A stretch of 44,449 bases of DNA from a virus. The first letter of the stretch is position 1. Each line of letters starts with the position of its first letter. The DNA is taken from positions 1 through 44,449 of IMG/VR virus record IMGVR_UViG_3300025289_000049; one strand, written 5' to 3'. Under the pieces are notes generated by a model. The model did not search any database and had not been told where the DNA came from. It was given only the letters and a program-made list of their open reading frames with translations. Shown here piece by piece: positions 1 to 44,449 of the stretch. Position numbers and translations under genes: made by a program.

Positions 1-1
1 G

Positions 2-73
2 TCTGAGTTGGTGGAGGAAACCACCCCGGCCCCGGACGAAAGCGCGACAAGCGGCACCACTCAAAATCCCTGA
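2..73 (+). CDS. C-terminal end of a truncated plus-strand gene (tentative)
   Basis: An open frame runs from the window edge to a TGA at 71-73. It encodes an acidic, Thr/Pro-rich tail (begins SELVEETTPAPDES) that looks like the C-terminus of a protein starting outside the window. It is followed after 64 bases by a strong ribosome site for the next plus-strand gene, so it would be the upstream member of the same unit. A 7-bp inverted repeat (CCACTCA at 57-63, TGAGTGG at 71-77) overlaps the stop and could be a weak hairpin, but no T-run follows. Only 23 codons are visible, so no function can be given. Confidence 0.3.
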   Translation, partial: SELVEETTPAPDESATSGTTQNP

Positions 74-137
74 GTGGGTTAGTGCGCGGGATACTCGCGC
101 CCGTCCGGTGGCCGGGACTTTCAGGAAAGGAGACGAC

Positions 138-458
138 ATGACGAGGCAGAGAATCTGTCCGCAGTGCATCGCCGCCGGATCAGTGGGGCTGCGGGGCGAC
201 ACCCGTCCGTGCCCGAATTGCGACGCCATCCGCGCCGCCATCGCCGAGGAGCTGGAGAACGCTGCCAGGCGATTCGACGATGTCGGGAACGAGGCGGATT
301 GCAGGATTGAACACGGGGTGGATGGCGTGGCGGGACAGCATGTAGCCTATTTCCGCGACCGATGCCGCAAAGAGGCCGCTGCGATCCGCGCCCGCTCCGG
401 GACCGATCCGGCTTCGCGCCCGGACTTGGACAAAGCCCGCGAAAGGAAGGCAACGTGA
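138..458 (+). CDS. Small zinc-ribbon-like protein
   Basis: This encodes 106 residues. The ATG at 138 is chosen because AAAGGAG lies 7 bases upstream; an in-frame ATG at 108 has no such site. The N-terminus carries two Cys pairs, CPQC (residues 7-10) and CPNC (25-28), the spacing of a zinc ribbon. A helical Ala/Glu/Arg-rich segment follows (about 30-50), then a charged tail. The stop overlaps the GTG of the next gene in a GTGA, so the two are probably translationally coupled. It is one of the few plus-strand genes and opposes the lysis and structural block. Function unknown; a metal-binding accessory protein is the most that can be said. Confidence 0.65.
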   Translation: MTRQRICPQCIAAGSVGLRGDTRPCPNCDAIRAAIAEELENAARRFDDVGNEADCRIEHGVDGVAGQHVAYFRDRCRKEAAAIRARSGTDPASRPDLDKARERKAT

Positions 459-790
459 AACACGCAAACGCGCACCGGCAGAAACTATCGGGACGCTTGC
501 AGCGGCAGCAAGCGCGTAGCCCCATCTTGCCGGATTTTGAGCCCGGCCGCCAGAATCAGGCCGCCGACGCGCTGGCGGAGGCGATTGAGACACTGGAGGA
601 CCTGAGAACCGAAGAGGACGGAGGACAGTGCGGCGCCAACGACGCTCCAGGTCATCGTCACACCGTGCCCGGAATCTGGGACGACGACAACGGAGAACTC
701 GCCGGAAAGCCGTGCGCGTGGTGCGCGGCGTGGGACCAAGCCCGAGCCGCCCTCGCGGCCTACCGGACGGGAAAGGAGCGTGGAGAGTGA
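455..790 (+). CDS. Hypothetical protein with CAWC motif
   Basis: This encodes 111 residues from a GTG at 455, preceded by AAGGAAGG at good spacing. Both ends use the 4-base GTGA overlap with neighbours, which supports the frame. The N-terminal third is basic and Gln-rich. The middle is helical (AADALAEAIETLEDL). The C-terminal half has a lone Cys, two His, and CAWC followed by an Ala-rich helix, so a metal site built from Cys and His is possible. I do not recognise the family. Its partners are the zinc-ribbon gene before it and the short gene after it. Confidence 0.6.
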   Translation: MKHANAHRQKLSGRLQRQQARSPILPDFEPGRQNQAADALAEAIETLEDLRTEEDGGQCGANDAPGHRHTVPGIWDDDNGELAGKPCAWCAAWDQARAALAAYRTGKERGE

Positions 791-1023
791 GCGTTCCCAT
801 GAACTGGAAACACGTTGCCTTGTATAGGCTTATGCTGTCTCCTGAGTATCAAGAGTTCATGCGCAACGTACAGGACACCAAAGAGAAGATAATCATGGAT
901 TTGTTCGCCGATTGCGTGACTTCACCCAAGACTCGTACTTCTCGATCTCGGCGCGAAGCACGCGGTCGGACTCGCGGAGCGCGACGTGCTGGCGGAGAAT
1001 CTCCCGGAACTCGTCGTCCGTGA
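787..1023 (+). CDS. Small hypothetical protein, convergent with the lysis region
   Basis: This encodes 78 residues from a GTG overlapping the previous stop (GTGA), with GGAG upstream. The first ~36 residues look like ordinary protein (MNWKHVALYRLMLSPEYQEF). From about base 893 the frame is antisense to the end of the spanin-like gene on the other strand, and the protein becomes Arg/Gly/Ser-rich. The C-terminal half may be a by-product of that overlap, or the gene may have lost its natural stop. The convergent overlap is 131 bases. Function unknown. Confidence 0.5.
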   Translation: MSVPMNWKHVALYRLMLSPEYQEFMRNVQDTKEKIIMDLFADCVTSPKTRTSRSRREARGRTRGARRAGGESPGTRRP

Positions 1024-1216
1024 AGAACATCCCCTTCTCGGGGACAGGAATGGTAGAATCAACTCGGAGGCCAGAGATGGGCGTCAAGACAACAGGCTCG
1101 GGCAGGACCAAGCGGGGGAAGTCTACGGGCGGCGCTGGTCTGACGCCGGGGAGACAGCCAGACACAATAGACACTACCAAGATCAGGGACCAGATTAGTC
1201 GGGCCTTGAATGTCAT
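893..1216 (-). CDS. Lipoprotein, probable outer-membrane spanin (Rz1-like)
   Basis: This encodes 107 residues from the ATG at 1216, which has GGAG 7 bases upstream. The product starts MTFKAR, then a hydrophobic stretch ending in a lipobox (V-S-G-C, Cys at residue 21). That is a signal for lipidation and outer-membrane anchoring in a Gram-negative host. A Pro-rich segment follows, as in o-spanins, then a charged helical C-terminus. O-spanins pair with an inner-membrane spanin to fuse the membranes at the end of lysis. The gene directly upstream (1258-1557) is the obvious partner candidate. The lipobox is seen directly; the spanin role is inferred from it and from the holin-like neighbours. It is longer than lambda Rz1. 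Confidence 0.6.
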   Translation of the reverse strand: MTFKARLIWSLILVVSIVSGCLPGVRPAPPVDFPRLVLPEPVVLTPISGLRVDSTIPVPEKGMFFTDDEFREILRQHVALRESDRVLRAEIEKYESWVKSRNRRTNP

Positions 1217-1257
1217 GTTCACTCTCCACGATTCCCTATTTCGCTTCTGGCTTGAAC

Positions 1258-1557
1258 TCAATGCGCTTTTCCCACGCCCAACACATCCTCAACCCGCGTC
1301 CCAGGAGCCGCCCCCAGTACCCGCTTCTCGATCTCGGAAATCGACCTGTCGAATCGCGCACGAAGAGCCAAGGGCTCAGAGAGTGTCCGGATATCATTTT
1401 CCAAAACGCGGATCGCGGTGAGGGCCTCCACCCGCGCCGCCTCGTTCATCAGATTGTGTTGCTCGATGAACTCGCGCTTCCTCTGGATCGCGGCGAAGAT
1501 GTCCGCGATGGCAGACGCGATCTTGAAACCATGAATCAACAAGGAAAGCCAAGCCAT
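1258..1557 (-). CDS. Amphipathic coiled-coil protein, possible inner-membrane spanin
   Basis: This encodes 99 residues. The ATG at 1557 is chosen for its AAAGGTGG ribosome site; the longer frame upstream to 1653 lacks one. Residues 2-24 form a moderately hydrophobic segment (AWLSLLIHGFKIASAIADIF) that could be an uncleaved membrane anchor, although it contains His, Lys and Asp. A long charged helix follows with heptad-like spacing (residues 25-85). That is the layout of an i-spanin, and the lipoprotein gene lies 41 bases downstream. The start codon shares the palindrome CATG with the divergent gene at 1556. It could instead be an unrelated small structural protein. Confidence 0.5.
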   Translation of the reverse strand: MAWLSLLIHGFKIASAIADIFAAIQRKREFIEQHNLMNEAARVEALTAIRVLENDIRTLSEPLALRARFDRSISEIEKRVLGAAPGTRVEDVLGVGKAH

Positions 1558-1762
1558 GACGCTACCACCTTTCGATCCTACCGGTTCCTGCCCCAAGTGC
1601 CTGCACAGTAACATCACCGTATCGTACCACAACGAGTCATGCCACGATAGCACGTGCCCCCGCTCGTTTCAAGGCCCCGAACACCTTTCCCGCTGCTGTA
1701 CCCGTTGCCACTACAAATGGTGCGAGGCGGTGATCCCTACTACTCCGGAGACCAATCCATGA
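1556..1762 (+). CDS. Zinc-ribbon protein on the opposite strand
   Basis: This encodes 68 residues and fills a stretch with no minus-strand gene (1558-1798). AAGGAAAG stands upstream of the ATG. Cysteines are arranged as a ribbon: CPKC at residues 12-15, two Cys in an ESCHDSTC segment, then a CC-x2-C cluster before HYKWCE. This fits small phage zinc-ribbon proteins in which 'EHL..C..C...W.E' closes the ribbon. It is the only probable plus-strand gene inside the minus-strand block. Its start overlaps that of the gene at 1557 within CATG, so each ribosome site lies inside the other gene. Its stop overlaps an ATG at 1759, but the frame beyond runs antisense to the holin-like gene and is not called. 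Confidence 0.6.
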   Translation: MTLPPFDPTGSCPKCLHSNITVSYHNESCHDSTCPRSFQGPEHLSRCCTRCHYKWCEAVIPTTPETNP

Positions 1763-1798
1763 GTCAATGCGGCTTGGCCGGGTGGAACCGGAGAACGC

Positions 1799-2107
1799 CT
1801 ACACCTTCGCCGGAGGCAGAAGCGGCCCGGTCCCCACGGAAGCCAGCCGGTTCTTCCCCCATCCGAAGATGACCTGCATCACGGAATCGGCAAACGGGAT
1901 CACGGCGGCGGATAGGGCGAGCGTAGATTCGTCCATCGTGATGCCCTTCCAGTCGGCGTAGGCCCCGATCAGCGCCCCGATGAGGACCTCTGGCACCAGT
2001 TTCGACACGTCGAACGCCTCACCCTTGCCCTTGCCACTCTTGAGGTAGCCGACGAACGCGGCGACCGCCCCGGCCAGAGCGCCCATCCCGATCTTCTTGA
2101 GGTCCAT
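1799..2107 (-). CDS. Small membrane protein, probable holin
   Basis: This encodes 102 residues with a strong AAGGAG upstream of the ATG at 2107. Three hydrophobic segments can be seen: about residues 7-22 (Gly/Ala-rich), 38-53 (VPEVLIGALIGAYADW) and 64-83. They are separated by a Lys/Gly loop and a charged loop. Size and topology match class I-type phage holins, which form inner-membrane lesions that time lysis. It lies between the spanin-like genes and other small lysis-region genes. No family motif is decisive, and a structural membrane protein is possible. Confidence 0.55.
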   Translation of the reverse strand: MDLKKIGMGALAGAVAAFVGYLKSGKGKGEAFDVSKLVPEVLIGALIGAYADWKGITMDESTLALSAAVIPFADSVMQVIFGWGKNRLASVGTGPLLPPAKV

Positions 2108-2128
2108 GACTTGCTCCTTGAAGGAAGC

Positions 2129-2533
2129 CTACTTGGAATCCGGAATATTATTGCCCAAAGTCCCTTCACGTGCCCTCCGATCTGCTCGCGCCTTGAGCCA
2201 GTGCATTGCCTCCTGCACCTTGGTCAGCACGAATGCCCCCTCACGAGACGAGTAGGGTCCGGCTTGAAACTTCTCCATCCGGTCTGCGATGATGGCGAGA
2301 AGCACACCATCAAGAATTCCGGGCGTCGATCCAGATTCATGTCTCGGGCCACATTGGTACCGGATTCGGGCTATCTCGATCCGACCAGAAGTTGTAGCCT
2401 GTCCGGTACCCATCGTTCCATCGGTGTAACATACGTATTCATGTGCAGCCCCCCCAGGTCCGTCTGGCCCTGCTTCGATGGTGATGCTTTCCATGAGCCC
2501 ATGTCCATCATGGTGTGTCACGATCTCGCGCAT
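2129..2533 (-). CDS. Conserved phage protein with FQAGP motif
   Basis: This encodes 134 residues with AAGGAG 7 bases before the ATG. The C-terminal half (about 75-125) reads as an LLAII.DR..KFQAGP segment, then Ser/Arg/Glu, then a helix ending LKARADRRAREGTLG. From memory this matches a small family widespread in phages of Gram-negative bacteria (pattern 'DRL..FQ.GP....N..AL..L..AL..L..R...R..RG..GT'), usually annotated only as hypothetical. The N-terminal half has several His and Gly residues and could be a separate domain. It sits among lysis genes with no sign of a lytic enzyme. Function unknown. Confidence 0.6.
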   Translation of the reverse strand: MREIVTHHDGHGLMESITIEAGPDGPGGAAHEYVCYTDGTMGTGQATTSGRIEIARIRYQCGPRHESGSTPGILDGVLLAIIADRMEKFQAGPYSSREGAFVLTKVQEAMHWLKARADRRAREGTLGNNIPDSK

Positions 2534-2543
2534 GACCTACTCC

Positions 2544-2663
2544 TTACATTCCTTGGTTGACGATGCTGTAGAGCATTGACCCTACGACGAAAATTCCCAC
2601 TCCGATCCAGAGCCAGAGAAGCCACCGAGGGCATTCAGGCCACTTGTCAGGATCGTCAATCAT
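2544..2663 (-). CDS. 39-residue single-span membrane protein
   Basis: This is a short open frame starting MIDDPDKWPECPRW with one strongly hydrophobic segment (about residues 14-35, including WLWIGVGIFVVGSML). It begins 8 bases inside the end of the zinc-ribbon gene at 2656-2805 and ends 10 bases before the next start, so it fits the tight packing of the block. The acidic N-terminus followed by one transmembrane helix suggests a small holin, an antiholin or a spanin-like accessory. No family was recognised. The case rests on hydrophobicity, position and lack of any alternative gene here. Confidence 0.5.
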   Translation of the reverse strand: MIDDPDKWPECPRWLLWLWIGVGIFVVGSMLYSIVNQGM

Positions 2664-2805
2664 CGTCTGATTGCCCACTCATGCTGCCGCAATCCGGGCA
2701 TTCCAGCCCATAGAATTCTGCGCTTGGTGGATAAACTGCCACCCACTTCCGCCCGCAAATGTTGCACACCACTTCGCCCGAAAACCAGCCGTCGTCTATT
2801 CCCAT
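2656..2805 (-). CDS. 49-residue zinc-ribbon protein
   Basis: This encodes a small protein beginning MGIDDGWFSGEVVCNICG and ending in a Ser/Asp-rich tail. Two Cys pairs, CNIC (residues 14-17) and CPDC (36-39), flank a short beta-like segment with WVAVYPPS, a classic zinc-ribbon layout. AGGAAG lies just upstream of the ATG at 2805, which overlaps the previous gene by 10 bases. It falls below usual ORF length cut-offs and is easily missed. Role unknown. Confidence 0.6.
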   Translation of the reverse strand: MGIDDGWFSGEVVCNICGRKWVAVYPPSAEFYGLECPDCGSMSGQSDDD

Positions 2806-2984
2806 GACATCTTCCTGCGACGCGCAAGAGGGGTGGGAGGATAGTTTTCATCGAAGTACTTGCGATTCAGTTCAAGTTCCTCTTTCCGAATCGCCGCGAG
2901 TTCAGGGTTGTACTCGGCACCTTCCTGATACTCGGGATCGTACTTGTTTCGGTCCCAGCGAGGTGATGCGGGTTCGGAGGCCAT
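2796..2984 (-). CDS. Small hydrophilic hypothetical protein
   Basis: This encodes 62 residues, highly charged, rich in Glu, Arg, Asn and Tyr, with a predicted helix in the middle (ELAAIRKEELELNRKYF). GGGGG stands at good spacing before the ATG. It follows the XhlA-like gene with almost no gap and overlaps the 49-residue zinc-ribbon gene downstream. There is no membrane segment and no Cys, so it is not itself a holin or ribbon protein. I do not recognise the family. Confidence 0.5.
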   Translation of the reverse strand: MASEPASPRWDRNKYDPEYQEGAEYNPELAAIRKEELELNRKYFDENYPPTPLARRRKMSWE

Positions 2985-2985
2985 G

Positions 2986-3252
2986 TTATCCCCCTACCAA
3001 TTTGGACGCCACCCAGCCAATAGCCCCCAGGAACAGGGCGACGATGATCGTGCCTGCGGCCCCGTTCACCACCTTTCTCCACCCAAACAGGGTGACGAGA
3101 CGCTCCTCATGCCTGTCCACAAGCCGCTCCGTAACGGTAGCGCGGTTGGACAACCCGTCCATCTTTTCGTGGACCTTCTCGAACCGGGTATCCATGTCGC
3201 TATCGAGTTTGTCGATGCGCTCCAGGATTCTGTCATCGTTTCCGCTGCTCAT
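2986..3252 (-). CDS. XhlA-like membrane-anchored coiled-coil protein
   Basis: This encodes 88 residues from the ATG at 3252; an earlier in-frame ATG at 3285 runs into the neighbouring gene. Residues 1-55 form a charged coiled coil (ILERIDKLDSDMDTRFEKV). A C-terminal transmembrane segment follows (about 64-83, GAAGTIIVALFLGAIGWVAS), then a short Lys-containing end. Helix-then-membrane at this length matches the hemolysin XhlA family, which sits next to holins in phage lysis cassettes and acts at the inner membrane. Together with the holin-like gene at 1799-2107 it defines this stretch as the lysis region. Confidence 0.55.
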   Translation of the reverse strand: MSSGNDDRILERIDKLDSDMDTRFEKVHEKMDGLSNRATVTERLVDRHEERLVTLFGWRKVVNGAAGTIIVALFLGAIGWVASKLVGG

Positions 3253-3256
3253 GGCA

Positions 3257-3460
3257 CTATGGCCCCTTTCTCTCATCGGTTGCATCGCGCAGTTGACAGT
3301 AGTTGCAGTAATGGTGAAACCCCTTGCCGTAGGTAGTGGGGCACTCGCACACCAAGGGACTACGCCGTTCCCCCTCGCTTCGCTGAATGGGAATCATCAC
3401 GGTGTCGCATGGGCACACGTAATCCTCCGGCCTTCGGATGCCTTCAGGGCATCGGCTCAC
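3257..3460 (-). CDS. Cys-rich small metal-binding-type protein
   Basis: This encodes 67 residues from a GTG at 3460 that overlaps the fibre gene's stop (GTGA) and has AGGTG upstream. Cys motifs in order are a single Cys at residue 4, CPC (16-18), CEC and CNYC, plus two adjacent His residues just before CNYC. That is enough ligands for two zinc sites. It links the fibre genes to the lysis genes. A longer reading from 3541 overlaps the fibre gene more and has no better ribosome site. Function unknown. Confidence 0.5.
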   Translation of the reverse strand: MSRCPEGIRRPEDYVCPCDTVMIPIQRSEGERRSPLVCECPTTYGKGFHHYCNYCQLRDATDERKGP

Positions 3461-4011
3461 CGCTGCACCTGCCAGATTTCGCATAGCTTGTTGTAAGCGA
3501 TTCCAGCCGTGGCGCTGGACTTGCCCTTGATGAAGAGGCAATGCTTCCCAGTGGCCAACGCTTGAGGTCCCGTCCCCACGTCCGTGCTGATGGTGAGCAC
3601 TTCGTAGGTCGTGCTCGTGCTCGTCACCGAGGCTCTCGCCGTCGTCTCCTCATCGAAATAGATCAGGTACGTCGCCGTCTCCGTGGTCGCGGAGGATTTC
3701 ACCTCGATCACGAATTTGATCTTGTCAGGCAGCGCCACATCGGCTCGAATGCCGAACTCCATCGACTTCAGGACACCTTCGGCCGTTCCGATGACGGTAT
3801 CCTCGATGGAACTGGCGGAGAGACGCACGATCTTCACTCCATCCGAGAGTTGCCCGGCGGTGATGGAGGACGCCGCGATCTTGGACGATCCAATAACAGC
3901 GTTGTCCGCGATCTTGGAGGTGATGATGGCCTGTTCCTTGATGTGCCTCGACTCGATGGCGTTGTCGTTGATCTGGTGCGCGCTGATCTGTCCGAGCATG
4001 TCGGTTGCCAT
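3457..4011 (-). CDS. Tail-fibre-type protein with 'IADNAI' repeats
   Basis: This encodes 184 residues with TAGGAGA upstream. The first 60 residues contain tandem short repeats (QINDNAIESRHI, KIADNAVIGSSKI, SSITAGQL). They are typical of trimeric fibre shafts in which 'I.D.AI....I' units repeat. The C-terminal 100 residues are beta-rich with many Thr/Ser and would form the globular end. It is the last of three adjacent genes (3457-5264) that look like fibre or tail-tip parts, so receptor binding is a reasonable role. Trimerisation and receptor identity cannot be judged from sequence alone. Confidence 0.6.
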   Translation of the reverse strand: MATDMLGQISAHQINDNAIESRHIKEQAIITSKIADNAVIGSSKIAASSITAGQLSDGVKIVRLSASSIEDTVIGTAEGVLKSMEFGIRADVALPDKIKFVIEVKSSATTETATYLIYFDEETTARASVTSTSTTYEVLTISTDVGTGPQALATGKHCLFIKGKSSATAGIAYNKLCEIWQVQR

Positions 4012-4020
4012 GTCCGTCTC

Positions 4021-4545
4021 CTAGATATTGACTGTCACTTCCGTAAGTTGAATCGTTACGTTCGTGCCGCGCAGGTCCAACGAGTAGATGTCTCCAGCAA
4101 TCGTGGGAAGGTCGCCCTCCAGGATGTACTGACCTGCTGCCGTCACGGTAGTCGTGGCCACTTCTGTTCCACTCACCACAAGTCTCAGACTCCCGGCCGC
4201 ACTAGTCACTTCGACAATGACTCGAACCGCCACCGGAATCGAAGAGAAGGCCTGTTTGCTGAATCGGACTGTCTTGAGTGATAGTTCAATAATGGATGCA
4301 GCCTCAAGGATGTCGTCCGATACGACGTGTGAATAGATGCTTATTGGAAGTTGTGCGATGGGCACCTTGGAGGCGTCATCCAAAGAAGCATACCCACCTG
4401 CAACACCCTTGTTTGCCTTGTCCTCTTTCAAAGTCAGATCCGCGACTAAAGTCTCCAACATCACTTTGTCAGAACCATCGAGAAGTCCACTCTCAGGGCT
4501 CGATCCACCAATGGCAAGAGGCTCTTGTCCGAAGCGTGTTCTCAT
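4021..4545 (-). CDS. Tail-fibre protein with 'GVAGGYASLD' motif
   Basis: This encodes 174 residues from the ATG at 4545, which overlaps the upstream stop by one base (TGATG). Residues ~45-75 contain EDKANKGVAGGYASLDD followed by KVPIAQLP. This motif recurs in many phage fibres and marks a shaft-to-head junction. The C-terminal domain is beta-rich with a jelly-roll-like composition and no Cys. It lies between another fibre candidate and a tail-associated gene. An in-frame upstream extension to 4626 has Cys-rich, low-quality sequence and is rejected as the start. Confidence 0.6.
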   Translation of the reverse strand: MRTRFGQEPLAIGGSSPESGLLDGSDKVMLETLVADLTLKEDKANKGVAGGYASLDDASKVPIAQLPISIYSHVVSDDILEAASIIELSLKTVRFSKQAFSSIPVAVRVIVEVTSAAGSLRLVVSGTEVATTTVTAAGQYILEGDLPTIAGDIYSLDLRGTNVTIQLTEVTVNI

Positions 4546-5264
4546 CACCGCACCGCGAATTTGTTGTACCCGATCTCGTAGGCTGAAGCATTCACAGGCG
4601 CAAGCCCAAGCCGCGCCGACGACCAAAACGACCGAAGGTCCGGTGATGCCGACGCCCCATTCGTAATGACGATCCGCCAGTAGCAGCCAGTCGCCGGAAT
4701 CGCCGCAACGACGGTATCAGTATTGACCGGAACAGGTGTCCCCGGCAGCGCCGCAGTCACGAGGAAGTAGGCTATTGTTCCTCCGTTCAACTGCGCGTCC
4801 TGTCTCACGTGGGCGGTCGTGAAGCCGGTCCATGACGTGATGATCCTGGACATGAAGACCCTCGATCCTGCCCCCGTGAGTCCAGTGACGCACCTGCCAA
4901 GAATGAAGTCTGGAGCTGCGAACGGGCCGGGATCGGTCGGCGGAGGTCCAACACCAACAGGGGCATCGGTTGGCTGGTAGAAGTCCTCGCCGAATGCCCC
5001 GCTATGTCTCCGGAAGAGGGCATTCTCCGCGATCCGCGCCTGAAACTGCGCGTGTCGGAACTCACGGTCCGAGACCTCCAGCGAGAAGCGGTGGCGGTTC
5101 GCGGGAATCTTCTTCGGGTCGTCCACCGCCGTTGAGTAGTCCTCGCCGGCGATGACGGTTCCGGTGTTCACCATGCGGGCACGGATGTCCGTGAGGACCT
5201 TCGAGATCGTCTGCATGTCGAAGATCGGGAACTTCGGCGGCTGAATGGGAACCGGAAGGGTCAT
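4545..5264 (-). CDS. Tail- or fibre-associated structural protein
   Basis: This encodes 239 residues. The N-terminal 100 residues are helical and charged, mentioning both Arg-rich and acidic patches, and could attach the protein to the virion. The C-terminal 130 residues are beta-rich, with repeated Thr/Val strands ending AYEIGYNKFAVR. The gene lies directly between the ejection-type proteins and two fibre genes, so a fibre adaptor or tail tip is likely. I do not recognise a named family. Confidence 0.5.
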   Translation of the reverse strand: MTLPVPIQPPKFPIFDMQTISKVLTDIRARMVNTGTVIAGEDYSTAVDDPKKIPANRHRFSLEVSDREFRHAQFQARIAENALFRRHSGAFGEDFYQPTDAPVGVGPPPTDPGPFAAPDFILGRCVTGLTGAGSRVFMSRIITSWTGFTTAHVRQDAQLNGGTIAYFLVTAALPGTPVPVNTDTVVAAIPATGCYWRIVITNGASASPDLRSFWSSARLGLAPVNASAYEIGYNKFAVR

Positions 5265-5273
5265 GGTCCTTGC

Positions 5274-6821
5274 CTACGTGATCGTGGGTGCCTTGGCCTG
5301 GTTGAACGAGCCGAGAATCTGTCCCGTCTGCGGCGGCATGTAGTCCAGCGGGCGTGGGTAGTCCACCCCGAGGTCCGGGAACACTGGGCGGGAGACTGTG
5401 AACTCCGGAGCGTAGGCCCGGAGCCCAGAGAAGTCCACCGGCTCCGGCCTCGGCAGACGCGGAGGTTCGTATGCACTCTGTGCGCGATTCTGTCCGCCGA
5501 TCTGCTGGATGATGCTCAAGGGGCGCTCCCTCCGCAGGGTAGATGTCGGTCTGACCCTCTGCGGAGGTGCGGAAATTTCCGGTATCCCCCCCGATCTCCC
5601 GGATCGACTCGTCTGCTCGCCTGTCATGCCTGCAATGGAACGCGCTACGTAGCCCAAGGCACGCATCTTGGGGGTGATCTCGCCCGGACGGCCCTCCAAG
5701 CCTCCCGACGCGGCCAGGTCCTGAGCGTAGGCGTTCAGGCGGGGGTTGGCGGCGGCAGGATCGACCCCGTAAGACATGATGGCACGGTTCCCGGCCTGAA
5801 TGTTCAGGAGACGGTCCCTCTGCTCGGGTGTGGCCTCGCCAAGGGCGACAACAGTTTGCAGGTAGTTCTCTTCACCCTTCGTCTTCGCCAACATCTTGGC
5901 GTTATCCCGCTCCACCTTACGAGTGTACTCCTCAGCCTTCTTGGTCTCGTCCTGCTTCTGGATCAACTCGATGGAGTCCACCTGCTTGTTCAGGACATCG
6001 GCGACTTCCGGCCTGATCTCGGACGCGGCCTGCGCGATGACGCCACGGGCCGTAGGGATGTCCTTCATCCTGAGCGCCTTTTCGACCGCAGTTCTGGCTA
6101 CACCTTCACGCTTGTATGTGTCTTTGGTCTTCTGGTGTTCGATTCGGGCGGCATCTTTCTCTGCGGCGCGTTCGACGCTTCGACGTTTTTCGATCTTTCT
6201 CTGGAATGCTTCTCTCTGTTTCAGATTCGGGTTGTCCCTCACTTCTGTGGCGATGGCGGCTAGCGCCTCTTCGGTCTTGCCGTCGTCGATCATAGCTTCG
6301 ACCCTGCGCACATTCTCATCCGCCGCCTTTTCGGCGACGAGATACTCCTCGTCCGTCTGCACGTCATCCAAGTATCTGCCACGAATCGTGTCTGGCAAGG
6401 CGGACAGAATCGCCTTCATTCTCGCCAAGTCTCGTGCCGCCATGTCCAAGTCGCCGTCTTTCAGATTGTTGTAAAAGGCGGTCTGGCGGGTGGAGAAGTC
6501 TCCGATGCTCTCTTTGACGGAAGCCTCACGTTGCGTCTCTTCGGTCTTCTGCCTGTGGAACGTCTTCGTTCTCTTGAGCACCACGTCAGCGTCTTTTTCG
6601 AGGACATCTTGTATCCGGTTACGTGCCGCGTCACCGTCGGCAATGGACAAGGCGCTGGCAATCTCCTCGTCGATTCTCTGTTCCAGAAGATCGTATGCGT
6701 AGCCCGTCTCATTCTGATCGGTTGGATCGACGATATCGCGGCCAAACATCGCCCGCAATTCGCGGCGAAGTTTAGTGATGATCGCCAGTTCCGTCTGGCG
6801 CTGATAGTCGTCGTTTGGCAT
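5274..6821 (-). CDS. Coiled-coil internal virion (ejection-type) protein
   Basis: This encodes 515 residues with GGAGAAG before the ATG. Residues 10-330 are almost entirely charged helix, rich in Glu, Lys, Arg and Ala, with long coiled-coil stretches and no Cys. From about 340 the sequence turns Pro/Gly/Arg-rich and probably disordered, ending in Pro-rich repeats with PR/PE pairs. It starts 3 bases after the giant gene ends. A long helical protein beside a giant virion protein is the usual arrangement for podovirus ejection proteins that enter the cell with the DNA. That role is inference from layout. Confidence 0.5.
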   Translation of the reverse strand: MPNDDYQRQTELAIITKLRRELRAMFGRDIVDPTDQNETGYAYDLLEQRIDEEIASALSIADGDAARNRIQDVLEKDADVVLKRTKTFHRQKTEETQREASVKESIGDFSTRQTAFYNNLKDGDLDMAARDLARMKAILSALPDTIRGRYLDDVQTDEEYLVAEKAADENVRRVEAMIDDGKTEEALAAIATEVRDNPNLKQREAFQRKIEKRRSVERAAEKDAARIEHQKTKDTYKREGVARTAVEKALRMKDIPTARGVIAQAASEIRPEVADVLNKQVDSIELIQKQDETKKAEEYTRKVERDNAKMLAKTKGEENYLQTVVALGEATPEQRDRLLNIQAGNRAIMSYGVDPAAANPRLNAYAQDLAASGGLEGRPGEITPKMRALGYVARSIAGMTGEQTSRSGRSGGIPEISAPPQRVRPTSTLRRERPLSIIQQIGGQNRAQSAYEPPRLPRPEPVDFSGLRAYAPEFTVSRPVFPDLGVDYPRPLDYMPPQTGQILGSFNQAKAPTIT

Positions 6822-6824
6822 GTG

Positions 6825-9800
6825 TTACTTCTCCGATCCAGCCATTTCACGTTCGCGTGCCCGCTCCCTCATGCTCTTACGCTTCGGTTTCTCGCTCTTG
6901 TCCGCTTCTATTTCTGGCTGCGACTCATCGGAGCGCAACTCGACCTTCGGAGCGCCGTGTCCGAGCAAGACTGAATTGTAGTACATGAGCGCCTTCACTA
7001 GCCTGTCTCGCTGATCCTGTTGTAAGCCTGCCACGAACATAGATTGCTCGTCCTTCGTCAATCCGTGGAGTGGCTCCATGTTACCGAGAGCCGTCGTCAC
7101 GCCATTGTTGGTTCCTCCCAGAGCGATGTACTGTTGAAGCCAATGGTCTTGTCCATCATTATCACCGTATCGTAGTGCCATCTTGAAATTATACAACGCA
7201 TTCCCCCTATCCGACAACATGAACCCGTCTCGTCCTTTCCCGATCTTTTGAAGGAAACGGTTCTTTTCGTCCCAAATGTAGTGGTAGGCGGATTCCAACG
7301 GATCGGTGCGGTATACGAATAGGTCCGGGATGCGTTCAAGATAGGGTTCTCCAGGAAGTCCCGACACGGCTGCGTACTCTTTCCCCATGCCCAGGGTCTC
7401 CGCCAAGTGTCGTCCACGATCTCTGATCGTTGATGGATTGAAGGCATCGGGGAATAGGCGTCTACGAGTGAGAATCTCCGCAGGAACCTTTATCATCGGT
7501 GTGGCACCTTGCGCGATCTTGTTCAGTGGCGACTTCGCCATGTCTGTTGCGATCTCGGCGGTCGTCTTTCTGCCCTTGAACCAGTCATCCACCTGTCTAG
7601 GAGCAGCATCGAGCCCGAACCACTCCAGAAAATCCCCCAGAGAACCGAATCTGTTGAAGCTGATTACTTTCCCGTTGGAGTCACGACCTAAGATGATGTG
7701 CGGTCTCGCCCGAACATCAGGTGACAGGTCGTCCTCCTCATCCTTGAACATCGTGTTGTTCCAGATTTGCGCGATAGTCCATAGGCCAGTCGCCTTGATC
7801 GAGAATGCCCCGAGACGTATCGCCGTGGATGCTGTTTTTGCTCCCAAAGCTCTGCCGATTGTGGCCGTGGCCTTTCCATCCCTTGCGGCATTCCGGATCA
7901 TCTGCGTGTACCTACGGAAATTCGACTCCGCAAACGACCAAAAAGGCCACATGTGTTCACGTAGAGCCTTACCGTAGACGCCCACCTTGTCATAGGCACC
8001 AAGCAGGTCGTTCGATAGAGCAAACGCCCTGTCTCGAACATCCTTCAGCGCCATGATTTCTTCCGGGACGGATGCCCCAAAGTTCTTGGGTTCTCCTTTC
8101 TGGTTCGACTTCATCTGTTCCAGATAATCGAGATAGGCCGAGTACCGAAGGATGGATTCTCTCGCATCCGAGAAGGTTCGCGCCCCGTTCCAGTACCGCT
8201 TCCACAGGTTCCATCGCCCGGCAGGGGAGACACGTTCCGACAATCTGCTAAATCGGTCGAGCATCTTGATCTCGCCGAGCTCTTGAGCCTGAGCGGTAGA
8301 CCCCATGCCGCCGCGATTTGCCCATTCTGCGAACTCTCCGGAAGGGTCTTTGCGCCTCACGAACACGTCGTAGATATCTCCTAGCGCCTGTTTTGTCTTG
8401 AGGAAGGCACTCGGATTTCCGGCGAACGCCGCGTCCGCATCCCCCGTGAGGTTACGGAGAGTATACTTGACGACCCTTGTCGGAAGGTGCAGGACGAGTT
8501 CTTTCCACTGCACCAGCGACTTTCTGCTGAAAGAAGCCAGTGGATTGTCTGACGGTGGACGACCAAGATTATCGAGCGTCGCTGCCAGTTCATCCGGAAT
8601 GACGATCTCCTTGAACTTTCCACCCATCGCCAACACCTTGCGGATGTCGTTTTTTGTGATCTTTGCTTCAGTCAGTAATCCTTCCAGCAATTGCTCGGCC
8701 ATTTTGTGCGGAACAGAATCGGCCATGTAGAAGACATTCCCTTCTCTCGCCTGCCATGCTACGTATCCCTCCGGGATGGCATCATGCCAATCCAAGAGTT
8801 CTTGTTCCTTCGCGTTCGCCTTTACCTTGGCAGCGATGTTGTGCGGGCTATTCTCTACATGCGCAATCGCTTTAGCCACCTGAAGGTCGTAGCCCATCTG
8901 GGCCATGACCTGATGTTCTGCGGACAGATAATCTGTGAGGATGTCGAATTCGCTTCCCTTTCTAGCCTTCAGGAATCCCCTACCAACAGGAAGGCGAAGC
9001 CTCTGTCCGGTTCCCGAGATGGACTTTGCGTCCGCGTACTTCAGGACAATGTGTCTAAAGTAATCCTTGTTGGTGAGGATGTTCGTGACATCCTTCCCGG
9101 CGGCCTTCATGGCCTCCGTGTATTCATCAACTAGCTTGACCCAGGCGGCCTTTCGTAGGTCGATACTCGCCTTCACGATGGGACTGTTGTCAACAAAGGT
9201 GTCAATCCGTGCTTTCTCCTTTGCGAGACTTTCCGTCGTGAACCCAAAGGGAAGGCTTCGGCCCTTTCCAGATTCAGAGGCCAAGTCGTCAAGCAAAACC
9301 TTCCGCCAGAACAGATCATACCCATCCTCGTCCAGCGCTCTCGTAATCTTGTCCACGTCCCGAACTGCGTGCTCATCCGCGATGCCCTTGTACTTGAGGA
9401 GTTGTCTAAATTTGAACTTCTCCTCTGCGTACTTGGCACCTGACGGAAGGCGTTCAAAATCACGCGACATCTTATGCCACTGTTCACGTAACCATCCATG
9501 AACCCTTCGACCGAGACTTTCCTTTGGAAGCGTCTTTGCGCTTTGCACTCGTGTTTCAACGTCGGTGTCCTCAAAAGCATACGAAGAGGGCTTCCTTGGT
9601 GGAGGTTCTCCGGGAGCGGTACCCGGTGGCGTTGCCGGAGGCTTCTTCGGTGGAGGCGCTTTGTCGATCGCTGCGTTGAGATTCTCTCTCGCTTCCTGTT
9701 CTGAAGTCGGTGCCGGAGGCGCTTTCTCGGTCGGCGACGGCGCGTTTTGCGTTTCTTCGACTTCCGCCCGAACGCTGATCTTTGGCTTCGCCTTCCACCC

Positions 9801-12800
9801 AGGTGGCGTTCCCATGCGAAGAAGGGGTTTCTCTTCCGGGGGCACCCACGACTCAATGATCTCCGTACCCTCTGGGACTTCCGTTCCGCCGACTTCGCCT
9901 TCTGCTTTCAGGGGAAGTCCATCCCTAGTCCGAGCCTCGTCGATCTTGTCTCTGGAGTATCGAACGGCCGCATCACCGTCACGCTCTGCGGTGCGGAGGA
10001 TGATGTCCTCCATCGCGCTTCTAGCCTTCTCTCCAATGCCAGATTCTATTCTGCCTACGAAGCGGTCGATGTCGGCTTCGTACGGGGCACGTTCCGGCTC
10101 TGGCGCAGCAGCCACGGGCGGCTCGGTCGGAGGCTTGCGGGGCGGAGGAGTTGCCGCCACGGCACGCGGCGGGGTTGTAACGATGGCACCTAGAGAGGGT
10201 TCTGTGGTAGGTATTGCTGACTCAATCTCTGGCCTTCCTCTTGCAATAGGCGCTCTGAGCAATTGCCTGTTCGCCACGTGCATGACATTGAGCATCATTG
10301 TCGGCAATCCATGACCGCCGTAATCCTCTGGTACCTCTCCCCAAAACTCCTGAATTCCTGAATCTGCGGCTTCTTTCCATGATTGTATGTGCTCAGATGC
10401 AACTCCCTTGATGCTTTGCGAGACATCTCCCGGCTTGAATCCGGTTTGATCGAGGATGATTCTGTGGATTCTTCTCCTGCCTGTCTCAGGCATCTTCGGA
10501 TATGTGTAATTCCAGAAGTCATTCGATACCTGTTCCGGAGTGAGACCGGACTCAACTAACTCATCCCACGCATTGAGTTGCGACTCTCGAGATGCCATGC
10601 GTTCGAGAAACACATCCGCTGTAGCAGGACGTTCTGCGGCCTCCGGACGCGCTGGCGGGGCGGGTGGAGGCTCGGAGGGCACTGAAGCTGTCGCCCTCAT
10701 TCGTTCCGCCCGAAATTGCCCCGCCCTGATGTATGCTCTAGCCGCTTCGCCATGCGCTTCTGCGTCACCAAAGCGTTGCTCATTGTACACGCCATCAATG
10801 AGCCATCCTCCGTTCCTAATCCGTTCCGGAGGAATGCCCATGTCCCGAATCATCAGAATGTGAGTATAGTTATATCGATCACCGTAAAATATCGAACCGT
10901 CATCAGTGAGAACCGCTGGAAACTGCCCGGTCTCCGGAAGCCGTTTCATTTCAGGAATGGGATTTCCAATTCCCGGAAATCGCTCCTTTCCGTATCTCTC
11001 AAAGTCCACATCACTCAATCCGCTTGTGTCGTGAAGTGGTGGCGGCTCTGTGGCCGGGACCGTCGCGATTCTCCGCTTGGCCTCGGCCTTCGCGGCGTCC
11101 AGCACCTGACGCACTAACGGAATCTTTGAAGCGTACTCCCCGTGGAGTTTTTCCAGTTCCTCGGCGGTCATTCCCTTCACCGCCTGCTTTCCGATGATGT
11201 CGATGCGGGACTTCATGAGGGGGCCAACAGGTTTCGCCGCCTTTGGCTTCACGGTTCTCGGCTCACGAATCGGCTTTCCGGGAGGTGCAACGACGGGCAC
11301 TATCGGCTGCGCCGCTTCCTTTTCCATCTTCATCCGTTCCGCCCTCGTGAACAGCCGGTCGAACACTTGCCGCATGGCCGGGCTGATCTCGATGTCGATT
11401 GGACTTCCGGTGATCCTCCGGTAGATTTCCTTCATCCACTCGCGCACCTTTGAAAAGATCGGCTCAAGGTTCGCTGTGGGGGCCTTGCCGTCACGTAGAT
11501 ATCGCTCCACTCCTCTGGCGAATCGTTCCTCTGCCGTGCGGGTCCATCTTCCGTCCTTCGCTCCCGCCCAATTCTCAGCCGTGGCGATGTCCTCGTCCGT
11601 GATCCCGCGCCGCTGTTCTGGAGTGAGGTTGCGGTCGAAGAGTTGACGCCGAGCGACGTGTCCGAGAATCTCGTGAACAGCGGTCGAGAAATCGGGATTC
11701 TTGAGCGCGTGGACCAGAGTCTTCCCATCGGCCAGGAATTCCACTGCGCCCTTCTGGCCATGCTGAAAGAGAATGTCGGCGCTCTGTGACGTTTCCCGAA
11801 TCGTCTTTGCTCTGTTGCCTTCTCCCTTCGGATAGGTGACAACCTCAAGCCCGCGAGTCTTCAAGGCGTCGATCACGTCTTGTGGCGTGTTCTCCGGAAC
11901 GACAGCGGAGCGGAATTCGTTCAGGCCAACGGCACGTCGAATTTTCGCCTCGAAGTATTCGGTCGGAAGAGTCCTAAGTTTGTCGAGAAAGATGCGCATC
12001 TCTTGGAATGGTTGCCCGGTCGGGTACATCTCGCGCAGGTGCTTCCAGTCGCCTTCGGCCATCGTCTTCAGGTCGTCGCTCATCGCTTCAGATCGCCTGT
12101 ACTCGTCCACTTTGATCACTCTCGCATCGTGCATCCTTCCGGACAAGGCAAGGAACTCGCCATTCACGTCGTCTTTGATTTTGTCCATCGCTTCTTTGGA
12201 GATGATGTCTCCACGGGCCGCTTGGATTTCCCTGATGGAACGGAATTGCTTCGCTGCCAGAGCGCGAATGTTGCCAACCCCATAATCGAATCCTTCGGCG
12301 CTGCGGAGTCCCTTCTTGAGAATCTGTACGACCGTATCCAGATTGTGCGGCAAGTAACGCTTGTTCCCGATGTCTGTGAAGCCGGTGAATATTTTCTCTT
12401 TTTCGACAAGTGCCAGTTTAGTCACGGACTTGTCAACCCACTCCTCGAACTCCGCCTTCAGACTCGGATCGTTTGCAATCGCCTCCCTCACGGCGTAACG
12501 GTCGCCAGACTGGTCCTTTCCCGCAAGCGTCATCTTGTCCGCAACGCCTTTCTCGATAAGGAAGGCGAACTTCGCGTCTTCGCTTTGTTTCATTCCAACG
12601 CGAACACCTTCCCCTTCGAGATTACCGAGTAGAGTGTGTTGGCTGAACGACTTCGTTTTCTCGGAGTCGATCCTTGCGTAGATGTCGCCGATGAACCTCC
12701 CGAGTTTCACTTCCGAAGGCGCATCAAGGAAGTGTTTCACGGCGGGATAGCGTGGAGAGTAGGCGTCGGCATTCAACACTTTCGTAGTACGGGAAGGCGT

Positions 12801-15800
12801 GACGAGTTCCTTCGATCCTAAAAGCGTGATGTCGCCGTAACCCTCGAAGTTGCCTGTATCCACGTTGATGATCGCAACGCTCGGAACAGGAAGCCCACCC
12901 ATCTTGGCCGCGTGACGCACATTGTTGGCGGTGAGGTTGTGCGCGGCAACGAGATTCGCGCCACCTTGCTTCAGCGCCCCCTTCCCCGGACTTCCACCCC
13001 TCGTCATCACCACCTTACTCACGTCAAGTCCGATCGCCTTCACGAGTACGTCAGTCAACGCCACCTGCTCGTCGGTGGCACCCATCGTCTTGAGGGATTC
13101 CTTGCTGTACGGAGTCTCTTGAGCGGGGCTCGGCGGTGTGCGTACTGACTGGGCTGCTGGTTCCTCTCTCGCAACCTGAGACGCTTCTGCTGTCGGCGGG
13201 ACTGTGACGGGCTTGGAAGGATTTGCCGCCAGTCTCGTCTTCTCCTGTTCGTAGTAGGCGGCCCCGGCGCTGCCCGGTGTCACGTCACCCTTGTTGGGGG
13301 GCCTGTCTGCCGCAATCGCCCTGTCGATGCGGGACTTCATGAGGGGGCCAACAGGTTTCGCCACCTTCGGCGTCGCGGCTATCGACTTCTTCCAACGCGG
13401 TGTCGATCCAAGGAATTCGCCGATGTCTCTCTCATCTCGAATCAGACCGCGTTTTTTTGCCGTCGAAGCAACCTCGTCCAATGTCAAGCCAGTGAAACCG
13501 CGGTATCGTGCAGGAATCGCAAGATACTCCTCGAATCCTGAAAGATCGCCGATGTAGCGTTCAAAGCCCTTGATAATTTGTGCAACATCGTCGCTTTTTC
13601 TCATGCGGCTCGTCAACATGCCGAGAACGCGGGCACCCTTTCCCGCGTTGATTGTCCGTTGAAACGCGGCCGTGAAGATGTTCAACGATGGTCGGACGCC
13701 ATTCGATGTAACATCCGACAGCCGTTCCGAACGCACACGAGTAGCCTCGGCTTCTGATTCCGCGCCAACTCGTTCCACCTCTGCCTTCTGGTATCGATCT
13801 CCTAGCGTCTTGTTCTCGGTCGCGCTGAGAGAACCCTTTTCCATCTCAACCTGATCGTCAACACTCACAACCCTGTTGATGGCATTCTTGATCCGAAGCG
13901 TGTCTTCCGTGGGTCCGGATTCGACGCGAACCTCTTTGCCCCTATGAGTGAACGTATCTCCTATCGCCATATTCCCGGCGGACACAGTTTCCGTTTCAGG
14001 TTCCCCCTCTGAAAGCGTAGTCTGCGCGGTCTTGATCGCTTCGACCTGCTTTTCTTCGCCGGTCTTTCCAAACAGATCGGCTGTTCCTTCTGGCAGTTTG
14101 GCTTCACGCGCCTTAGCCTGTGCCTCTCCTGTAAGCCTGGCCTCTTCCGCAGTAGGCGGCTTCATCGGGAATGTGAGTTGCTTTCCCTTCGGTGTCACAA
14201 TCGGACGCTCTTGGCCGGGCGGGGCGGCGGGCTTTGGAGCGGCCCTTGCTGGAACGATTCCACCAACTCGTCGTACCGTGTCAGCATACTCACGCGTTGC
14301 CTGTTCATACGTCGGATAGGTGTTTACATGAACTGCCTCGCCAGTATCGGAATCTCTCACAATGACAACTGCTCGTTTGTCCTTCGCTGACGCTGCCCCA
14401 TACAATTCGTAGCGCACGTTGTCGATAGTCTGCGAATCGACAAGATTCGATTCAATTCCGGCCACACGAATCTCATCGCCAACCTTGAGGTCCCACGGCT
14501 CTTTCGCCTTCGGAACCACAGGAGGCGCTTCGGTGAGAGGAGAAACGGTGGGCGACGGAGGACGGAATTCGCCCCGCGTTGCGAGTCCCCTTGCCGTCCG
14601 CTCTGCCATGCGCCTATCGATGGATCGTTCACCAGAGACGGTTTCGCCGTCACTGATCCGCGTAACCATGTAGCCGGACTCTCCGCTCACTGGCGTAGCA
14701 GGATGAACGAGGTAGTCGCCGTAGGCGGTTCCAGACAGGCTAATCGTTTGGCCGCCAGACATGGCCTTCTTGATCTCAGCCTTGCGACCTTCGATGAGCG
14801 CAGCCTCCGGAGACTTCTCGGATGGAGGTGGAGATGGAACGGTGGGCGGTCGAGATGCTTGACCGACGATCCTATAGCGCCGGCGCGCGTCCTCCTGAAA
14901 CATTTCTCCTGGATTAGCCCGTGCCACATCTTGCAGATATGCCTCACGCTGCGCCTCCGTACCTTCCACAGAACGGTTCCCGCTAACTCCCTTCAGAACA
15001 CCAATTCGATTCGCCCGCGCAAGTACCTCTTGTGCGTGCCCAAGGCTCGACACCCCGGACTCTATGGGTTCTCCCGTTCTACCCTCCACAACTCTCCACA
15101 TTCTCGGGCCGGTTTTTTCGATGTAGTTTGCGGTAGGTGCGGCGGGTGGTACACCTGCTGACGGAGGTACGGGCTCGCGCGGAATCCGCGCTGCGCCCAT
15201 CTCGAATCGTCCTTCGCGTGACGGCGCGTTTCCCATCGACTTGGCAAGCGCGGGTTCGATCTTGCCGATGGTAGATTGCGCCGCCTTGAAGTAGCCTTCA
15301 GCGCGTCGAGCGACGTTCTGTGGAATGCTCGATTCCGCGCTCCACTTTGCAATGTGCGGTCCGCCCATCATCAGGGCGAGTTCAAACGTCCCGCCATGCT
15401 TCTGAGCCGTTTCTTCATCGACTCCAAGAGAACGAAGAACCGATTCCCCAAGCGGCACGCCAGATTCGTGAAGTGCCGAAATCGCCACCATCGGAGCCTG
15501 CATGGCGATTTCACCCTTGAAAACTTGACCTGCCGCCTGCTTGAGTCCAGCCACTTCCGCTGAACCGATCGCGGCGGCGCCAGGCACCATGCTCTGCGGA
15601 ATCGCTTCTCTGGCTGCCAAGGCTTTCGCTTGTGCTCCAGCAACTCTTCCGGCGCTTCTGGCCGCAAGAGTAGTAGGAAGAATTTGTCCGCCTTCGGCCA
15701 AGGCAATCGACGCTTCCTGTCCTCGGCCTTCGGGAAGGAACGGAGCGACCATGCCGGGAGCCATGCCAATCCCAAACGGAACGCCCTCAGAAAGTGCCCT

Positions 15801-16616
15801 TGACGTGAGACCAAGTCCGGGCATCACGGGCATGACCGATGCCGCGATTGCAGCCGTCTTGAGCGCCTCCTTCTCCCAATCAGCCAGATGGTACTCGGAT
15901 TCTCTGGCCTTGAGATGTTCGCGGTGCAGTTTCAGCTCGTTGTCGAAAGCCGCCATCTCCGGCGAAGGGGCGGATTCCCGATCGAAGTACGTGCGCTTGT
16001 CGTTCGCACCCATATCCTCAAGTGCGGCAATTCTGTCTGCGATCTGATAGTCATGTTGCGTTCGCTTCGAGACAGGGATGCCGCCTTCGTACTCTGGAGC
16101 ATATTCCTGCTCTTTGAGTCCAAGAACTTCGCTCACCGCACCAACAGTCGGAATCTGAAACCCGGTCGGTTTGGCCCCAAGTTCCCGTTCCCGACGGTAC
16201 TCTCGATACTGTGTCTGATTCTGAGACTGAATCGCCACTTCCTTGACCGGATCGTAGGGAGCCCCCACCCTTGCCGACTGGTAGGCTTGTTCTGGAATCT
16301 GCAATTCAGGCAGCGGGGCCTGTGGCTGCAACGTCATCCCACCTTGCAGAAACTCCGGGGACGGCATGTAGCCTTCTGGAATGTCGATGGGGGGCTCAGG
16401 ATGCCCGTAGAAGCCCGGTGGCGGCTCAGGTAGTGCGGGAGGACCAAACGGGATGCTCGGTGGCCTGTACGCCCTTTCCTGCCCGTAGGGATCAAGACCG
16501 AAGAGCGTTCCAAGAGGCGGAGGAGGAAGAGGCGAAGGCAACGCCCCGAGCCCCGTAGTCGGTCTGATGGGACCCACCGGGCGTCGAAGGAACGCATACG
16601 GGTTGAAGGGCGGCAT
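6825..16616 (-). CDS. Giant polyvalent virion protein with zincin-like module
   Basis: This encodes 3263 residues, over a fifth of the window. From the N-terminus: a Pro-rich segment (1-190); an Ala/Gly-rich hydrophobic region (about 240-345) that could insert in a membrane; small beta-rich modules joined by Pro-rich linkers (about 495-1000); a domain around 1180-1560 with LVAAHNLTANNVRHA and GYGDITLLGSKEL; a metalloprotease-like segment with HEILGH (1648-1653) and the downstream pattern WAGAKDGRWTR, FARGVERYLRDGKAP, WMKEIYRRITG; more modules (1860-2290); and a helical C-terminus (about 2370-3200) with REHMWPFWSF. The second domain and the protease segment resemble parts of the 'large polyvalent proteins' of phages and conjugative elements. 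Neighbours suggest it is packaged and ejected. No polymerase motifs were seen. Confidence 0.75.
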   Translation of the reverse strand: MPPFNPYAFLRRPVGPIRPTTGLGALPSPLPPPPLGTLFGLDPYGQERAYRPPSIPFGPPALPEPPPGFYGHPEPPIDIPEGYMPSPEFLQGGMTLQPQAPLPELQIPEQAYQSARVGAPYDPVKEVAIQSQNQTQYREYRRERELGAKPTGFQIPTVGAVSEVLGLKEQEYAPEYEGGIPVSKRTQHDYQIADRIAALEDMGANDKRTYFDRESAPSPEMAAFDNELKLHREHLKARESEYHLADWEKEALKTAAIAASVMPVMPGLGLTSRALSEGVPFGIGMAPGMVAPFLPEGRGQEASIALAEGGQILPTTLAARSAGRVAGAQAKALAAREAIPQSMVPGAAAIGSAEVAGLKQAAGQVFKGEIAMQAPMVAISALHESGVPLGESVLRSLGVDEETAQKHGGTFELALMMGGPHIAKWSAESSIPQNVARRAEGYFKAAQSTIGKIEPALAKSMGNAPSREGRFEMGAARIPREPVPPSAGVPPAAPTANYIEKTGPRMWRVVEGRTGEPIESGVSSLGHAQEVLARANRIGVLKGVSGNRSVEGTEAQREAYLQDVARANPGEMFQEDARRRYRIVGQASRPPTVPSPPPSEKSPEAALIEGRKAEIKKAMSGGQTISLSGTAYGDYLVHPATPVSGESGYMVTRISDGETVSGERSIDRRMAERTARGLATRGEFRPPSPTVSPLTEAPPVVPKAKEPWDLKVGDEIRVAGIESNLVDSQTIDNVRYELYGAASAKDKRAVVIVRDSDTGEAVHVNTYPTYEQATREYADTVRRVGGIVPARAAPKPAAPPGQERPIVTPKGKQLTFPMKPPTAEEARLTGEAQAKAREAKLPEGTADLFGKTGEEKQVEAIKTAQTTLSEGEPETETVSAGNMAIGDTFTHRGKEVRVESGPTEDTLRIKNAINRVVSVDDQVEMEKGSLSATENKTLGDRYQKAEVERVGAESEAEATRVRSERLSDVTSNGVRPSLNIFTAAFQRTINAGKGARVLGMLTSRMRKSDDVAQIIKGFERYIGDLSGFEEYLAIPARYRGFTGLTLDEVASTAKKRGLIRDERDIGEFLGSTPRWKKSIAATPKVAKPVGPLMKSRIDRAIAADRPPNKGDVTPGSAGAAYYEQEKTRLAANPSKPVTVPPTAEASQVAREEPAAQSVRTPPSPAQETPYSKESLKTMGATDEQVALTDVLVKAIGLDVSKVVMTRGGSPGKGALKQGGANLVAAHNLTANNVRHAAKMGGLPVPSVAIINVDTGNFEGYGDITLLGSKELVTPSRTTKVLNADAYSPRYPAVKHFLDAPSEVKLGRFIGDIYARIDSEKTKSFSQHTLLGNLEGEGVRVGMKQSEDAKFAFLIEKGVADKMTLAGKDQSGDRYAVREAIANDPSLKAEFEEWVDKSVTKLALVEKEKIFTGFTDIGNKRYLPHNLDTVVQILKKGLRSAEGFDYGVGNIRALAAKQFRSIREIQAARGDIISKEAMDKIKDDVNGEFLALSGRMHDARVIKVDEYRRSEAMSDDLKTMAEGDWKHLREMYPTGQPFQEMRIFLDKLRTLPTEYFEAKIRRAVGLNEFRSAVVPENTPQDVIDALKTRGLEVVTYPKGEGNRAKTIRETSQSADILFQHGQKGAVEFLADGKTLVHALKNPDFSTAVHEILGHVARRQLFDRNLTPEQRRGITDEDIATAENWAGAKDGRWTRTAEERFARGVERYLRDGKAPTANLEPIFSKVREWMKEIYRRITGSPIDIEISPAMRQVFDRLFTRAERMKMEKEAAQPIVPVVAPPGKPIREPRTVKPKAAKPVGPLMKSRIDIIGKQAVKGMTAEELEKLHGEYASKIPLVRQVLDAAKAEAKRRIATVPATEPPPLHDTSGLSDVDFERYGKERFPGIGNPIPEMKRLPETGQFPAVLTDDGSIFYGDRYNYTHILMIRDMGIPPERIRNGGWLIDGVYNEQRFGDAEAHGEAARAYIRAGQFRAERMRATASVPSEPPPAPPARPEAAERPATADVFLERMASRESQLNAWDELVESGLTPEQVSNDFWNYTYPKMPETGRRRIHRIILDQTGFKPGDVSQSIKGVASEHIQSWKEAADSGIQEFWGEVPEDYGGHGLPTMMLNVMHVANRQLLRAPIARGRPEIESAIPTTEPSLGAIVTTPPRAVAATPPPRKPPTEPPVAAAPEPERAPYEADIDRFVGRIESGIGEKARSAMEDIILRTAERDGDAAVRYSRDKIDEARTRDGLPLKAEGEVGGTEVPEGTEIIESWVPPEEKPLLRMGTPPGWKAKPKISVRAEVEETQNAPSPTEKAPPAPTSEQEARENLNAAIDKAPPPKKPPATPPGTAPGEPPPRKPSSYAFEDTDVETRVQSAKTLPKESLGRRVHGWLREQWHKMSRDFERLPSGAKYAEEKFKFRQLLKYKGIADEHAVRDVDKITRALDEDGYDLFWRKVLLDDLASESGKGRSLPFGFTTESLAKEKARIDTFVDNSPIVKASIDLRKAAWVKLVDEYTEAMKAAGKDVTNILTNKDYFRHIVLKYADAKSISGTGQRLRLPVGRGFLKARKGSEFDILTDYLSAEHQVMAQMGYDLQVAKAIAHVENSPHNIAAKVKANAKEQELLDWHDAIPEGYVAWQAREGNVFYMADSVPHKMAEQLLEGLLTEAKITKNDIRKVLAMGGKFKEIVIPDELAATLDNLGRPPSDNPLASFSRKSLVQWKELVLHLPTRVVKYTLRNLTGDADAAFAGNPSAFLKTKQALGDIYDVFVRRKDPSGEFAEWANRGGMGSTAQAQELGEIKMLDRFSRLSERVSPAGRWNLWKRYWNGARTFSDARESILRYSAYLDYLEQMKSNQKGEPKNFGASVPEEIMALKDVRDRAFALSNDLLGAYDKVGVYGKALREHMWPFWSFAESNFRRYTQMIRNAARDGKATATIGRALGAKTASTAIRLGAFSIKATGLWTIAQIWNNTMFKDEEDDLSPDVRARPHIILGRDSNGKVISFNRFGSLGDFLEWFGLDAAPRQVDDWFKGRKTTAEIATDMAKSPLNKIAQGATPMIKVPAEILTRRRLFPDAFNPSTIRDRGRHLAETLGMGKEYAAVSGLPGEPYLERIPDLFVYRTDPLESAYHYIWDEKNRFLQKIGKGRDGFMLSDRGNALYNFKMALRYGDNDGQDHWLQQYIALGGTNNGVTTALGNMEPLHGLTKDEQSMFVAGLQQDQRDRLVKALMYYNSVLLGHGAPKVELRSDESQPEIEADKSEKPKRKSMRERAREREMAGSEK

Positions 16617-16627
16617 TCGCGATCATC

Positions 16628-17644
16628 CTAGTACCTGTACCCGGAGGCGGTCAAGCGAGCGTTCTTCCCCGGTGTCCCGAACGTGTTGATCGAAGTCCCC
16701 TGTCCGCCAGCAATCCCCGTGTAAGCCGGAGGCGTGTACTGAGGCGTTGGCGGCTTGTACTGTGGTAGCAACGCCCCGCCTGAATGCGAGATGTTCGACA
16801 CAGGCTGTTCTCTGGCCCTGGCTGCTTCGTAAGCCGGTCGTGCCGCCGCCAATTTCGACTGATTCGCGGCGTTGAAGGCATTGACGTACTTCTGAGAAGT
16901 GGAAGCAGATGCAGTTAGTGCGCCACCTCCAGTCCATCCGGATACTTGCCTTGCTCTGGCTTCGTCCATCCCTTGAGCCCTCAGAAACTGAAAACCCTGC
17001 TCCTGCCTGGACTGCCCAGGCCGTCCAACTTGCCATTCAGGCATTCCTTCCCCCTCGCGTCTTGCCCCGGCCGTCATGCCTCCCATCCCGGACTGCTGGG
17101 TCGGAGCGACTCCACCGAAGCCGCCACCCAGTTGCATGGGGGCAATCTCTGGCTGTGCCATCGGGTTCCTGACGGCGGGCGGCTGGATGTTCTTTGCCGG
17201 ATCGCTCGACACTGGACCGCCGCCCACGCCCGGATTCGCTCCCGAATCCATGTAGAACGGCGTCATGTTGTATGGCGTGTTCTGAGCGCCCACCTGGAAC
17301 CCACCGCCGGAGGGTTGGGACTGCGGAGTCAGCGTCGATTGCGGCTGAAGTCCGGCACTTGGAGGTACGGCGGGACCAATCTGTAACCGCTCTCCACCTG
17401 TCCACATGGCGTTCTGAGGATTCAGATTCGCTCGTTGGACCTGCGGCCCCTGTCCGGTCTGACTCCATGTCTGGTAGGCTGCGTAAGCCTGCTCCGGACT
17501 GAGACCAGACGTAATGAGCGACTGCATCGCGTTGTACGGGCTATACGCGGAGAGTCTCGCGTAGTCGATCTGTGGAGCGCCGTAGCCGGGCGGTGGCATT
17601 GTCGGTGTCGGGTACGCCGTGTTGAACTGCATGCCGGTGGGCAT
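16628..17644 (-). CDS. Pro/Gly/Gln-rich virion-associated protein
   Basis: This encodes 338 residues with AGGAG before the ATG. Composition is extreme: Pro, Gly, Gln, Tyr and Ala dominate, with few charges until a helical patch (about 225-270, EARARQVSGW then NAANQSKLAAARPAYEAARA). It is probably largely disordered. It sits between a Gln/Ala-rich coiled-coil protein and the giant protein, with gaps of about 10 bases, so the three are probably made and packaged together. A flexible internal virion protein is the best guess. No enzyme motif or family was recognised. Confidence 0.45.
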   Translation of the reverse strand: MPTGMQFNTAYPTPTMPPPGYGAPQIDYARLSAYSPYNAMQSLITSGLSPEQAYAAYQTWSQTGQGPQVQRANLNPQNAMWTGGERLQIGPAVPPSAGLQPQSTLTPQSQPSGGGFQVGAQNTPYNMTPFYMDSGANPGVGGGPVSSDPAKNIQPPAVRNPMAQPEIAPMQLGGGFGGVAPTQQSGMGGMTAGARREGEGMPEWQVGRPGQSRQEQGFQFLRAQGMDEARARQVSGWTGGGALTASASTSQKYVNAFNAANQSKLAAARPAYEAARAREQPVSNISHSGGALLPQYKPPTPQYTPPAYTGIAGGQGTSINTFGTPGKNARLTASGYRY

Positions 17645-17653
17645 CGGAGACTC

Positions 17654-18847
17654 CTATCTTGCACGCGCAAAGGTCGAGAGGTCTTGTCCAGATGGCCCAC
17701 TGGCCGAGCCTGACATGAAGTTCGGAATCCCGCCCGAAGGTTGCCCGCTTCCACTCACAATACCCGTGGCAAGGTCTCGGTACGTGTTCGTCTGCGGATT
17801 GTGGCCGTAGTAGCGCGGATTTCCGTATCGGTCTGACTGGATCGTGAGTTCCTCACCGGACCGAAGATAGGGAGCCGCAGTGCTCTGGACTCTCGCTGAA
17901 ACCTGTTCTGCGCTCTCGCCAGGTCTAGGCTGCGATGCCGCTCGTATGGCCTGGTTCGGATCAGCAAGCGTCCTCGGCTGTTGACCGATGGTGACTCCAG
18001 GAATGTTCGGATTCTGAAATTCCTGAGGCCGATGCAAGAGACTCACCGTCCCCTGTTGCGCTGCGGCCGGTGCCGCCGCAGTCGTCGTCCCGCCACGATG
18101 TGCCTCGAACTGTGCCCGCCGCGCCGCCTCCTGCGCCGCCCAATTCCCCTGAGCGATCTGGTTCTCGATCTGCCATTGCTGAAAATCTCTCGCCTGCTGG
18201 GCCTCCTGCGAGGCATAGCGGTTCTGCATCTCAGCGATGTCCCGCGCCGCTTGCGTCTGTTCCGCCGCTTGCTGGGCGGCTGCCTGTCTCTGCGCCTCCG
18301 CCTGTCTGAACGATGCGATGTAGGCCAAGTCTTCCGCGCTGCCACGCGCTTCGAGGTCGCCCAGCGTCTGCATCTCGGCTTCCTGCTGCCGCCGATTCTC
18401 CTCCATCATCGGTCCCGATCCGTACAGGCCGCGTCGGTTCATCGTCTCGCCGATGTCTTGCCTCTGCGTGAGACCGAGACGCCGAAGCCGCTCCGCCGCC
18501 GTTTCGCGTCCGAGTTGCGACGGACGCAGAAGGGCCAAGAGGTCGGCGTCCGATGTCCCGCTACCTCCGGAAGAACCACCGCCAGAAACGCCACCAGGCG
18601 TCACGAAAGACAGACCAGTACCACCACGGTACTGCGACGTGGCCCCGGATTGTCTCGGCAACGGAATTGCGGAAGGCATTGGCGTCGGCGTGTAGAACGA
18701 AAGCCCAACATTCTGCTGCGCTCTGCCTTGCATGGCGTAGGCGGGATCGGCACCGTATCCGGAGTATCTCGCAAGAGGATCGTTCGCCGGAGTCCCTGCA
18801 CGAGCGCCGTAGAGGCCCGCAGTACCGTATGGGTTGATCGTCACCAT
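17654..18847 (-). CDS. Gln/Ala-rich coiled-coil virion protein
   Basis: This encodes 397 residues from the ATG at 18847 with AGGTGG upstream; the longer frame to 18874 overlaps the previous gene. Residues ~115-255 form a long helix rich in Gln, Ala, Glu and Arg (RQAEAQRQAAAQQAAEQTQA). The flanks are Gly/Ser/Pro-rich and probably disordered. This composition resembles internal virion proteins of podoviruses, which are ejected and assemble across the envelope. It is the first of four large non-globular genes (17654 down to 5274) between the nozzle-like gene and the fibre genes. Confidence 0.5.
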   Translation of the reverse strand: MVTINPYGTAGLYGARAGTPANDPLARYSGYGADPAYAMQGRAQQNVGLSFYTPTPMPSAIPLPRQSGATSQYRGGTGLSFVTPGGVSGGGSSGGSGTSDADLLALLRPSQLGRETAAERLRRLGLTQRQDIGETMNRRGLYGSGPMMEENRRQQEAEMQTLGDLEARGSAEDLAYIASFRQAEAQRQAAAQQAAEQTQAARDIAEMQNRYASQEAQQARDFQQWQIENQIAQGNWAAQEAARRAQFEAHRGGTTTAAAPAAAQQGTVSLLHRPQEFQNPNIPGVTIGQQPRTLADPNQAIRAASQPRPGESAEQVSARVQSTAAPYLRSGEELTIQSDRYGNPRYYGHNPQTNTYRDLATGIVSGSGQPSGGIPNFMSGSASGPSGQDLSTFARAR

Positions 18848-18854
18848 TGTCCAC

Positions 18855-20441
18855 CTACTGTTGACTGGCCGCAAGATGACCCAGCAACTTCACGGAGAGC
18901 ACCGTCATGGCCGTCTTGGCTCCGGTCCTCTTCAACGCCCACGACACCGTGTTGAAGTGCGGAAACGACTGGGGCACCGTCGCTACGAACAACACAACGG
19001 TCCTCGAATACGGATGCCTTCTGGCGGAAATATGGGAGCCCGCAACGGAGGTCCCGGTTCTCAGGTCCATGTCGGTAGCGGAGACTGTCAGGACCGTGGG
19101 CGTCAAGGTGAGATCGGGATACAGACTGACCTCCACTTTCTCCGATCCCGCGTTGTCAACCTCAGCAAGAATCTCGACGCTCCCCATGCGTTTCCGGATC
19201 GTAGGATGTCCGAAGTCTTCGTGTCTGTGTCGCCACTCGGTGTCGATTCCTAACGGCCCGTCGGTCTGGCTATTGTCCACCCTCCACAGCCGCCCGGTGA
19301 TGGCATCCCCGGCCAGGATGTACAGGCCGTTCTCCACGGTGAGCAGCGACGCGAAGTTCCACGAGTCTACCCGAGTAGGATACCACCCCAGCGACTGGGA
19401 TCCCCACAGATCATGCAGCATCCCCCTGTACTTGTTGGTCCCTGTCGCACTGCGGTACACGATGTAGAGCGCCTGATCGTGGTACACGTATTGTGTCGTG
19501 TTCGCCAAGGCAGCGTCGAAGTCGCCCCGGTAGTAGTTCCAGATCGGGGCCGAGATGTTATCGGGTTCGCTCGACCCGTCCCATCGCATGAAACCCCTGT
19601 TCGAGAGGAAGTACATCCAAGCGCCATCGGTGACAAGCGATCTCGGGGAACTGCATCCCACGGTGCTCGTGACCTTGATGAACTCGTAGTCGGGCGGTCC
19701 ACTTCCCGCAAGCGCGTAGAAGGACAAGCCGGTCGGAACGTACAGTCTGTCCCGGTACTCAAGCAGCCCCTGAACCTGCCAGTTCGGGTTGCTGTCCACG
19801 GCGTTCGGGATGATGTTCGTGACGGGCCAGACCAGCGGCGCGAACAGGTCGCTGTACTGGATCATGAACGGCGCGGCATCCTGCCCGGCGGTGAAGACCC
19901 TTCCCCGGTGCAGTTCGATGTATCTGGCAAGAGGAGCGCCCGGGATCGCCGCCCACGCAGCCCCATCCCACGAGAACATCCCGGCGGCGCCACCCGGGAC
20001 GTACACGACGAAAATGCCGTACCCATTCGTGCTGATGGCTCGCATCTCTGTCGCACCGACAATCGTCGCCGTGAGCGTCCATGCCAACGGAGCAGGCCAA
20101 GGAGTCCTGTATATCTCGCCGGTACTTGGCACAAGCGCGAAAATCCATTGTCCGACAACAGCAACCGTCGTGAACACATTGCACAGATTTGTCAAAGAGC
20201 CTGGGCCGATGCCCAGCGGATTCTCAAGGAGGAGCGTGTACCCCGGCCTAGTTCTCAGAGCGCCGTACAGGTTCGTCTCAGAGACGGTCCCGCGACTCCA
20301 ACAGTTCTCGCAGAACCATGCCGCGTTGATCGGAAGCGCGTTTTTTCTGGACGATGCGTCAAGGCCACCTGAGAAGTCCGTGTAGAGTCTCTCAACAGGG
20401 CCGTCGTAGTCCTTCTGCGTAGCTGGATGCTCGCCCGCCAT
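18855..20441 (-). CDS. Tail-nozzle-like beta-propeller protein
   Basis: This encodes 528 residues. The start carries a motif seen in many podovirus tail proteins (DFSGGLDASSRKNALP, then CENC and RTRPGYTLL). The rest is short beta strands with repeated aromatic and Gly turns (MAGMFSWDGAAW-like, WMYFLSNRGFMRWDG, YHDQALYIVYRS), as expected of a propeller. This matches tail nozzle/tubular-B-type proteins that close the short tail below the connector. The connector candidate lies just upstream (20448-21221) and ejection-type genes just downstream, the usual podovirus order. Confident as a structural tail protein, less so of its exact position. Confidence 0.6.
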   Translation of the reverse strand: MAGEHPATQKDYDGPVERLYTDFSGGLDASSRKNALPINAAWFCENCWSRGTVSETNLYGALRTRPGYTLLLENPLGIGPGSLTNLCNVFTTVAVVGQWIFALVPSTGEIYRTPWPAPLAWTLTATIVGATEMRAISTNGYGIFVVYVPGGAAGMFSWDGAAWAAIPGAPLARYIELHRGRVFTAGQDAAPFMIQYSDLFAPLVWPVTNIIPNAVDSNPNWQVQGLLEYRDRLYVPTGLSFYALAGSGPPDYEFIKVTSTVGCSSPRSLVTDGAWMYFLSNRGFMRWDGSSEPDNISAPIWNYYRGDFDAALANTTQYVYHDQALYIVYRSATGTNKYRGMLHDLWGSQSLGWYPTRVDSWNFASLLTVENGLYILAGDAITGRLWRVDNSQTDGPLGIDTEWRHRHEDFGHPTIRKRMGSVEILAEVDNAGSEKVEVSLYPDLTLTPTVLTVSATDMDLRTGTSVAGSHISARRHPYSRTVVLFVATVPQSFPHFNTVSWALKRTGAKTAMTVLSVKLLGHLAASQQ

Positions 20442-20447
20442 TCCCTG

Positions 20448-21221
20448 TTACCACCCGAAGCCTCTGCGGCTGATGCCGTCCACCCCCGCTGAACCGTAGT
20501 CGCCGCTCATCTTCATCGTCCGAAGTCCCTGACGCAATCCGTTCTTTGGATATCGTCCTCGAGCCTTGGCCGTATTGAAGTCGAATCTGGCCATCATCGC
20601 CGAGTAGCCTTCAAAATCTCCGCGCATGTCCCGCACCTCAGCCCGAACGCGGTCAAGCAAGTGACTCCTGTACTGTACGGGCATGTCGATTTCCGCCTCG
20701 TCGTCCACTGGCGCAAACGATCCATCCGGCTGCAACTCGGGAAGAGTCGGTCCCCGCTTCCCGAACACCCTGACCAGCGGGGGATCGGTCGCGATGTCGG
20801 GCACTCCCTTGACGTAGAGGATGTTCCCCCGCTTCATTCCGTAGGCCCTCGATCCGCTTCCGGACACAACATCGGCCTCCTCCGGAGCGTAGATCACGTT
20901 GGACGGTTCCATCGGGAAAATCGGAATCCATCTCTGCGGCTGACCCACATCCCGATAGGCAATCTCCTCCGCCTCGTAGCAGTCGGTGGACCAGACGTAC
21001 CCCCCCGGCGTAGCCCCGGGGCCAAAGTCCAGTGGGGGATTCACCTGCGAGGAATACGGAAAGAACCAGATGCCGTCGTAAGGCATTACCTCCCGAAACC
21101 AGTCTTGAAGTCCGATAATGGCAAACTGGTTCAACGCCTGATCGGACACGTTGCTGGTATCCGCCTCTCCAGACTTCACCCGGATGAGATCGCGGAGGAA
21201 CTTGAAGGAGAAGATCGGCAT
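20448..21221 (-). CDS. Head-tail connector/adaptor-type protein
   Basis: This encodes 257 residues with a GGAAG site. It starts with a helical segment (FSFKFLRDLIRVKSGEADTSNVSDQALNQF), passes through a Pro-rich beta middle (about 45-150), and ends in helix (HLLDRVRAEVRDMRGDFEGYSAMMARF) and a basic Gly-rich tail. Size, helix-beta-helix layout and position just before the nozzle-like gene fit an adaptor that extends the portal ring (compare T7 gatekeeper or P22 gp4 types). Direct family assignment was not possible by eye. Confidence 0.5.
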   Translation of the reverse strand: MPIFSFKFLRDLIRVKSGEADTSNVSDQALNQFAIIGLQDWFREVMPYDGIWFFPYSSQVNPPLDFGPGATPGGYVWSTDCYEAEEIAYRDVGQPQRWIPIFPMEPSNVIYAPEEADVVSGSGSRAYGMKRGNILYVKGVPDIATDPPLVRVFGKRGPTLPELQPDGSFAPVDDEAEIDMPVQYRSHLLDRVRAEVRDMRGDFEGYSAMMARFDFNTAKARGRYPKNGLRQGLRTMKMSGDYGSAGVDGISRRGFGW

Positions 21222-21224
21222 GGT

Positions 21225-21527
21225 TTACTTCCAGATTCGTGCCGTCTGAGTGCCGCCGATGGACGAGACGTAGAGCCCATCGCTGTACGACGGTCCGTGC
21301 GGAAGCGGCATCGTATCGCTGAGTTTGGTCGCGGAAGACACGAAGTCGTAGATGATCGTTCCGTCGCCCGACATTGCGTTATGCCGAAGCGTGAACCGTT
21401 CTCCCGCGCCCGTCCCGGACACTTGGATGCGTGATAGCGATACGATGCTCCCGGGAGCCACCAACGGGGTTGTGGCAGTCGAAACAGTATCCACCGTCAT
21501 CGGGTTGCTGTTTGTGATGTTCGCCAT
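21225..21527 (-). CDS. Small beta-rich structural protein
   Basis: This encodes 100 residues with GAGGTGAG before the ATG. It is rich in Thr, Ser, Val and Gly with alternating hydrophobic positions, has few charges and no Cys. The sequence reads as one small beta domain (about 20-95, with SLSRIQVSGTGAGERFTLRH). It sits between the connector candidate and a similar 145-residue gene, with gaps of 3 bases. It may decorate the head or neck. Family not recognised. Confidence 0.5.
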   Translation of the reverse strand: MANITNSNPMTVDTVSTATTPLVAPGSIVSLSRIQVSGTGAGERFTLRHNAMSGDGTIIYDFVSSATKLSDTMPLPHGPSYSDGLYVSSIGGTQTARIWK

Positions 21528-21530
21528 GTC

Positions 21531-21968
21531 TCACCTCTTGTTGGCAATCGCTTCCACGAGGATGTCGCTCAGCGCCACCGTACCCGTTGCCTTCACTTCC
21601 ACCCGGACGTACTTCGCGAGTTCGATGAAGGCGAGCGGCGCAAGTCGATTCACCCCATTCGACATGGCGGACACGTCGTAGGTGATGGGGTCCTCGGCCA
21701 CGATGACCGTTGTCGATCCCGCCGTGGACTTGTTCGGTCGCGGGAACCAGTTCGTCCCGTCCTGCGAGATGGAGATTCGGGCCTCGAACGATGTCATCCC
21801 GGCAACCTTGGTCAAGGTGAAGAGCACCTCCACCTGATCGTAGTTGTCGATCTTGAGGTCGTTCGTGCAGACGACATAGGAGTTCGTGAGAAGCGCCCCA
21901 GCCGCACGAAGTGTCTGCAAGTCCGTGGTGCCGAGTTCGGTTGTGGTTCCACTGGGAACGATAGCCAT
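21531..21968 (-). CDS. Beta-rich structural protein with 'DGTNWF' motif
   Basis: This encodes 145 residues. The core (about 40-140) is a beta sandwich by composition. It contains FEARISISQDGTNWFPRP and a closing strand YVRVEVKATGTVALSDILVEA. Such 'S.DG..W' motifs occur in carbohydrate-binding-like and discoidin-like virion domains, so glycan contact is possible. It is flanked by other beta-rich virion genes in the same orientation. Secreted or surface location on the virion is inference. Confidence 0.5.
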   Translation of the reverse strand: MAIVPSGTTTELGTTDLQTLRAAGALLTNSYVVCTNDLKIDNYDQVEVLFTLTKVAGMTSFEARISISQDGTNWFPRPNKSTAGSTTVIVAEDPITYDVSAMSNGVNRLAPLAFIELAKYVRVEVKATGTVALSDILVEAIANKR

Positions 21969-21971
21969 GAC

Positions 21972-23063
21972 TTAGAACCCCGTTGAAATCGTGGGTGTAC
22001 CAGAAGGATCGTCCGCGATGAAGCTGAACGTCACCCCGTTCGCCAAAGCGGTTGGCGTCCCTGTCCCGAAGAGGGTCAGCACTCCCGTTGCGGCCACGGA
22101 CGAGTCAATGCGGAAGCCCAACCCGCTGTACGTCCCGCTCGTCACCTTGAGAATCTGGTTGTGGTACTGGTTGTTCGTCCCGCCCACCAACGTCGAGATG
22201 AACGATGTCCGCGTTGCAGCGGCATCGTTGACCGATCCCGTAATGCTCGATCCTCCACCGGGGATCGTGGAGATCTCCTGGTCGAGATAGGTGGCCTGTG
22301 TCTCGCTACCGGACATGGCCCCCACATCCACGCGGCTGAAAGCGATGATAGACACGTTGTCGCCAATGGCAGGAATCTCGGTTGCCAGCCATGCCGGATT
22401 CAATGTCAACCGTCGAGACAACAGACCAGTGTAGTCCGATACTCTCCTCATGTGCCCTGCGGCGGTCCCGGTGTTTACAAAGACGAATGAATCGTTGTAG
22501 GCATCAACGGCGGTGTCCGCCCCAGCCGGAAGATCAATAGTCGTTGCCGTGGCAGCGTCGATGGCAACGGGTCCATACACGGTATATCCGGTAAGGGCAC
22601 TGGTCAGGTCAGTCAGAGTCACTCGCGGAATCGTGATGTCCGTCAGCGTCGTCGGAGCCGTCGCCTGCTTGATGTTGTTGAAATCCAGTCCAGCCTCACC
22701 CGTTGCAGACACGTCCAAAGCGTTCGCTGGAGTTGTCGATCTGACCAGGTCGTCAACTGACGCTGCTCTGACGGCGAATCGACCCACACGGCCCCCCGCA
22801 GTCGTTCCTCCCACAGTAGCCTCAACGGTCACATTGTAGGTCTTTCCTGCCTCGAATCCGTTCGCGCCGCTCGCCACAACTTCGACATAGTACCAGCCAG
22901 TTGTGGCCGCAACCTTGACCACCGTAACACCGCCGCCAACCGCTCCAGCCGCATCCTCATAAACCACTGAGGTAGGGAGAACATCTGCGTCCGTAATGGC
23001 TCCACCGAGAGAATGCGTTGGAAAAAAGAAGTATGACGTATCACCAAGTTTGACTTCACCCAT
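21972..23063 (-). CDS. Beta-rich virion protein with repeated strands
   Basis: This encodes 363 residues. Thr, Val, Ala and Gly dominate. Residues ~20-95 look like an Ig-like domain (YYVEVVASGANGFEAGKTYNV). About 105-150 holds a motif common in phage proteins (ANALDVSATGEAGLDFNNI followed by TDITIPRVTLTDL). The rest contains several beta modules with Gly turns. A neck, head-fibre or tail-appendage protein is likely. It forms a set with the 543- and 753-residue genes that follow in genome order, all beta-rich and similar in composition. Confidence 0.5.
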   Translation of the reverse strand: MGEVKLGDTSYFFFPTHSLGGAITDADVLPTSVVYEDAAGAVGGGVTVVKVAATTGWYYVEVVASGANGFEAGKTYNVTVEATVGGTTAGGRVGRFAVRAASVDDLVRSTTPANALDVSATGEAGLDFNNIKQATAPTTLTDITIPRVTLTDLTSALTGYTVYGPVAIDAATATTIDLPAGADTAVDAYNDSFVFVNTGTAAGHMRRVSDYTGLLSRRLTLNPAWLATEIPAIGDNVSIIAFSRVDVGAMSGSETQATYLDQEISTIPGGGSSITGSVNDAAATRTSFISTLVGGTNNQYHNQILKVTSGTYSGLGFRIDSSVAATGVLTLFGTGTPTALANGVTFSFIADDPSGTPTISTGF

Positions 23064-23071
23064 GTGAGCCT

Positions 23072-24703
23072 CTAGTCAAGGACCATTCCAATGATCGACC
23101 CGCCGATGATGCTGCCTCCAGCCCCGGCAGTCGTGAACGACGATTCCGTGGACATGAATCGTCTGCCACAAGGATCGAAACACTCCATCCGGTAGTAGTA
23201 GAGCGTGTTCGCCTTGAGGTTTGCGATGACGTGAGAATGACTCGTCACCGGCAACGTGAAGTCTGTAGGCGCGTTCGGATTCAGGAAGCCGTCGTACTGC
23301 CAGGGCGAATAAACCGCAGCGTTCAGCGGCGTGATCCCGCTGGACGTAGACAGCAGAATGCGCGACTTGGCCCTGATACCCGTCGTAGCCGTGATCGTCG
23401 CGCCCTCATTCGTGACCGTGCCCGCCGTGGGTCCAACCGTGAACGAAATCGGCTTGTTCGGAGTTGCTCTTGCGTTCGTCCTGTTGACCGTCAAGCCTCT
23501 GTACTGAACCGGAATGCTCGTACTGGTCGTATTTCCGCTGTCTGTGTCAGTGTGGACGAAGAAGTTGGCGGAGGCCCAATCCGACATGTATGCGTCCAGG
23601 GCGGGGAAGTCTCCGACATACGCGCCCGACGCCCCCCCGATGTAGTCGTTGTCCGAGGTGCCCCCGTTCAATGCACCCGTCGTCGCGTTCGCGTCGGACT
23701 GGCAGATCACGTCATTACCGGACGATGCGCACGTTCGGATGCCATTCAAGTTGATTGACCTGACTCCCATCGCTCCGCCAACCACGACAGAGTTCTGTAC
23801 CGCCATCGCTCCAGCGCCGTTATTAATGACGATGCTTCCGCCATTCCCAACGGAATGATTCACATACGCCTCGTCAAAGGTCGTCGTAGCCCCCCCAGCA
23901 GGCGATGTTGAAAGTGCGGAAACACCAACAGGAGATTCGCCGCCAACCATAGCCCGCGTGACGGAACTACCGTTTATGGACGGTCCTGAAATTCCAATTC
24001 CTCCTGGATCAATGGCGATCACGTTCGTAGCCACCATCGCCACGTTACCCGAGAAGGTAATCGGGTCGTTGCACTTTGCTGCCTTCAAGTCCGCGATGGT
24101 GTTCGTCCCACCAGTCGGAGCCACGGATATCGGTATCTCGCAACCATACGCAAAAATGCGCTGGAAGGAGTTGGTTCCACCCGTAGGGGAGAAGTCTACT
24201 CCGGTGGCGGGACACCCCCATGCCTGAAGATCGGTGTACGTATTTGTCCCTCCAGCTGGCGACAGAACAAATCCGCGAGTTGCATGACCGGAGAAGACGC
24301 GACAATTGGTAACACTTGCGTTCCCGGCTCCTGTATGTCGTTCGAAAAGGCCGACAAAATGGAAGTCACAGTAGTCGTATGTGCCGACTCCGGTAGACTG
24401 AGTGTCGAACCGTGGGGTCGTGTTTGATTGCATCGTCCACGTAGTCGCGGACCCGCTTGGCGCGATCTCGATTCGATTAGAAGCAGTAGCGCCCGTTGTG
24501 GTGATGCGTCCGGACGTGGCCGATGTAAAAGTGAACGCACCATCGAACACGAGTGGATTCGGAACTCCGACGGCCGGGGCCGTGATGGTGATTGTAGCCC
24601 CGGCATCAACAGTTGCATTCCCGGAAAAGTGGTAGGTATCGGCGGCGACAGACAAATCCCAATTCTGTGTCGACTGCGCACCCGTGATTGCGAAGTCCGC
24701 CAT
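23072..24703 (-). CDS. Beta-helix appendage protein with C-terminal FN3-like domain
   Basis: This encodes 543 residues. Residues ~150-225 contain rungs of about 23-25 residues that each restart with Pro-x-Gly-Gly-Thr-Asn (three clear copies: PAGGTNTYTDL, PTGGTNSFQRI, PTGGTNTIADL). Strands rich in Asn, Thr, Gly and Val continue to about 390, as in right-handed beta-helix phage adhesins. The last ~90 residues resemble a fibronectin type III fold (HVIANLKANTLYYYRMECFD, STESSFTT). Beta-helix tailspikes bind or cut surface glycans. No catalytic site could be picked out. It could be a head fibre rather than a tail spike, given its place near the capsid gene. Confidence 0.55.
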   Translation of the reverse strand: MADFAITGAQSTQNWDLSVAADTYHFSGNATVDAGATITITAPAVGVPNPLVFDGAFTFTSATSGRITTTGATASNRIEIAPSGSATTWTMQSNTTPRFDTQSTGVGTYDYCDFHFVGLFERHTGAGNASVTNCRVFSGHATRGFVLSPAGGTNTYTDLQAWGCPATGVDFSPTGGTNSFQRIFAYGCEIPISVAPTGGTNTIADLKAAKCNDPITFSGNVAMVATNVIAIDPGGIGISGPSINGSSVTRAMVGGESPVGVSALSTSPAGGATTTFDEAYVNHSVGNGGSIVINNGAGAMAVQNSVVVGGAMGVRSINLNGIRTCASSGNDVICQSDANATTGALNGGTSDNDYIGGASGAYVGDFPALDAYMSDWASANFFVHTDTDSGNTTSTSIPVQYRGLTVNRTNARATPNKPISFTVGPTAGTVTNEGATITATTGIRAKSRILLSTSSGITPLNAAVYSPWQYDGFLNPNAPTDFTLPVTSHSHVIANLKANTLYYYRMECFDPCGRRFMSTESSFTTAGAGGSIIGGSIIGMVLD

Positions 24704-24706
24704 CGT

Positions 24707-25039
24707 CTACCCCATCGCCTTGACTTTGGCGTCAATCATGGCCTGCTCTTCCTGAGCGGTGAACCACATAGTCACAACTCCGTTTTCATCCAGTTCTTTA
24801 GGAAGCCTTGCGATCCCGGCTAACCAATTCGCCGTTTCAAGGTCGGGCTCTATCAACAGCGTTCCAGCCCCGCACATCGCGTCTCGATCCATCGCAATCA
24901 AGGCGACACCTGATGCCGAATCGAACCTGACGACCTGAAAGTCTCTGGACACGCAGTTCGACTCCATCGCGGGCGGGCTCTTCCACCCACAAGAAGCGGG
25001 CTCGTACTGAACGACATAGAGGTTGTGATACACGGGCAT
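24707..25039 (-). CDS. Hypothetical protein
   Basis: This encodes 110 residues with GGAG 8 bases before the ATG. It is a compact mixed alpha/beta sequence with three Cys (residues 17, 29 and 56) and an acidic helical C-terminus (FTAQEEQAMIDAKVKAMG). The C-terminal helix pattern resembles fibre-associated or chaperone-like proteins found next to phage adhesins. It stands between two large beta-rich appendage genes, so it may assist their folding or attachment. That is inference from position only. Confidence 0.5.
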   Translation of the reverse strand: MPVYHNLYVVQYEPASCGWKSPPAMESNCVSRDFQVVRFDSASGVALIAMDRDAMCGAGTLLIEPDLETANWLAGIARLPKELDENGVVTMWFTAQEEQAMIDAKVKAMG

Positions 25040-25081
25040 TGCGTCGGCTCCAAACTAACGGTGTCATCAGCCCCTTACAGC

Positions 25082-25105
25082 CCCCTCCCGGGGATCGGGA
25101 GAGGG
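25082..25105 (-). terminator. Stem-loop between appendage genes
   Basis: A 9-bp stem with one bulged base and a 5-base loop lies between the 753-residue gene (ends 25123) and the next start (25039). It is GC-rich but not followed by a T-run on the minus strand. It may slow or partly stop transcription, or protect the upstream mRNA end. Evidence is only the inverted repeat and its intergenic position. Confidence 0.35.
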
Positions 25106-25122
25106 TTCGTAAGAGGCCGGGA

Positions 25123-27384
25123 TTACTGGATGGACCGGGCCACTTCCGTCCACTGATTGCCGTCGAAGACGAACGTGATAGTGGAACCGGCAGTAGAAGT
25201 GTACGCGGCAGAGAGTGCCAGAGTATTCGCCGCTCCACCATAGGCCGTATCGGTCAGCACCACAGCGTCATCGAATACAAGCGTGATGACCTGTCCGAGA
25301 ACTCCAGCCGTGATCGTAGCCAGATCGGCCGTTGTCGCCTCACAACGAATGACATTCAGTCCCGCCGCCGAGAAGGCATCGGCTCGAATGCCGGTCGAGT
25401 AGTCCTGAATGAGTCCTCCGTTGGTGGCGACAAGCGTAGCGAATGCGGAAGAAGCCGAAACGCCATTCAACAGCGCCACAGTCCCGCTATCGTCGGGAAG
25501 AGTCAGGGTCCGATCCGCCGTCGGGTCGGTGACGGTGATGAGCGTCTCGAAGGTATTCGCGGCGCCAGTGGCACCCTCGAAGATGAGGCCGGTCGTCCCG
25601 AAGCCGATGGCGTTGTTCGCGAACGCTGGATCAGCTCCGATGGTATCGGCTCCAACGATGGTACTTCCTGCTTCTGGGCTCAAAGCATCGGCGAGATGCG
25701 TGGCGTCGATGCCATCCGCAGCGATGCCGATATCACCCGCCGCCGACAGAGTAGCGGGGGAAGAAGCCGACACCGCGAACGTTCCTGGGGCATCGGGCAG
25801 ATTGTAGGCCCGGGCCGCTGTAAGATCGGCCGCTCCAATCGTTCCGATGAACGGAGCGGCTCCGCCGGCAGCAACCAACACTCTGACCGTGTCATCATTG
25901 ACCCCGCCAGGACTGACAGATACAGCCCCCGTTGTTGAAAGCGAAGTGAAAGACGGAGATGCAGAAATGGTCACATCACCGGCCGCCGAAAGGGCCATGT
26001 TCCCACTCGCCGACACCGCAAAGGTGCCCCCGGCGTCCGGGAGAAGATATGACCTGTCTGCCGTGAGATCGACAGCCCCGATGGTTCCCGTGAAAGTACC
26101 CGCTCCGCCGGTTGTAACCGTCAAGGCAAGCGTGTCGTCCGTAGTGGAAGCAGTCGTCGAGTGAATCGAAAGACTCGTCTCCGTCACATCGAGGTTCAGG
26201 CCGTTCATCAGGATACTACCCTGAACTCCGGTTCCTGTTCCGACTCCGGTGTTAAGCGTGAAGGCTCCGCCGTTGGCCCCACCAGCCCCAGAGGCCCCCG
26301 CCGCTCCGGTTGTGATGAGAATGGCACCGCCAGCTCCACCATCCGCAGCCGTAGAGGCTCCACCGATCCCAGTACTGAACTCAATCGCCCCACCTGCACC
26401 GCCAACCCCAGAAGCGACATCCGTGGATGCTCCGCCGTCTCCAAGTTTAAGTACGTATCCTCCACCAGTACCGCCAATGCCAGCGGCCCCGCTCGCTGCT
26501 CCACCGATGCCTGCCGTCATCGCATAGTCACCGCCGATCCCGCCAGTCCCGGTTGTGGCAGTCCCACCGACGCCAATCGAAGGCTCCCAATCCCCCCCGT
26601 TCGTGCCGTTCACGCCGGAAGCGACACCGGCATTCGTAGCATCGAGCAAGATGTTTCCGGTGATGTCCGGGATTGTCACGGTCCGGTCGGATGTGGCGTT
26701 CGAGACCGTCAAAAATGTCTCAAACCCATCAGCGGCAGTTCCTTCAAAGTTCAATCCGGCGGACACGCCCCAGATGGAATTCGCCACGTCAACCGCGTTC
26801 GTCGTCAGTGTGCTCGTCAGCATGGCCGTGCTGACGCCAGCGTTGTTCGGAATACTGATCGTCGCGTCCCCCACTGTGGGATCAACCACGGACAGCGTAG
26901 TCTCAACAGCATCGGCCCCGCCTGTCGCACCCTCGAACCGAACGCCATTCGACACACCCCACACCGCGTTGGCCGCGTCGATGGTCGTAGAAGCGGTCGA
27001 GTAGAACAACTCGTATGTCGCCGCCGCATTGTTGGGAAGGCGATACGTCTGATCCGCCGTCGGGTCCGTCACGCTGAGCGTAGTCTCGGAGGCATCCGCC
27101 GTCGCGCCCTCGAAGATGATCCCGGTCGTGAAGGCCGGAGGCGTGGCGAACGTCAGCGTCGCGTTCACCGTGGCCGTGTCGGCCGAGGTGTCGCCAATCG
27201 TGGTATTCCCGTCCACGATCAGTTCGCCAGCCCAGTTGCCTCCGCCAGGCATGACGCCAGTGGATAGGTGAATGCCGCCCTGTGTAGATGTCCCGGGAGA
27301 GTCGGCAAAGATTCCGACTCCGATCAGCCCGACGGCGAGGATGCTGGTCAGGACAAAAAACGGACTGTGCAGGTACTTCTTCAT
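25123..27384 (-). CDS. Signal-peptide-bearing repetitive poly-Gly/beta protein
   Basis: This encodes 753 residues with GGAGGA before the ATG. The N-terminus (MKKYLHSPF, then a hydrophobic run to GIFA-DS near residue 28) is a signal peptide or membrane anchor, odd for a virion gene. Four related units follow the pattern 'FEGAT...ETTLSVTDPT.D....LPN/D' (near residues 95, 145, 205 and 645). Two others carry 'LTADRSYLLPDAGGTFAVSASG'-type units. Between about 270 and 390 is a Gly-rich zone with GGxGG repeats separated by short strands. It sits directly after the major capsid gene. It could be a head fibre, a tail adhesin with a poly-glycine tip, or a secreted moron protein. Confidence 0.6.
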   Translation of the reverse strand: MKKYLHSPFFVLTSILAVGLIGVGIFADSPGTSTQGGIHLSTGVMPGGGNWAGELIVDGNTTIGDTSADTATVNATLTFATPPAFTTGIIFEGATADASETTLSVTDPTADQTYRLPNNAAATYELFYSTASTTIDAANAVWGVSNGVRFEGATGGADAVETTLSVVDPTVGDATISIPNNAGVSTAMLTSTLTTNAVDVANSIWGVSAGLNFEGTAADGFETFLTVSNATSDRTVTIPDITGNILLDATNAGVASGVNGTNGGDWEPSIGVGGTATTGTGGIGGDYAMTAGIGGAASGAAGIGGTGGGYVLKLGDGGASTDVASGVGGAGGAIEFSTGIGGASTAADGGAGGAILITTGAAGASGAGGANGGAFTLNTGVGTGTGVQGSILMNGLNLDVTETSLSIHSTTASTTDDTLALTVTTGGAGTFTGTIGAVDLTADRSYLLPDAGGTFAVSASGNMALSAAGDVTISASPSFTSLSTTGAVSVSPGGVNDDTVRVLVAAGGAAPFIGTIGAADLTAARAYNLPDAPGTFAVSASSPATLSAAGDIGIAADGIDATHLADALSPEAGSTIVGADTIGADPAFANNAIGFGTTGLIFEGATGAANTFETLITVTDPTADRTLTLPDDSGTVALLNGVSASSAFATLVATNGGLIQDYSTGIRADAFSAAGLNVIRCEATTADLATITAGVLGQVITLVFDDAVVLTDTAYGGAANTLALSAAYTSTAGSTITFVFDGNQWTEVARSIQ

Positions 27385-27417
27385 CGGAGTCCTCCTCGTG
27401 AGTGTTGCGTGTGGAAC

Positions 27418-27450
27418 GGAGGAGAGGGCATCCGAAACGCCCTCTCCTCC
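27418..27450 (-). terminator. Perfect 12-bp hairpin downstream of the capsid gene
   Basis: GGAGGAGAGGGC (27418-27429) pairs perfectly with GCCCTCTCCTCC (27439-27450) across a 9-base loop. It lies in the 94-base gap between the major capsid stop and the next start. There is no T-run after it, so it is not a textbook rho-independent terminator. It probably acts as an attenuator or as a 3' end stabiliser for capsid mRNA, keeping downstream genes lower. It ends about 34 bases before the start codon at 27384. Confidence 0.55.
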
Positions 27451-27478
27451 AGATCATGCTTGTGCTGTGTGCTGACGA

Positions 27479-28423
27479 CTACGAGGTCGCCTGAGACCCG
27501 TAGACCCAAGGCCAGTTGATCGGCGCGTTGCCGTGGAACATGTACACCTGGTGTGAAATCTCCAGAGTGCTCAACTCCGTGGCCTTCGTGAACTCGGGTT
27601 CCTGAACCGTGAACCACATAAGGTTGTCCTTCATCCGACGGGTGTTGACGCCGAACCACCAGTACGGATTGTCCAGATACGGAGACGAGAAGAGTTTGAT
27701 CCGCGTCTGCGGATAGCCCTCGATTCGCTCGAACAGATTGCCTGCGAGGATGTTCGTGGCGCGTGACGGAGTCGTCGGATCGTCCGTGGAGTTGATCGCC
27801 TCCATAAACTCCACGCACTTGGTGGGGTTGAAGACGAGACCGTCGATATTGAATCGCTCCGGACGGCCCCGGTCGTTCTTCAACAGTTGCGCTTGAGCGT
27901 GCAACGCCTTGATGGTTCCATGAGTCACCGTGGGGGCTCCGTTGCCGATGCGGTTGTCCTGAGCGGGCGTTCCATCCTTGTTCGGATGCGCCGCCGAGAT
28001 CAGCGGCTGACCGTCTCCGAGCAGAGCGTCAGAGCCGGTGCTGAACGCCTGGTTGAACGGCTTCATCGCATGGTGCTCGATGGTGGCCGCGACACCTCTT
28101 GCGAACTTCTTGATCACCTGCTTGACAACCGGCAGTTGCTGTGTCAGGAACAACCTCTTCTGGATGTCGAGTTGGAGCGCGTACTCCTCGTTCACGATGT
28201 CACGCCCGTAGCCTTCAAACGGGGTGTCCTTGGTGACAACCGATTGGAACTTCGGTACTTCGCGGAAGTCGCCGGTGTTGGTGACACGAATGGACTGCTG
28301 CGTTGTCGACAGCATCGTGTACATGTTCTCGCGGTAGGGGACCAGTTTCTCGAACGTGTTGTCGTAGATGGCCTTGACGCCCGGACGTACGCTGTCTGGA
28401 AAGCCAGTGCTGTTCATCGACAT
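27479..28423 (-). CDS. Major capsid protein (HK97-fold type)
   Basis: This encodes 314 residues with AAGGAG 8 bases before the ATG. A helical N-terminus (RPGVKAIYDNTFEKLVPYRE) is followed by a beta segment, the long helix region (LPVVKQVIKKFARGVAATIE), and a motif typical of capsid proteins of the Mu gpT-like/HK97 group: LLGDGQPLISAAHPN near residue 135. The C-terminal half contains WWFGVNTRRMKDNLMWF and ends QVYMFHGNAPINWPWVYGS. Length is near the usual size for mature HK97-fold subunits with no protease domain attached. It follows scaffold-like and decoration-like genes in the standard order. No separate prohead protease is visible. Confidence 0.75.
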   Translation of the reverse strand: MSMNSTGFPDSVRPGVKAIYDNTFEKLVPYRENMYTMLSTTQQSIRVTNTGDFREVPKFQSVVTKDTPFEGYGRDIVNEEYALQLDIQKRLFLTQQLPVVKQVIKKFARGVAATIEHHAMKPFNQAFSTGSDALLGDGQPLISAAHPNKDGTPAQDNRIGNGAPTVTHGTIKALHAQAQLLKNDRGRPERFNIDGLVFNPTKCVEFMEAINSTDDPTTPSRATNILAGNLFERIEGYPQTRIKLFSSPYLDNPYWWFGVNTRRMKDNLMWFTVQEPEFTKATELSTLEISHQVYMFHGNAPINWPWVYGSQATS

Positions 28424-28469
28424 GGAAGGTTCTCCTTGATGGTCGCCCTAAAGGGCAATGGGACTGCCC

Positions 28470-29279
28470 CTAGAAGGGCAACATGGGTTCGACCACCGCG
28501 TAGATGATCGGGGTCGTTGTCGGTCCGAGACTCGTGGAACCAGCGGCTGCGAAGTCGAAGGACGCCTCCTGCCAGCCTGGACGGCCACGAGCACCAGAAC
28601 CCGGAGGCGTCAGCTGGTCCTCGCTTCCGTTCGGCTTCTGGAGGCGAATCTCCTCCACCTTGAAGCCGTTTCCACCCACGTCCGCCACAGCTTGACCGAG
28701 CATCTTGAGTCCAGTCGCCTCGGTGCGGAGCGCAGTGTAGAACTGTGGGGGAATCACGATGAACTTGGACGTTCCACCGCCCGCGTTCGGCTGCGTGGTC
28801 CAGTTGGTGTTCACGGTGATGACGTTTGCGGCCGACCCGTTGATGCCGTAGACCTGCCCTGCACCAGGACCACTCACGATGAAGACGTATCCGCCGTCCC
28901 ATCCGTTGTCGATGGCTGCGGCTGTGATCGTGTTGGCACCGCCCGCCGTGGCCGTGACCAGGTCGGCATCTTCGATCGAAAAGGCAACCCTGTACTTGTC
29001 ACCAGGGTTGTGTCGATGTCCGCTGATCCGAGCCTGAGTCCCGAGCGCCAGCGTTCCGTTGGCTCCGGGAATCTGCTCGACAGGCACCGTTCCGTCTGAA
29101 GGAGCGGGCTGCACCTGCTTCGTGAAGCCCATGAACGAAGCGGCAGAGGCTCCAACCGCAGCCACAGTGCCGTTCGCGGAACGACGGAATCCGGCCCCAA
29201 CGGCGATGTTCGCCGAAATGGGGAACCACGCTTCCTTCACTTCCTCCCTACCGGATGGAGACGAGTAGAATTCGAACAT
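28470..29279 (-). CDS. Capsid decoration/minor head protein
   Basis: This encodes 269 residues from the ATG at 29279 with AAGGAG upstream; an in-frame extension to 29492 overlaps the zinc-ribbon gene and is low-quality sequence. The product is rich in Gly, Ala, Thr and Asn and consists mostly of beta strands, with NGTLALGTQARISG and SGPGAGQVYGINGS segments. It lies between the scaffold-like and major capsid genes, the normal place for a head-stabilising protein. Family not recognised by name. Short GCCC/GGGC inverted repeats lie in its last codons and just downstream (28441-28485). Confidence 0.55.
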   Translation of the reverse strand: MFEFYSSPSGREEVKEAWFPISANIAVGAGFRRSANGTVAAVGASAASFMGFTKQVQPAPSDGTVPVEQIPGANGTLALGTQARISGHRHNPGDKYRVAFSIEDADLVTATAGGANTITAAAIDNGWDGGYVFIVSGPGAGQVYGINGSAANVITVNTNWTTQPNAGGGTSKFIVIPPQFYTALRTEATGLKMLGQAVADVGGNGFKVEEIRLQKPNGSEDQLTPPGSGARGRPGWQEASFDFAAAGSTSLGPTTTPIIYAVVEPMLPF

Positions 29280-29310
29280 GAGAGACTCCTTCTTTCTTGT
29301 GGTTCTGTTC

Positions 29311-29538
29311 TCAGAACCCGGACACCTTCCGAGCCCTGTAGTTGTCCGAACGACACCTTGGGCATAACACATCCCGCGACGTGTCACACCCACGGAAGCC
29401 GCAGTTGAGGCACTGAATCTTCTGCGGCATTCCCGCGTACTGCACCGCCGGTCTGTCTGCGGCGGGATACAACGGCTTGCCCGGTACCACACTGACTCTG
29501 GCGTGGATTCTGTCCGTTCTGTCCGTTTTGGCGTTCAC
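29311..29538 (-). CDS. Zinc-ribbon protein in the head-gene cluster
   Basis: This encodes 75 residues from a GTG with AGGG 7 bases upstream. Two Cys pairs, CLNC (43-46) and CPRC (59-62), make a zinc ribbon in the C-terminal half; one extra Cys lies between them. The N-terminal 40 residues are basic with TDRTDR repeats (the DNA there repeats CTGTCCGTT). It sits 10 bases after the scaffold-like gene. Phage head clusters often carry such small ribbon proteins, but their role is not established. Confidence 0.6.
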   Translation of the reverse strand: MNAKTDRTDRIHARVSVVPGKPLYPAADRPAVQYAGMPQKIQCLNCGFRGCDTSRDVLCPRCRSDNYRARKVSGF

Positions 29539-29547
29539 GGCATCGCC

Positions 29548-30705
29548 CTACCTGCCCCGAAAACCAGCCATCTTCGCCACTGCGTCTTTCCACTTCGCCA
29601 CAGTCGGAATCGCCTTCGGATCGCGCTCCTTCTGTTCGTCACGCCACATGCGGTATCCGATGGCGTCTTCCGAACTGAGACGGCCCGAAGAAAGCGGGGC
29701 GGAGGCACCAGACCCCGCATGTGCCGGCACCGTCGTAGGAGCCCTCTCGCTGTCAGTGACGGCCTTCCCCTTCGCGTCTCCAGTTAGACGCTTGAGGAGG
29801 TAGGGCCGCGTCACGATGCTCAGAGCATCCGTTCTCGCATCCGGGTTGTACTCGTCGATTCCCAACTCGGAAGCGACTTGGGATATGTCCCGCATGATGT
29901 CAGGCGACGGAGTGATCTTCAACTCCTCCAGCGTCTTCGTAATCTGCCCGGACATCCTTTCTCTGGCGAGGCGTCCAACGTACTGTTCGACCCCTTGAAG
30001 CCTCTGGAGTCTCTGTTCAACGATCTCCACCGCCCGTTTCTCTGCGGCGGACATCGCCCTCCCCAGTTTCTCGGCAAACTGCTTCGCCATGCCGACTGCC
30101 AAAGGATCGGTCTCGTAGCCTTCCGGAAGCGTCATGGTCAGATCGTCAGAAGACTGAGACCCAGCCGTTGCAGCAGCACCTTGCTGAGGAGACTGAGCCT
30201 GCCCAGTTCCGTCTCCGAAATACTGTCGCTCCAGTGCCTTGACGCCCTGATCGAAACGGGGATCAATGGCGGCCATCTGCTGAACGGTCATGCCATAGCG
30301 GAGACGTTGCTCCTGTTGATTCAACTCGTATCCGCGCTGGTGCAGGGCCGTTTCCCACTTCTTTCTGTCCGGAAGGGACTTCATGTACTCCCGGACATCT
30401 TCGGCGGGAATCACCGTTCCATCGTCAAGTTGGAGTCCGCCACGAAGTTCGGCCAGCTTGATGGCGGCTGCGACACCCTGCTTCTCCGTTGCGCTGAGGC
30501 GCACGCCGGATTCCGGCTGCGATTCAGTGGCAACGACTCCGTCCTCGGCTTCCAGTTCGGCAATCTCGATCTGAGCGGATTCCTTCTCGGCCTCTGCGAC
30601 GACCGATTCCAGTATGGCTTCTGCGGCCTTGGTTGCCGCATCGTCAGACTGGGAAGACGCCTCTGCCACCGCCGCTGGATTCTGCTCCACGATTTCCGTT
30701 GCCAT
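29548..30705 (-). CDS. Scaffold-like acidic coiled-coil protein
   Basis: This encodes 385 residues with GGAG upstream. The N-terminal 80 residues are very acidic and Ala-rich (AEAILESVVAEAEKESAQIEI). A middle region has helices and Gln-rich stretches (about 120-190). The C-terminus is basic (MWRDEQKERDPKAIP, ending KMAGFRGR). Acidic helical N-terminus with basic C-terminus is the pattern of phage scaffold proteins, whose C-terminus contacts the capsid. It lies after the portal block and before the decoration-like and capsid genes, as expected. It starts a new unit downstream of a terminator. Confidence 0.65.
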   Translation of the reverse strand: MATEIVEQNPAAVAEASSQSDDAATKAAEAILESVVAEAEKESAQIEIAELEAEDGVVATESQPESGVRLSATEKQGVAAAIKLAELRGGLQLDDGTVIPAEDVREYMKSLPDRKKWETALHQRGYELNQQEQRLRYGMTVQQMAAIDPRFDQGVKALERQYFGDGTGQAQSPQQGAAATAGSQSSDDLTMTLPEGYETDPLAVGMAKQFAEKLGRAMSAAEKRAVEIVEQRLQRLQGVEQYVGRLARERMSGQITKTLEELKITPSPDIMRDISQVASELGIDEYNPDARTDALSIVTRPYLLKRLTGDAKGKAVTDSERAPTTVPAHAGSGASAPLSSGRLSSEDAIGYRMWRDEQKERDPKAIPTVAKWKDAVAKMAGFRGR

Positions 30706-30823
30706 CGTTTTCTCCGTGCCGGTCTACATCGAATCGCTGCGTATTCACCGGCCACGCCACAGCGACCGTGCCGTCATCGGGACAATCCACTTTGGGACCG
30801 TTCCCCGAAAAGGTCTCGTCACG

Positions 30824-30870
30824 AAAAACAAAAAAACCCGCGTCAGCCTCTCGGCTGGATCGCGGGTTCT
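30824..30870 (-). terminator. Rho-independent terminator ahead of the head-gene unit
   Basis: On the minus strand, AACCCGCG pairs with CGCGGGTT (plus coordinates 30861-30868 and 30835-30842). An inner AGCC/GGCT stem lies in the loop. TTTTTTGTTTTT follows directly. This is a textbook intrinsic terminator, placed after the small gene ending at 30894 and before the scaffold-like gene starting at 30705. It implies that the head genes are expressed either from a promoter in 30706-30823 or by antitermination. No convincing -35/-10 pair was found in that gap. Confidence 0.85.
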
Positions 30871-30893
30871 TCCCTCTGATCCTGTAAGGTTGT

Positions 30894-31076
30894 CTACTTG
30901 CTGAGTTTTACGCTCTCCTTCACGGAACCGATCTTCGCTTCACCATTCCGGTACTTGACGGTCACTGTTCCAAAGCCCGCCTTCTTCACCCTTCGATGAA
31001 GACGCAAGATCGCCTCTTCCTCCAGAGTGTACGCCACTGGCCTTTCCGTGTCAACCGCAATTTTGTTTTCGGCCAC
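30894..31076 (-). CDS. Small DUF2292/YezD-like protein
   Basis: This encodes 60 residues from a GTG at 31076 that overlaps the portal stop by one base (TAGTG); a longer frame to 31133 overlaps the portal gene more. The C-terminal 42 residues, EEEAILRLHRRVKKAGFGTVTVKY followed by NGEAKIGSVKESVKL in pattern, match small YezD-type proteins: one helix then a beta hairpin with 'G.V.V....G....I...E...L'. Their function is unknown. A terminator follows, so this gene ends the portal block. Confidence 0.5.
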   Translation of the reverse strand: MAENKIAVDTERPVAYTLEEEAILRLHRRVKKAGFGTVTVKYRNGEAKIGSVKESVKLSK

Positions 31077-33229
31077 TAGATCGGACCCTGAGGCGCACCT
31101 ACTTGACCTTGATTCTGTGGAGGAGTCTCCCACGGAAGCGGCACGCCCTGCGCACGAAGAGCCTGCACCGCCGCCTCGTACTTCGGCTGAATGTCCGCCA
31201 GTATCGCCTGAGCGTTGTTTTCCGCCTGCCTCTGCGCGATGATCTGATCGGCGTGCGGAATGTCCAATGCCCTCAAAATGTACTCGGGTGGGACCAGAGA
31301 TTTACCATTCTCATCTTTCAGTGGAGCAATGGCCAGAGCCTGTTCCGCCCGTCCCACCTTGCTCTGGGTCTGCGGAGTGTTCACCTCGATCTCGATTTCG
31401 ATTCCAGCGGCGGCAGCCTTCAGGTGCTTGGCGATGTAGGCAATGTGAAACTCGCTCGGGTTTGGGCTTCCATCCGGACTGTACGCCACTACGTCACTGA
31501 TGTAGTCGGGGAGCCCTGCCATGCCGCTACTCGCGTCCGTCGGACCCGTCGGACCCTGCGGTCCAACAGATTCTTGCAGTTTCTGCTGTCTGTACGCCTC
31601 GATGCGGTCGTACAGTCTACGTCCCTCCTCTCCCGACAGAGACAACCACCGCTTGTCGTATCCCCCAAAGTTCACCATGTTGTCGAGCATCTGCTTGGCG
31701 ACCCGTTCGAGTGACAACGCCAGCATGGCGTTCTTCAACTTCGGGCGCAACATCGCAACGCTTTGAATGGCTTCGATGGCCTGCGCCGCCGTGACACTGG
31801 GCGGCTTCTGCCCCTTGCTGACCTCGTACTGGCCAGTGAGATCGTCCAAGAGCCGTCGCACGATGTCCATGAAACGGAATACTTCCACCGCCATCGAACC
31901 AGGAGAGAGGTACGCCGCCGCCCCCGTGACATCCCCGTTGCTCTCCAACATCTCCCCAGGACTGTCCGAAACCTCCAACCCCTCCGGAAGTCTCGTGATG
32001 TCGATGATGAGTTTCGGAAACGCCTGCATCTGGGTGAAGTCCGCGATGTAGCCGAGCGTGTTCGACAGCATGTCGGCAAGGTTGTTCGTGTCGGAGAACA
32101 TCGAAATGCCGATGAGGCGGGTCGGGTCGATGCCCTCTTGGTGGTACACTACAGGGATGTGCCTGTATCGGTTCGGCTCGTCCACCAGAACAATCGGGTC
32201 CCCTGACTGCGGAAGAATAGCAATCGACAACCGACCGTACGGGTATTTCTGAACCCTGCGCGTACCAACCTTCACCTTTTCCGAATAAGAGGCCGCGACA
32301 ACGCCCGTATTGGCGTCCACGCTGGTGTTAGTTCTCTCATCGAACACGTCCTCTGTGGTCATGGTTTGATCCGGATACCATGCTTCCACGAGGAGGAAAC
32401 GATCCTTTGCGGAGTCGGCCGGATACCTGTGCTCAAACTCTCCCATGAAGAGATCGTGTCCCATCTCCCTCGACACGCTCTCTGCTTCGGACGGCTCGGA
32501 CATGAGGTCCTCAAGCAGTTCGCTCACGTCACGCCCCCGAATGTCCGTCGGCCATGCCACATAAATCTGACTCGCACCCAACATCGGCAGTTCGATCCAG
32601 TACCCACTGGCCTGGAGATCGTCGTTATCCGAACTGTGAGGATCGGCTACACATGTTCGCAGATCGACAACCTTGATGACGTTTCTCCCAGGATGTTCGG
32701 CAGTGGCGTTCTCGAACACCGTCTTGATGACCGCTCCTCCGTAGACGCCCCCAGAAAACGTGATGTCGATACGTTTCTCCTTCATCGCGGACCTGCTCCA
32801 TGCCTCCCGCATCATCGCCTGAATCAGGCCCGCTACAAGATCGCTGCCAGGACCGTCCCGCCCCCTCACGTTCCAGCCCATTTCCTGGTCGTTCCGGGTG
32901 GCAATCGCCAGTTCGAGCGCACTCTTTTGGAGATTCACTTGCGGATCGGCACGCCAAGATTTTCCCGTCGCGTTTCCGGCAGGACCTCTCTGATACCGTA
33001 GGATGTTCTGAGCGGCTTCGTCAGACAGGATGTTCTTCCCCTGTTCGGCGTCCTGTAACATCCGACGAATGTTCTCTACGACCTCACGCTCGCGTTCCTC
33101 ATCGGTATTCGCGGATATGCCATCTTCGTCGTCCATCCCGGAAGGATGTTCCTGGCCGCTCTCGTCGGCCAAGGCGGCGAGTAGAGTATCGACGGCCCCT
33201 TCGAGTTCATCATCGTCGAATTCCGCCAC
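31076..33229 (-). CDS. Portal protein
   Basis: This encodes 717 residues from a GTG just after the preceding gene. An acidic N-terminus (EFDDDELEGAVDTLLAAL) is followed by a segment common in podovirus portals: ILRYQRGPAGNATGKSW, then ADPQVNLQKSALELAI. SGGVYGGAVIKTVFENA and the mid-protein beta region (VVDLRTCVADPHSSDND) fit the clip/wing region. A long helical C-terminal part ends in a coiled coil (ILADIQPKYEAAVQALRAQG) and a Gln/Pro tail. Size is near P22-type portals (~720). It lies between the packaging genes and the head genes. The portal forms the DNA channel vertex and docks terminase. Confidence 0.7.
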   Translation of the reverse strand: MAEFDDDELEGAVDTLLAALADESGQEHPSGMDDEDGISANTDEEREREVVENIRRMLQDAEQGKNILSDEAAQNILRYQRGPAGNATGKSWRADPQVNLQKSALELAIATRNDQEMGWNVRGRDGPGSDLVAGLIQAMMREAWSRSAMKEKRIDITFSGGVYGGAVIKTVFENATAEHPGRNVIKVVDLRTCVADPHSSDNDDLQASGYWIELPMLGASQIYVAWPTDIRGRDVSELLEDLMSEPSEAESVSREMGHDLFMGEFEHRYPADSAKDRFLLVEAWYPDQTMTTEDVFDERTNTSVDANTGVVAASYSEKVKVGTRRVQKYPYGRLSIAILPQSGDPIVLVDEPNRYRHIPVVYHQEGIDPTRLIGISMFSDTNNLADMLSNTLGYIADFTQMQAFPKLIIDITRLPEGLEVSDSPGEMLESNGDVTGAAAYLSPGSMAVEVFRFMDIVRRLLDDLTGQYEVSKGQKPPSVTAAQAIEAIQSVAMLRPKLKNAMLALSLERVAKQMLDNMVNFGGYDKRWLSLSGEEGRRLYDRIEAYRQQKLQESVGPQGPTGPTDASSGMAGLPDYISDVVAYSPDGSPNPSEFHIAYIAKHLKAAAAGIEIEIEVNTPQTQSKVGRAEQALAIAPLKDENGKSLVPPEYILRALDIPHADQIIAQRQAENNAQAILADIQPKYEAAVQALRAQGVPLPWETPPQNQGQVGAPQGPI

Positions 33230-33235
33230 GACGTT

Positions 33236-33649
33236 CTACCCCCGAATCTCGATGTGCCTGAGCCACACGTAGCCGCATCCTTGCTTGTTGCAGATTGCGA
33301 GTCGGAAGTCTTCGACGTTTCCGCATCCCACACCAGCTGCGACGACTTTCGTTTCCACCGCGTTCCTGAGATCGGATGAAATCATGCCTGCGAACGGTCC
33401 GACCGAAAGTGTACCTTCGACAAACGGCACGGGCCTGTACTCCCGCTCACTCTCCTCGACGTGCTCCTTGCGCCTGTCCCGGCCTTCGATCTTCTTCTCG
33501 TGCGTGGCACGGCGTACAGCATCGTCCCTCTCGTACTGCGCCCTCTGATCGGACAGATACGAGGAACAGAGCGCCTCGTAGTACGAGACCGATCCACACT
33601 GGGGACACGTGGGGTTGTCCCTTACCGATTCCGGAATCACATGACTCAT
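33236..33649 (-). CDS. Zinc-binding protein next to the portal gene
   Basis: This encodes 137 residues, starting in the ATGA overlap with the FmdB-like gene. CPQC (residues 15-18) lies near the N-terminus, and a second cluster (CGNV, then AICNKQGCGYVW) near the C-terminus, so the two ends may form one or two zinc sites. A charged helix (about 35-70, DAVRRATHEKKIEGRDRRKE) separates them. Position between an FmdB-type ribbon and the portal suggests a shared role in packaging or head assembly, but nothing in the sequence proves it. Confidence 0.55.
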   Translation of the reverse strand: MSHVIPESVRDNPTCPQCGSVSYYEALCSSYLSDQRAQYERDDAVRRATHEKKIEGRDRRKEHVEESEREYRPVPFVEGTLSVGPFAGMISSDLRNAVETKVVAAGVGCGNVEDFRLAICNKQGCGYVWLRHIEIRG

Positions 33650-34083
33650 GTTTTCGCAACTCCCTTCAGGTAGGACCGCCGAATCTGGTCGGTCACGCCA
33701 GGATCGGGAACGAAGTCGTGAGGGTTCACGGTCCCATCCGGCGGCGTCCAGTCACTCGCCTTGATGATGTGTTTCATCCGTTCCTCTTTCGGAAGGTTCG
33801 GATCGCACGGAATCTTCGGAATGAATGCCATGCGCCGTCCGTCTTTGTCGTGGTCCGGAACCCGCAGGTACAGTTCCGCCTTCTCGTTTTCGTAGACGCA
33901 CGTTCCCGGTCGGCGTACGAGGTCAAAGCGCTGTGCGTCGGCTATGATCCGAGGAGCCGTGAACACCCTGTCTGCGTGTCCGCCGCACGGGCATGGCATG
34001 GACGACGGGTGGTCGTCCGTCATGCGCATCGTGAGGTCCTTCGAGAATCCGCAGGCGTCGCACGTGTACGGGTACTCAGGCAT
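33646..34083 (-). CDS. FmdB-like zinc-ribbon protein
   Basis: This encodes 145 residues. It starts MPEYPYTCDACGF, a signature of the FmdB/CxxC small ribbon family: an aromatic start, CxxC at 8-11, then CPCGG (31-35) closing the ribbon. The remaining 100 residues are unrelated to the ribbon. They are basic to neutral with a Pro-rich segment (IPKIPCDPNLPKEERM) and a C-terminal helix. FmdB-like proteins occur in many phages with no settled function. It overlaps the downstream gene by 4 bases and the upstream membrane protein by 8. Confidence 0.6.
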   Translation of the reverse strand: MPEYPYTCDACGFSKDLTMRMTDDHPSSMPCPCGGHADRVFTAPRIIADAQRFDLVRRPGTCVYENEKAELYLRVPDHDKDGRRMAFIPKIPCDPNLPKEERMKHIIKASDWTPPDGTVNPHDFVPDPGVTDQIRRSYLKGVAKT

Positions 34084-34423
34084 GTGGATCGGACCTTCCG
34101 TTCGTGGTTCTGGGCGACGCCATCGGCGTCTCTTTGGTGTGCGCCTCAGCCAGTCTTCTGACTACAGGGCTTCGGTCGCGCACCAGAGAGGAGAGGTCAT
34201 TCCGAATTTCCTCCTCAGTTCGCCTCAATCTCTCAGGGTCATACGGTATCGCTCTCGGCTTCCGGACATCTGCCTGTCCAGTACCCTCTGCCCGTCTACC
34301 CCCCTTGTCGCCACGCCAATACACCCACACGACGGTAGCGACAGCAACAGAGACGGCGATTGCGACAATCGCGAAGAGGACGCACACGACAAAGGCGACC
34401 ACCACCGTCTCGTAGAGCGTCAT
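34076..34423 (-). CDS. Small membrane protein with cytoplasmic charged tail
   Basis: This encodes 115 residues from the ATG at 34423, chosen because GGAG lies 7 bases upstream and the previous gene stops at 34425; a longer reading to 34459 overlaps it. A strongly hydrophobic N-terminus (about residues 4-36, rich in Val, Ala and Ile, closing VVWVYWRG) is one transmembrane helix. The rest is basic and helical (PERLRRTEEEIRNDL). A membrane protein among packaging and head genes is unexpected. It might be a virion membrane-contact protein, or alter host membrane function. Family not recognised. Confidence 0.5.
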   Translation of the reverse strand: MTLYETVVVAFVVCVLFAIVAIAVSVAVATVVWVYWRGDKGGRRAEGTGQADVRKPRAIPYDPERLRRTEEEIRNDLSSLVRDRSPVVRRLAEAHTKETPMASPRTTNGRSDPHA

Positions 34424-34424
34424 T

Positions 34425-34718
34425 CTACACTCCAGTGACATGACCCTTGATCTGGACACTCACCAAGGGCGGCACGTGAACGCCGATCGTGAGTACGTTC
34501 TGTGCGGCGGGTGGAGCGGCGATGGTGAAGGCCACGTCCGTTCCCGTGTCCAGCCGTTGCAGTTCGCATTCAGCCGCCGTCAGTGTCGTGTATGCTGTGA
34601 ACGGTCCCAGCGTGTCGGCGTCCGACACCATCGTAGGGCTCGAATTGGACAGAGGCTGAATCGACTTCGAGTAGACAGGAACCGGAGCCCCGGCGACATG
34701 CGGCGTTACGGCAGCCAT
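34425..34718 (-). CDS. Small beta-rich hypothetical protein
   Basis: This encodes 97 residues, abutting its upstream neighbour with no gap and the following gene's start within a base. The sequence alternates Thr/Val/Ala/Pro strands with little charge and one Cys-free core (SPTMVSDADTLGPFTAYTTL, AQNVLTIGVHVPPLV). A small beta-sandwich such as a head decoration or fibre domain is plausible. AGGGGG lies 9 bases before the ATG. No family was recognised. Confidence 0.45.
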   Translation of the reverse strand: MAAVTPHVAGAPVPVYSKSIQPLSNSSPTMVSDADTLGPFTAYTTLTAAECELQRLDTGTDVAFTIAAPPAAQNVLTIGVHVPPLVSVQIKGHVTGV

Positions 34719-35126
34719 CTAAGTTTTCCCCCTCGATCGTGACGGGAACTCGGACACAAGATTCTCCAGTGCGACGATCCGATCCAGCAAGCGATTCGGC
34801 TTTTTTCGCCACGTTCCAGGGCCTGCGCCCATCGGAGACGAGTCGACAAAACACAGTCCGCGCATCCCGTATTCGTAGTAGACGAGCGAACACACGGGAA
34901 CATCCGGATGCCCCGCATCCATCTTCACACCCGTGCATCGCAGCAGCCAGCATGGGATCGTCACTTCAGGCGTGTCAATCGGTGTGTACTCCGCCACCTC
35001 GCCGCTCCAGACGTTGGAGAATGTCTCGATCTTCCTGCGCTCTGCCGATGTCCTGGCGAAAAACTGATCGGGCGTCTCCTCCACAGTCACGGAGACGGAT
35101 TCGGAAGGTTGCGCGATCTCGGTCAT
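34719..35126 (-). CDS. Hypothetical protein in the packaging-portal block
   Basis: This encodes 135 residues, starting in an ATGA overlap with the gene before it. The N-terminal 20 residues are acidic and Ser/Val-rich. A basic helix follows (FFARTSAERRKIETF), then a beta core with three Cys (WLLRCTGVK, PVCSLVYYEYGMRGLCFV) and a basic C-terminal helix (LDRIVALENLVSEFPSRSRGK). It looks like a well-folded protein of unknown family. Confidence 0.5.
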   Translation of the reverse strand: MTEIAQPSESVSVTVEETPDQFFARTSAERRKIETFSNVWSGEVAEYTPIDTPEVTIPCWLLRCTGVKMDAGHPDVPVCSLVYYEYGMRGLCFVDSSPMGAGPGTWRKKPNRLLDRIVALENLVSEFPSRSRGKT

Positions 35127-35335
35127 TTGACGAGTCCTTTCCTGCGTCTCCGTCTCCCGGCCTCGTCGGCAGGTTTCATCGACGCGGCCTTCTCCTGCGA
35201 GTCGTCCATGATCGAGCCGTGAACCGCCATGCGCATTCGCGCCCTGCTCATCAGACGCCGAAACTTCTCCACGTCCCCGGCATCTCTCACGCCGGGCAGT
35301 GTGCTCATCGGAAATCCGGTCGTTGTCATCGCCAT
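35123..35335 (-). CDS. Small basic hypothetical protein
   Basis: This encodes 70 residues with GAGG upstream. The sequence is basic: a helix with several Arg and Met residues (VEKFRRLMSRARMRMAV) and a C-terminal RRRRRKGLVK cluster suggest nucleic acid or membrane surface contact. It overlaps both neighbours by a few bases. Function unknown; it could bind DNA during packaging, but this is a guess from charge. Confidence 0.45.
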   Translation of the reverse strand: MAMTTTGFPMSTLPGVRDAGDVEKFRRLMSRARMRMAVHGSIMDDSQEKAASMKPADEAGRRRRRKGLVK

Positions 35336-35625
35336 CGTCTATTCCTCACCACAGCAATCTGGCAGTAGGTTGAGATCGGCACATGATCCCAACCTTTTCG
35401 TTTTCGCAGCAGAATCCAGTTCGTGAGTTTGCGCAACACTTTCGCGTCCATACGCCGGGTGTGTTCCAGGCGGGTGAGCATGTGTGCAGATATGCCCATT
35501 TCGCTCGCCCGCTGGCGACAATCCGCGATGTTCAAAATCTTAAGGGCGATATCTTTTCTCCACTGCGCCGCCCATCTGCTCGCAATAACGAGACGGCGAA
35601 GACAATTCCGTAGACTCACCGCCAT
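35326..35625 (-). CDS. Putative XRE-like helix-turn-helix protein
   Basis: This encodes 99 basic residues with AGGAG 6-7 bases before the ATG. Residues ~36-72 (CRQRASEMGISAHMLTRLEH, then a helix ending LRKLTNWI) fit the Cro/CI-type helix-turn-helix: a helix, a 'G.S...L.R.E' recognition pattern, then further helix. The flanks are rich in Arg and Lys. If real, it would be a small repressor or activator made from the promoter at 36047-36075, and could act on late genes. The motif is short and imperfect. Confidence 0.4.
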   Translation of the reverse strand: MAVSLRNCLRRLVIASRWAAQWRKDIALKILNIADCRQRASEMGISAHMLTRLEHTRRMDAKVLRKLTNWILLRKRKGWDHVPISTYCQIAVVRNRRWR

Positions 35626-35634
35626 CGGAATCTC

Positions 35635-35907
35635 CTACTTTCCGGCGCGTCTTCGTCCGGCGGCGGACATCTTCGCCATCCGTTCGGACCCGTACTTCGC
35701 TCTTCCGGCTGCGGCGGCAACGGCAGCGGGGTTCCGAACGTCTCCGCGCCGTGCAATCTTCTCTTCGAGAGCGGCAAATCTCTCACCGGACCCGAGGACT
35801 GGCTTCGGTTGGGTCATGCCGTGACTCGTCATGCCCATGTCCCGCGTCTTCGGCGTTCCCCGCATCATCGCCCGACGTTGTGCAGGTGTGTGGTACTCGT
35901 GTATCAT
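35635..35907 (-). CDS. Small basic Ala/Arg/Met-rich protein
   Basis: This encodes 90 residues with a strong AGGGAGG 5 bases before the ATG. It opens MIHEYHTPAQRRAMMRGTP, is Lys/Arg/Gly-rich throughout, and ends in an Ala-rich helix plus a basic tail (AAGRAKYGSERMAKMSAAGR). It is mostly disordered or helical in look, with no Cys and no membrane segment. Similar short basic proteins are common beside terminase genes in phages, without known role. It lies downstream of the predicted promoter and the 25-codon ORF. Confidence 0.5.
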   Translation of the reverse strand: MIHEYHTPAQRRAMMRGTPKTRDMGMTSHGMTQPKPVLGSGERFAALEEKIARRGDVRNPAAVAAAAGRAKYGSERMAKMSAAGRRRAGK

Positions 35908-35917
35908 GTCTGCCTCC

Positions 35918-35995
35918 CTAAACGACGCGACCCCGAAACGGGTAGTTCACACCCGCTTCGAGGTCGTCGTCTGCACCAGTCTCAAAATGCGTCAT
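35918..35995 (-). CDS. Possible 25-codon leader gene
   Basis: A short open frame (MTHFETGADDDLEAGVNYPF, five more residues, stop) lies between the promoter at 36047-36075 and the gene starting at 35907. Its own ribosome site is weak. An even shorter frame (GTG, 13 codons, MSEARTVLLLLVP) ends in an ATGA overlapping its start, which could couple the two. The acidic sequence looks protein-like. It may be a real small protein or a leader peptide. No other gene occupies 35908-36084. Confidence 0.35.
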   Translation of the reverse strand: MTHFETGADDDLEAGVNYPFRGRVV

Positions 35996-36046
35996 GGGAC
36001 CAGCAGCAACAGGACTGTCCGTGCTTCACTCACGAGAGCGGGGCCG

Positions 36047-36075
36047 AGTCTACTGGGGACATCTCTCGCTGTCAA
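36047..36075 (-). promoter_or_regulatory. Sigma70-like promoter ahead of the portal block
   Basis: Reading the minus strand, TTGACA (36070-36075) is a perfect -35, followed by a 17-base spacer and TAGACT (36047-36052) as -10. A run of eight A's sits just upstream of the -35 and could act as an UP-like element. The site lies in the largest gap of this region, just after the Ala-rich gene downstream of terminase. It should start transcription through the small genes to the portal, which end at the terminator near 30824. Confidence 0.65.
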
Positions 36076-36084
36076 TGTTTTTTT

Positions 36085-36378
36085 TCAGACACACGAATCC
36101 GTTTTCGCCGCCGCCACCGCATCCGCCGCCACCGCCTGCATCTTCGCCACCATTTCCGCCGCATCCTCCGCCTTCGCCTCCGCCAACGCCACATTCGCCT
36201 CTGCCTCCAGCAATCGCACTACCGCCCACGCCGCCGCCACCGCCTCATCGGCCTTGGCGTACCAACCGTGCGCGATAGCCTCTCTTGCCAGTGCCCGCCA
36301 GCGGCGCGCCTTCTCCACCCAATCTTCGGGAACTACGGCCCACGCGCACCGGGCCTTCCAGTCGTAGTCGTCGCTCAT
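36085..36378 (-). CDS. Ala-rich coiled-coil hypothetical protein
   Basis: This encodes 97 residues with AAGGAG 5 bases before the ATG, which overlaps the terminase stop (ATGA). An N-terminal Trp/Arg-rich helix (WVEKARRWRALAREAI) leads into a long Ala/Glu/Val helix (AEANVALAEAKAEDAAEM and onward) that could form a coiled coil. No Cys metal site is evident. Adjacent to terminase, it might be an accessory packaging factor. No family was recognised. Confidence 0.5.
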   Translation of the reverse strand: MSDDYDWKARCAWAVVPEDWVEKARRWRALAREAIAHGWYAKADEAVAAAWAVVRLLEAEANVALAEAKAEDAAEMVAKMQAVAADAVAAAKTDSCV

Positions 36379-38462
36379 GTTGACTCCTTGTCACCTATGG
36401 CGTAATTCCGTACTCTCCGCACGCCTCGCCCCAAGTACCCAGCATCACGCTCCAGCATACGCCGGAACTCCAAGGCGAATCGCACGGCGTACAGAATCGT
36501 CTTCGCCATGCCGTCGCACTCCAGCGTGTCACCGTCACGCGACATCGACCGCAGAGCCTCAATGGTGTCGGTGCATCGCGGATCGACACGGAATCCCGCC
36601 CCGTTCGGTTTCTTGTCACGGCACATTGCCACAAGATCGTCGGCCGCACGATTCATCCGCTGATCCGCATGAACGCATTGCATCCCCGCATCCTGGAATG
36701 CTTCGAAGCTTGACGATCTGGGAATCGGACCGACTCGGGAAGACATCGAAATCCGTTCCCCCGTAGAATTCACGATCCACGTGAAATCCTTGGCGGTGGA
36801 TGGACAGGCGGACGAACCAGGAGTCCCCGTCGAATGCCGCGACCCGAGCACACGACTCTTCAACCGAACGATTACAGACTCCTCATCCAGTCCAAGGTAC
36901 GACGCCTCGTCGTACACGTGTAGCACACCGTCATGCGACACATACAGCCATGAGCACCAGAATCGCCCCTGCTCCCGATGCACAGAAGCCATCCTCGGAC
37001 GGGTCGGGTCGATCAGGTCGAGTGACACGATCTGCTTCGACTCCGCGAACTCGAACAGCACGCGCCGCGACAAGACCGTTTCCATCGCCTCGCCCTGCAT
37101 GGAAGCAAGGGCCAAGGCGTCGGCCCGATCTGGCGACCTTCCGAGACGCCTTCGAATCTCGTCCTTCTCTTCAATCTGGATGAGGCCCCGGACGCTGTTC
37201 GCCTTGAGCCGGATCACCGACAACTCACCGGCGAGGCGCGTGTCTCTCGGATCAATCGCAATCACTCCAGTGCGGAATCGTTCACGGAGGGTCCAGTACA
37301 TCTCGGCCCGTATATTCAAGAAACGATCCTGCCTCGATGAAGCGGACGAGAAATGCACGGGCGTCACCAGGAAGCCTGCACCCCTCAGAGGATCGACAAC
37401 CCCGGCCCCAAGTCCACCCACGTCGATCCGCACGTTCATCGTGGCGATCTTCTTCTCGGTGGCGAGTCTGCGCACCTCTCCGGCCGTCGCGTCCGTCGGG
37501 TTGCCGTGCTTCGAGTAGACGTTTCGGAACCAGATACCGCGCCGCTCGTAGAACTCGGTGGAATCGGGACCGCCCCTCGACACATCCACCCCCAGCGCCG
37601 TGTCGGCCGGATCGACTCCAGCCGGCGGTTCCTCCGTCCACCGTGCCTGCGCGGCGGCGATCCACACGAGCGGAATGAACGCATCGACCACGTCGGGCGC
37701 GAACTCCCCACCAACCCGAGCCCGGAACATCGGCGAGTCACGGCCCCAGTCTTCCGCTTCCTTCGCCACCCACTCCTTCGAGCAGTACGGAGAATCTTCA
37801 CTCGACCCCGTGAACGTGGCGAACTGATGCCGCTTGCTCGTGAACGCCGCGTAGAACTCCGACTCCGGCTGGTAGTAGGCGTTGCCGACGATAAGCAACT
37901 TCGACACGGGAGCGGTGAGCAGCGAACGAATGGCAGGCCACATGCGCGGCTCCACCGCCTGAGCCTCACTCACCACCACAAGAATCGCCGTTCCACTGTG
38001 AAACCCGGTGAATCCGCCCGGATCGTCCGCCGTGTACCCGATCATGTAGTGCTTCGAGTCGCCGCTCCGGAGGGCCTCGGTCTGGAGTGTTCCTCCGATC
38101 CCCCACTCGCCTCCGCCGCGCATCTCGGCCTGTCGATACAGCGACGCGATCTCAGCCCAGATTACATTTTTCACTTGCCGTTGTGTGGGCGCAGTCGTCA
38201 CGACGACCGATGGGCGATACGCGACGTGAAACCAAAGTGCGGCGACAGCCGCTACCCCGTCTTTCCCGAAAGAATGCCCGGTCTTCACCGCAACCGCAGG
38301 ATGATCGCGCAAAGCATTGAGCACGTCTCTCTGGAGCGGAATCGGCGTGAATCCGCAAATCTCACGAGCGAAAAACTCGGGAGACTGACGGATCGACCAG
38401 GCGAGTTTCGAGATGGAGTCAGACTGGGCCATTCGTGAAAATCCAAGATTCGCCTTTTCCAT
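36375..38462 (-). CDS. terL: Terminase large subunit (packaging ATPase-nuclease)
   Basis: This encodes 695 residues. ATPase part: FTPIPLQRDVLNAL, then a Walker A variant KTGHSFGKD (about residues 60-68), TTAPTQRQVKNVIWAE, and a Walker B-like VVVSEAQA in which Ser165 stands where Asp is usual. Nuclease part: LGVDVSRGGPDST (about 292-304) with the first metal-binding Asp, then conserved segments VRIDVGGLGAGVVD and RSPDRADALALA, typical of terminase RNase H-like domains. It pumps DNA through the portal and cuts it. Both in-frame starts (38462 and 38432, MAQSDSISKL) overlap the previous gene; neither ribosome site is strong. The C-terminal third is longer than in many terminases. Confidence 0.85.
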   Translation of the reverse strand: MEKANLGFSRMAQSDSISKLAWSIRQSPEFFAREICGFTPIPLQRDVLNALRDHPAVAVKTGHSFGKDGVAAVAALWFHVAYRPSVVVTTAPTQRQVKNVIWAEIASLYRQAEMRGGGEWGIGGTLQTEALRSGDSKHYMIGYTADDPGGFTGFHSGTAILVVVSEAQAVEPRMWPAIRSLLTAPVSKLLIVGNAYYQPESEFYAAFTSKRHQFATFTGSSEDSPYCSKEWVAKEAEDWGRDSPMFRARVGGEFAPDVVDAFIPLVWIAAAQARWTEEPPAGVDPADTALGVDVSRGGPDSTEFYERRGIWFRNVYSKHGNPTDATAGEVRRLATEKKIATMNVRIDVGGLGAGVVDPLRGAGFLVTPVHFSSASSRQDRFLNIRAEMYWTLRERFRTGVIAIDPRDTRLAGELSVIRLKANSVRGLIQIEEKDEIRRRLGRSPDRADALALASMQGEAMETVLSRRVLFEFAESKQIVSLDLIDPTRPRMASVHREQGRFWCSWLYVSHDGVLHVYDEASYLGLDEESVIVRLKSRVLGSRHSTGTPGSSACPSTAKDFTWIVNSTGERISMSSRVGPIPRSSSFEAFQDAGMQCVHADQRMNRAADDLVAMCRDKKPNGAGFRVDPRCTDTIEALRSMSRDGDTLECDGMAKTILYAVRFALEFRRMLERDAGYLGRGVRRVRNYAIGDKEST

Positions 38463-38787
38463 AAAGGTCCGAAAAAGAAATCGACGGATACACGGCTCTT
38501 ACGAGTCGGTGTTCGACGATGGCAACATCTCGCGGATTCACACAATCCGCATCGCGCTCATGCGGGCAACAGTGGTCGCCCACTTCTGACTCGCACATAT
38601 TCCCCACACCGTTCAAGGTCTCGACCTTCAAGACCCGGTCTGGCGCTATGACTACAATCTGAAAGGACATTTCGAGAGTATTCAATTCGCGCGCACGCTC
38701 AACGGTGATGTTGTCCGGGTGAAAAGCGGGGCACGTCAACTCACGCACCATTTTTGCCAACGAAGCAATGCTCACAGGTGTGGCCAT
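38419..38787 (-). CDS. Hypothetical protein upstream of terminase
   Basis: This encodes 122 residues with GGGAG well placed before the ATG. It overlaps the upstream gene by 47 bases and terminase by 44. The middle has Cys and His residues clustered (MCESEVGDHCCPHERDADC), which could bind a metal. Helix (ITVERARELNTLEM) and strands (FQIVVIAPDRVLKVETL) surround it. The fold is unknown. Such long overlaps suggest tight coupling in the packaging cluster. Confidence 0.5.
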   Translation of the reverse strand: MATPVSIASLAKMVRELTCPAFHPDNITVERARELNTLEMSFQIVVIAPDRVLKVETLNGVGNMCESEVGDHCCPHERDADCVNPRDVAIVEHRLVRAVYPSISFSDLYGKGESWIFTNGPV

Positions 38788-39070
38788 CGTTATCTCCCTT
38801 CACATGAACCTCTAGTAGATGTGAGACGAAGAACTTGTATCCGCTGTGCCCTTCCAGCGCGACAAGGTCTTCTGGCACCGGAAAATTCAAGATGCGAAGG
38901 ATACTCGCGGCGTTTATTGCGACAGAGTCACAGACTAGATCGCCTTTGAATAGCGTGTACTCCTTCATGTCCACGCTCCACACGATGGCGTGCATAGACG
39001 ACGACAAGACCACATCGGTCTCAGAACTCTTGCTCATCGCATCGAGAAAGGCTTTCGTTTCTGGAGTCAT
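38741..39070 (-). CDS. Hypothetical protein in packaging cluster
   Basis: This encodes 109 residues, an alpha/beta mix: helix (TPETKAFLDAMSKSS), strands (AIVWSVDMKEYTLFKGDLV), a Leu/Pro segment (ASILRILNFPVPEDLVAL) and a C-terminal His/Cys group (GHTCEHCFVGK) that may bind zinc. It starts 35 bases after the candidate small terminase gene. Composition and codon use match neighbours. Family unknown. Confidence 0.5.
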   Translation of the reverse strand: MTPETKAFLDAMSKSSETDVVLSSSMHAIVWSVDMKEYTLFKGDLVCDSVAINAASILRILNFPVPEDLVALEGHSGYKFFVSHLLEVHVKGDNDGHTCEHCFVGKNGA

Positions 39071-39104
39071 AGCCTCTTACCCCGGTCAATGTCCGAGAAC
39101 TCGC

Positions 39105-39605
39105 TTATGATGCTGACTCGTCCTTTGGCGCTATCGGTTGACTCGTCGGCACCGGACTAACCTCGACGTACTTGGTCGCTCGTTCACCGAGTTCCTGCAA
39201 CGAGATCATCGCCTTCCCGGCTTCGACCACGTTCGCGTCCTGCCGAATCTGGATCGCCTGCTGGGTCGCGAGCACGTCTCGCATCCCCATGCACTTCGCC
39301 AACAATTCACACGATCTTCGTCTTGAACTCGGTTCGGCCGTCTCGTCCTCCGCGAGCTCCGCCACAATATCGACGAGCCGCTCACGACTGATCCGCTTCA
39401 TGACCGCGATCCGGAACCCAACCACGTCTCGAATCTGCTCAATCTGCGCGGCACGGAGTGCGGCATGAATCAGCGTCGTGTTGACGGCGGCTTCGTCTTC
39501 GATGTCGATCCCAGCCTTGTCAAGCAGATTGTCGATGAGCGATCGTTTCGGAACCTTCTCCTCCCCATCATCGGGAACGGGATGCTTGGCGGATTCGCGT
39601 TTCAT
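39105..39605 (-). CDS. Candidate terminase small subunit
   Basis: This encodes 166 residues from the ATG at 39605 (GGAGGG 7 bases upstream, ATGA overlap with the previous frame). The N-terminus is Lys/Pro-rich (KRESAKHPVPDDGEEKVPKR). Helices follow (SLIDNLLDKAGIDIEDEAAV; ALRAAQIEQIRDVVGFRIAV; SRERLVDIVAELAEDE), with an Arg-rich patch, and a helical segment (AKCMGMRDVLATQQAIQIRQ). An all-helical protein of this size a few genes before the large terminase fits a small terminase that recognises DNA and forms a ring. No clear helix-turn-helix could be pinned down, so this is a positional call. Confidence 0.45.
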   Translation of the reverse strand: MKRESAKHPVPDDGEEKVPKRSLIDNLLDKAGIDIEDEAAVNTTLIHAALRAAQIEQIRDVVGFRIAVMKRISRERLVDIVAELAEDETAEPSSRRRSCELLAKCMGMRDVLATQQAIQIRQDANVVEAGKAMISLQELGERATKYVEVSPVPTSQPIAPKDESAS

Positions 39606-39886
39606 CTCAATGCCCTCCATTCATGTCTTCCTCTCCCAGTGAATACAACCGAATTCAGGAGCGTCACACTTTGACCGATCCCCCTTGAGCACCACCCAGT
39701 AATGCTTCGTCGGGTCCAGTTCGACGATAGCCACACCCTCCCGTCACCAAAACCAAACTTGCAGCAATCACGCCCCGCTATCCTGATGCCAGGACACTCC
39801 TTCGCGTGCCACGCATCGAAGGTGGGAGTGGATGCGCCACCGCACTTCTCGCACGTGTACACGACTTGCCTCTGGATTTTGCTCAT
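39602..39886 (-). CDS. Zinc-ribbon protein with apparent frameshift
   Basis: This open frame is 94 codons, starting in ATGA overlap with the gene before. Residues 1-51 are convincing: TCEKCGG (Cys pair 11-14), DAWHAKECPGI and RDCCKFGFGDG form a Cys/His-rich ribbon. From about residue 50 the sequence becomes odd (RVWLSSNWTRRSITGWC). The other frame from 39734 to 39621 instead encodes a natural-looking tail (VAIVELDPTKHYWVVLKG, ending GCIHWERKT and a stop). The original protein was probably the ribbon fused to that tail, so one or two bases near 39734-39748 seem to have shifted. Error, mutation and programmed slippage are all possible. Confidence 0.5.
   Translation of the reverse strand: MSKIQRQVVYTCEKCGGASTPTFDAWHAKECPGIRIAGRDCCKFGFGDGRVWLSSNWTRRSITGWCSRGIGQSVTLLNSVVFTGRGRHEWRALR
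39621..39734 (-). other. Alternative-frame tail of the zinc-ribbon gene
   Basis: This is an open frame of 37 codons, from GTG at 39734 to TGA at 39621-39623. It lies in the -1 frame relative to the 94-codon gene that contains it. The sequence has the look of conserved protein: ELDPTKHYWVVLKGDRSK, then CDAPEFGCIHWERK. A GGGAGG lies only 2 bases before the GTG, too close for a normal ribosome site, so independent initiation is unlikely. It is best read as the displaced C-terminus of the gene at 39602-39886. Confidence 0.45.
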
Positions 39887-40272
39887 GGCCTACTCCGGCT
39901 ACTGATGAACCCCGGCGGAATCGTGAACTCAACGTGGCATTCTCCATCCGGACCGGACTCCCACGTACGATTCAACCCGGCCTGCGTCAGCAGATCACCC
40001 AACCCCATGACAGCCGCGACAACCCGGTGCTTTGCCTCGCACATCTCGGAGCACACCGCATCCGGACCCATCTGGAAGTATGGGTACTTAACGTACCCTG
40101 GGTACGATTCCCAGCCCAACTTGACCCACGACCATCCTTTCGGCAGCGAAGGAAGTGGTGCGCCGTGAAGAGCCATTCGTATCGCTTCCGGGAGCCCCAC
40201 GAAAACACGCTCCCCCTGATCCCTCTTTCCGCACACCACACATGCCGCCCCGAAGATTATCGTGGTCCCCAT
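39883..40272 (-). CDS. Cys-rich hypothetical protein
   Basis: This encodes 129 residues from the ATG at 40272, chosen for AGGAG 5 bases upstream; an ATG at 40287 lacks it. A CVVC pair (residues ~10-13) precedes a helix, a Trp/Tyr-rich middle (GWSWVKLGWESYPGYVKY), then CSEMCEAKHRVV, which together could hold one zinc. The C-terminus is beta (ECHVEFTIPPGF). The stop overlaps the next start in ATGA. It resembles phage proteins in which 'C..C' pairs are split by 60-70 residues, function unknown. Confidence 0.55.
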   Translation of the reverse strand: MGTTIIFGAACVVCGKRDQGERVFVGLPEAIRMALHGAPLPSLPKGWSWVKLGWESYPGYVKYPYFQMGPDAVCSEMCEAKHRVVAAVMGLGDLLTQAGLNRTWESGPDGECHVEFTIPPGFISSRSRP

Positions 40273-40358
40273 CACTTCTCCTCTCATGTTTCCAGAATCC
40301 AGACCATCACAATACTCCGTGATCGGGCTGTCCTAACCGATCAATCGCAACATGGATG

Positions 40359-40571
40359 TCATCGCTTGACCGTACTTGACACCATCCTTTCAACCACCTT
40401 CGCAAAACGATCGACCTCATTCCCCGGAAGATTTTGCAGAGTCTTCGGTATCAAAAGCATCACGGTCACATCGTATGGAGTGAGCACGCAAGCGTGGAAA
40501 AATAGATCGTTGTTGACCGCGTACTTCTCAATCACCTCCTGCACATCAACCAGATTGTCCGGGTAGTTCAT
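40359..40571 (-). CDS. Small hypothetical protein after DnaB
   Basis: This encodes 70 residues, the ATG overlapping the helicase stop (ATGA). The sequence is balanced, with helices at both ends (NLVDVQEVIEKYAVNN; EVDRFAKVVERMVSST) and a hydrophobic strand in the middle (PYDVTVMLLIPKTL). Coupling to the helicase gene suggests expression with replication. No family was recognised. The 86 bases that follow (40273-40358) hold no gene that I can see. Confidence 0.55.
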   Translation of the reverse strand: MNYPDNLVDVQEVIEKYAVNNDLFFHACVLTPYDVTVMLLIPKTLQNLPGNEVDRFAKVVERMVSSTVKR

Positions 40572-41911
40572 TGCACTTCCCCCTTGCTCGTCCTCTCCGC
40601 ATTGCAGAACTGCCTATGCTTCTTCCGGAATGCCAGCGCCACGTTACCCACCGATCCCGTCCGGTTCTTCGCGACGATCACCTTCACCGCATTGTCCGTC
40701 GGATCGCTCCCATGCGGCCGATGCAGAAACAGCACAATGTCCGCATCCTGTTCTTGACTCCCTGAATCGCGTAGATCGGATAGCCTCGGCTCACGCTGCT
40801 CCGAATCGCTCCCGCGATTCAACTGCGACATGGCAAGGACGGTGATTCCGAGTTCGCCCGCGATCCTCTTCAACGTGCGCGACACCTCAGCCACCTCCTG
40901 CTCCCTCAGCCGTCCCCGCTCCTTCGGCGTCTCCACCAGCTGCAGATAGTCTACCACGAGTAGAACGATCCCATGCTCCTGTTTCAGCCGTCGCGCCTCC
41001 GCCCTGAGATCGGCGAGCTCGAGCCCCGCACGACACGTCAGCCAGAGAGGCACATCGCTCGCGCACTGCACGGCACCTCTCATCGACGCCAGCGCCTCCG
41101 CATCGGCGCTCTTCGGATCGTTCATCGCACTCGGTGGCACCTTCGCGTAGAGACTCATCACTGTCGATGACACCTCGAACTGACTCATCTCCATCGACAT
41201 GATTGACACGGGCTTCGTCCTCCGACCCGCCAGATCGACCGCCACATTCGCCGCCCACGTCGACTTGCCCTGCCCCGGCCGTCCAGCAACAATCACCAAC
41301 TGCCCCGGCCGGAACCCCCCGATCAGAAAATCAAGATCGATGAACCCCGTCGGCAGATACGCCTCCGCCTCACCTGCCCTCACCCGCTCCACCTCCGCCA
41401 CCAGGTTCTCCGCAGCCTCCGGCCACGACGCCGTACAGATCGCCCCCGCCCGATCCCGTAGCAGCGCGGCGAGTCCGGACTGTGCGCGCCCGAGGACCTC
41501 ATCCGCCTCCGCACCGGCCACGTGACCCTCCCGTAGCAGATCGTACCCGAGGCGGATCACTCCGCGCAACAGGGCCAGATTGCGCACGATCTCGGCGTAG
41601 TGGATCGCGTTTGCGGCGTGGGGTACGACATCCATCAACGATGCGAGGTAATCCGGACCACCGGCCCGCTCCAGGTCCCCCGTACGAATGAGATCGTTGT
41701 GTAGCGTCCTGGCGTCAATCGGTACGTCGCCGTTGGCGAGAATCACACACGCGGACAGAATGAGCATGTGCGCGGGATGGTACATCGACTCAGGACCGAT
41801 CACACTCAGCACGTCCGTCAAACAGCTCGGGTCCAACAGGATCGACCCGAGTACCGCTCGCTCATCGTCCAGACTCTGCGGCGGAACTGACGTTTGGAAT
41901 TGATCACTCAC
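40568..41911 (-). CDS. dnaB: Replicative DNA helicase, DnaB family
   Basis: This encodes 447 residues, near the usual DnaB length. The N-terminal domain (about 10-110) starts PPQSLDDERAVLGSILLDP and contains HPAHMLILSA, as in DnaB_N. The RecA-like motor follows: TGFIDLDFLIGGFRPGQL, Walker A GRPGQGKST (about 208-216), MSMEMS, Walker B LLVVDYLQL, and the sensor/loop segment LRDSGSQEQDADIVLFLHRP. All key motifs are present. It unwinds the fork 5' to 3' on the lagging strand as a hexamer. A replication-initiator-like gene lies upstream, but no helicase loader, primase or polymerase is seen in the window, so host enzymes or genes outside are probably used. Confidence 0.92.
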   Translation of the reverse strand: MSDQFQTSVPPQSLDDERAVLGSILLDPSCLTDVLSVIGPESMYHPAHMLILSACVILANGDVPIDARTLHNDLIRTGDLERAGGPDYLASLMDVVPHAANAIHYAEIVRNLALLRGVIRLGYDLLREGHVAGAEADEVLGRAQSGLAALLRDRAGAICTASWPEAAENLVAEVERVRAGEAEAYLPTGFIDLDFLIGGFRPGQLVIVAGRPGQGKSTWAANVAVDLAGRRTKPVSIMSMEMSQFEVSSTVMSLYAKVPPSAMNDPKSADAEALASMRGAVQCASDVPLWLTCRAGLELADLRAEARRLKQEHGIVLLVVDYLQLVETPKERGRLREQEVAEVSRTLKRIAGELGITVLAMSQLNRGSDSEQREPRLSDLRDSGSQEQDADIVLFLHRPHGSDPTDNAVKVIVAKNRTGSVGNVALAFRKKHRQFCNAERTSKGEVQ

Positions 41912-41950
41912 ACGTCACCCCCGAGGAAAAAACGCCCGGCCGCGAACGGT

Positions 41951-42030
41951 GACATGTACCCCGACGGGAGAGGGCTCGAGGACGCACGCGAGCCGGGCTG
42001 ATTTTTGGTGTGGGGAGCAGGGTACATGTC
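41951..42030. promoter_or_regulatory. Nested inverted repeats upstream of dnaB
   Basis: GACATGTACCC (41951-41961) is repeated exactly in inverted form as GGGTACATGTC (42020-42030), 58 bases away. Inside them lies GGCTCG (41973-41978) with CGAGCC (41989-41994), and the plus strand has TTTTT at 42002-42006. The region 41912-42093 has no convincing gene. The pair could be an operator bound by a regulator at two sites, or a large hairpin in the dnaB leader. Confidence 0.4.
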
Positions 42031-42093
42031 GAGGGGAAATCTATCGGATCACGCGAAGGGCGTCAAGGACAATTTGCGCAGGGCGTCGATGTT

Positions 42094-42444
42094 TTATTTT
42101 CGCGACCGCTCCGGTCGTGGCACTCGGCACACATCCGGAGTGAGACGGACGAGTTCGCGGTCATGCGGTTCCACGGCGCGAGTGTACCATTGTCGTCCGA
42201 TGCGCATGAGTAGACCGCAATCGTAGATGACGGGGGTGGTGAGTTTCACTTCTAACCTGGGTCGTGTTAGTCGAACGCAGTCGACGACCCGATCTACGTC
42301 GTGCGGTTCGATGATGCGGGCGTGCCACTGGCCACGGACACGCACGAGGACTCCCTCGAAATCGCGCACGGCGCGGGCGTGCTCCTTCTCCGAGTGCCGG
42401 AGCACGCCGCGGCAGTAGAGACAATCGGGGCGGAAGGAGATCAT
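42094..42444 (-). CDS. Hypothetical protein with internal duplication
   Basis: This encodes 116 residues. After an N-terminal CLYC (residues 8-11) two related units follow: VRVRGQWHARIIEPHDVDRV (about 34-53) and MRIGRQWYTRAVEPHDRELV (about 80-99), sharing 'R..RQW..R..EPHD..LV.LTP'. This is an internal duplication, each unit beta-strand, aromatic, then helix. The ATG overlaps the stop of a 31-codon ORF. A small DNA- or RNA-binding role is possible from its Arg content, but unproven. Confidence 0.5.
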   Translation of the reverse strand: MISFRPDCLYCRGVLRHSEKEHARAVRDFEGVLVRVRGQWHARIIEPHDVDRVVDCVRLTRPRLEVKLTTPVIYDCGLLMRIGRQWYTRAVEPHDRELVRLTPDVCRVPRPERSRK

Positions 42445-42536
42445 GTTTGTCCATCACCCATGTTGTTGTATCCGCCTTGCGCCGATCCCGGAGAAGAGCG
42501 AGACGAATCGTAATCCTGCGAAATGTGGAGCCACAT
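42441..42536 (-). CDS. Possible 31-codon ORF
   Basis: This frame begins MWLHISQDYDSSRSSPGSAQ and ends with TGA overlapping the ATG of the gene at 42444 (ATGA). GGAGG lies about 10 bases upstream of its ATG, and the three bases before the ATG form a stop codon (ATG TGA ATG). It competes with the 75-codon frame (42454-42681) for the same DNA; at most one is likely to be the main product. The short hydrophilic sequence has no recognisable feature. Confidence 0.25.
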   Translation of the reverse strand: MWLHISQDYDSSRSSPGSAQGGYNNMGDGQT

Positions 42537-42681
42537 TCACATCTTGCCTCCATTTCCGATTTGCTTCATCGGACCGTTCACATGTGCTTTGCAATTCGCC
42601 TTCCCTCAAGATCAAGTCCAGAAACACATTGCGTTGACGTAGATTTAAGATGTACGCGCCCTTGATCTTGCGATTGCTCAC
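42454..42681 (-). CDS. Hypothetical protein (tentative)
   Basis: This encodes 75 residues from a GTG that overlaps the preceding ORF by 4 bases (GTGA). The N-terminal half is basic (SNRKIKGAYILNLRQRNVF). Much of the coding DNA overlaps a set of TTGATCTTGCG repeats, so RKIK in the protein follows from the repeats. The rest is charged and of average composition. Either this is a real gene containing repeats, or the repeats are the functional element and the frame is incidental. Confidence 0.3.
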   Translation of the reverse strand: MSNRKIKGAYILNLRQRNVFLDLILREGELQSTCERSDEANRKWRQDVNVAPHFAGLRFVSLFSGIGARRIQQHG

Positions 42682-42761
42682 ATATTCGCTTGACGCAAGA
42701 TCAACCGCGACTTGATCTTACGGGAGCGCCTTCGCAAATGATTATGTCCCTTGATCTTGCG
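42605..42761. repeat. Iteron-like cluster of CTTGATCTTGCG repeats
   Basis: Five copies of a 12-base element occur in 157 bases: forward CTTGATCTTGCG at 42661-42672 and 42750-42761, CTTGATCTTACG at 42711-42722, and inverted CGCAAGATCAA at 42694-42704 and CTCAAGATCAAG at 42605-42616. The copies at 42694 and 42711 face each other across 6 bases. Two forward copies share an extra CCC before and a GTGAGCA-like end after. This lies just downstream of the replication-initiator-like gene, as expected for an origin or for operators of that operon. Confidence 0.55.
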
Positions 42762-42902
42762 TGTGAGCATTTTCTGTACACCACCCAACGACGGAATCTC
42801 ATGATAGGTCGGAACACCCCTCCGCCGAGGACCTCCACCTCCCAGGAGCGGGCGACCGGCAAAACGCGCACGATGCCCCAGGAACGATCCGGACGGGTTC
42901 AC
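42678..42902 (-). CDS. Hypothetical basic protein (tentative)
   Basis: This encodes 74 residues, Gly/Arg/Pro-rich at the N-terminus (GRPLLGGGGPRRRGVPTYHE) and strongly basic at the C-terminus, where the DNA repeats give RKIKG and SRKIKSR. It overlaps the next frame by 4 bases. No clear ribosome site stands before the start. Composition is unlike the confident genes, so it may be non-coding origin DNA. Kept because it is the only frame that fills the gap in the operon direction. Confidence 0.25.
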   Translation of the reverse strand: MNPSGSFLGHRARFAGRPLLGGGGPRRRGVPTYHEIPSLGGVQKMLTRKIKGHNHLRRRSRKIKSRLILRQANM

Positions 42903-42957
42903 GGGTCCTGGAACACCACCCGCCCCGTCCGCGTGGCTTGGCGGGGATCGTAGAGAC

Positions 42958-44031
42958 TCAGGAGGGTATCAACCCGATACAATCCAGACACTCTCCGGTT
43001 GGTGTCCGAGGATCGGTCCCACCAGCGAAACACGGACCGTTATGTCGTCTCGGCGGGGAGGAAACTGCCGCAACGTCGTCCTCCCAACCACTTTCCATCA
43101 GCCACCGGTCCGCAGTGCGCAGGTATTTCCCGCCATCCCGAGCAGCGTCCAGCGACCGCTCTACCGCCTCCGCCCCGCGCTGGATTTTGGCGCACAATTC
43201 AGCCGTAAGTCCTAACCCCACATACAATTGCAGCGCGATTTGCCGCCGCACTTTCCGGCCCTCCCGGGCTGGGTACGTCGCCCAGAATTGATCGAAAGCC
43301 GCGAGTATGTTGCCCGGCGCATCCCCCGGCGCAACGAGGGTTTCCGACAAAACGGACGGGCTGGATAGGGGTTGCTCCTCCTCCGATCCTGAACTACCAC
43401 CTGTTGTGGTTTCTCCCTCAATTTCACCACTCTCACACTCCCTGTTGTGGGTGTAAACTGGGGCTGGGGGTAAAACGGAGGCGGACGAGAGAGGGGTTTG
43501 AGAATTTCCTCCAACGGAGTCAGCTGCTGCATCTGCATCTGCATCTGCTTCTGCTTCTGCTTCTGCTTCTGTGTGTCGTGCTACATTCGCATGTAGCGCG
43601 CTACAATTGCTGGCAACTGGGTGTGACGCGGCGTGACGGAGTGTGACAGACCGTGACGAGGCGTGACTCTTCGCTGCGCGGCGAGCGCGGAAATACGGAG
43701 CACGGGAGCCTTCCTTCGCTTGACCTTTTTCTCGGTAGGTGGCGTAGTTGAGAATTAGCCAACCTCCGGGGATGGATTCGATTCTACGACCCTCGTTGTC
43801 GGGGGTCCGGGAATGGGGATCGGGAGACGAGAGGATTTCGACGGCGTGAATCATCTCGTCCAGAGTGACGCGGGCGAGCGAGGCGAACCCAGGCAGGCTC
43901 CCCTCCACACGTCCGTCCGAATCGCAGGTGGCGAGGAGGGCAATCCAGACACGTAGCGTTTGATGTTCCTCGCACCAGATCGTTGAGGTAACGATGGAGG
44001 AGAACAATTTCGAGAATCCGCTCATCGGCAT
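42958..44031 (-). CDS. Replication initiator-like protein (phage O/DnaD-type)
   Basis: This encodes 357 residues from the ATG at 44031; ATG at 44025 (MSGFSKLF) is an alternative. Residues ~3-110 match the N-terminal domain of many phage replication proteins: FSKLFSSIVTSTIW, RVWIALLATCDSDG, GSLPGFASLARVTLDE, then WLILNYATYREKG, a winged-helix-like DNA-binding module. A Ser/Thr/Ala-rich linker with an EAEAEADADAD tract follows. The C-terminal domain (about 240-340) has FDQFWATYPAREGRKVRRQI, a helical motif also common in this class. Such proteins bind the origin and load helicase; dnaB lies downstream. The middle of the gene carries 10-base-phased GTGAC repeats. Confidence 0.65.
   Translation of the reverse strand: MPMSGFSKLFSSIVTSTIWCEEHQTLRVWIALLATCDSDGRVEGSLPGFASLARVTLDEMIHAVEILSSPDPHSRTPDNEGRRIESIPGGWLILNYATYREKGQAKEGSRAPYFRARRAAKSHASSRSVTLRHAASHPVASNCSALHANVARHTEAEAEAEADADADAAADSVGGNSQTPLSSASVLPPAPVYTHNRECESGEIEGETTTGGSSGSEEEQPLSSPSVLSETLVAPGDAPGNILAAFDQFWATYPAREGRKVRRQIALQLYVGLGLTAELCAKIQRGAEAVERSLDAARDGGKYLRTADRWLMESGWEDDVAAVSSPPRRHNGPCFAGGTDPRTPTGECLDCIGLIPS
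43522..43667. repeat. Repeat block inside the replication gene (origin candidate)
   Basis: GTGAC occurs five times at exactly 10-base steps (starts 43623, 43633, 43643, 43653 and 43663 on the plus strand). Next to it, GCTACA (43580-43585), TGTAGC (43592-43597) and GCTACA (43600-43605) form an inverted/direct triplet. A hexanucleotide tract of CTGCAT/CTGCTT units (about 43524-43572) adjoins. All lie in the linker between the two domains of the replication protein, the place of the lambda origin within gene O. Helical phasing suggests protein binding on one face of the DNA. Confidence 0.5.
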
Positions 44032-44180
44032 CACCGGCGGTATCTAGCTCCGCCGCCCCCACGAGGACCTCTCCCCCCCCCGCGTGGGGTTGGCAGCGCA
44101 GGCCGCGACCTCGGACAGTCTCCGGGGGGCGGTAGACGTGGAACCACGGGGGGGGGGTCGGGTCGATTGTTGTTGTTCAC
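44031..44180 (-). CDS. Pro/Gly-rich leader ORF of the replication operon (tentative)
   Basis: This encodes 49 residues from a GTG with AGGA upstream, about 20 bases below the predicted transcription start. The stop overlaps the replication gene's ATG (TGATG). The sequence is low in complexity: NNNNRPDPPPVV, Pro-rich, then GGGRGPRGGGGARYRR. It contains a run of ten C's and a run of nine G's (minus strand), so slippage would change the frame. The two runs can pair in the RNA. It may be a translated leader with a control role rather than a functional protein. Confidence 0.35.
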   Translation of the reverse strand: MNNNNRPDPPPVVPRLPPPGDCPRSRPALPTPRGGGRGPRGGGGARYRR

Positions 44181-44206
44181 GAGGTTTTTTCCTGCCTGCC
44201 GACAGA

Positions 44207-44235
44207 ATTCTACCACCTCATCGACCCGCCGTCAA
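44207..44235 (-). promoter_or_regulatory. Sigma70-like promoter of the replication operon
   Basis: On the minus strand, TTGACG (44230-44235) and TAGAAT (44207-44212) are separated by 17 bases, a near-consensus promoter. It lies at the head of the minus-strand block, about 176 bases before the replication-initiator-like ATG. An 8-bp inverted repeat (CTTGCATT 44261-44268, AATGCAAG 44286-44293) lies just upstream and could bind a regulator. Confidence 0.7.
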
Positions 44236-44449
44236 GCGATTTTCCCGAAAAACGTCAGATCTTGCATTTCGCGAGGTTCCGTCCGAATGCAAGCGCCTGC
44301 ATGCGTTTGCGCTATTTTTCCCCCGTTTGCCATGACGTAATTTGTCGCTGGCAAGATTTGTCACTGTCGTAACTCGTTGCTGGGGCGAGCGATAACGTCG
44401 TGCGGCCGTTGGCATGGGGCTTGCGAGTGTGGAGGGGCAATCCGGGGAG
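44236..44449. promoter_or_regulatory. Regulatory intergenic region at the right edge
   Basis: No convincing gene was found here. The region holds the inverted repeat CTTGCATT/AATGCAAG (44261-44293), a GCATGC palindrome near 44300, and a direct repeat ATTTGTC(G/A)CTG at 44340-44350 and 44356-44366. It is more AT-rich than its surroundings in places. The last 40 bases contain GGAGG-type purine runs that could precede a plus-strand gene outside the window. A divergent control region between leftward and rightward genes is likely. Confidence 0.4.

Follow-up and report, generated by a model that had tools for sequence, protein, structure and literature searches.

Polyvalent proteins, as surveyed by Iyer et al. 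(2017; PMC5512222), carry disparate enzyme-like domains in one chain encoded beside virion genes, PBECR and zincin domains among them, and the same survey already recorded a set of zincins with an HEXXXH motif. The virion RNA polymerase (vRNAP) of phage N4, gp50, is laid out as an effector, a zincin and a helical C-terminus without known homologues, and its loosely linked domains form a beads-on-a-string chain that passes through a ~35 Å channel (PMC12633501); without its C-terminal region it is not encapsidated (PMC5512222). The absence of cysteine from N4-type virion RNA polymerases has been reported earlier, and was tied to passage through the tail and periplasm (PMC3715699, PMC2784036, PMC3915230, PMC5795418). 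Mass spectrometry has detected the DarB-like giant gp69 of the Bcep22-type podophage JC1 in virions (PMC9144972). It is largely unknown which proteins of a phage accompany its DNA into the cell and what roles they play there, and tests of this are slow.

The window analyzed here is the whole of virus record IMGVR_UViG_3300025289_000049 (44,449 bases), a 44.4-kb record of podovirus type. Its minus strand holds, at 6825..16616, a single unbroken frame of 3263 codons with an ATG start, amounting to 22% of the record and lying exactly where an initial annotation had placed a giant gene. The encoded 3263-aa protein, free of cysteine, joins at least two domains of disparate activity, a PBECR5 domain and a zincin, and is encoded among late virion genes. 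It is thus a polyvalent protein, of a known kind, with two new features: a C-terminal domain that resembles a carrier and a cassette bounded by repeats. The sequence evidence makes it likely that the giant is a large ejection protein of a short-tailed phage, polyvalent in build, which would be stored in the head and threaded into the host with exchangeable cargo.

Gene neighborhood and relation to described ejection proteins

Gene order on the strand of the giant runs from a DnaB helicase through terminase, portal and major head protein to the tail genes and then to the giant. The tail protein that forms the upstream border of the cysteine-free block is probably the nozzle (18855..20441, four cysteines); it is followed by a 406-aa Gln/Ala-rich protein (17654..18874), a 338-aa Pro/Gln-rich protein (16628..17644), the giant, and a 515-aa helical protein with a Pro-rich tail (5274..6821), all on the minus strand. 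The three smaller proteins of this block are cysteine-free and probable ejection proteins, the 406-aa and 338-aa ones as judged by position and composition only; none of the three matches any ejection family. The initial annotation had set the giant between ejection-type and fiber genes: the ejection-gene position stands, but the downstream neighbor is the helical 515-aa protein and not a fiber. A search of the record for tRNA genes found none, and the annotated phage collection holds no near-identical phage. Elsewhere in the window, 25123-27384 encodes a 753-aa protein, probably a fiber or decoration protein, whose N-terminus is signal-like and whose internal repeats (53-nt family D1) have diverged, and 23072-24703 encodes a β-rich protein of 543 aa whose nine cysteines are unusual beside cysteine-poor virion genes and which weakly matches the purple-acid-phosphatase N-terminal domain (E=0.002).

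Six annotated phages encode the same zincin within giants of 2039-2854 aa, whose genes directly follow those for internal virion proteins and for a transglycosylase or endolysin, and lie upstream of spike or fiber genes. The giant of the window shares with the BPP-1 Bbp10 group (phrog_9880; Ab9, AF, CP2, Carin1, UFJF_PfDIW6) a homologous zincin, the type of gene neighborhood and the lack of cysteine, and with the Ab9 and Carin1 giants PBECR5 as well; however, between the ~1000-residue C-terminus of Bbp10/phrog_9880 giants and that of the window no relation is detectable, which places our giant outside their class. With T7 gp16 it would have in common the rank of largest ejection protein, encoded last of the ejection genes, and it likewise has no cysteine, but it has neither a transglycosylase nor any other similarity to gp16 (Pfam, PHROGs) and does not belong to the gp16 class. 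Size, rank as third ejection gene, the order of effector, zincin and large C-terminus, and the lack of cysteine are shared with N4 gp50, whereas the C-terminus is unrelated by profile comparison and the zincin is only weakly alignable. Neither Pfam nor PHROGs matches a T7-like RNA polymerase domain in the giant; since it has no polymerase domain and a C-terminus unrelated in sequence, it lies outside the N4 vRNAP family. By analogy, it looks like the N4 vRNAP design with the polymerase exchanged for an RNase-like effector. JC1 gp69 is likewise a cysteine-free, giant polyvalent protein of a short-tailed phage, but its cargo is DarB-like antirestriction where our giant has an RNase-like domain and a zincin. 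The features common to polyvalent proteins at large are the disparate enzyme-like domains in one chain beside virion genes and the pairing of PBECR with a zincin, including its HEXXXH form; what sets the giant apart is a C-terminus that matches no curated LPD or Pfam model, and no LPD domain was found in it.

Relatives in Nostoc, Microcystis and Caulobacter phages, and bbp10 of BPP-1 (PMC9239159), bear annotations as lysin, lysis protein or crystallin beta/gamma, which would make the giant a cell-wall enzyme. We give this reading hardly any weight: Pfam and PHROGs find no lysozyme, transglycosylase, amidase or crystallin domain in the giant, and in the reference phages the transglycosylase is a separate, preceding gene. 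No transglycosylase was recognized anywhere in the window.

The RNase-like and zincin domains and the repeats around them

Eight Pro-rich linkers (residues 1-104, 465-508, 678-715, 788-825, 1767-1803, 1968-2009, 2133-2188 and 2298-2356) divide the giant into parts, in agreement with the chain of separate modules that the initial annotation had described. The first is the N-terminal tail (16305..16616; this and the other coordinates given for the giant are on the minus strand) and the last (9549..9725) lies at the border of the constant C-terminus. The hydrophobic segment of that annotation is present but weak: in the Ala/Gly-rich stretch at residues 252-470 (15207..15863) the best 19-residue window has a mean hydropathy of 1.36 (residues 252-270), and none anywhere in the giant exceeds 1.5. 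Also upheld is the statement that several modules resemble nothing recognizable. The modules lying between Pro-rich linkers at residues 508-1085 (13362..15095) and 1803-2298 (9723..11210) have no match; residues 1-1200 and 1790-2335 match nothing at E≤0.01 in 50,697 phage records, and Pfam offers nothing better than E=0.55 for residues 1-1179 and 1790-2400, so that ~1,700 residues are without a match to anything known. A search for an inter-domain processing motif, [FY]SR, was abandoned, the motif being neither clearly enriched nor located at linkers, and Foldseek of a multi-domain model against the PDB returned meaningless matches only.

The PBECR5 domain occupies residues 1221-1299 (12720..12956) and is matched by Pfam at E=3.4e-17, with 63.6 bits against a curated cut-off of 25. 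The His in its N-terminal helix (His1226) and the later Thr (Thr1264) are invariant across seven diverse sequences, which fits the active-site pattern known from PBECR domains (PMC5512222); the region is poorly modelled and its fold is unconfirmed by prediction. The motifs LVAAHNLT and GYGDITLL, initially read as a protease-like core, form the core of this BECR-fold RNase-like domain and are therefore nuclease-like, not protease. A helical unit follows at residues 1369-1617 (11766..12512; phrog_22978, E=2e-22). In Acinetobacter phage Ab9, a GNAT acetyltransferase-like domain directly precedes PBECR5 in a protein annotated as hypothetical (L002:11262-19781).

The zincin-like segment of the initial annotation proved to be a zincin (residues 1612-1759, 11340..11783; phrog_9880) whose motif, HEILGH at 1648-1653, is of the form HExxxH, one residue longer than HExxH; the downstream Glu1697 falls in a conserved column. 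The PBECR and zincin modules also uphold the link to polyvalent proteins made by the initial annotation. The zincin aligns with those of BPP-1 Bbp10 and five other giants, all six of which have HExGH where the window has HEILGH; in a tree with weak support, HExxxH may have arisen several times, though perhaps only once. An AlphaFold model from 49 sequences gives the zincin a pLDDT of ~90-96; in it, strands lead into the motif helix, and the helix bearing Glu1697 comes next. Foldseek against a viral library returns annotated polyvalent proteins, with one match at 3.2 Å over 156 columns. A compact domain is thus predicted, and not the one long coiled coil that the initial annotation had named as counting against its proposal. 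A likeness to dipeptidyl peptidase III, with its HExxGH type of motif, was considered and dropped because the nearest relatives of the zincin are HExxH phage domains.

PBECR5, the helical unit and the zincin are enclosed by two copies of a direct repeat that lie in the same reading frame. The first (5') copy, at 13322..13362, encodes AKPVGPLMKSRID; the second, at 11198..11238, lies 2124 bp (708 codons) from it, both on the minus strand. The copies are identical over 41 bp and 89% identical over 66 bp (11198-11263 against 13322-13387), beyond which they are unrelated; this is the sole near-perfect long repeat in the record. The pair fits capture or loss of a cassette by recombination. The record is, however, a metagenome contig, and the repeat peptide is absent from all other viral contigs searched, as might be expected if the repeats were an artefact of assembly and not the border of a biological cassette. 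We judge that improbable, as the copies are in frame, stand at module borders and have flanks that diverge (89% over 66 bp, then no relation).

The C-terminal domain and its cargo

Residues 2336-3219 of the giant (6960..9611), about 885 residues, are common to 24 otherwise different proteins at 26-47% identity. Scans for the middle and the C-terminus with single-protein patterns and a search with a two-sequence C-terminal alignment found no relatives; short conserved-tail alignments were the queries that recovered them. When the conserved final 137 residues from five sequences served as the seed, the search yielded 23 loci in viruses plus one in a Nitrospira metagenome-assembled genome (MAG), and the family of 24 consists of the loci from this search, L010, and the loci of the earlier short-tail alignments, one of which overlaps L010. 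Apart from L010, family members share nothing with the giant by BLAST beyond the C-terminal domain. The family has no match in Pfam (15 members scanned), the PDB or the 50,697 phage records, and no homology with the BPP-1-type or N4 C-termini, the weak local GFxKxR-like matches being insignificant. The initial annotation had the C-terminal motifs shared with known large polyvalent proteins; the C-terminus instead constitutes a family of its own. Its sole match in a cellular genome (L116, NSJL01000006.1), near a contig end of the Nitrospira MAG, may indicate either a Nitrospira host or a virus binned in error.

The N-terminal cargo joined to this domain differs among its bearers: a ddrB-type ParB and an inorganic pyrophosphatase in L098, a Strawberry-notch helicase in L090 and, joined to MuF_C, in L116, an SNF2-type helicase in L111, and only ~400 residues in L097. 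The gene order in L097 runs phrog_376 tail protein, phrog_418 internal virion protein, 530-aa protein, family member, the last three being cysteine-free; here the family member stands immediately after a gp14-like ejection gene and a gene of tunnel size. Runs of two or three consecutive cysteine-free genes ending in the family member also occur in L098, L099 and L103.

The position of the gene, and a constant C-terminus whose cargo can be dispensed with (L097 has but ~400 residues more), would also suit a purely mechanical ejection protein that builds the DNA channel at its inner-membrane end, like T7 gp16, its enzyme-like modules serving for processing or spacing only. This seems to us unlikely, for the active-site residues of PBECR5 and the zincin are conserved over wide divergence and the cargo slot of relatives holds other complete enzyme domains.

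As an enzyme-carrying ejection protein, the giant would fill the place of T7 gp16 or the N4 virion RNA polymerase. We infer from the constancy of the domain and the position of the gene that residues 2336-3219 most likely dock the giant in the capsid core or the ejection machinery; this docking is a guess, because the C-terminal model is poor (mean pLDDT 54) and too weak for structure search. At infection the chain, packaged in the head, would be threaded through the tail and the channel of its neighbors as small beads on Pro-rich linkers. Once in the host, going by homology, PBECR5 would probably cut RNA of the host or the phage at an early stage, and the zincin with its HExxxH motif would probably trim the chain or a host protein; disarming the host is one possible role among others. 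This cargo can be exchanged: relatives have ParB-like and pyrophosphatase domains, helicases or almost nothing in its place, and the cassette here lies between in-frame repeats.

A broader proposal, of which we are slightly more doubtful than confident, makes residues 2336-3219 a carrier domain, not described before, which would place a giant protein in the capsid core and guide its exit through the tail; onto this carrier phages would fuse interchangeable anti-host enzymes by recombination at short in-frame repeats. It would be a polymorphic-toxin-like delivery scaffold of short-tailed phages, recognizable genome-wide through cysteine-free gene blocks. Through the constant domain a possible protein-loading module becomes accessible to study, and the swapped cargo of its family supplies a list of candidate early anti-host enzymes.

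Cysteine in ejected and other phage proteins

The giant has 0 cysteines in 3263 residues. Its base composition by codon position predicts 34, and the other two frames of the same strand contain 76 and 108 cysteine codons. The four adjacent genes at 5274-18874 together encode 4522 residues without cysteine; 25 would be expected at the rate of the other virion genes of the window (28 in 5039 residues, 0.56%; Fisher 1.6e-8). In the six reference phages the giants have one cysteine in 14,475 residues and the transglycosylases none in 4,345. Cysteine makes up 0.72% of portal, capsid and tail proteins in these phages, 0.75% of spikes and 0.86% of the small gp14-like proteins. Known ejected proteins without cysteine are T7 gp15 and gp16, N4 gp50, gp51 and gp52, and P22 gp7, gp16 and gp20. 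T7 gp14 has one, and since gp14-like proteins carry cysteine, the rule is one for large ejection proteins. The DarB-like protein of podophage JC1 (4515 aa) has none, the DarB of myophage P1 nine. Among 101 relatives of the giant, 81 have no cysteine at all, and the total is 56 in 238,819 residues; 454 other ORFs of the same loci have 1.02%. Avoidance of cysteine would spare the chain disulfides during passage through the tail and the oxidizing periplasm.

These figures bear on whether the giant is packaged at all. Nuclease-like and protease-like domains are known in toxins too, and a late protein retained by the cell that makes it, for instance as a toxin or to time lysis, might combine them. 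We regard this as very improbable: the giant lacks cysteine as known ejected proteins do, unlike cytoplasmic ORFs, its gene is located within the virion cluster, and the cysteine-free DarB-like podophage giant is found in virions (PMC9144972).

The cysteine signature is the part of this analysis most worth pursuing, because it turns injection into a question that one can put to sequences: any podovirus genome could be scanned for candidate injected proteins by the absence of cysteine over hundreds to thousands of residues. In the literature covered, which is partial, we found no paper stating such an absence for large ejection proteins generally or for non-polymerase giants. The large ejection proteins of T7, N4 and P22 bear the mark, as do the podophage DarB-like giant and most of the 101 relatives; P1 DarB, which exits via a contractile tail, does not. 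The exceptions in podophage contexts are L043, with 12 cysteines, and L081, with four; those of L043 (L043:5075-14227), the clearest exception, are scattered. Two zincin giants with clustered, zinc-finger-like cysteines (L013:2-7438 and L029:6557-14623) are encoded next to the capsid gene, on its upstream side and away from the usual position, and perhaps take another delivery route.
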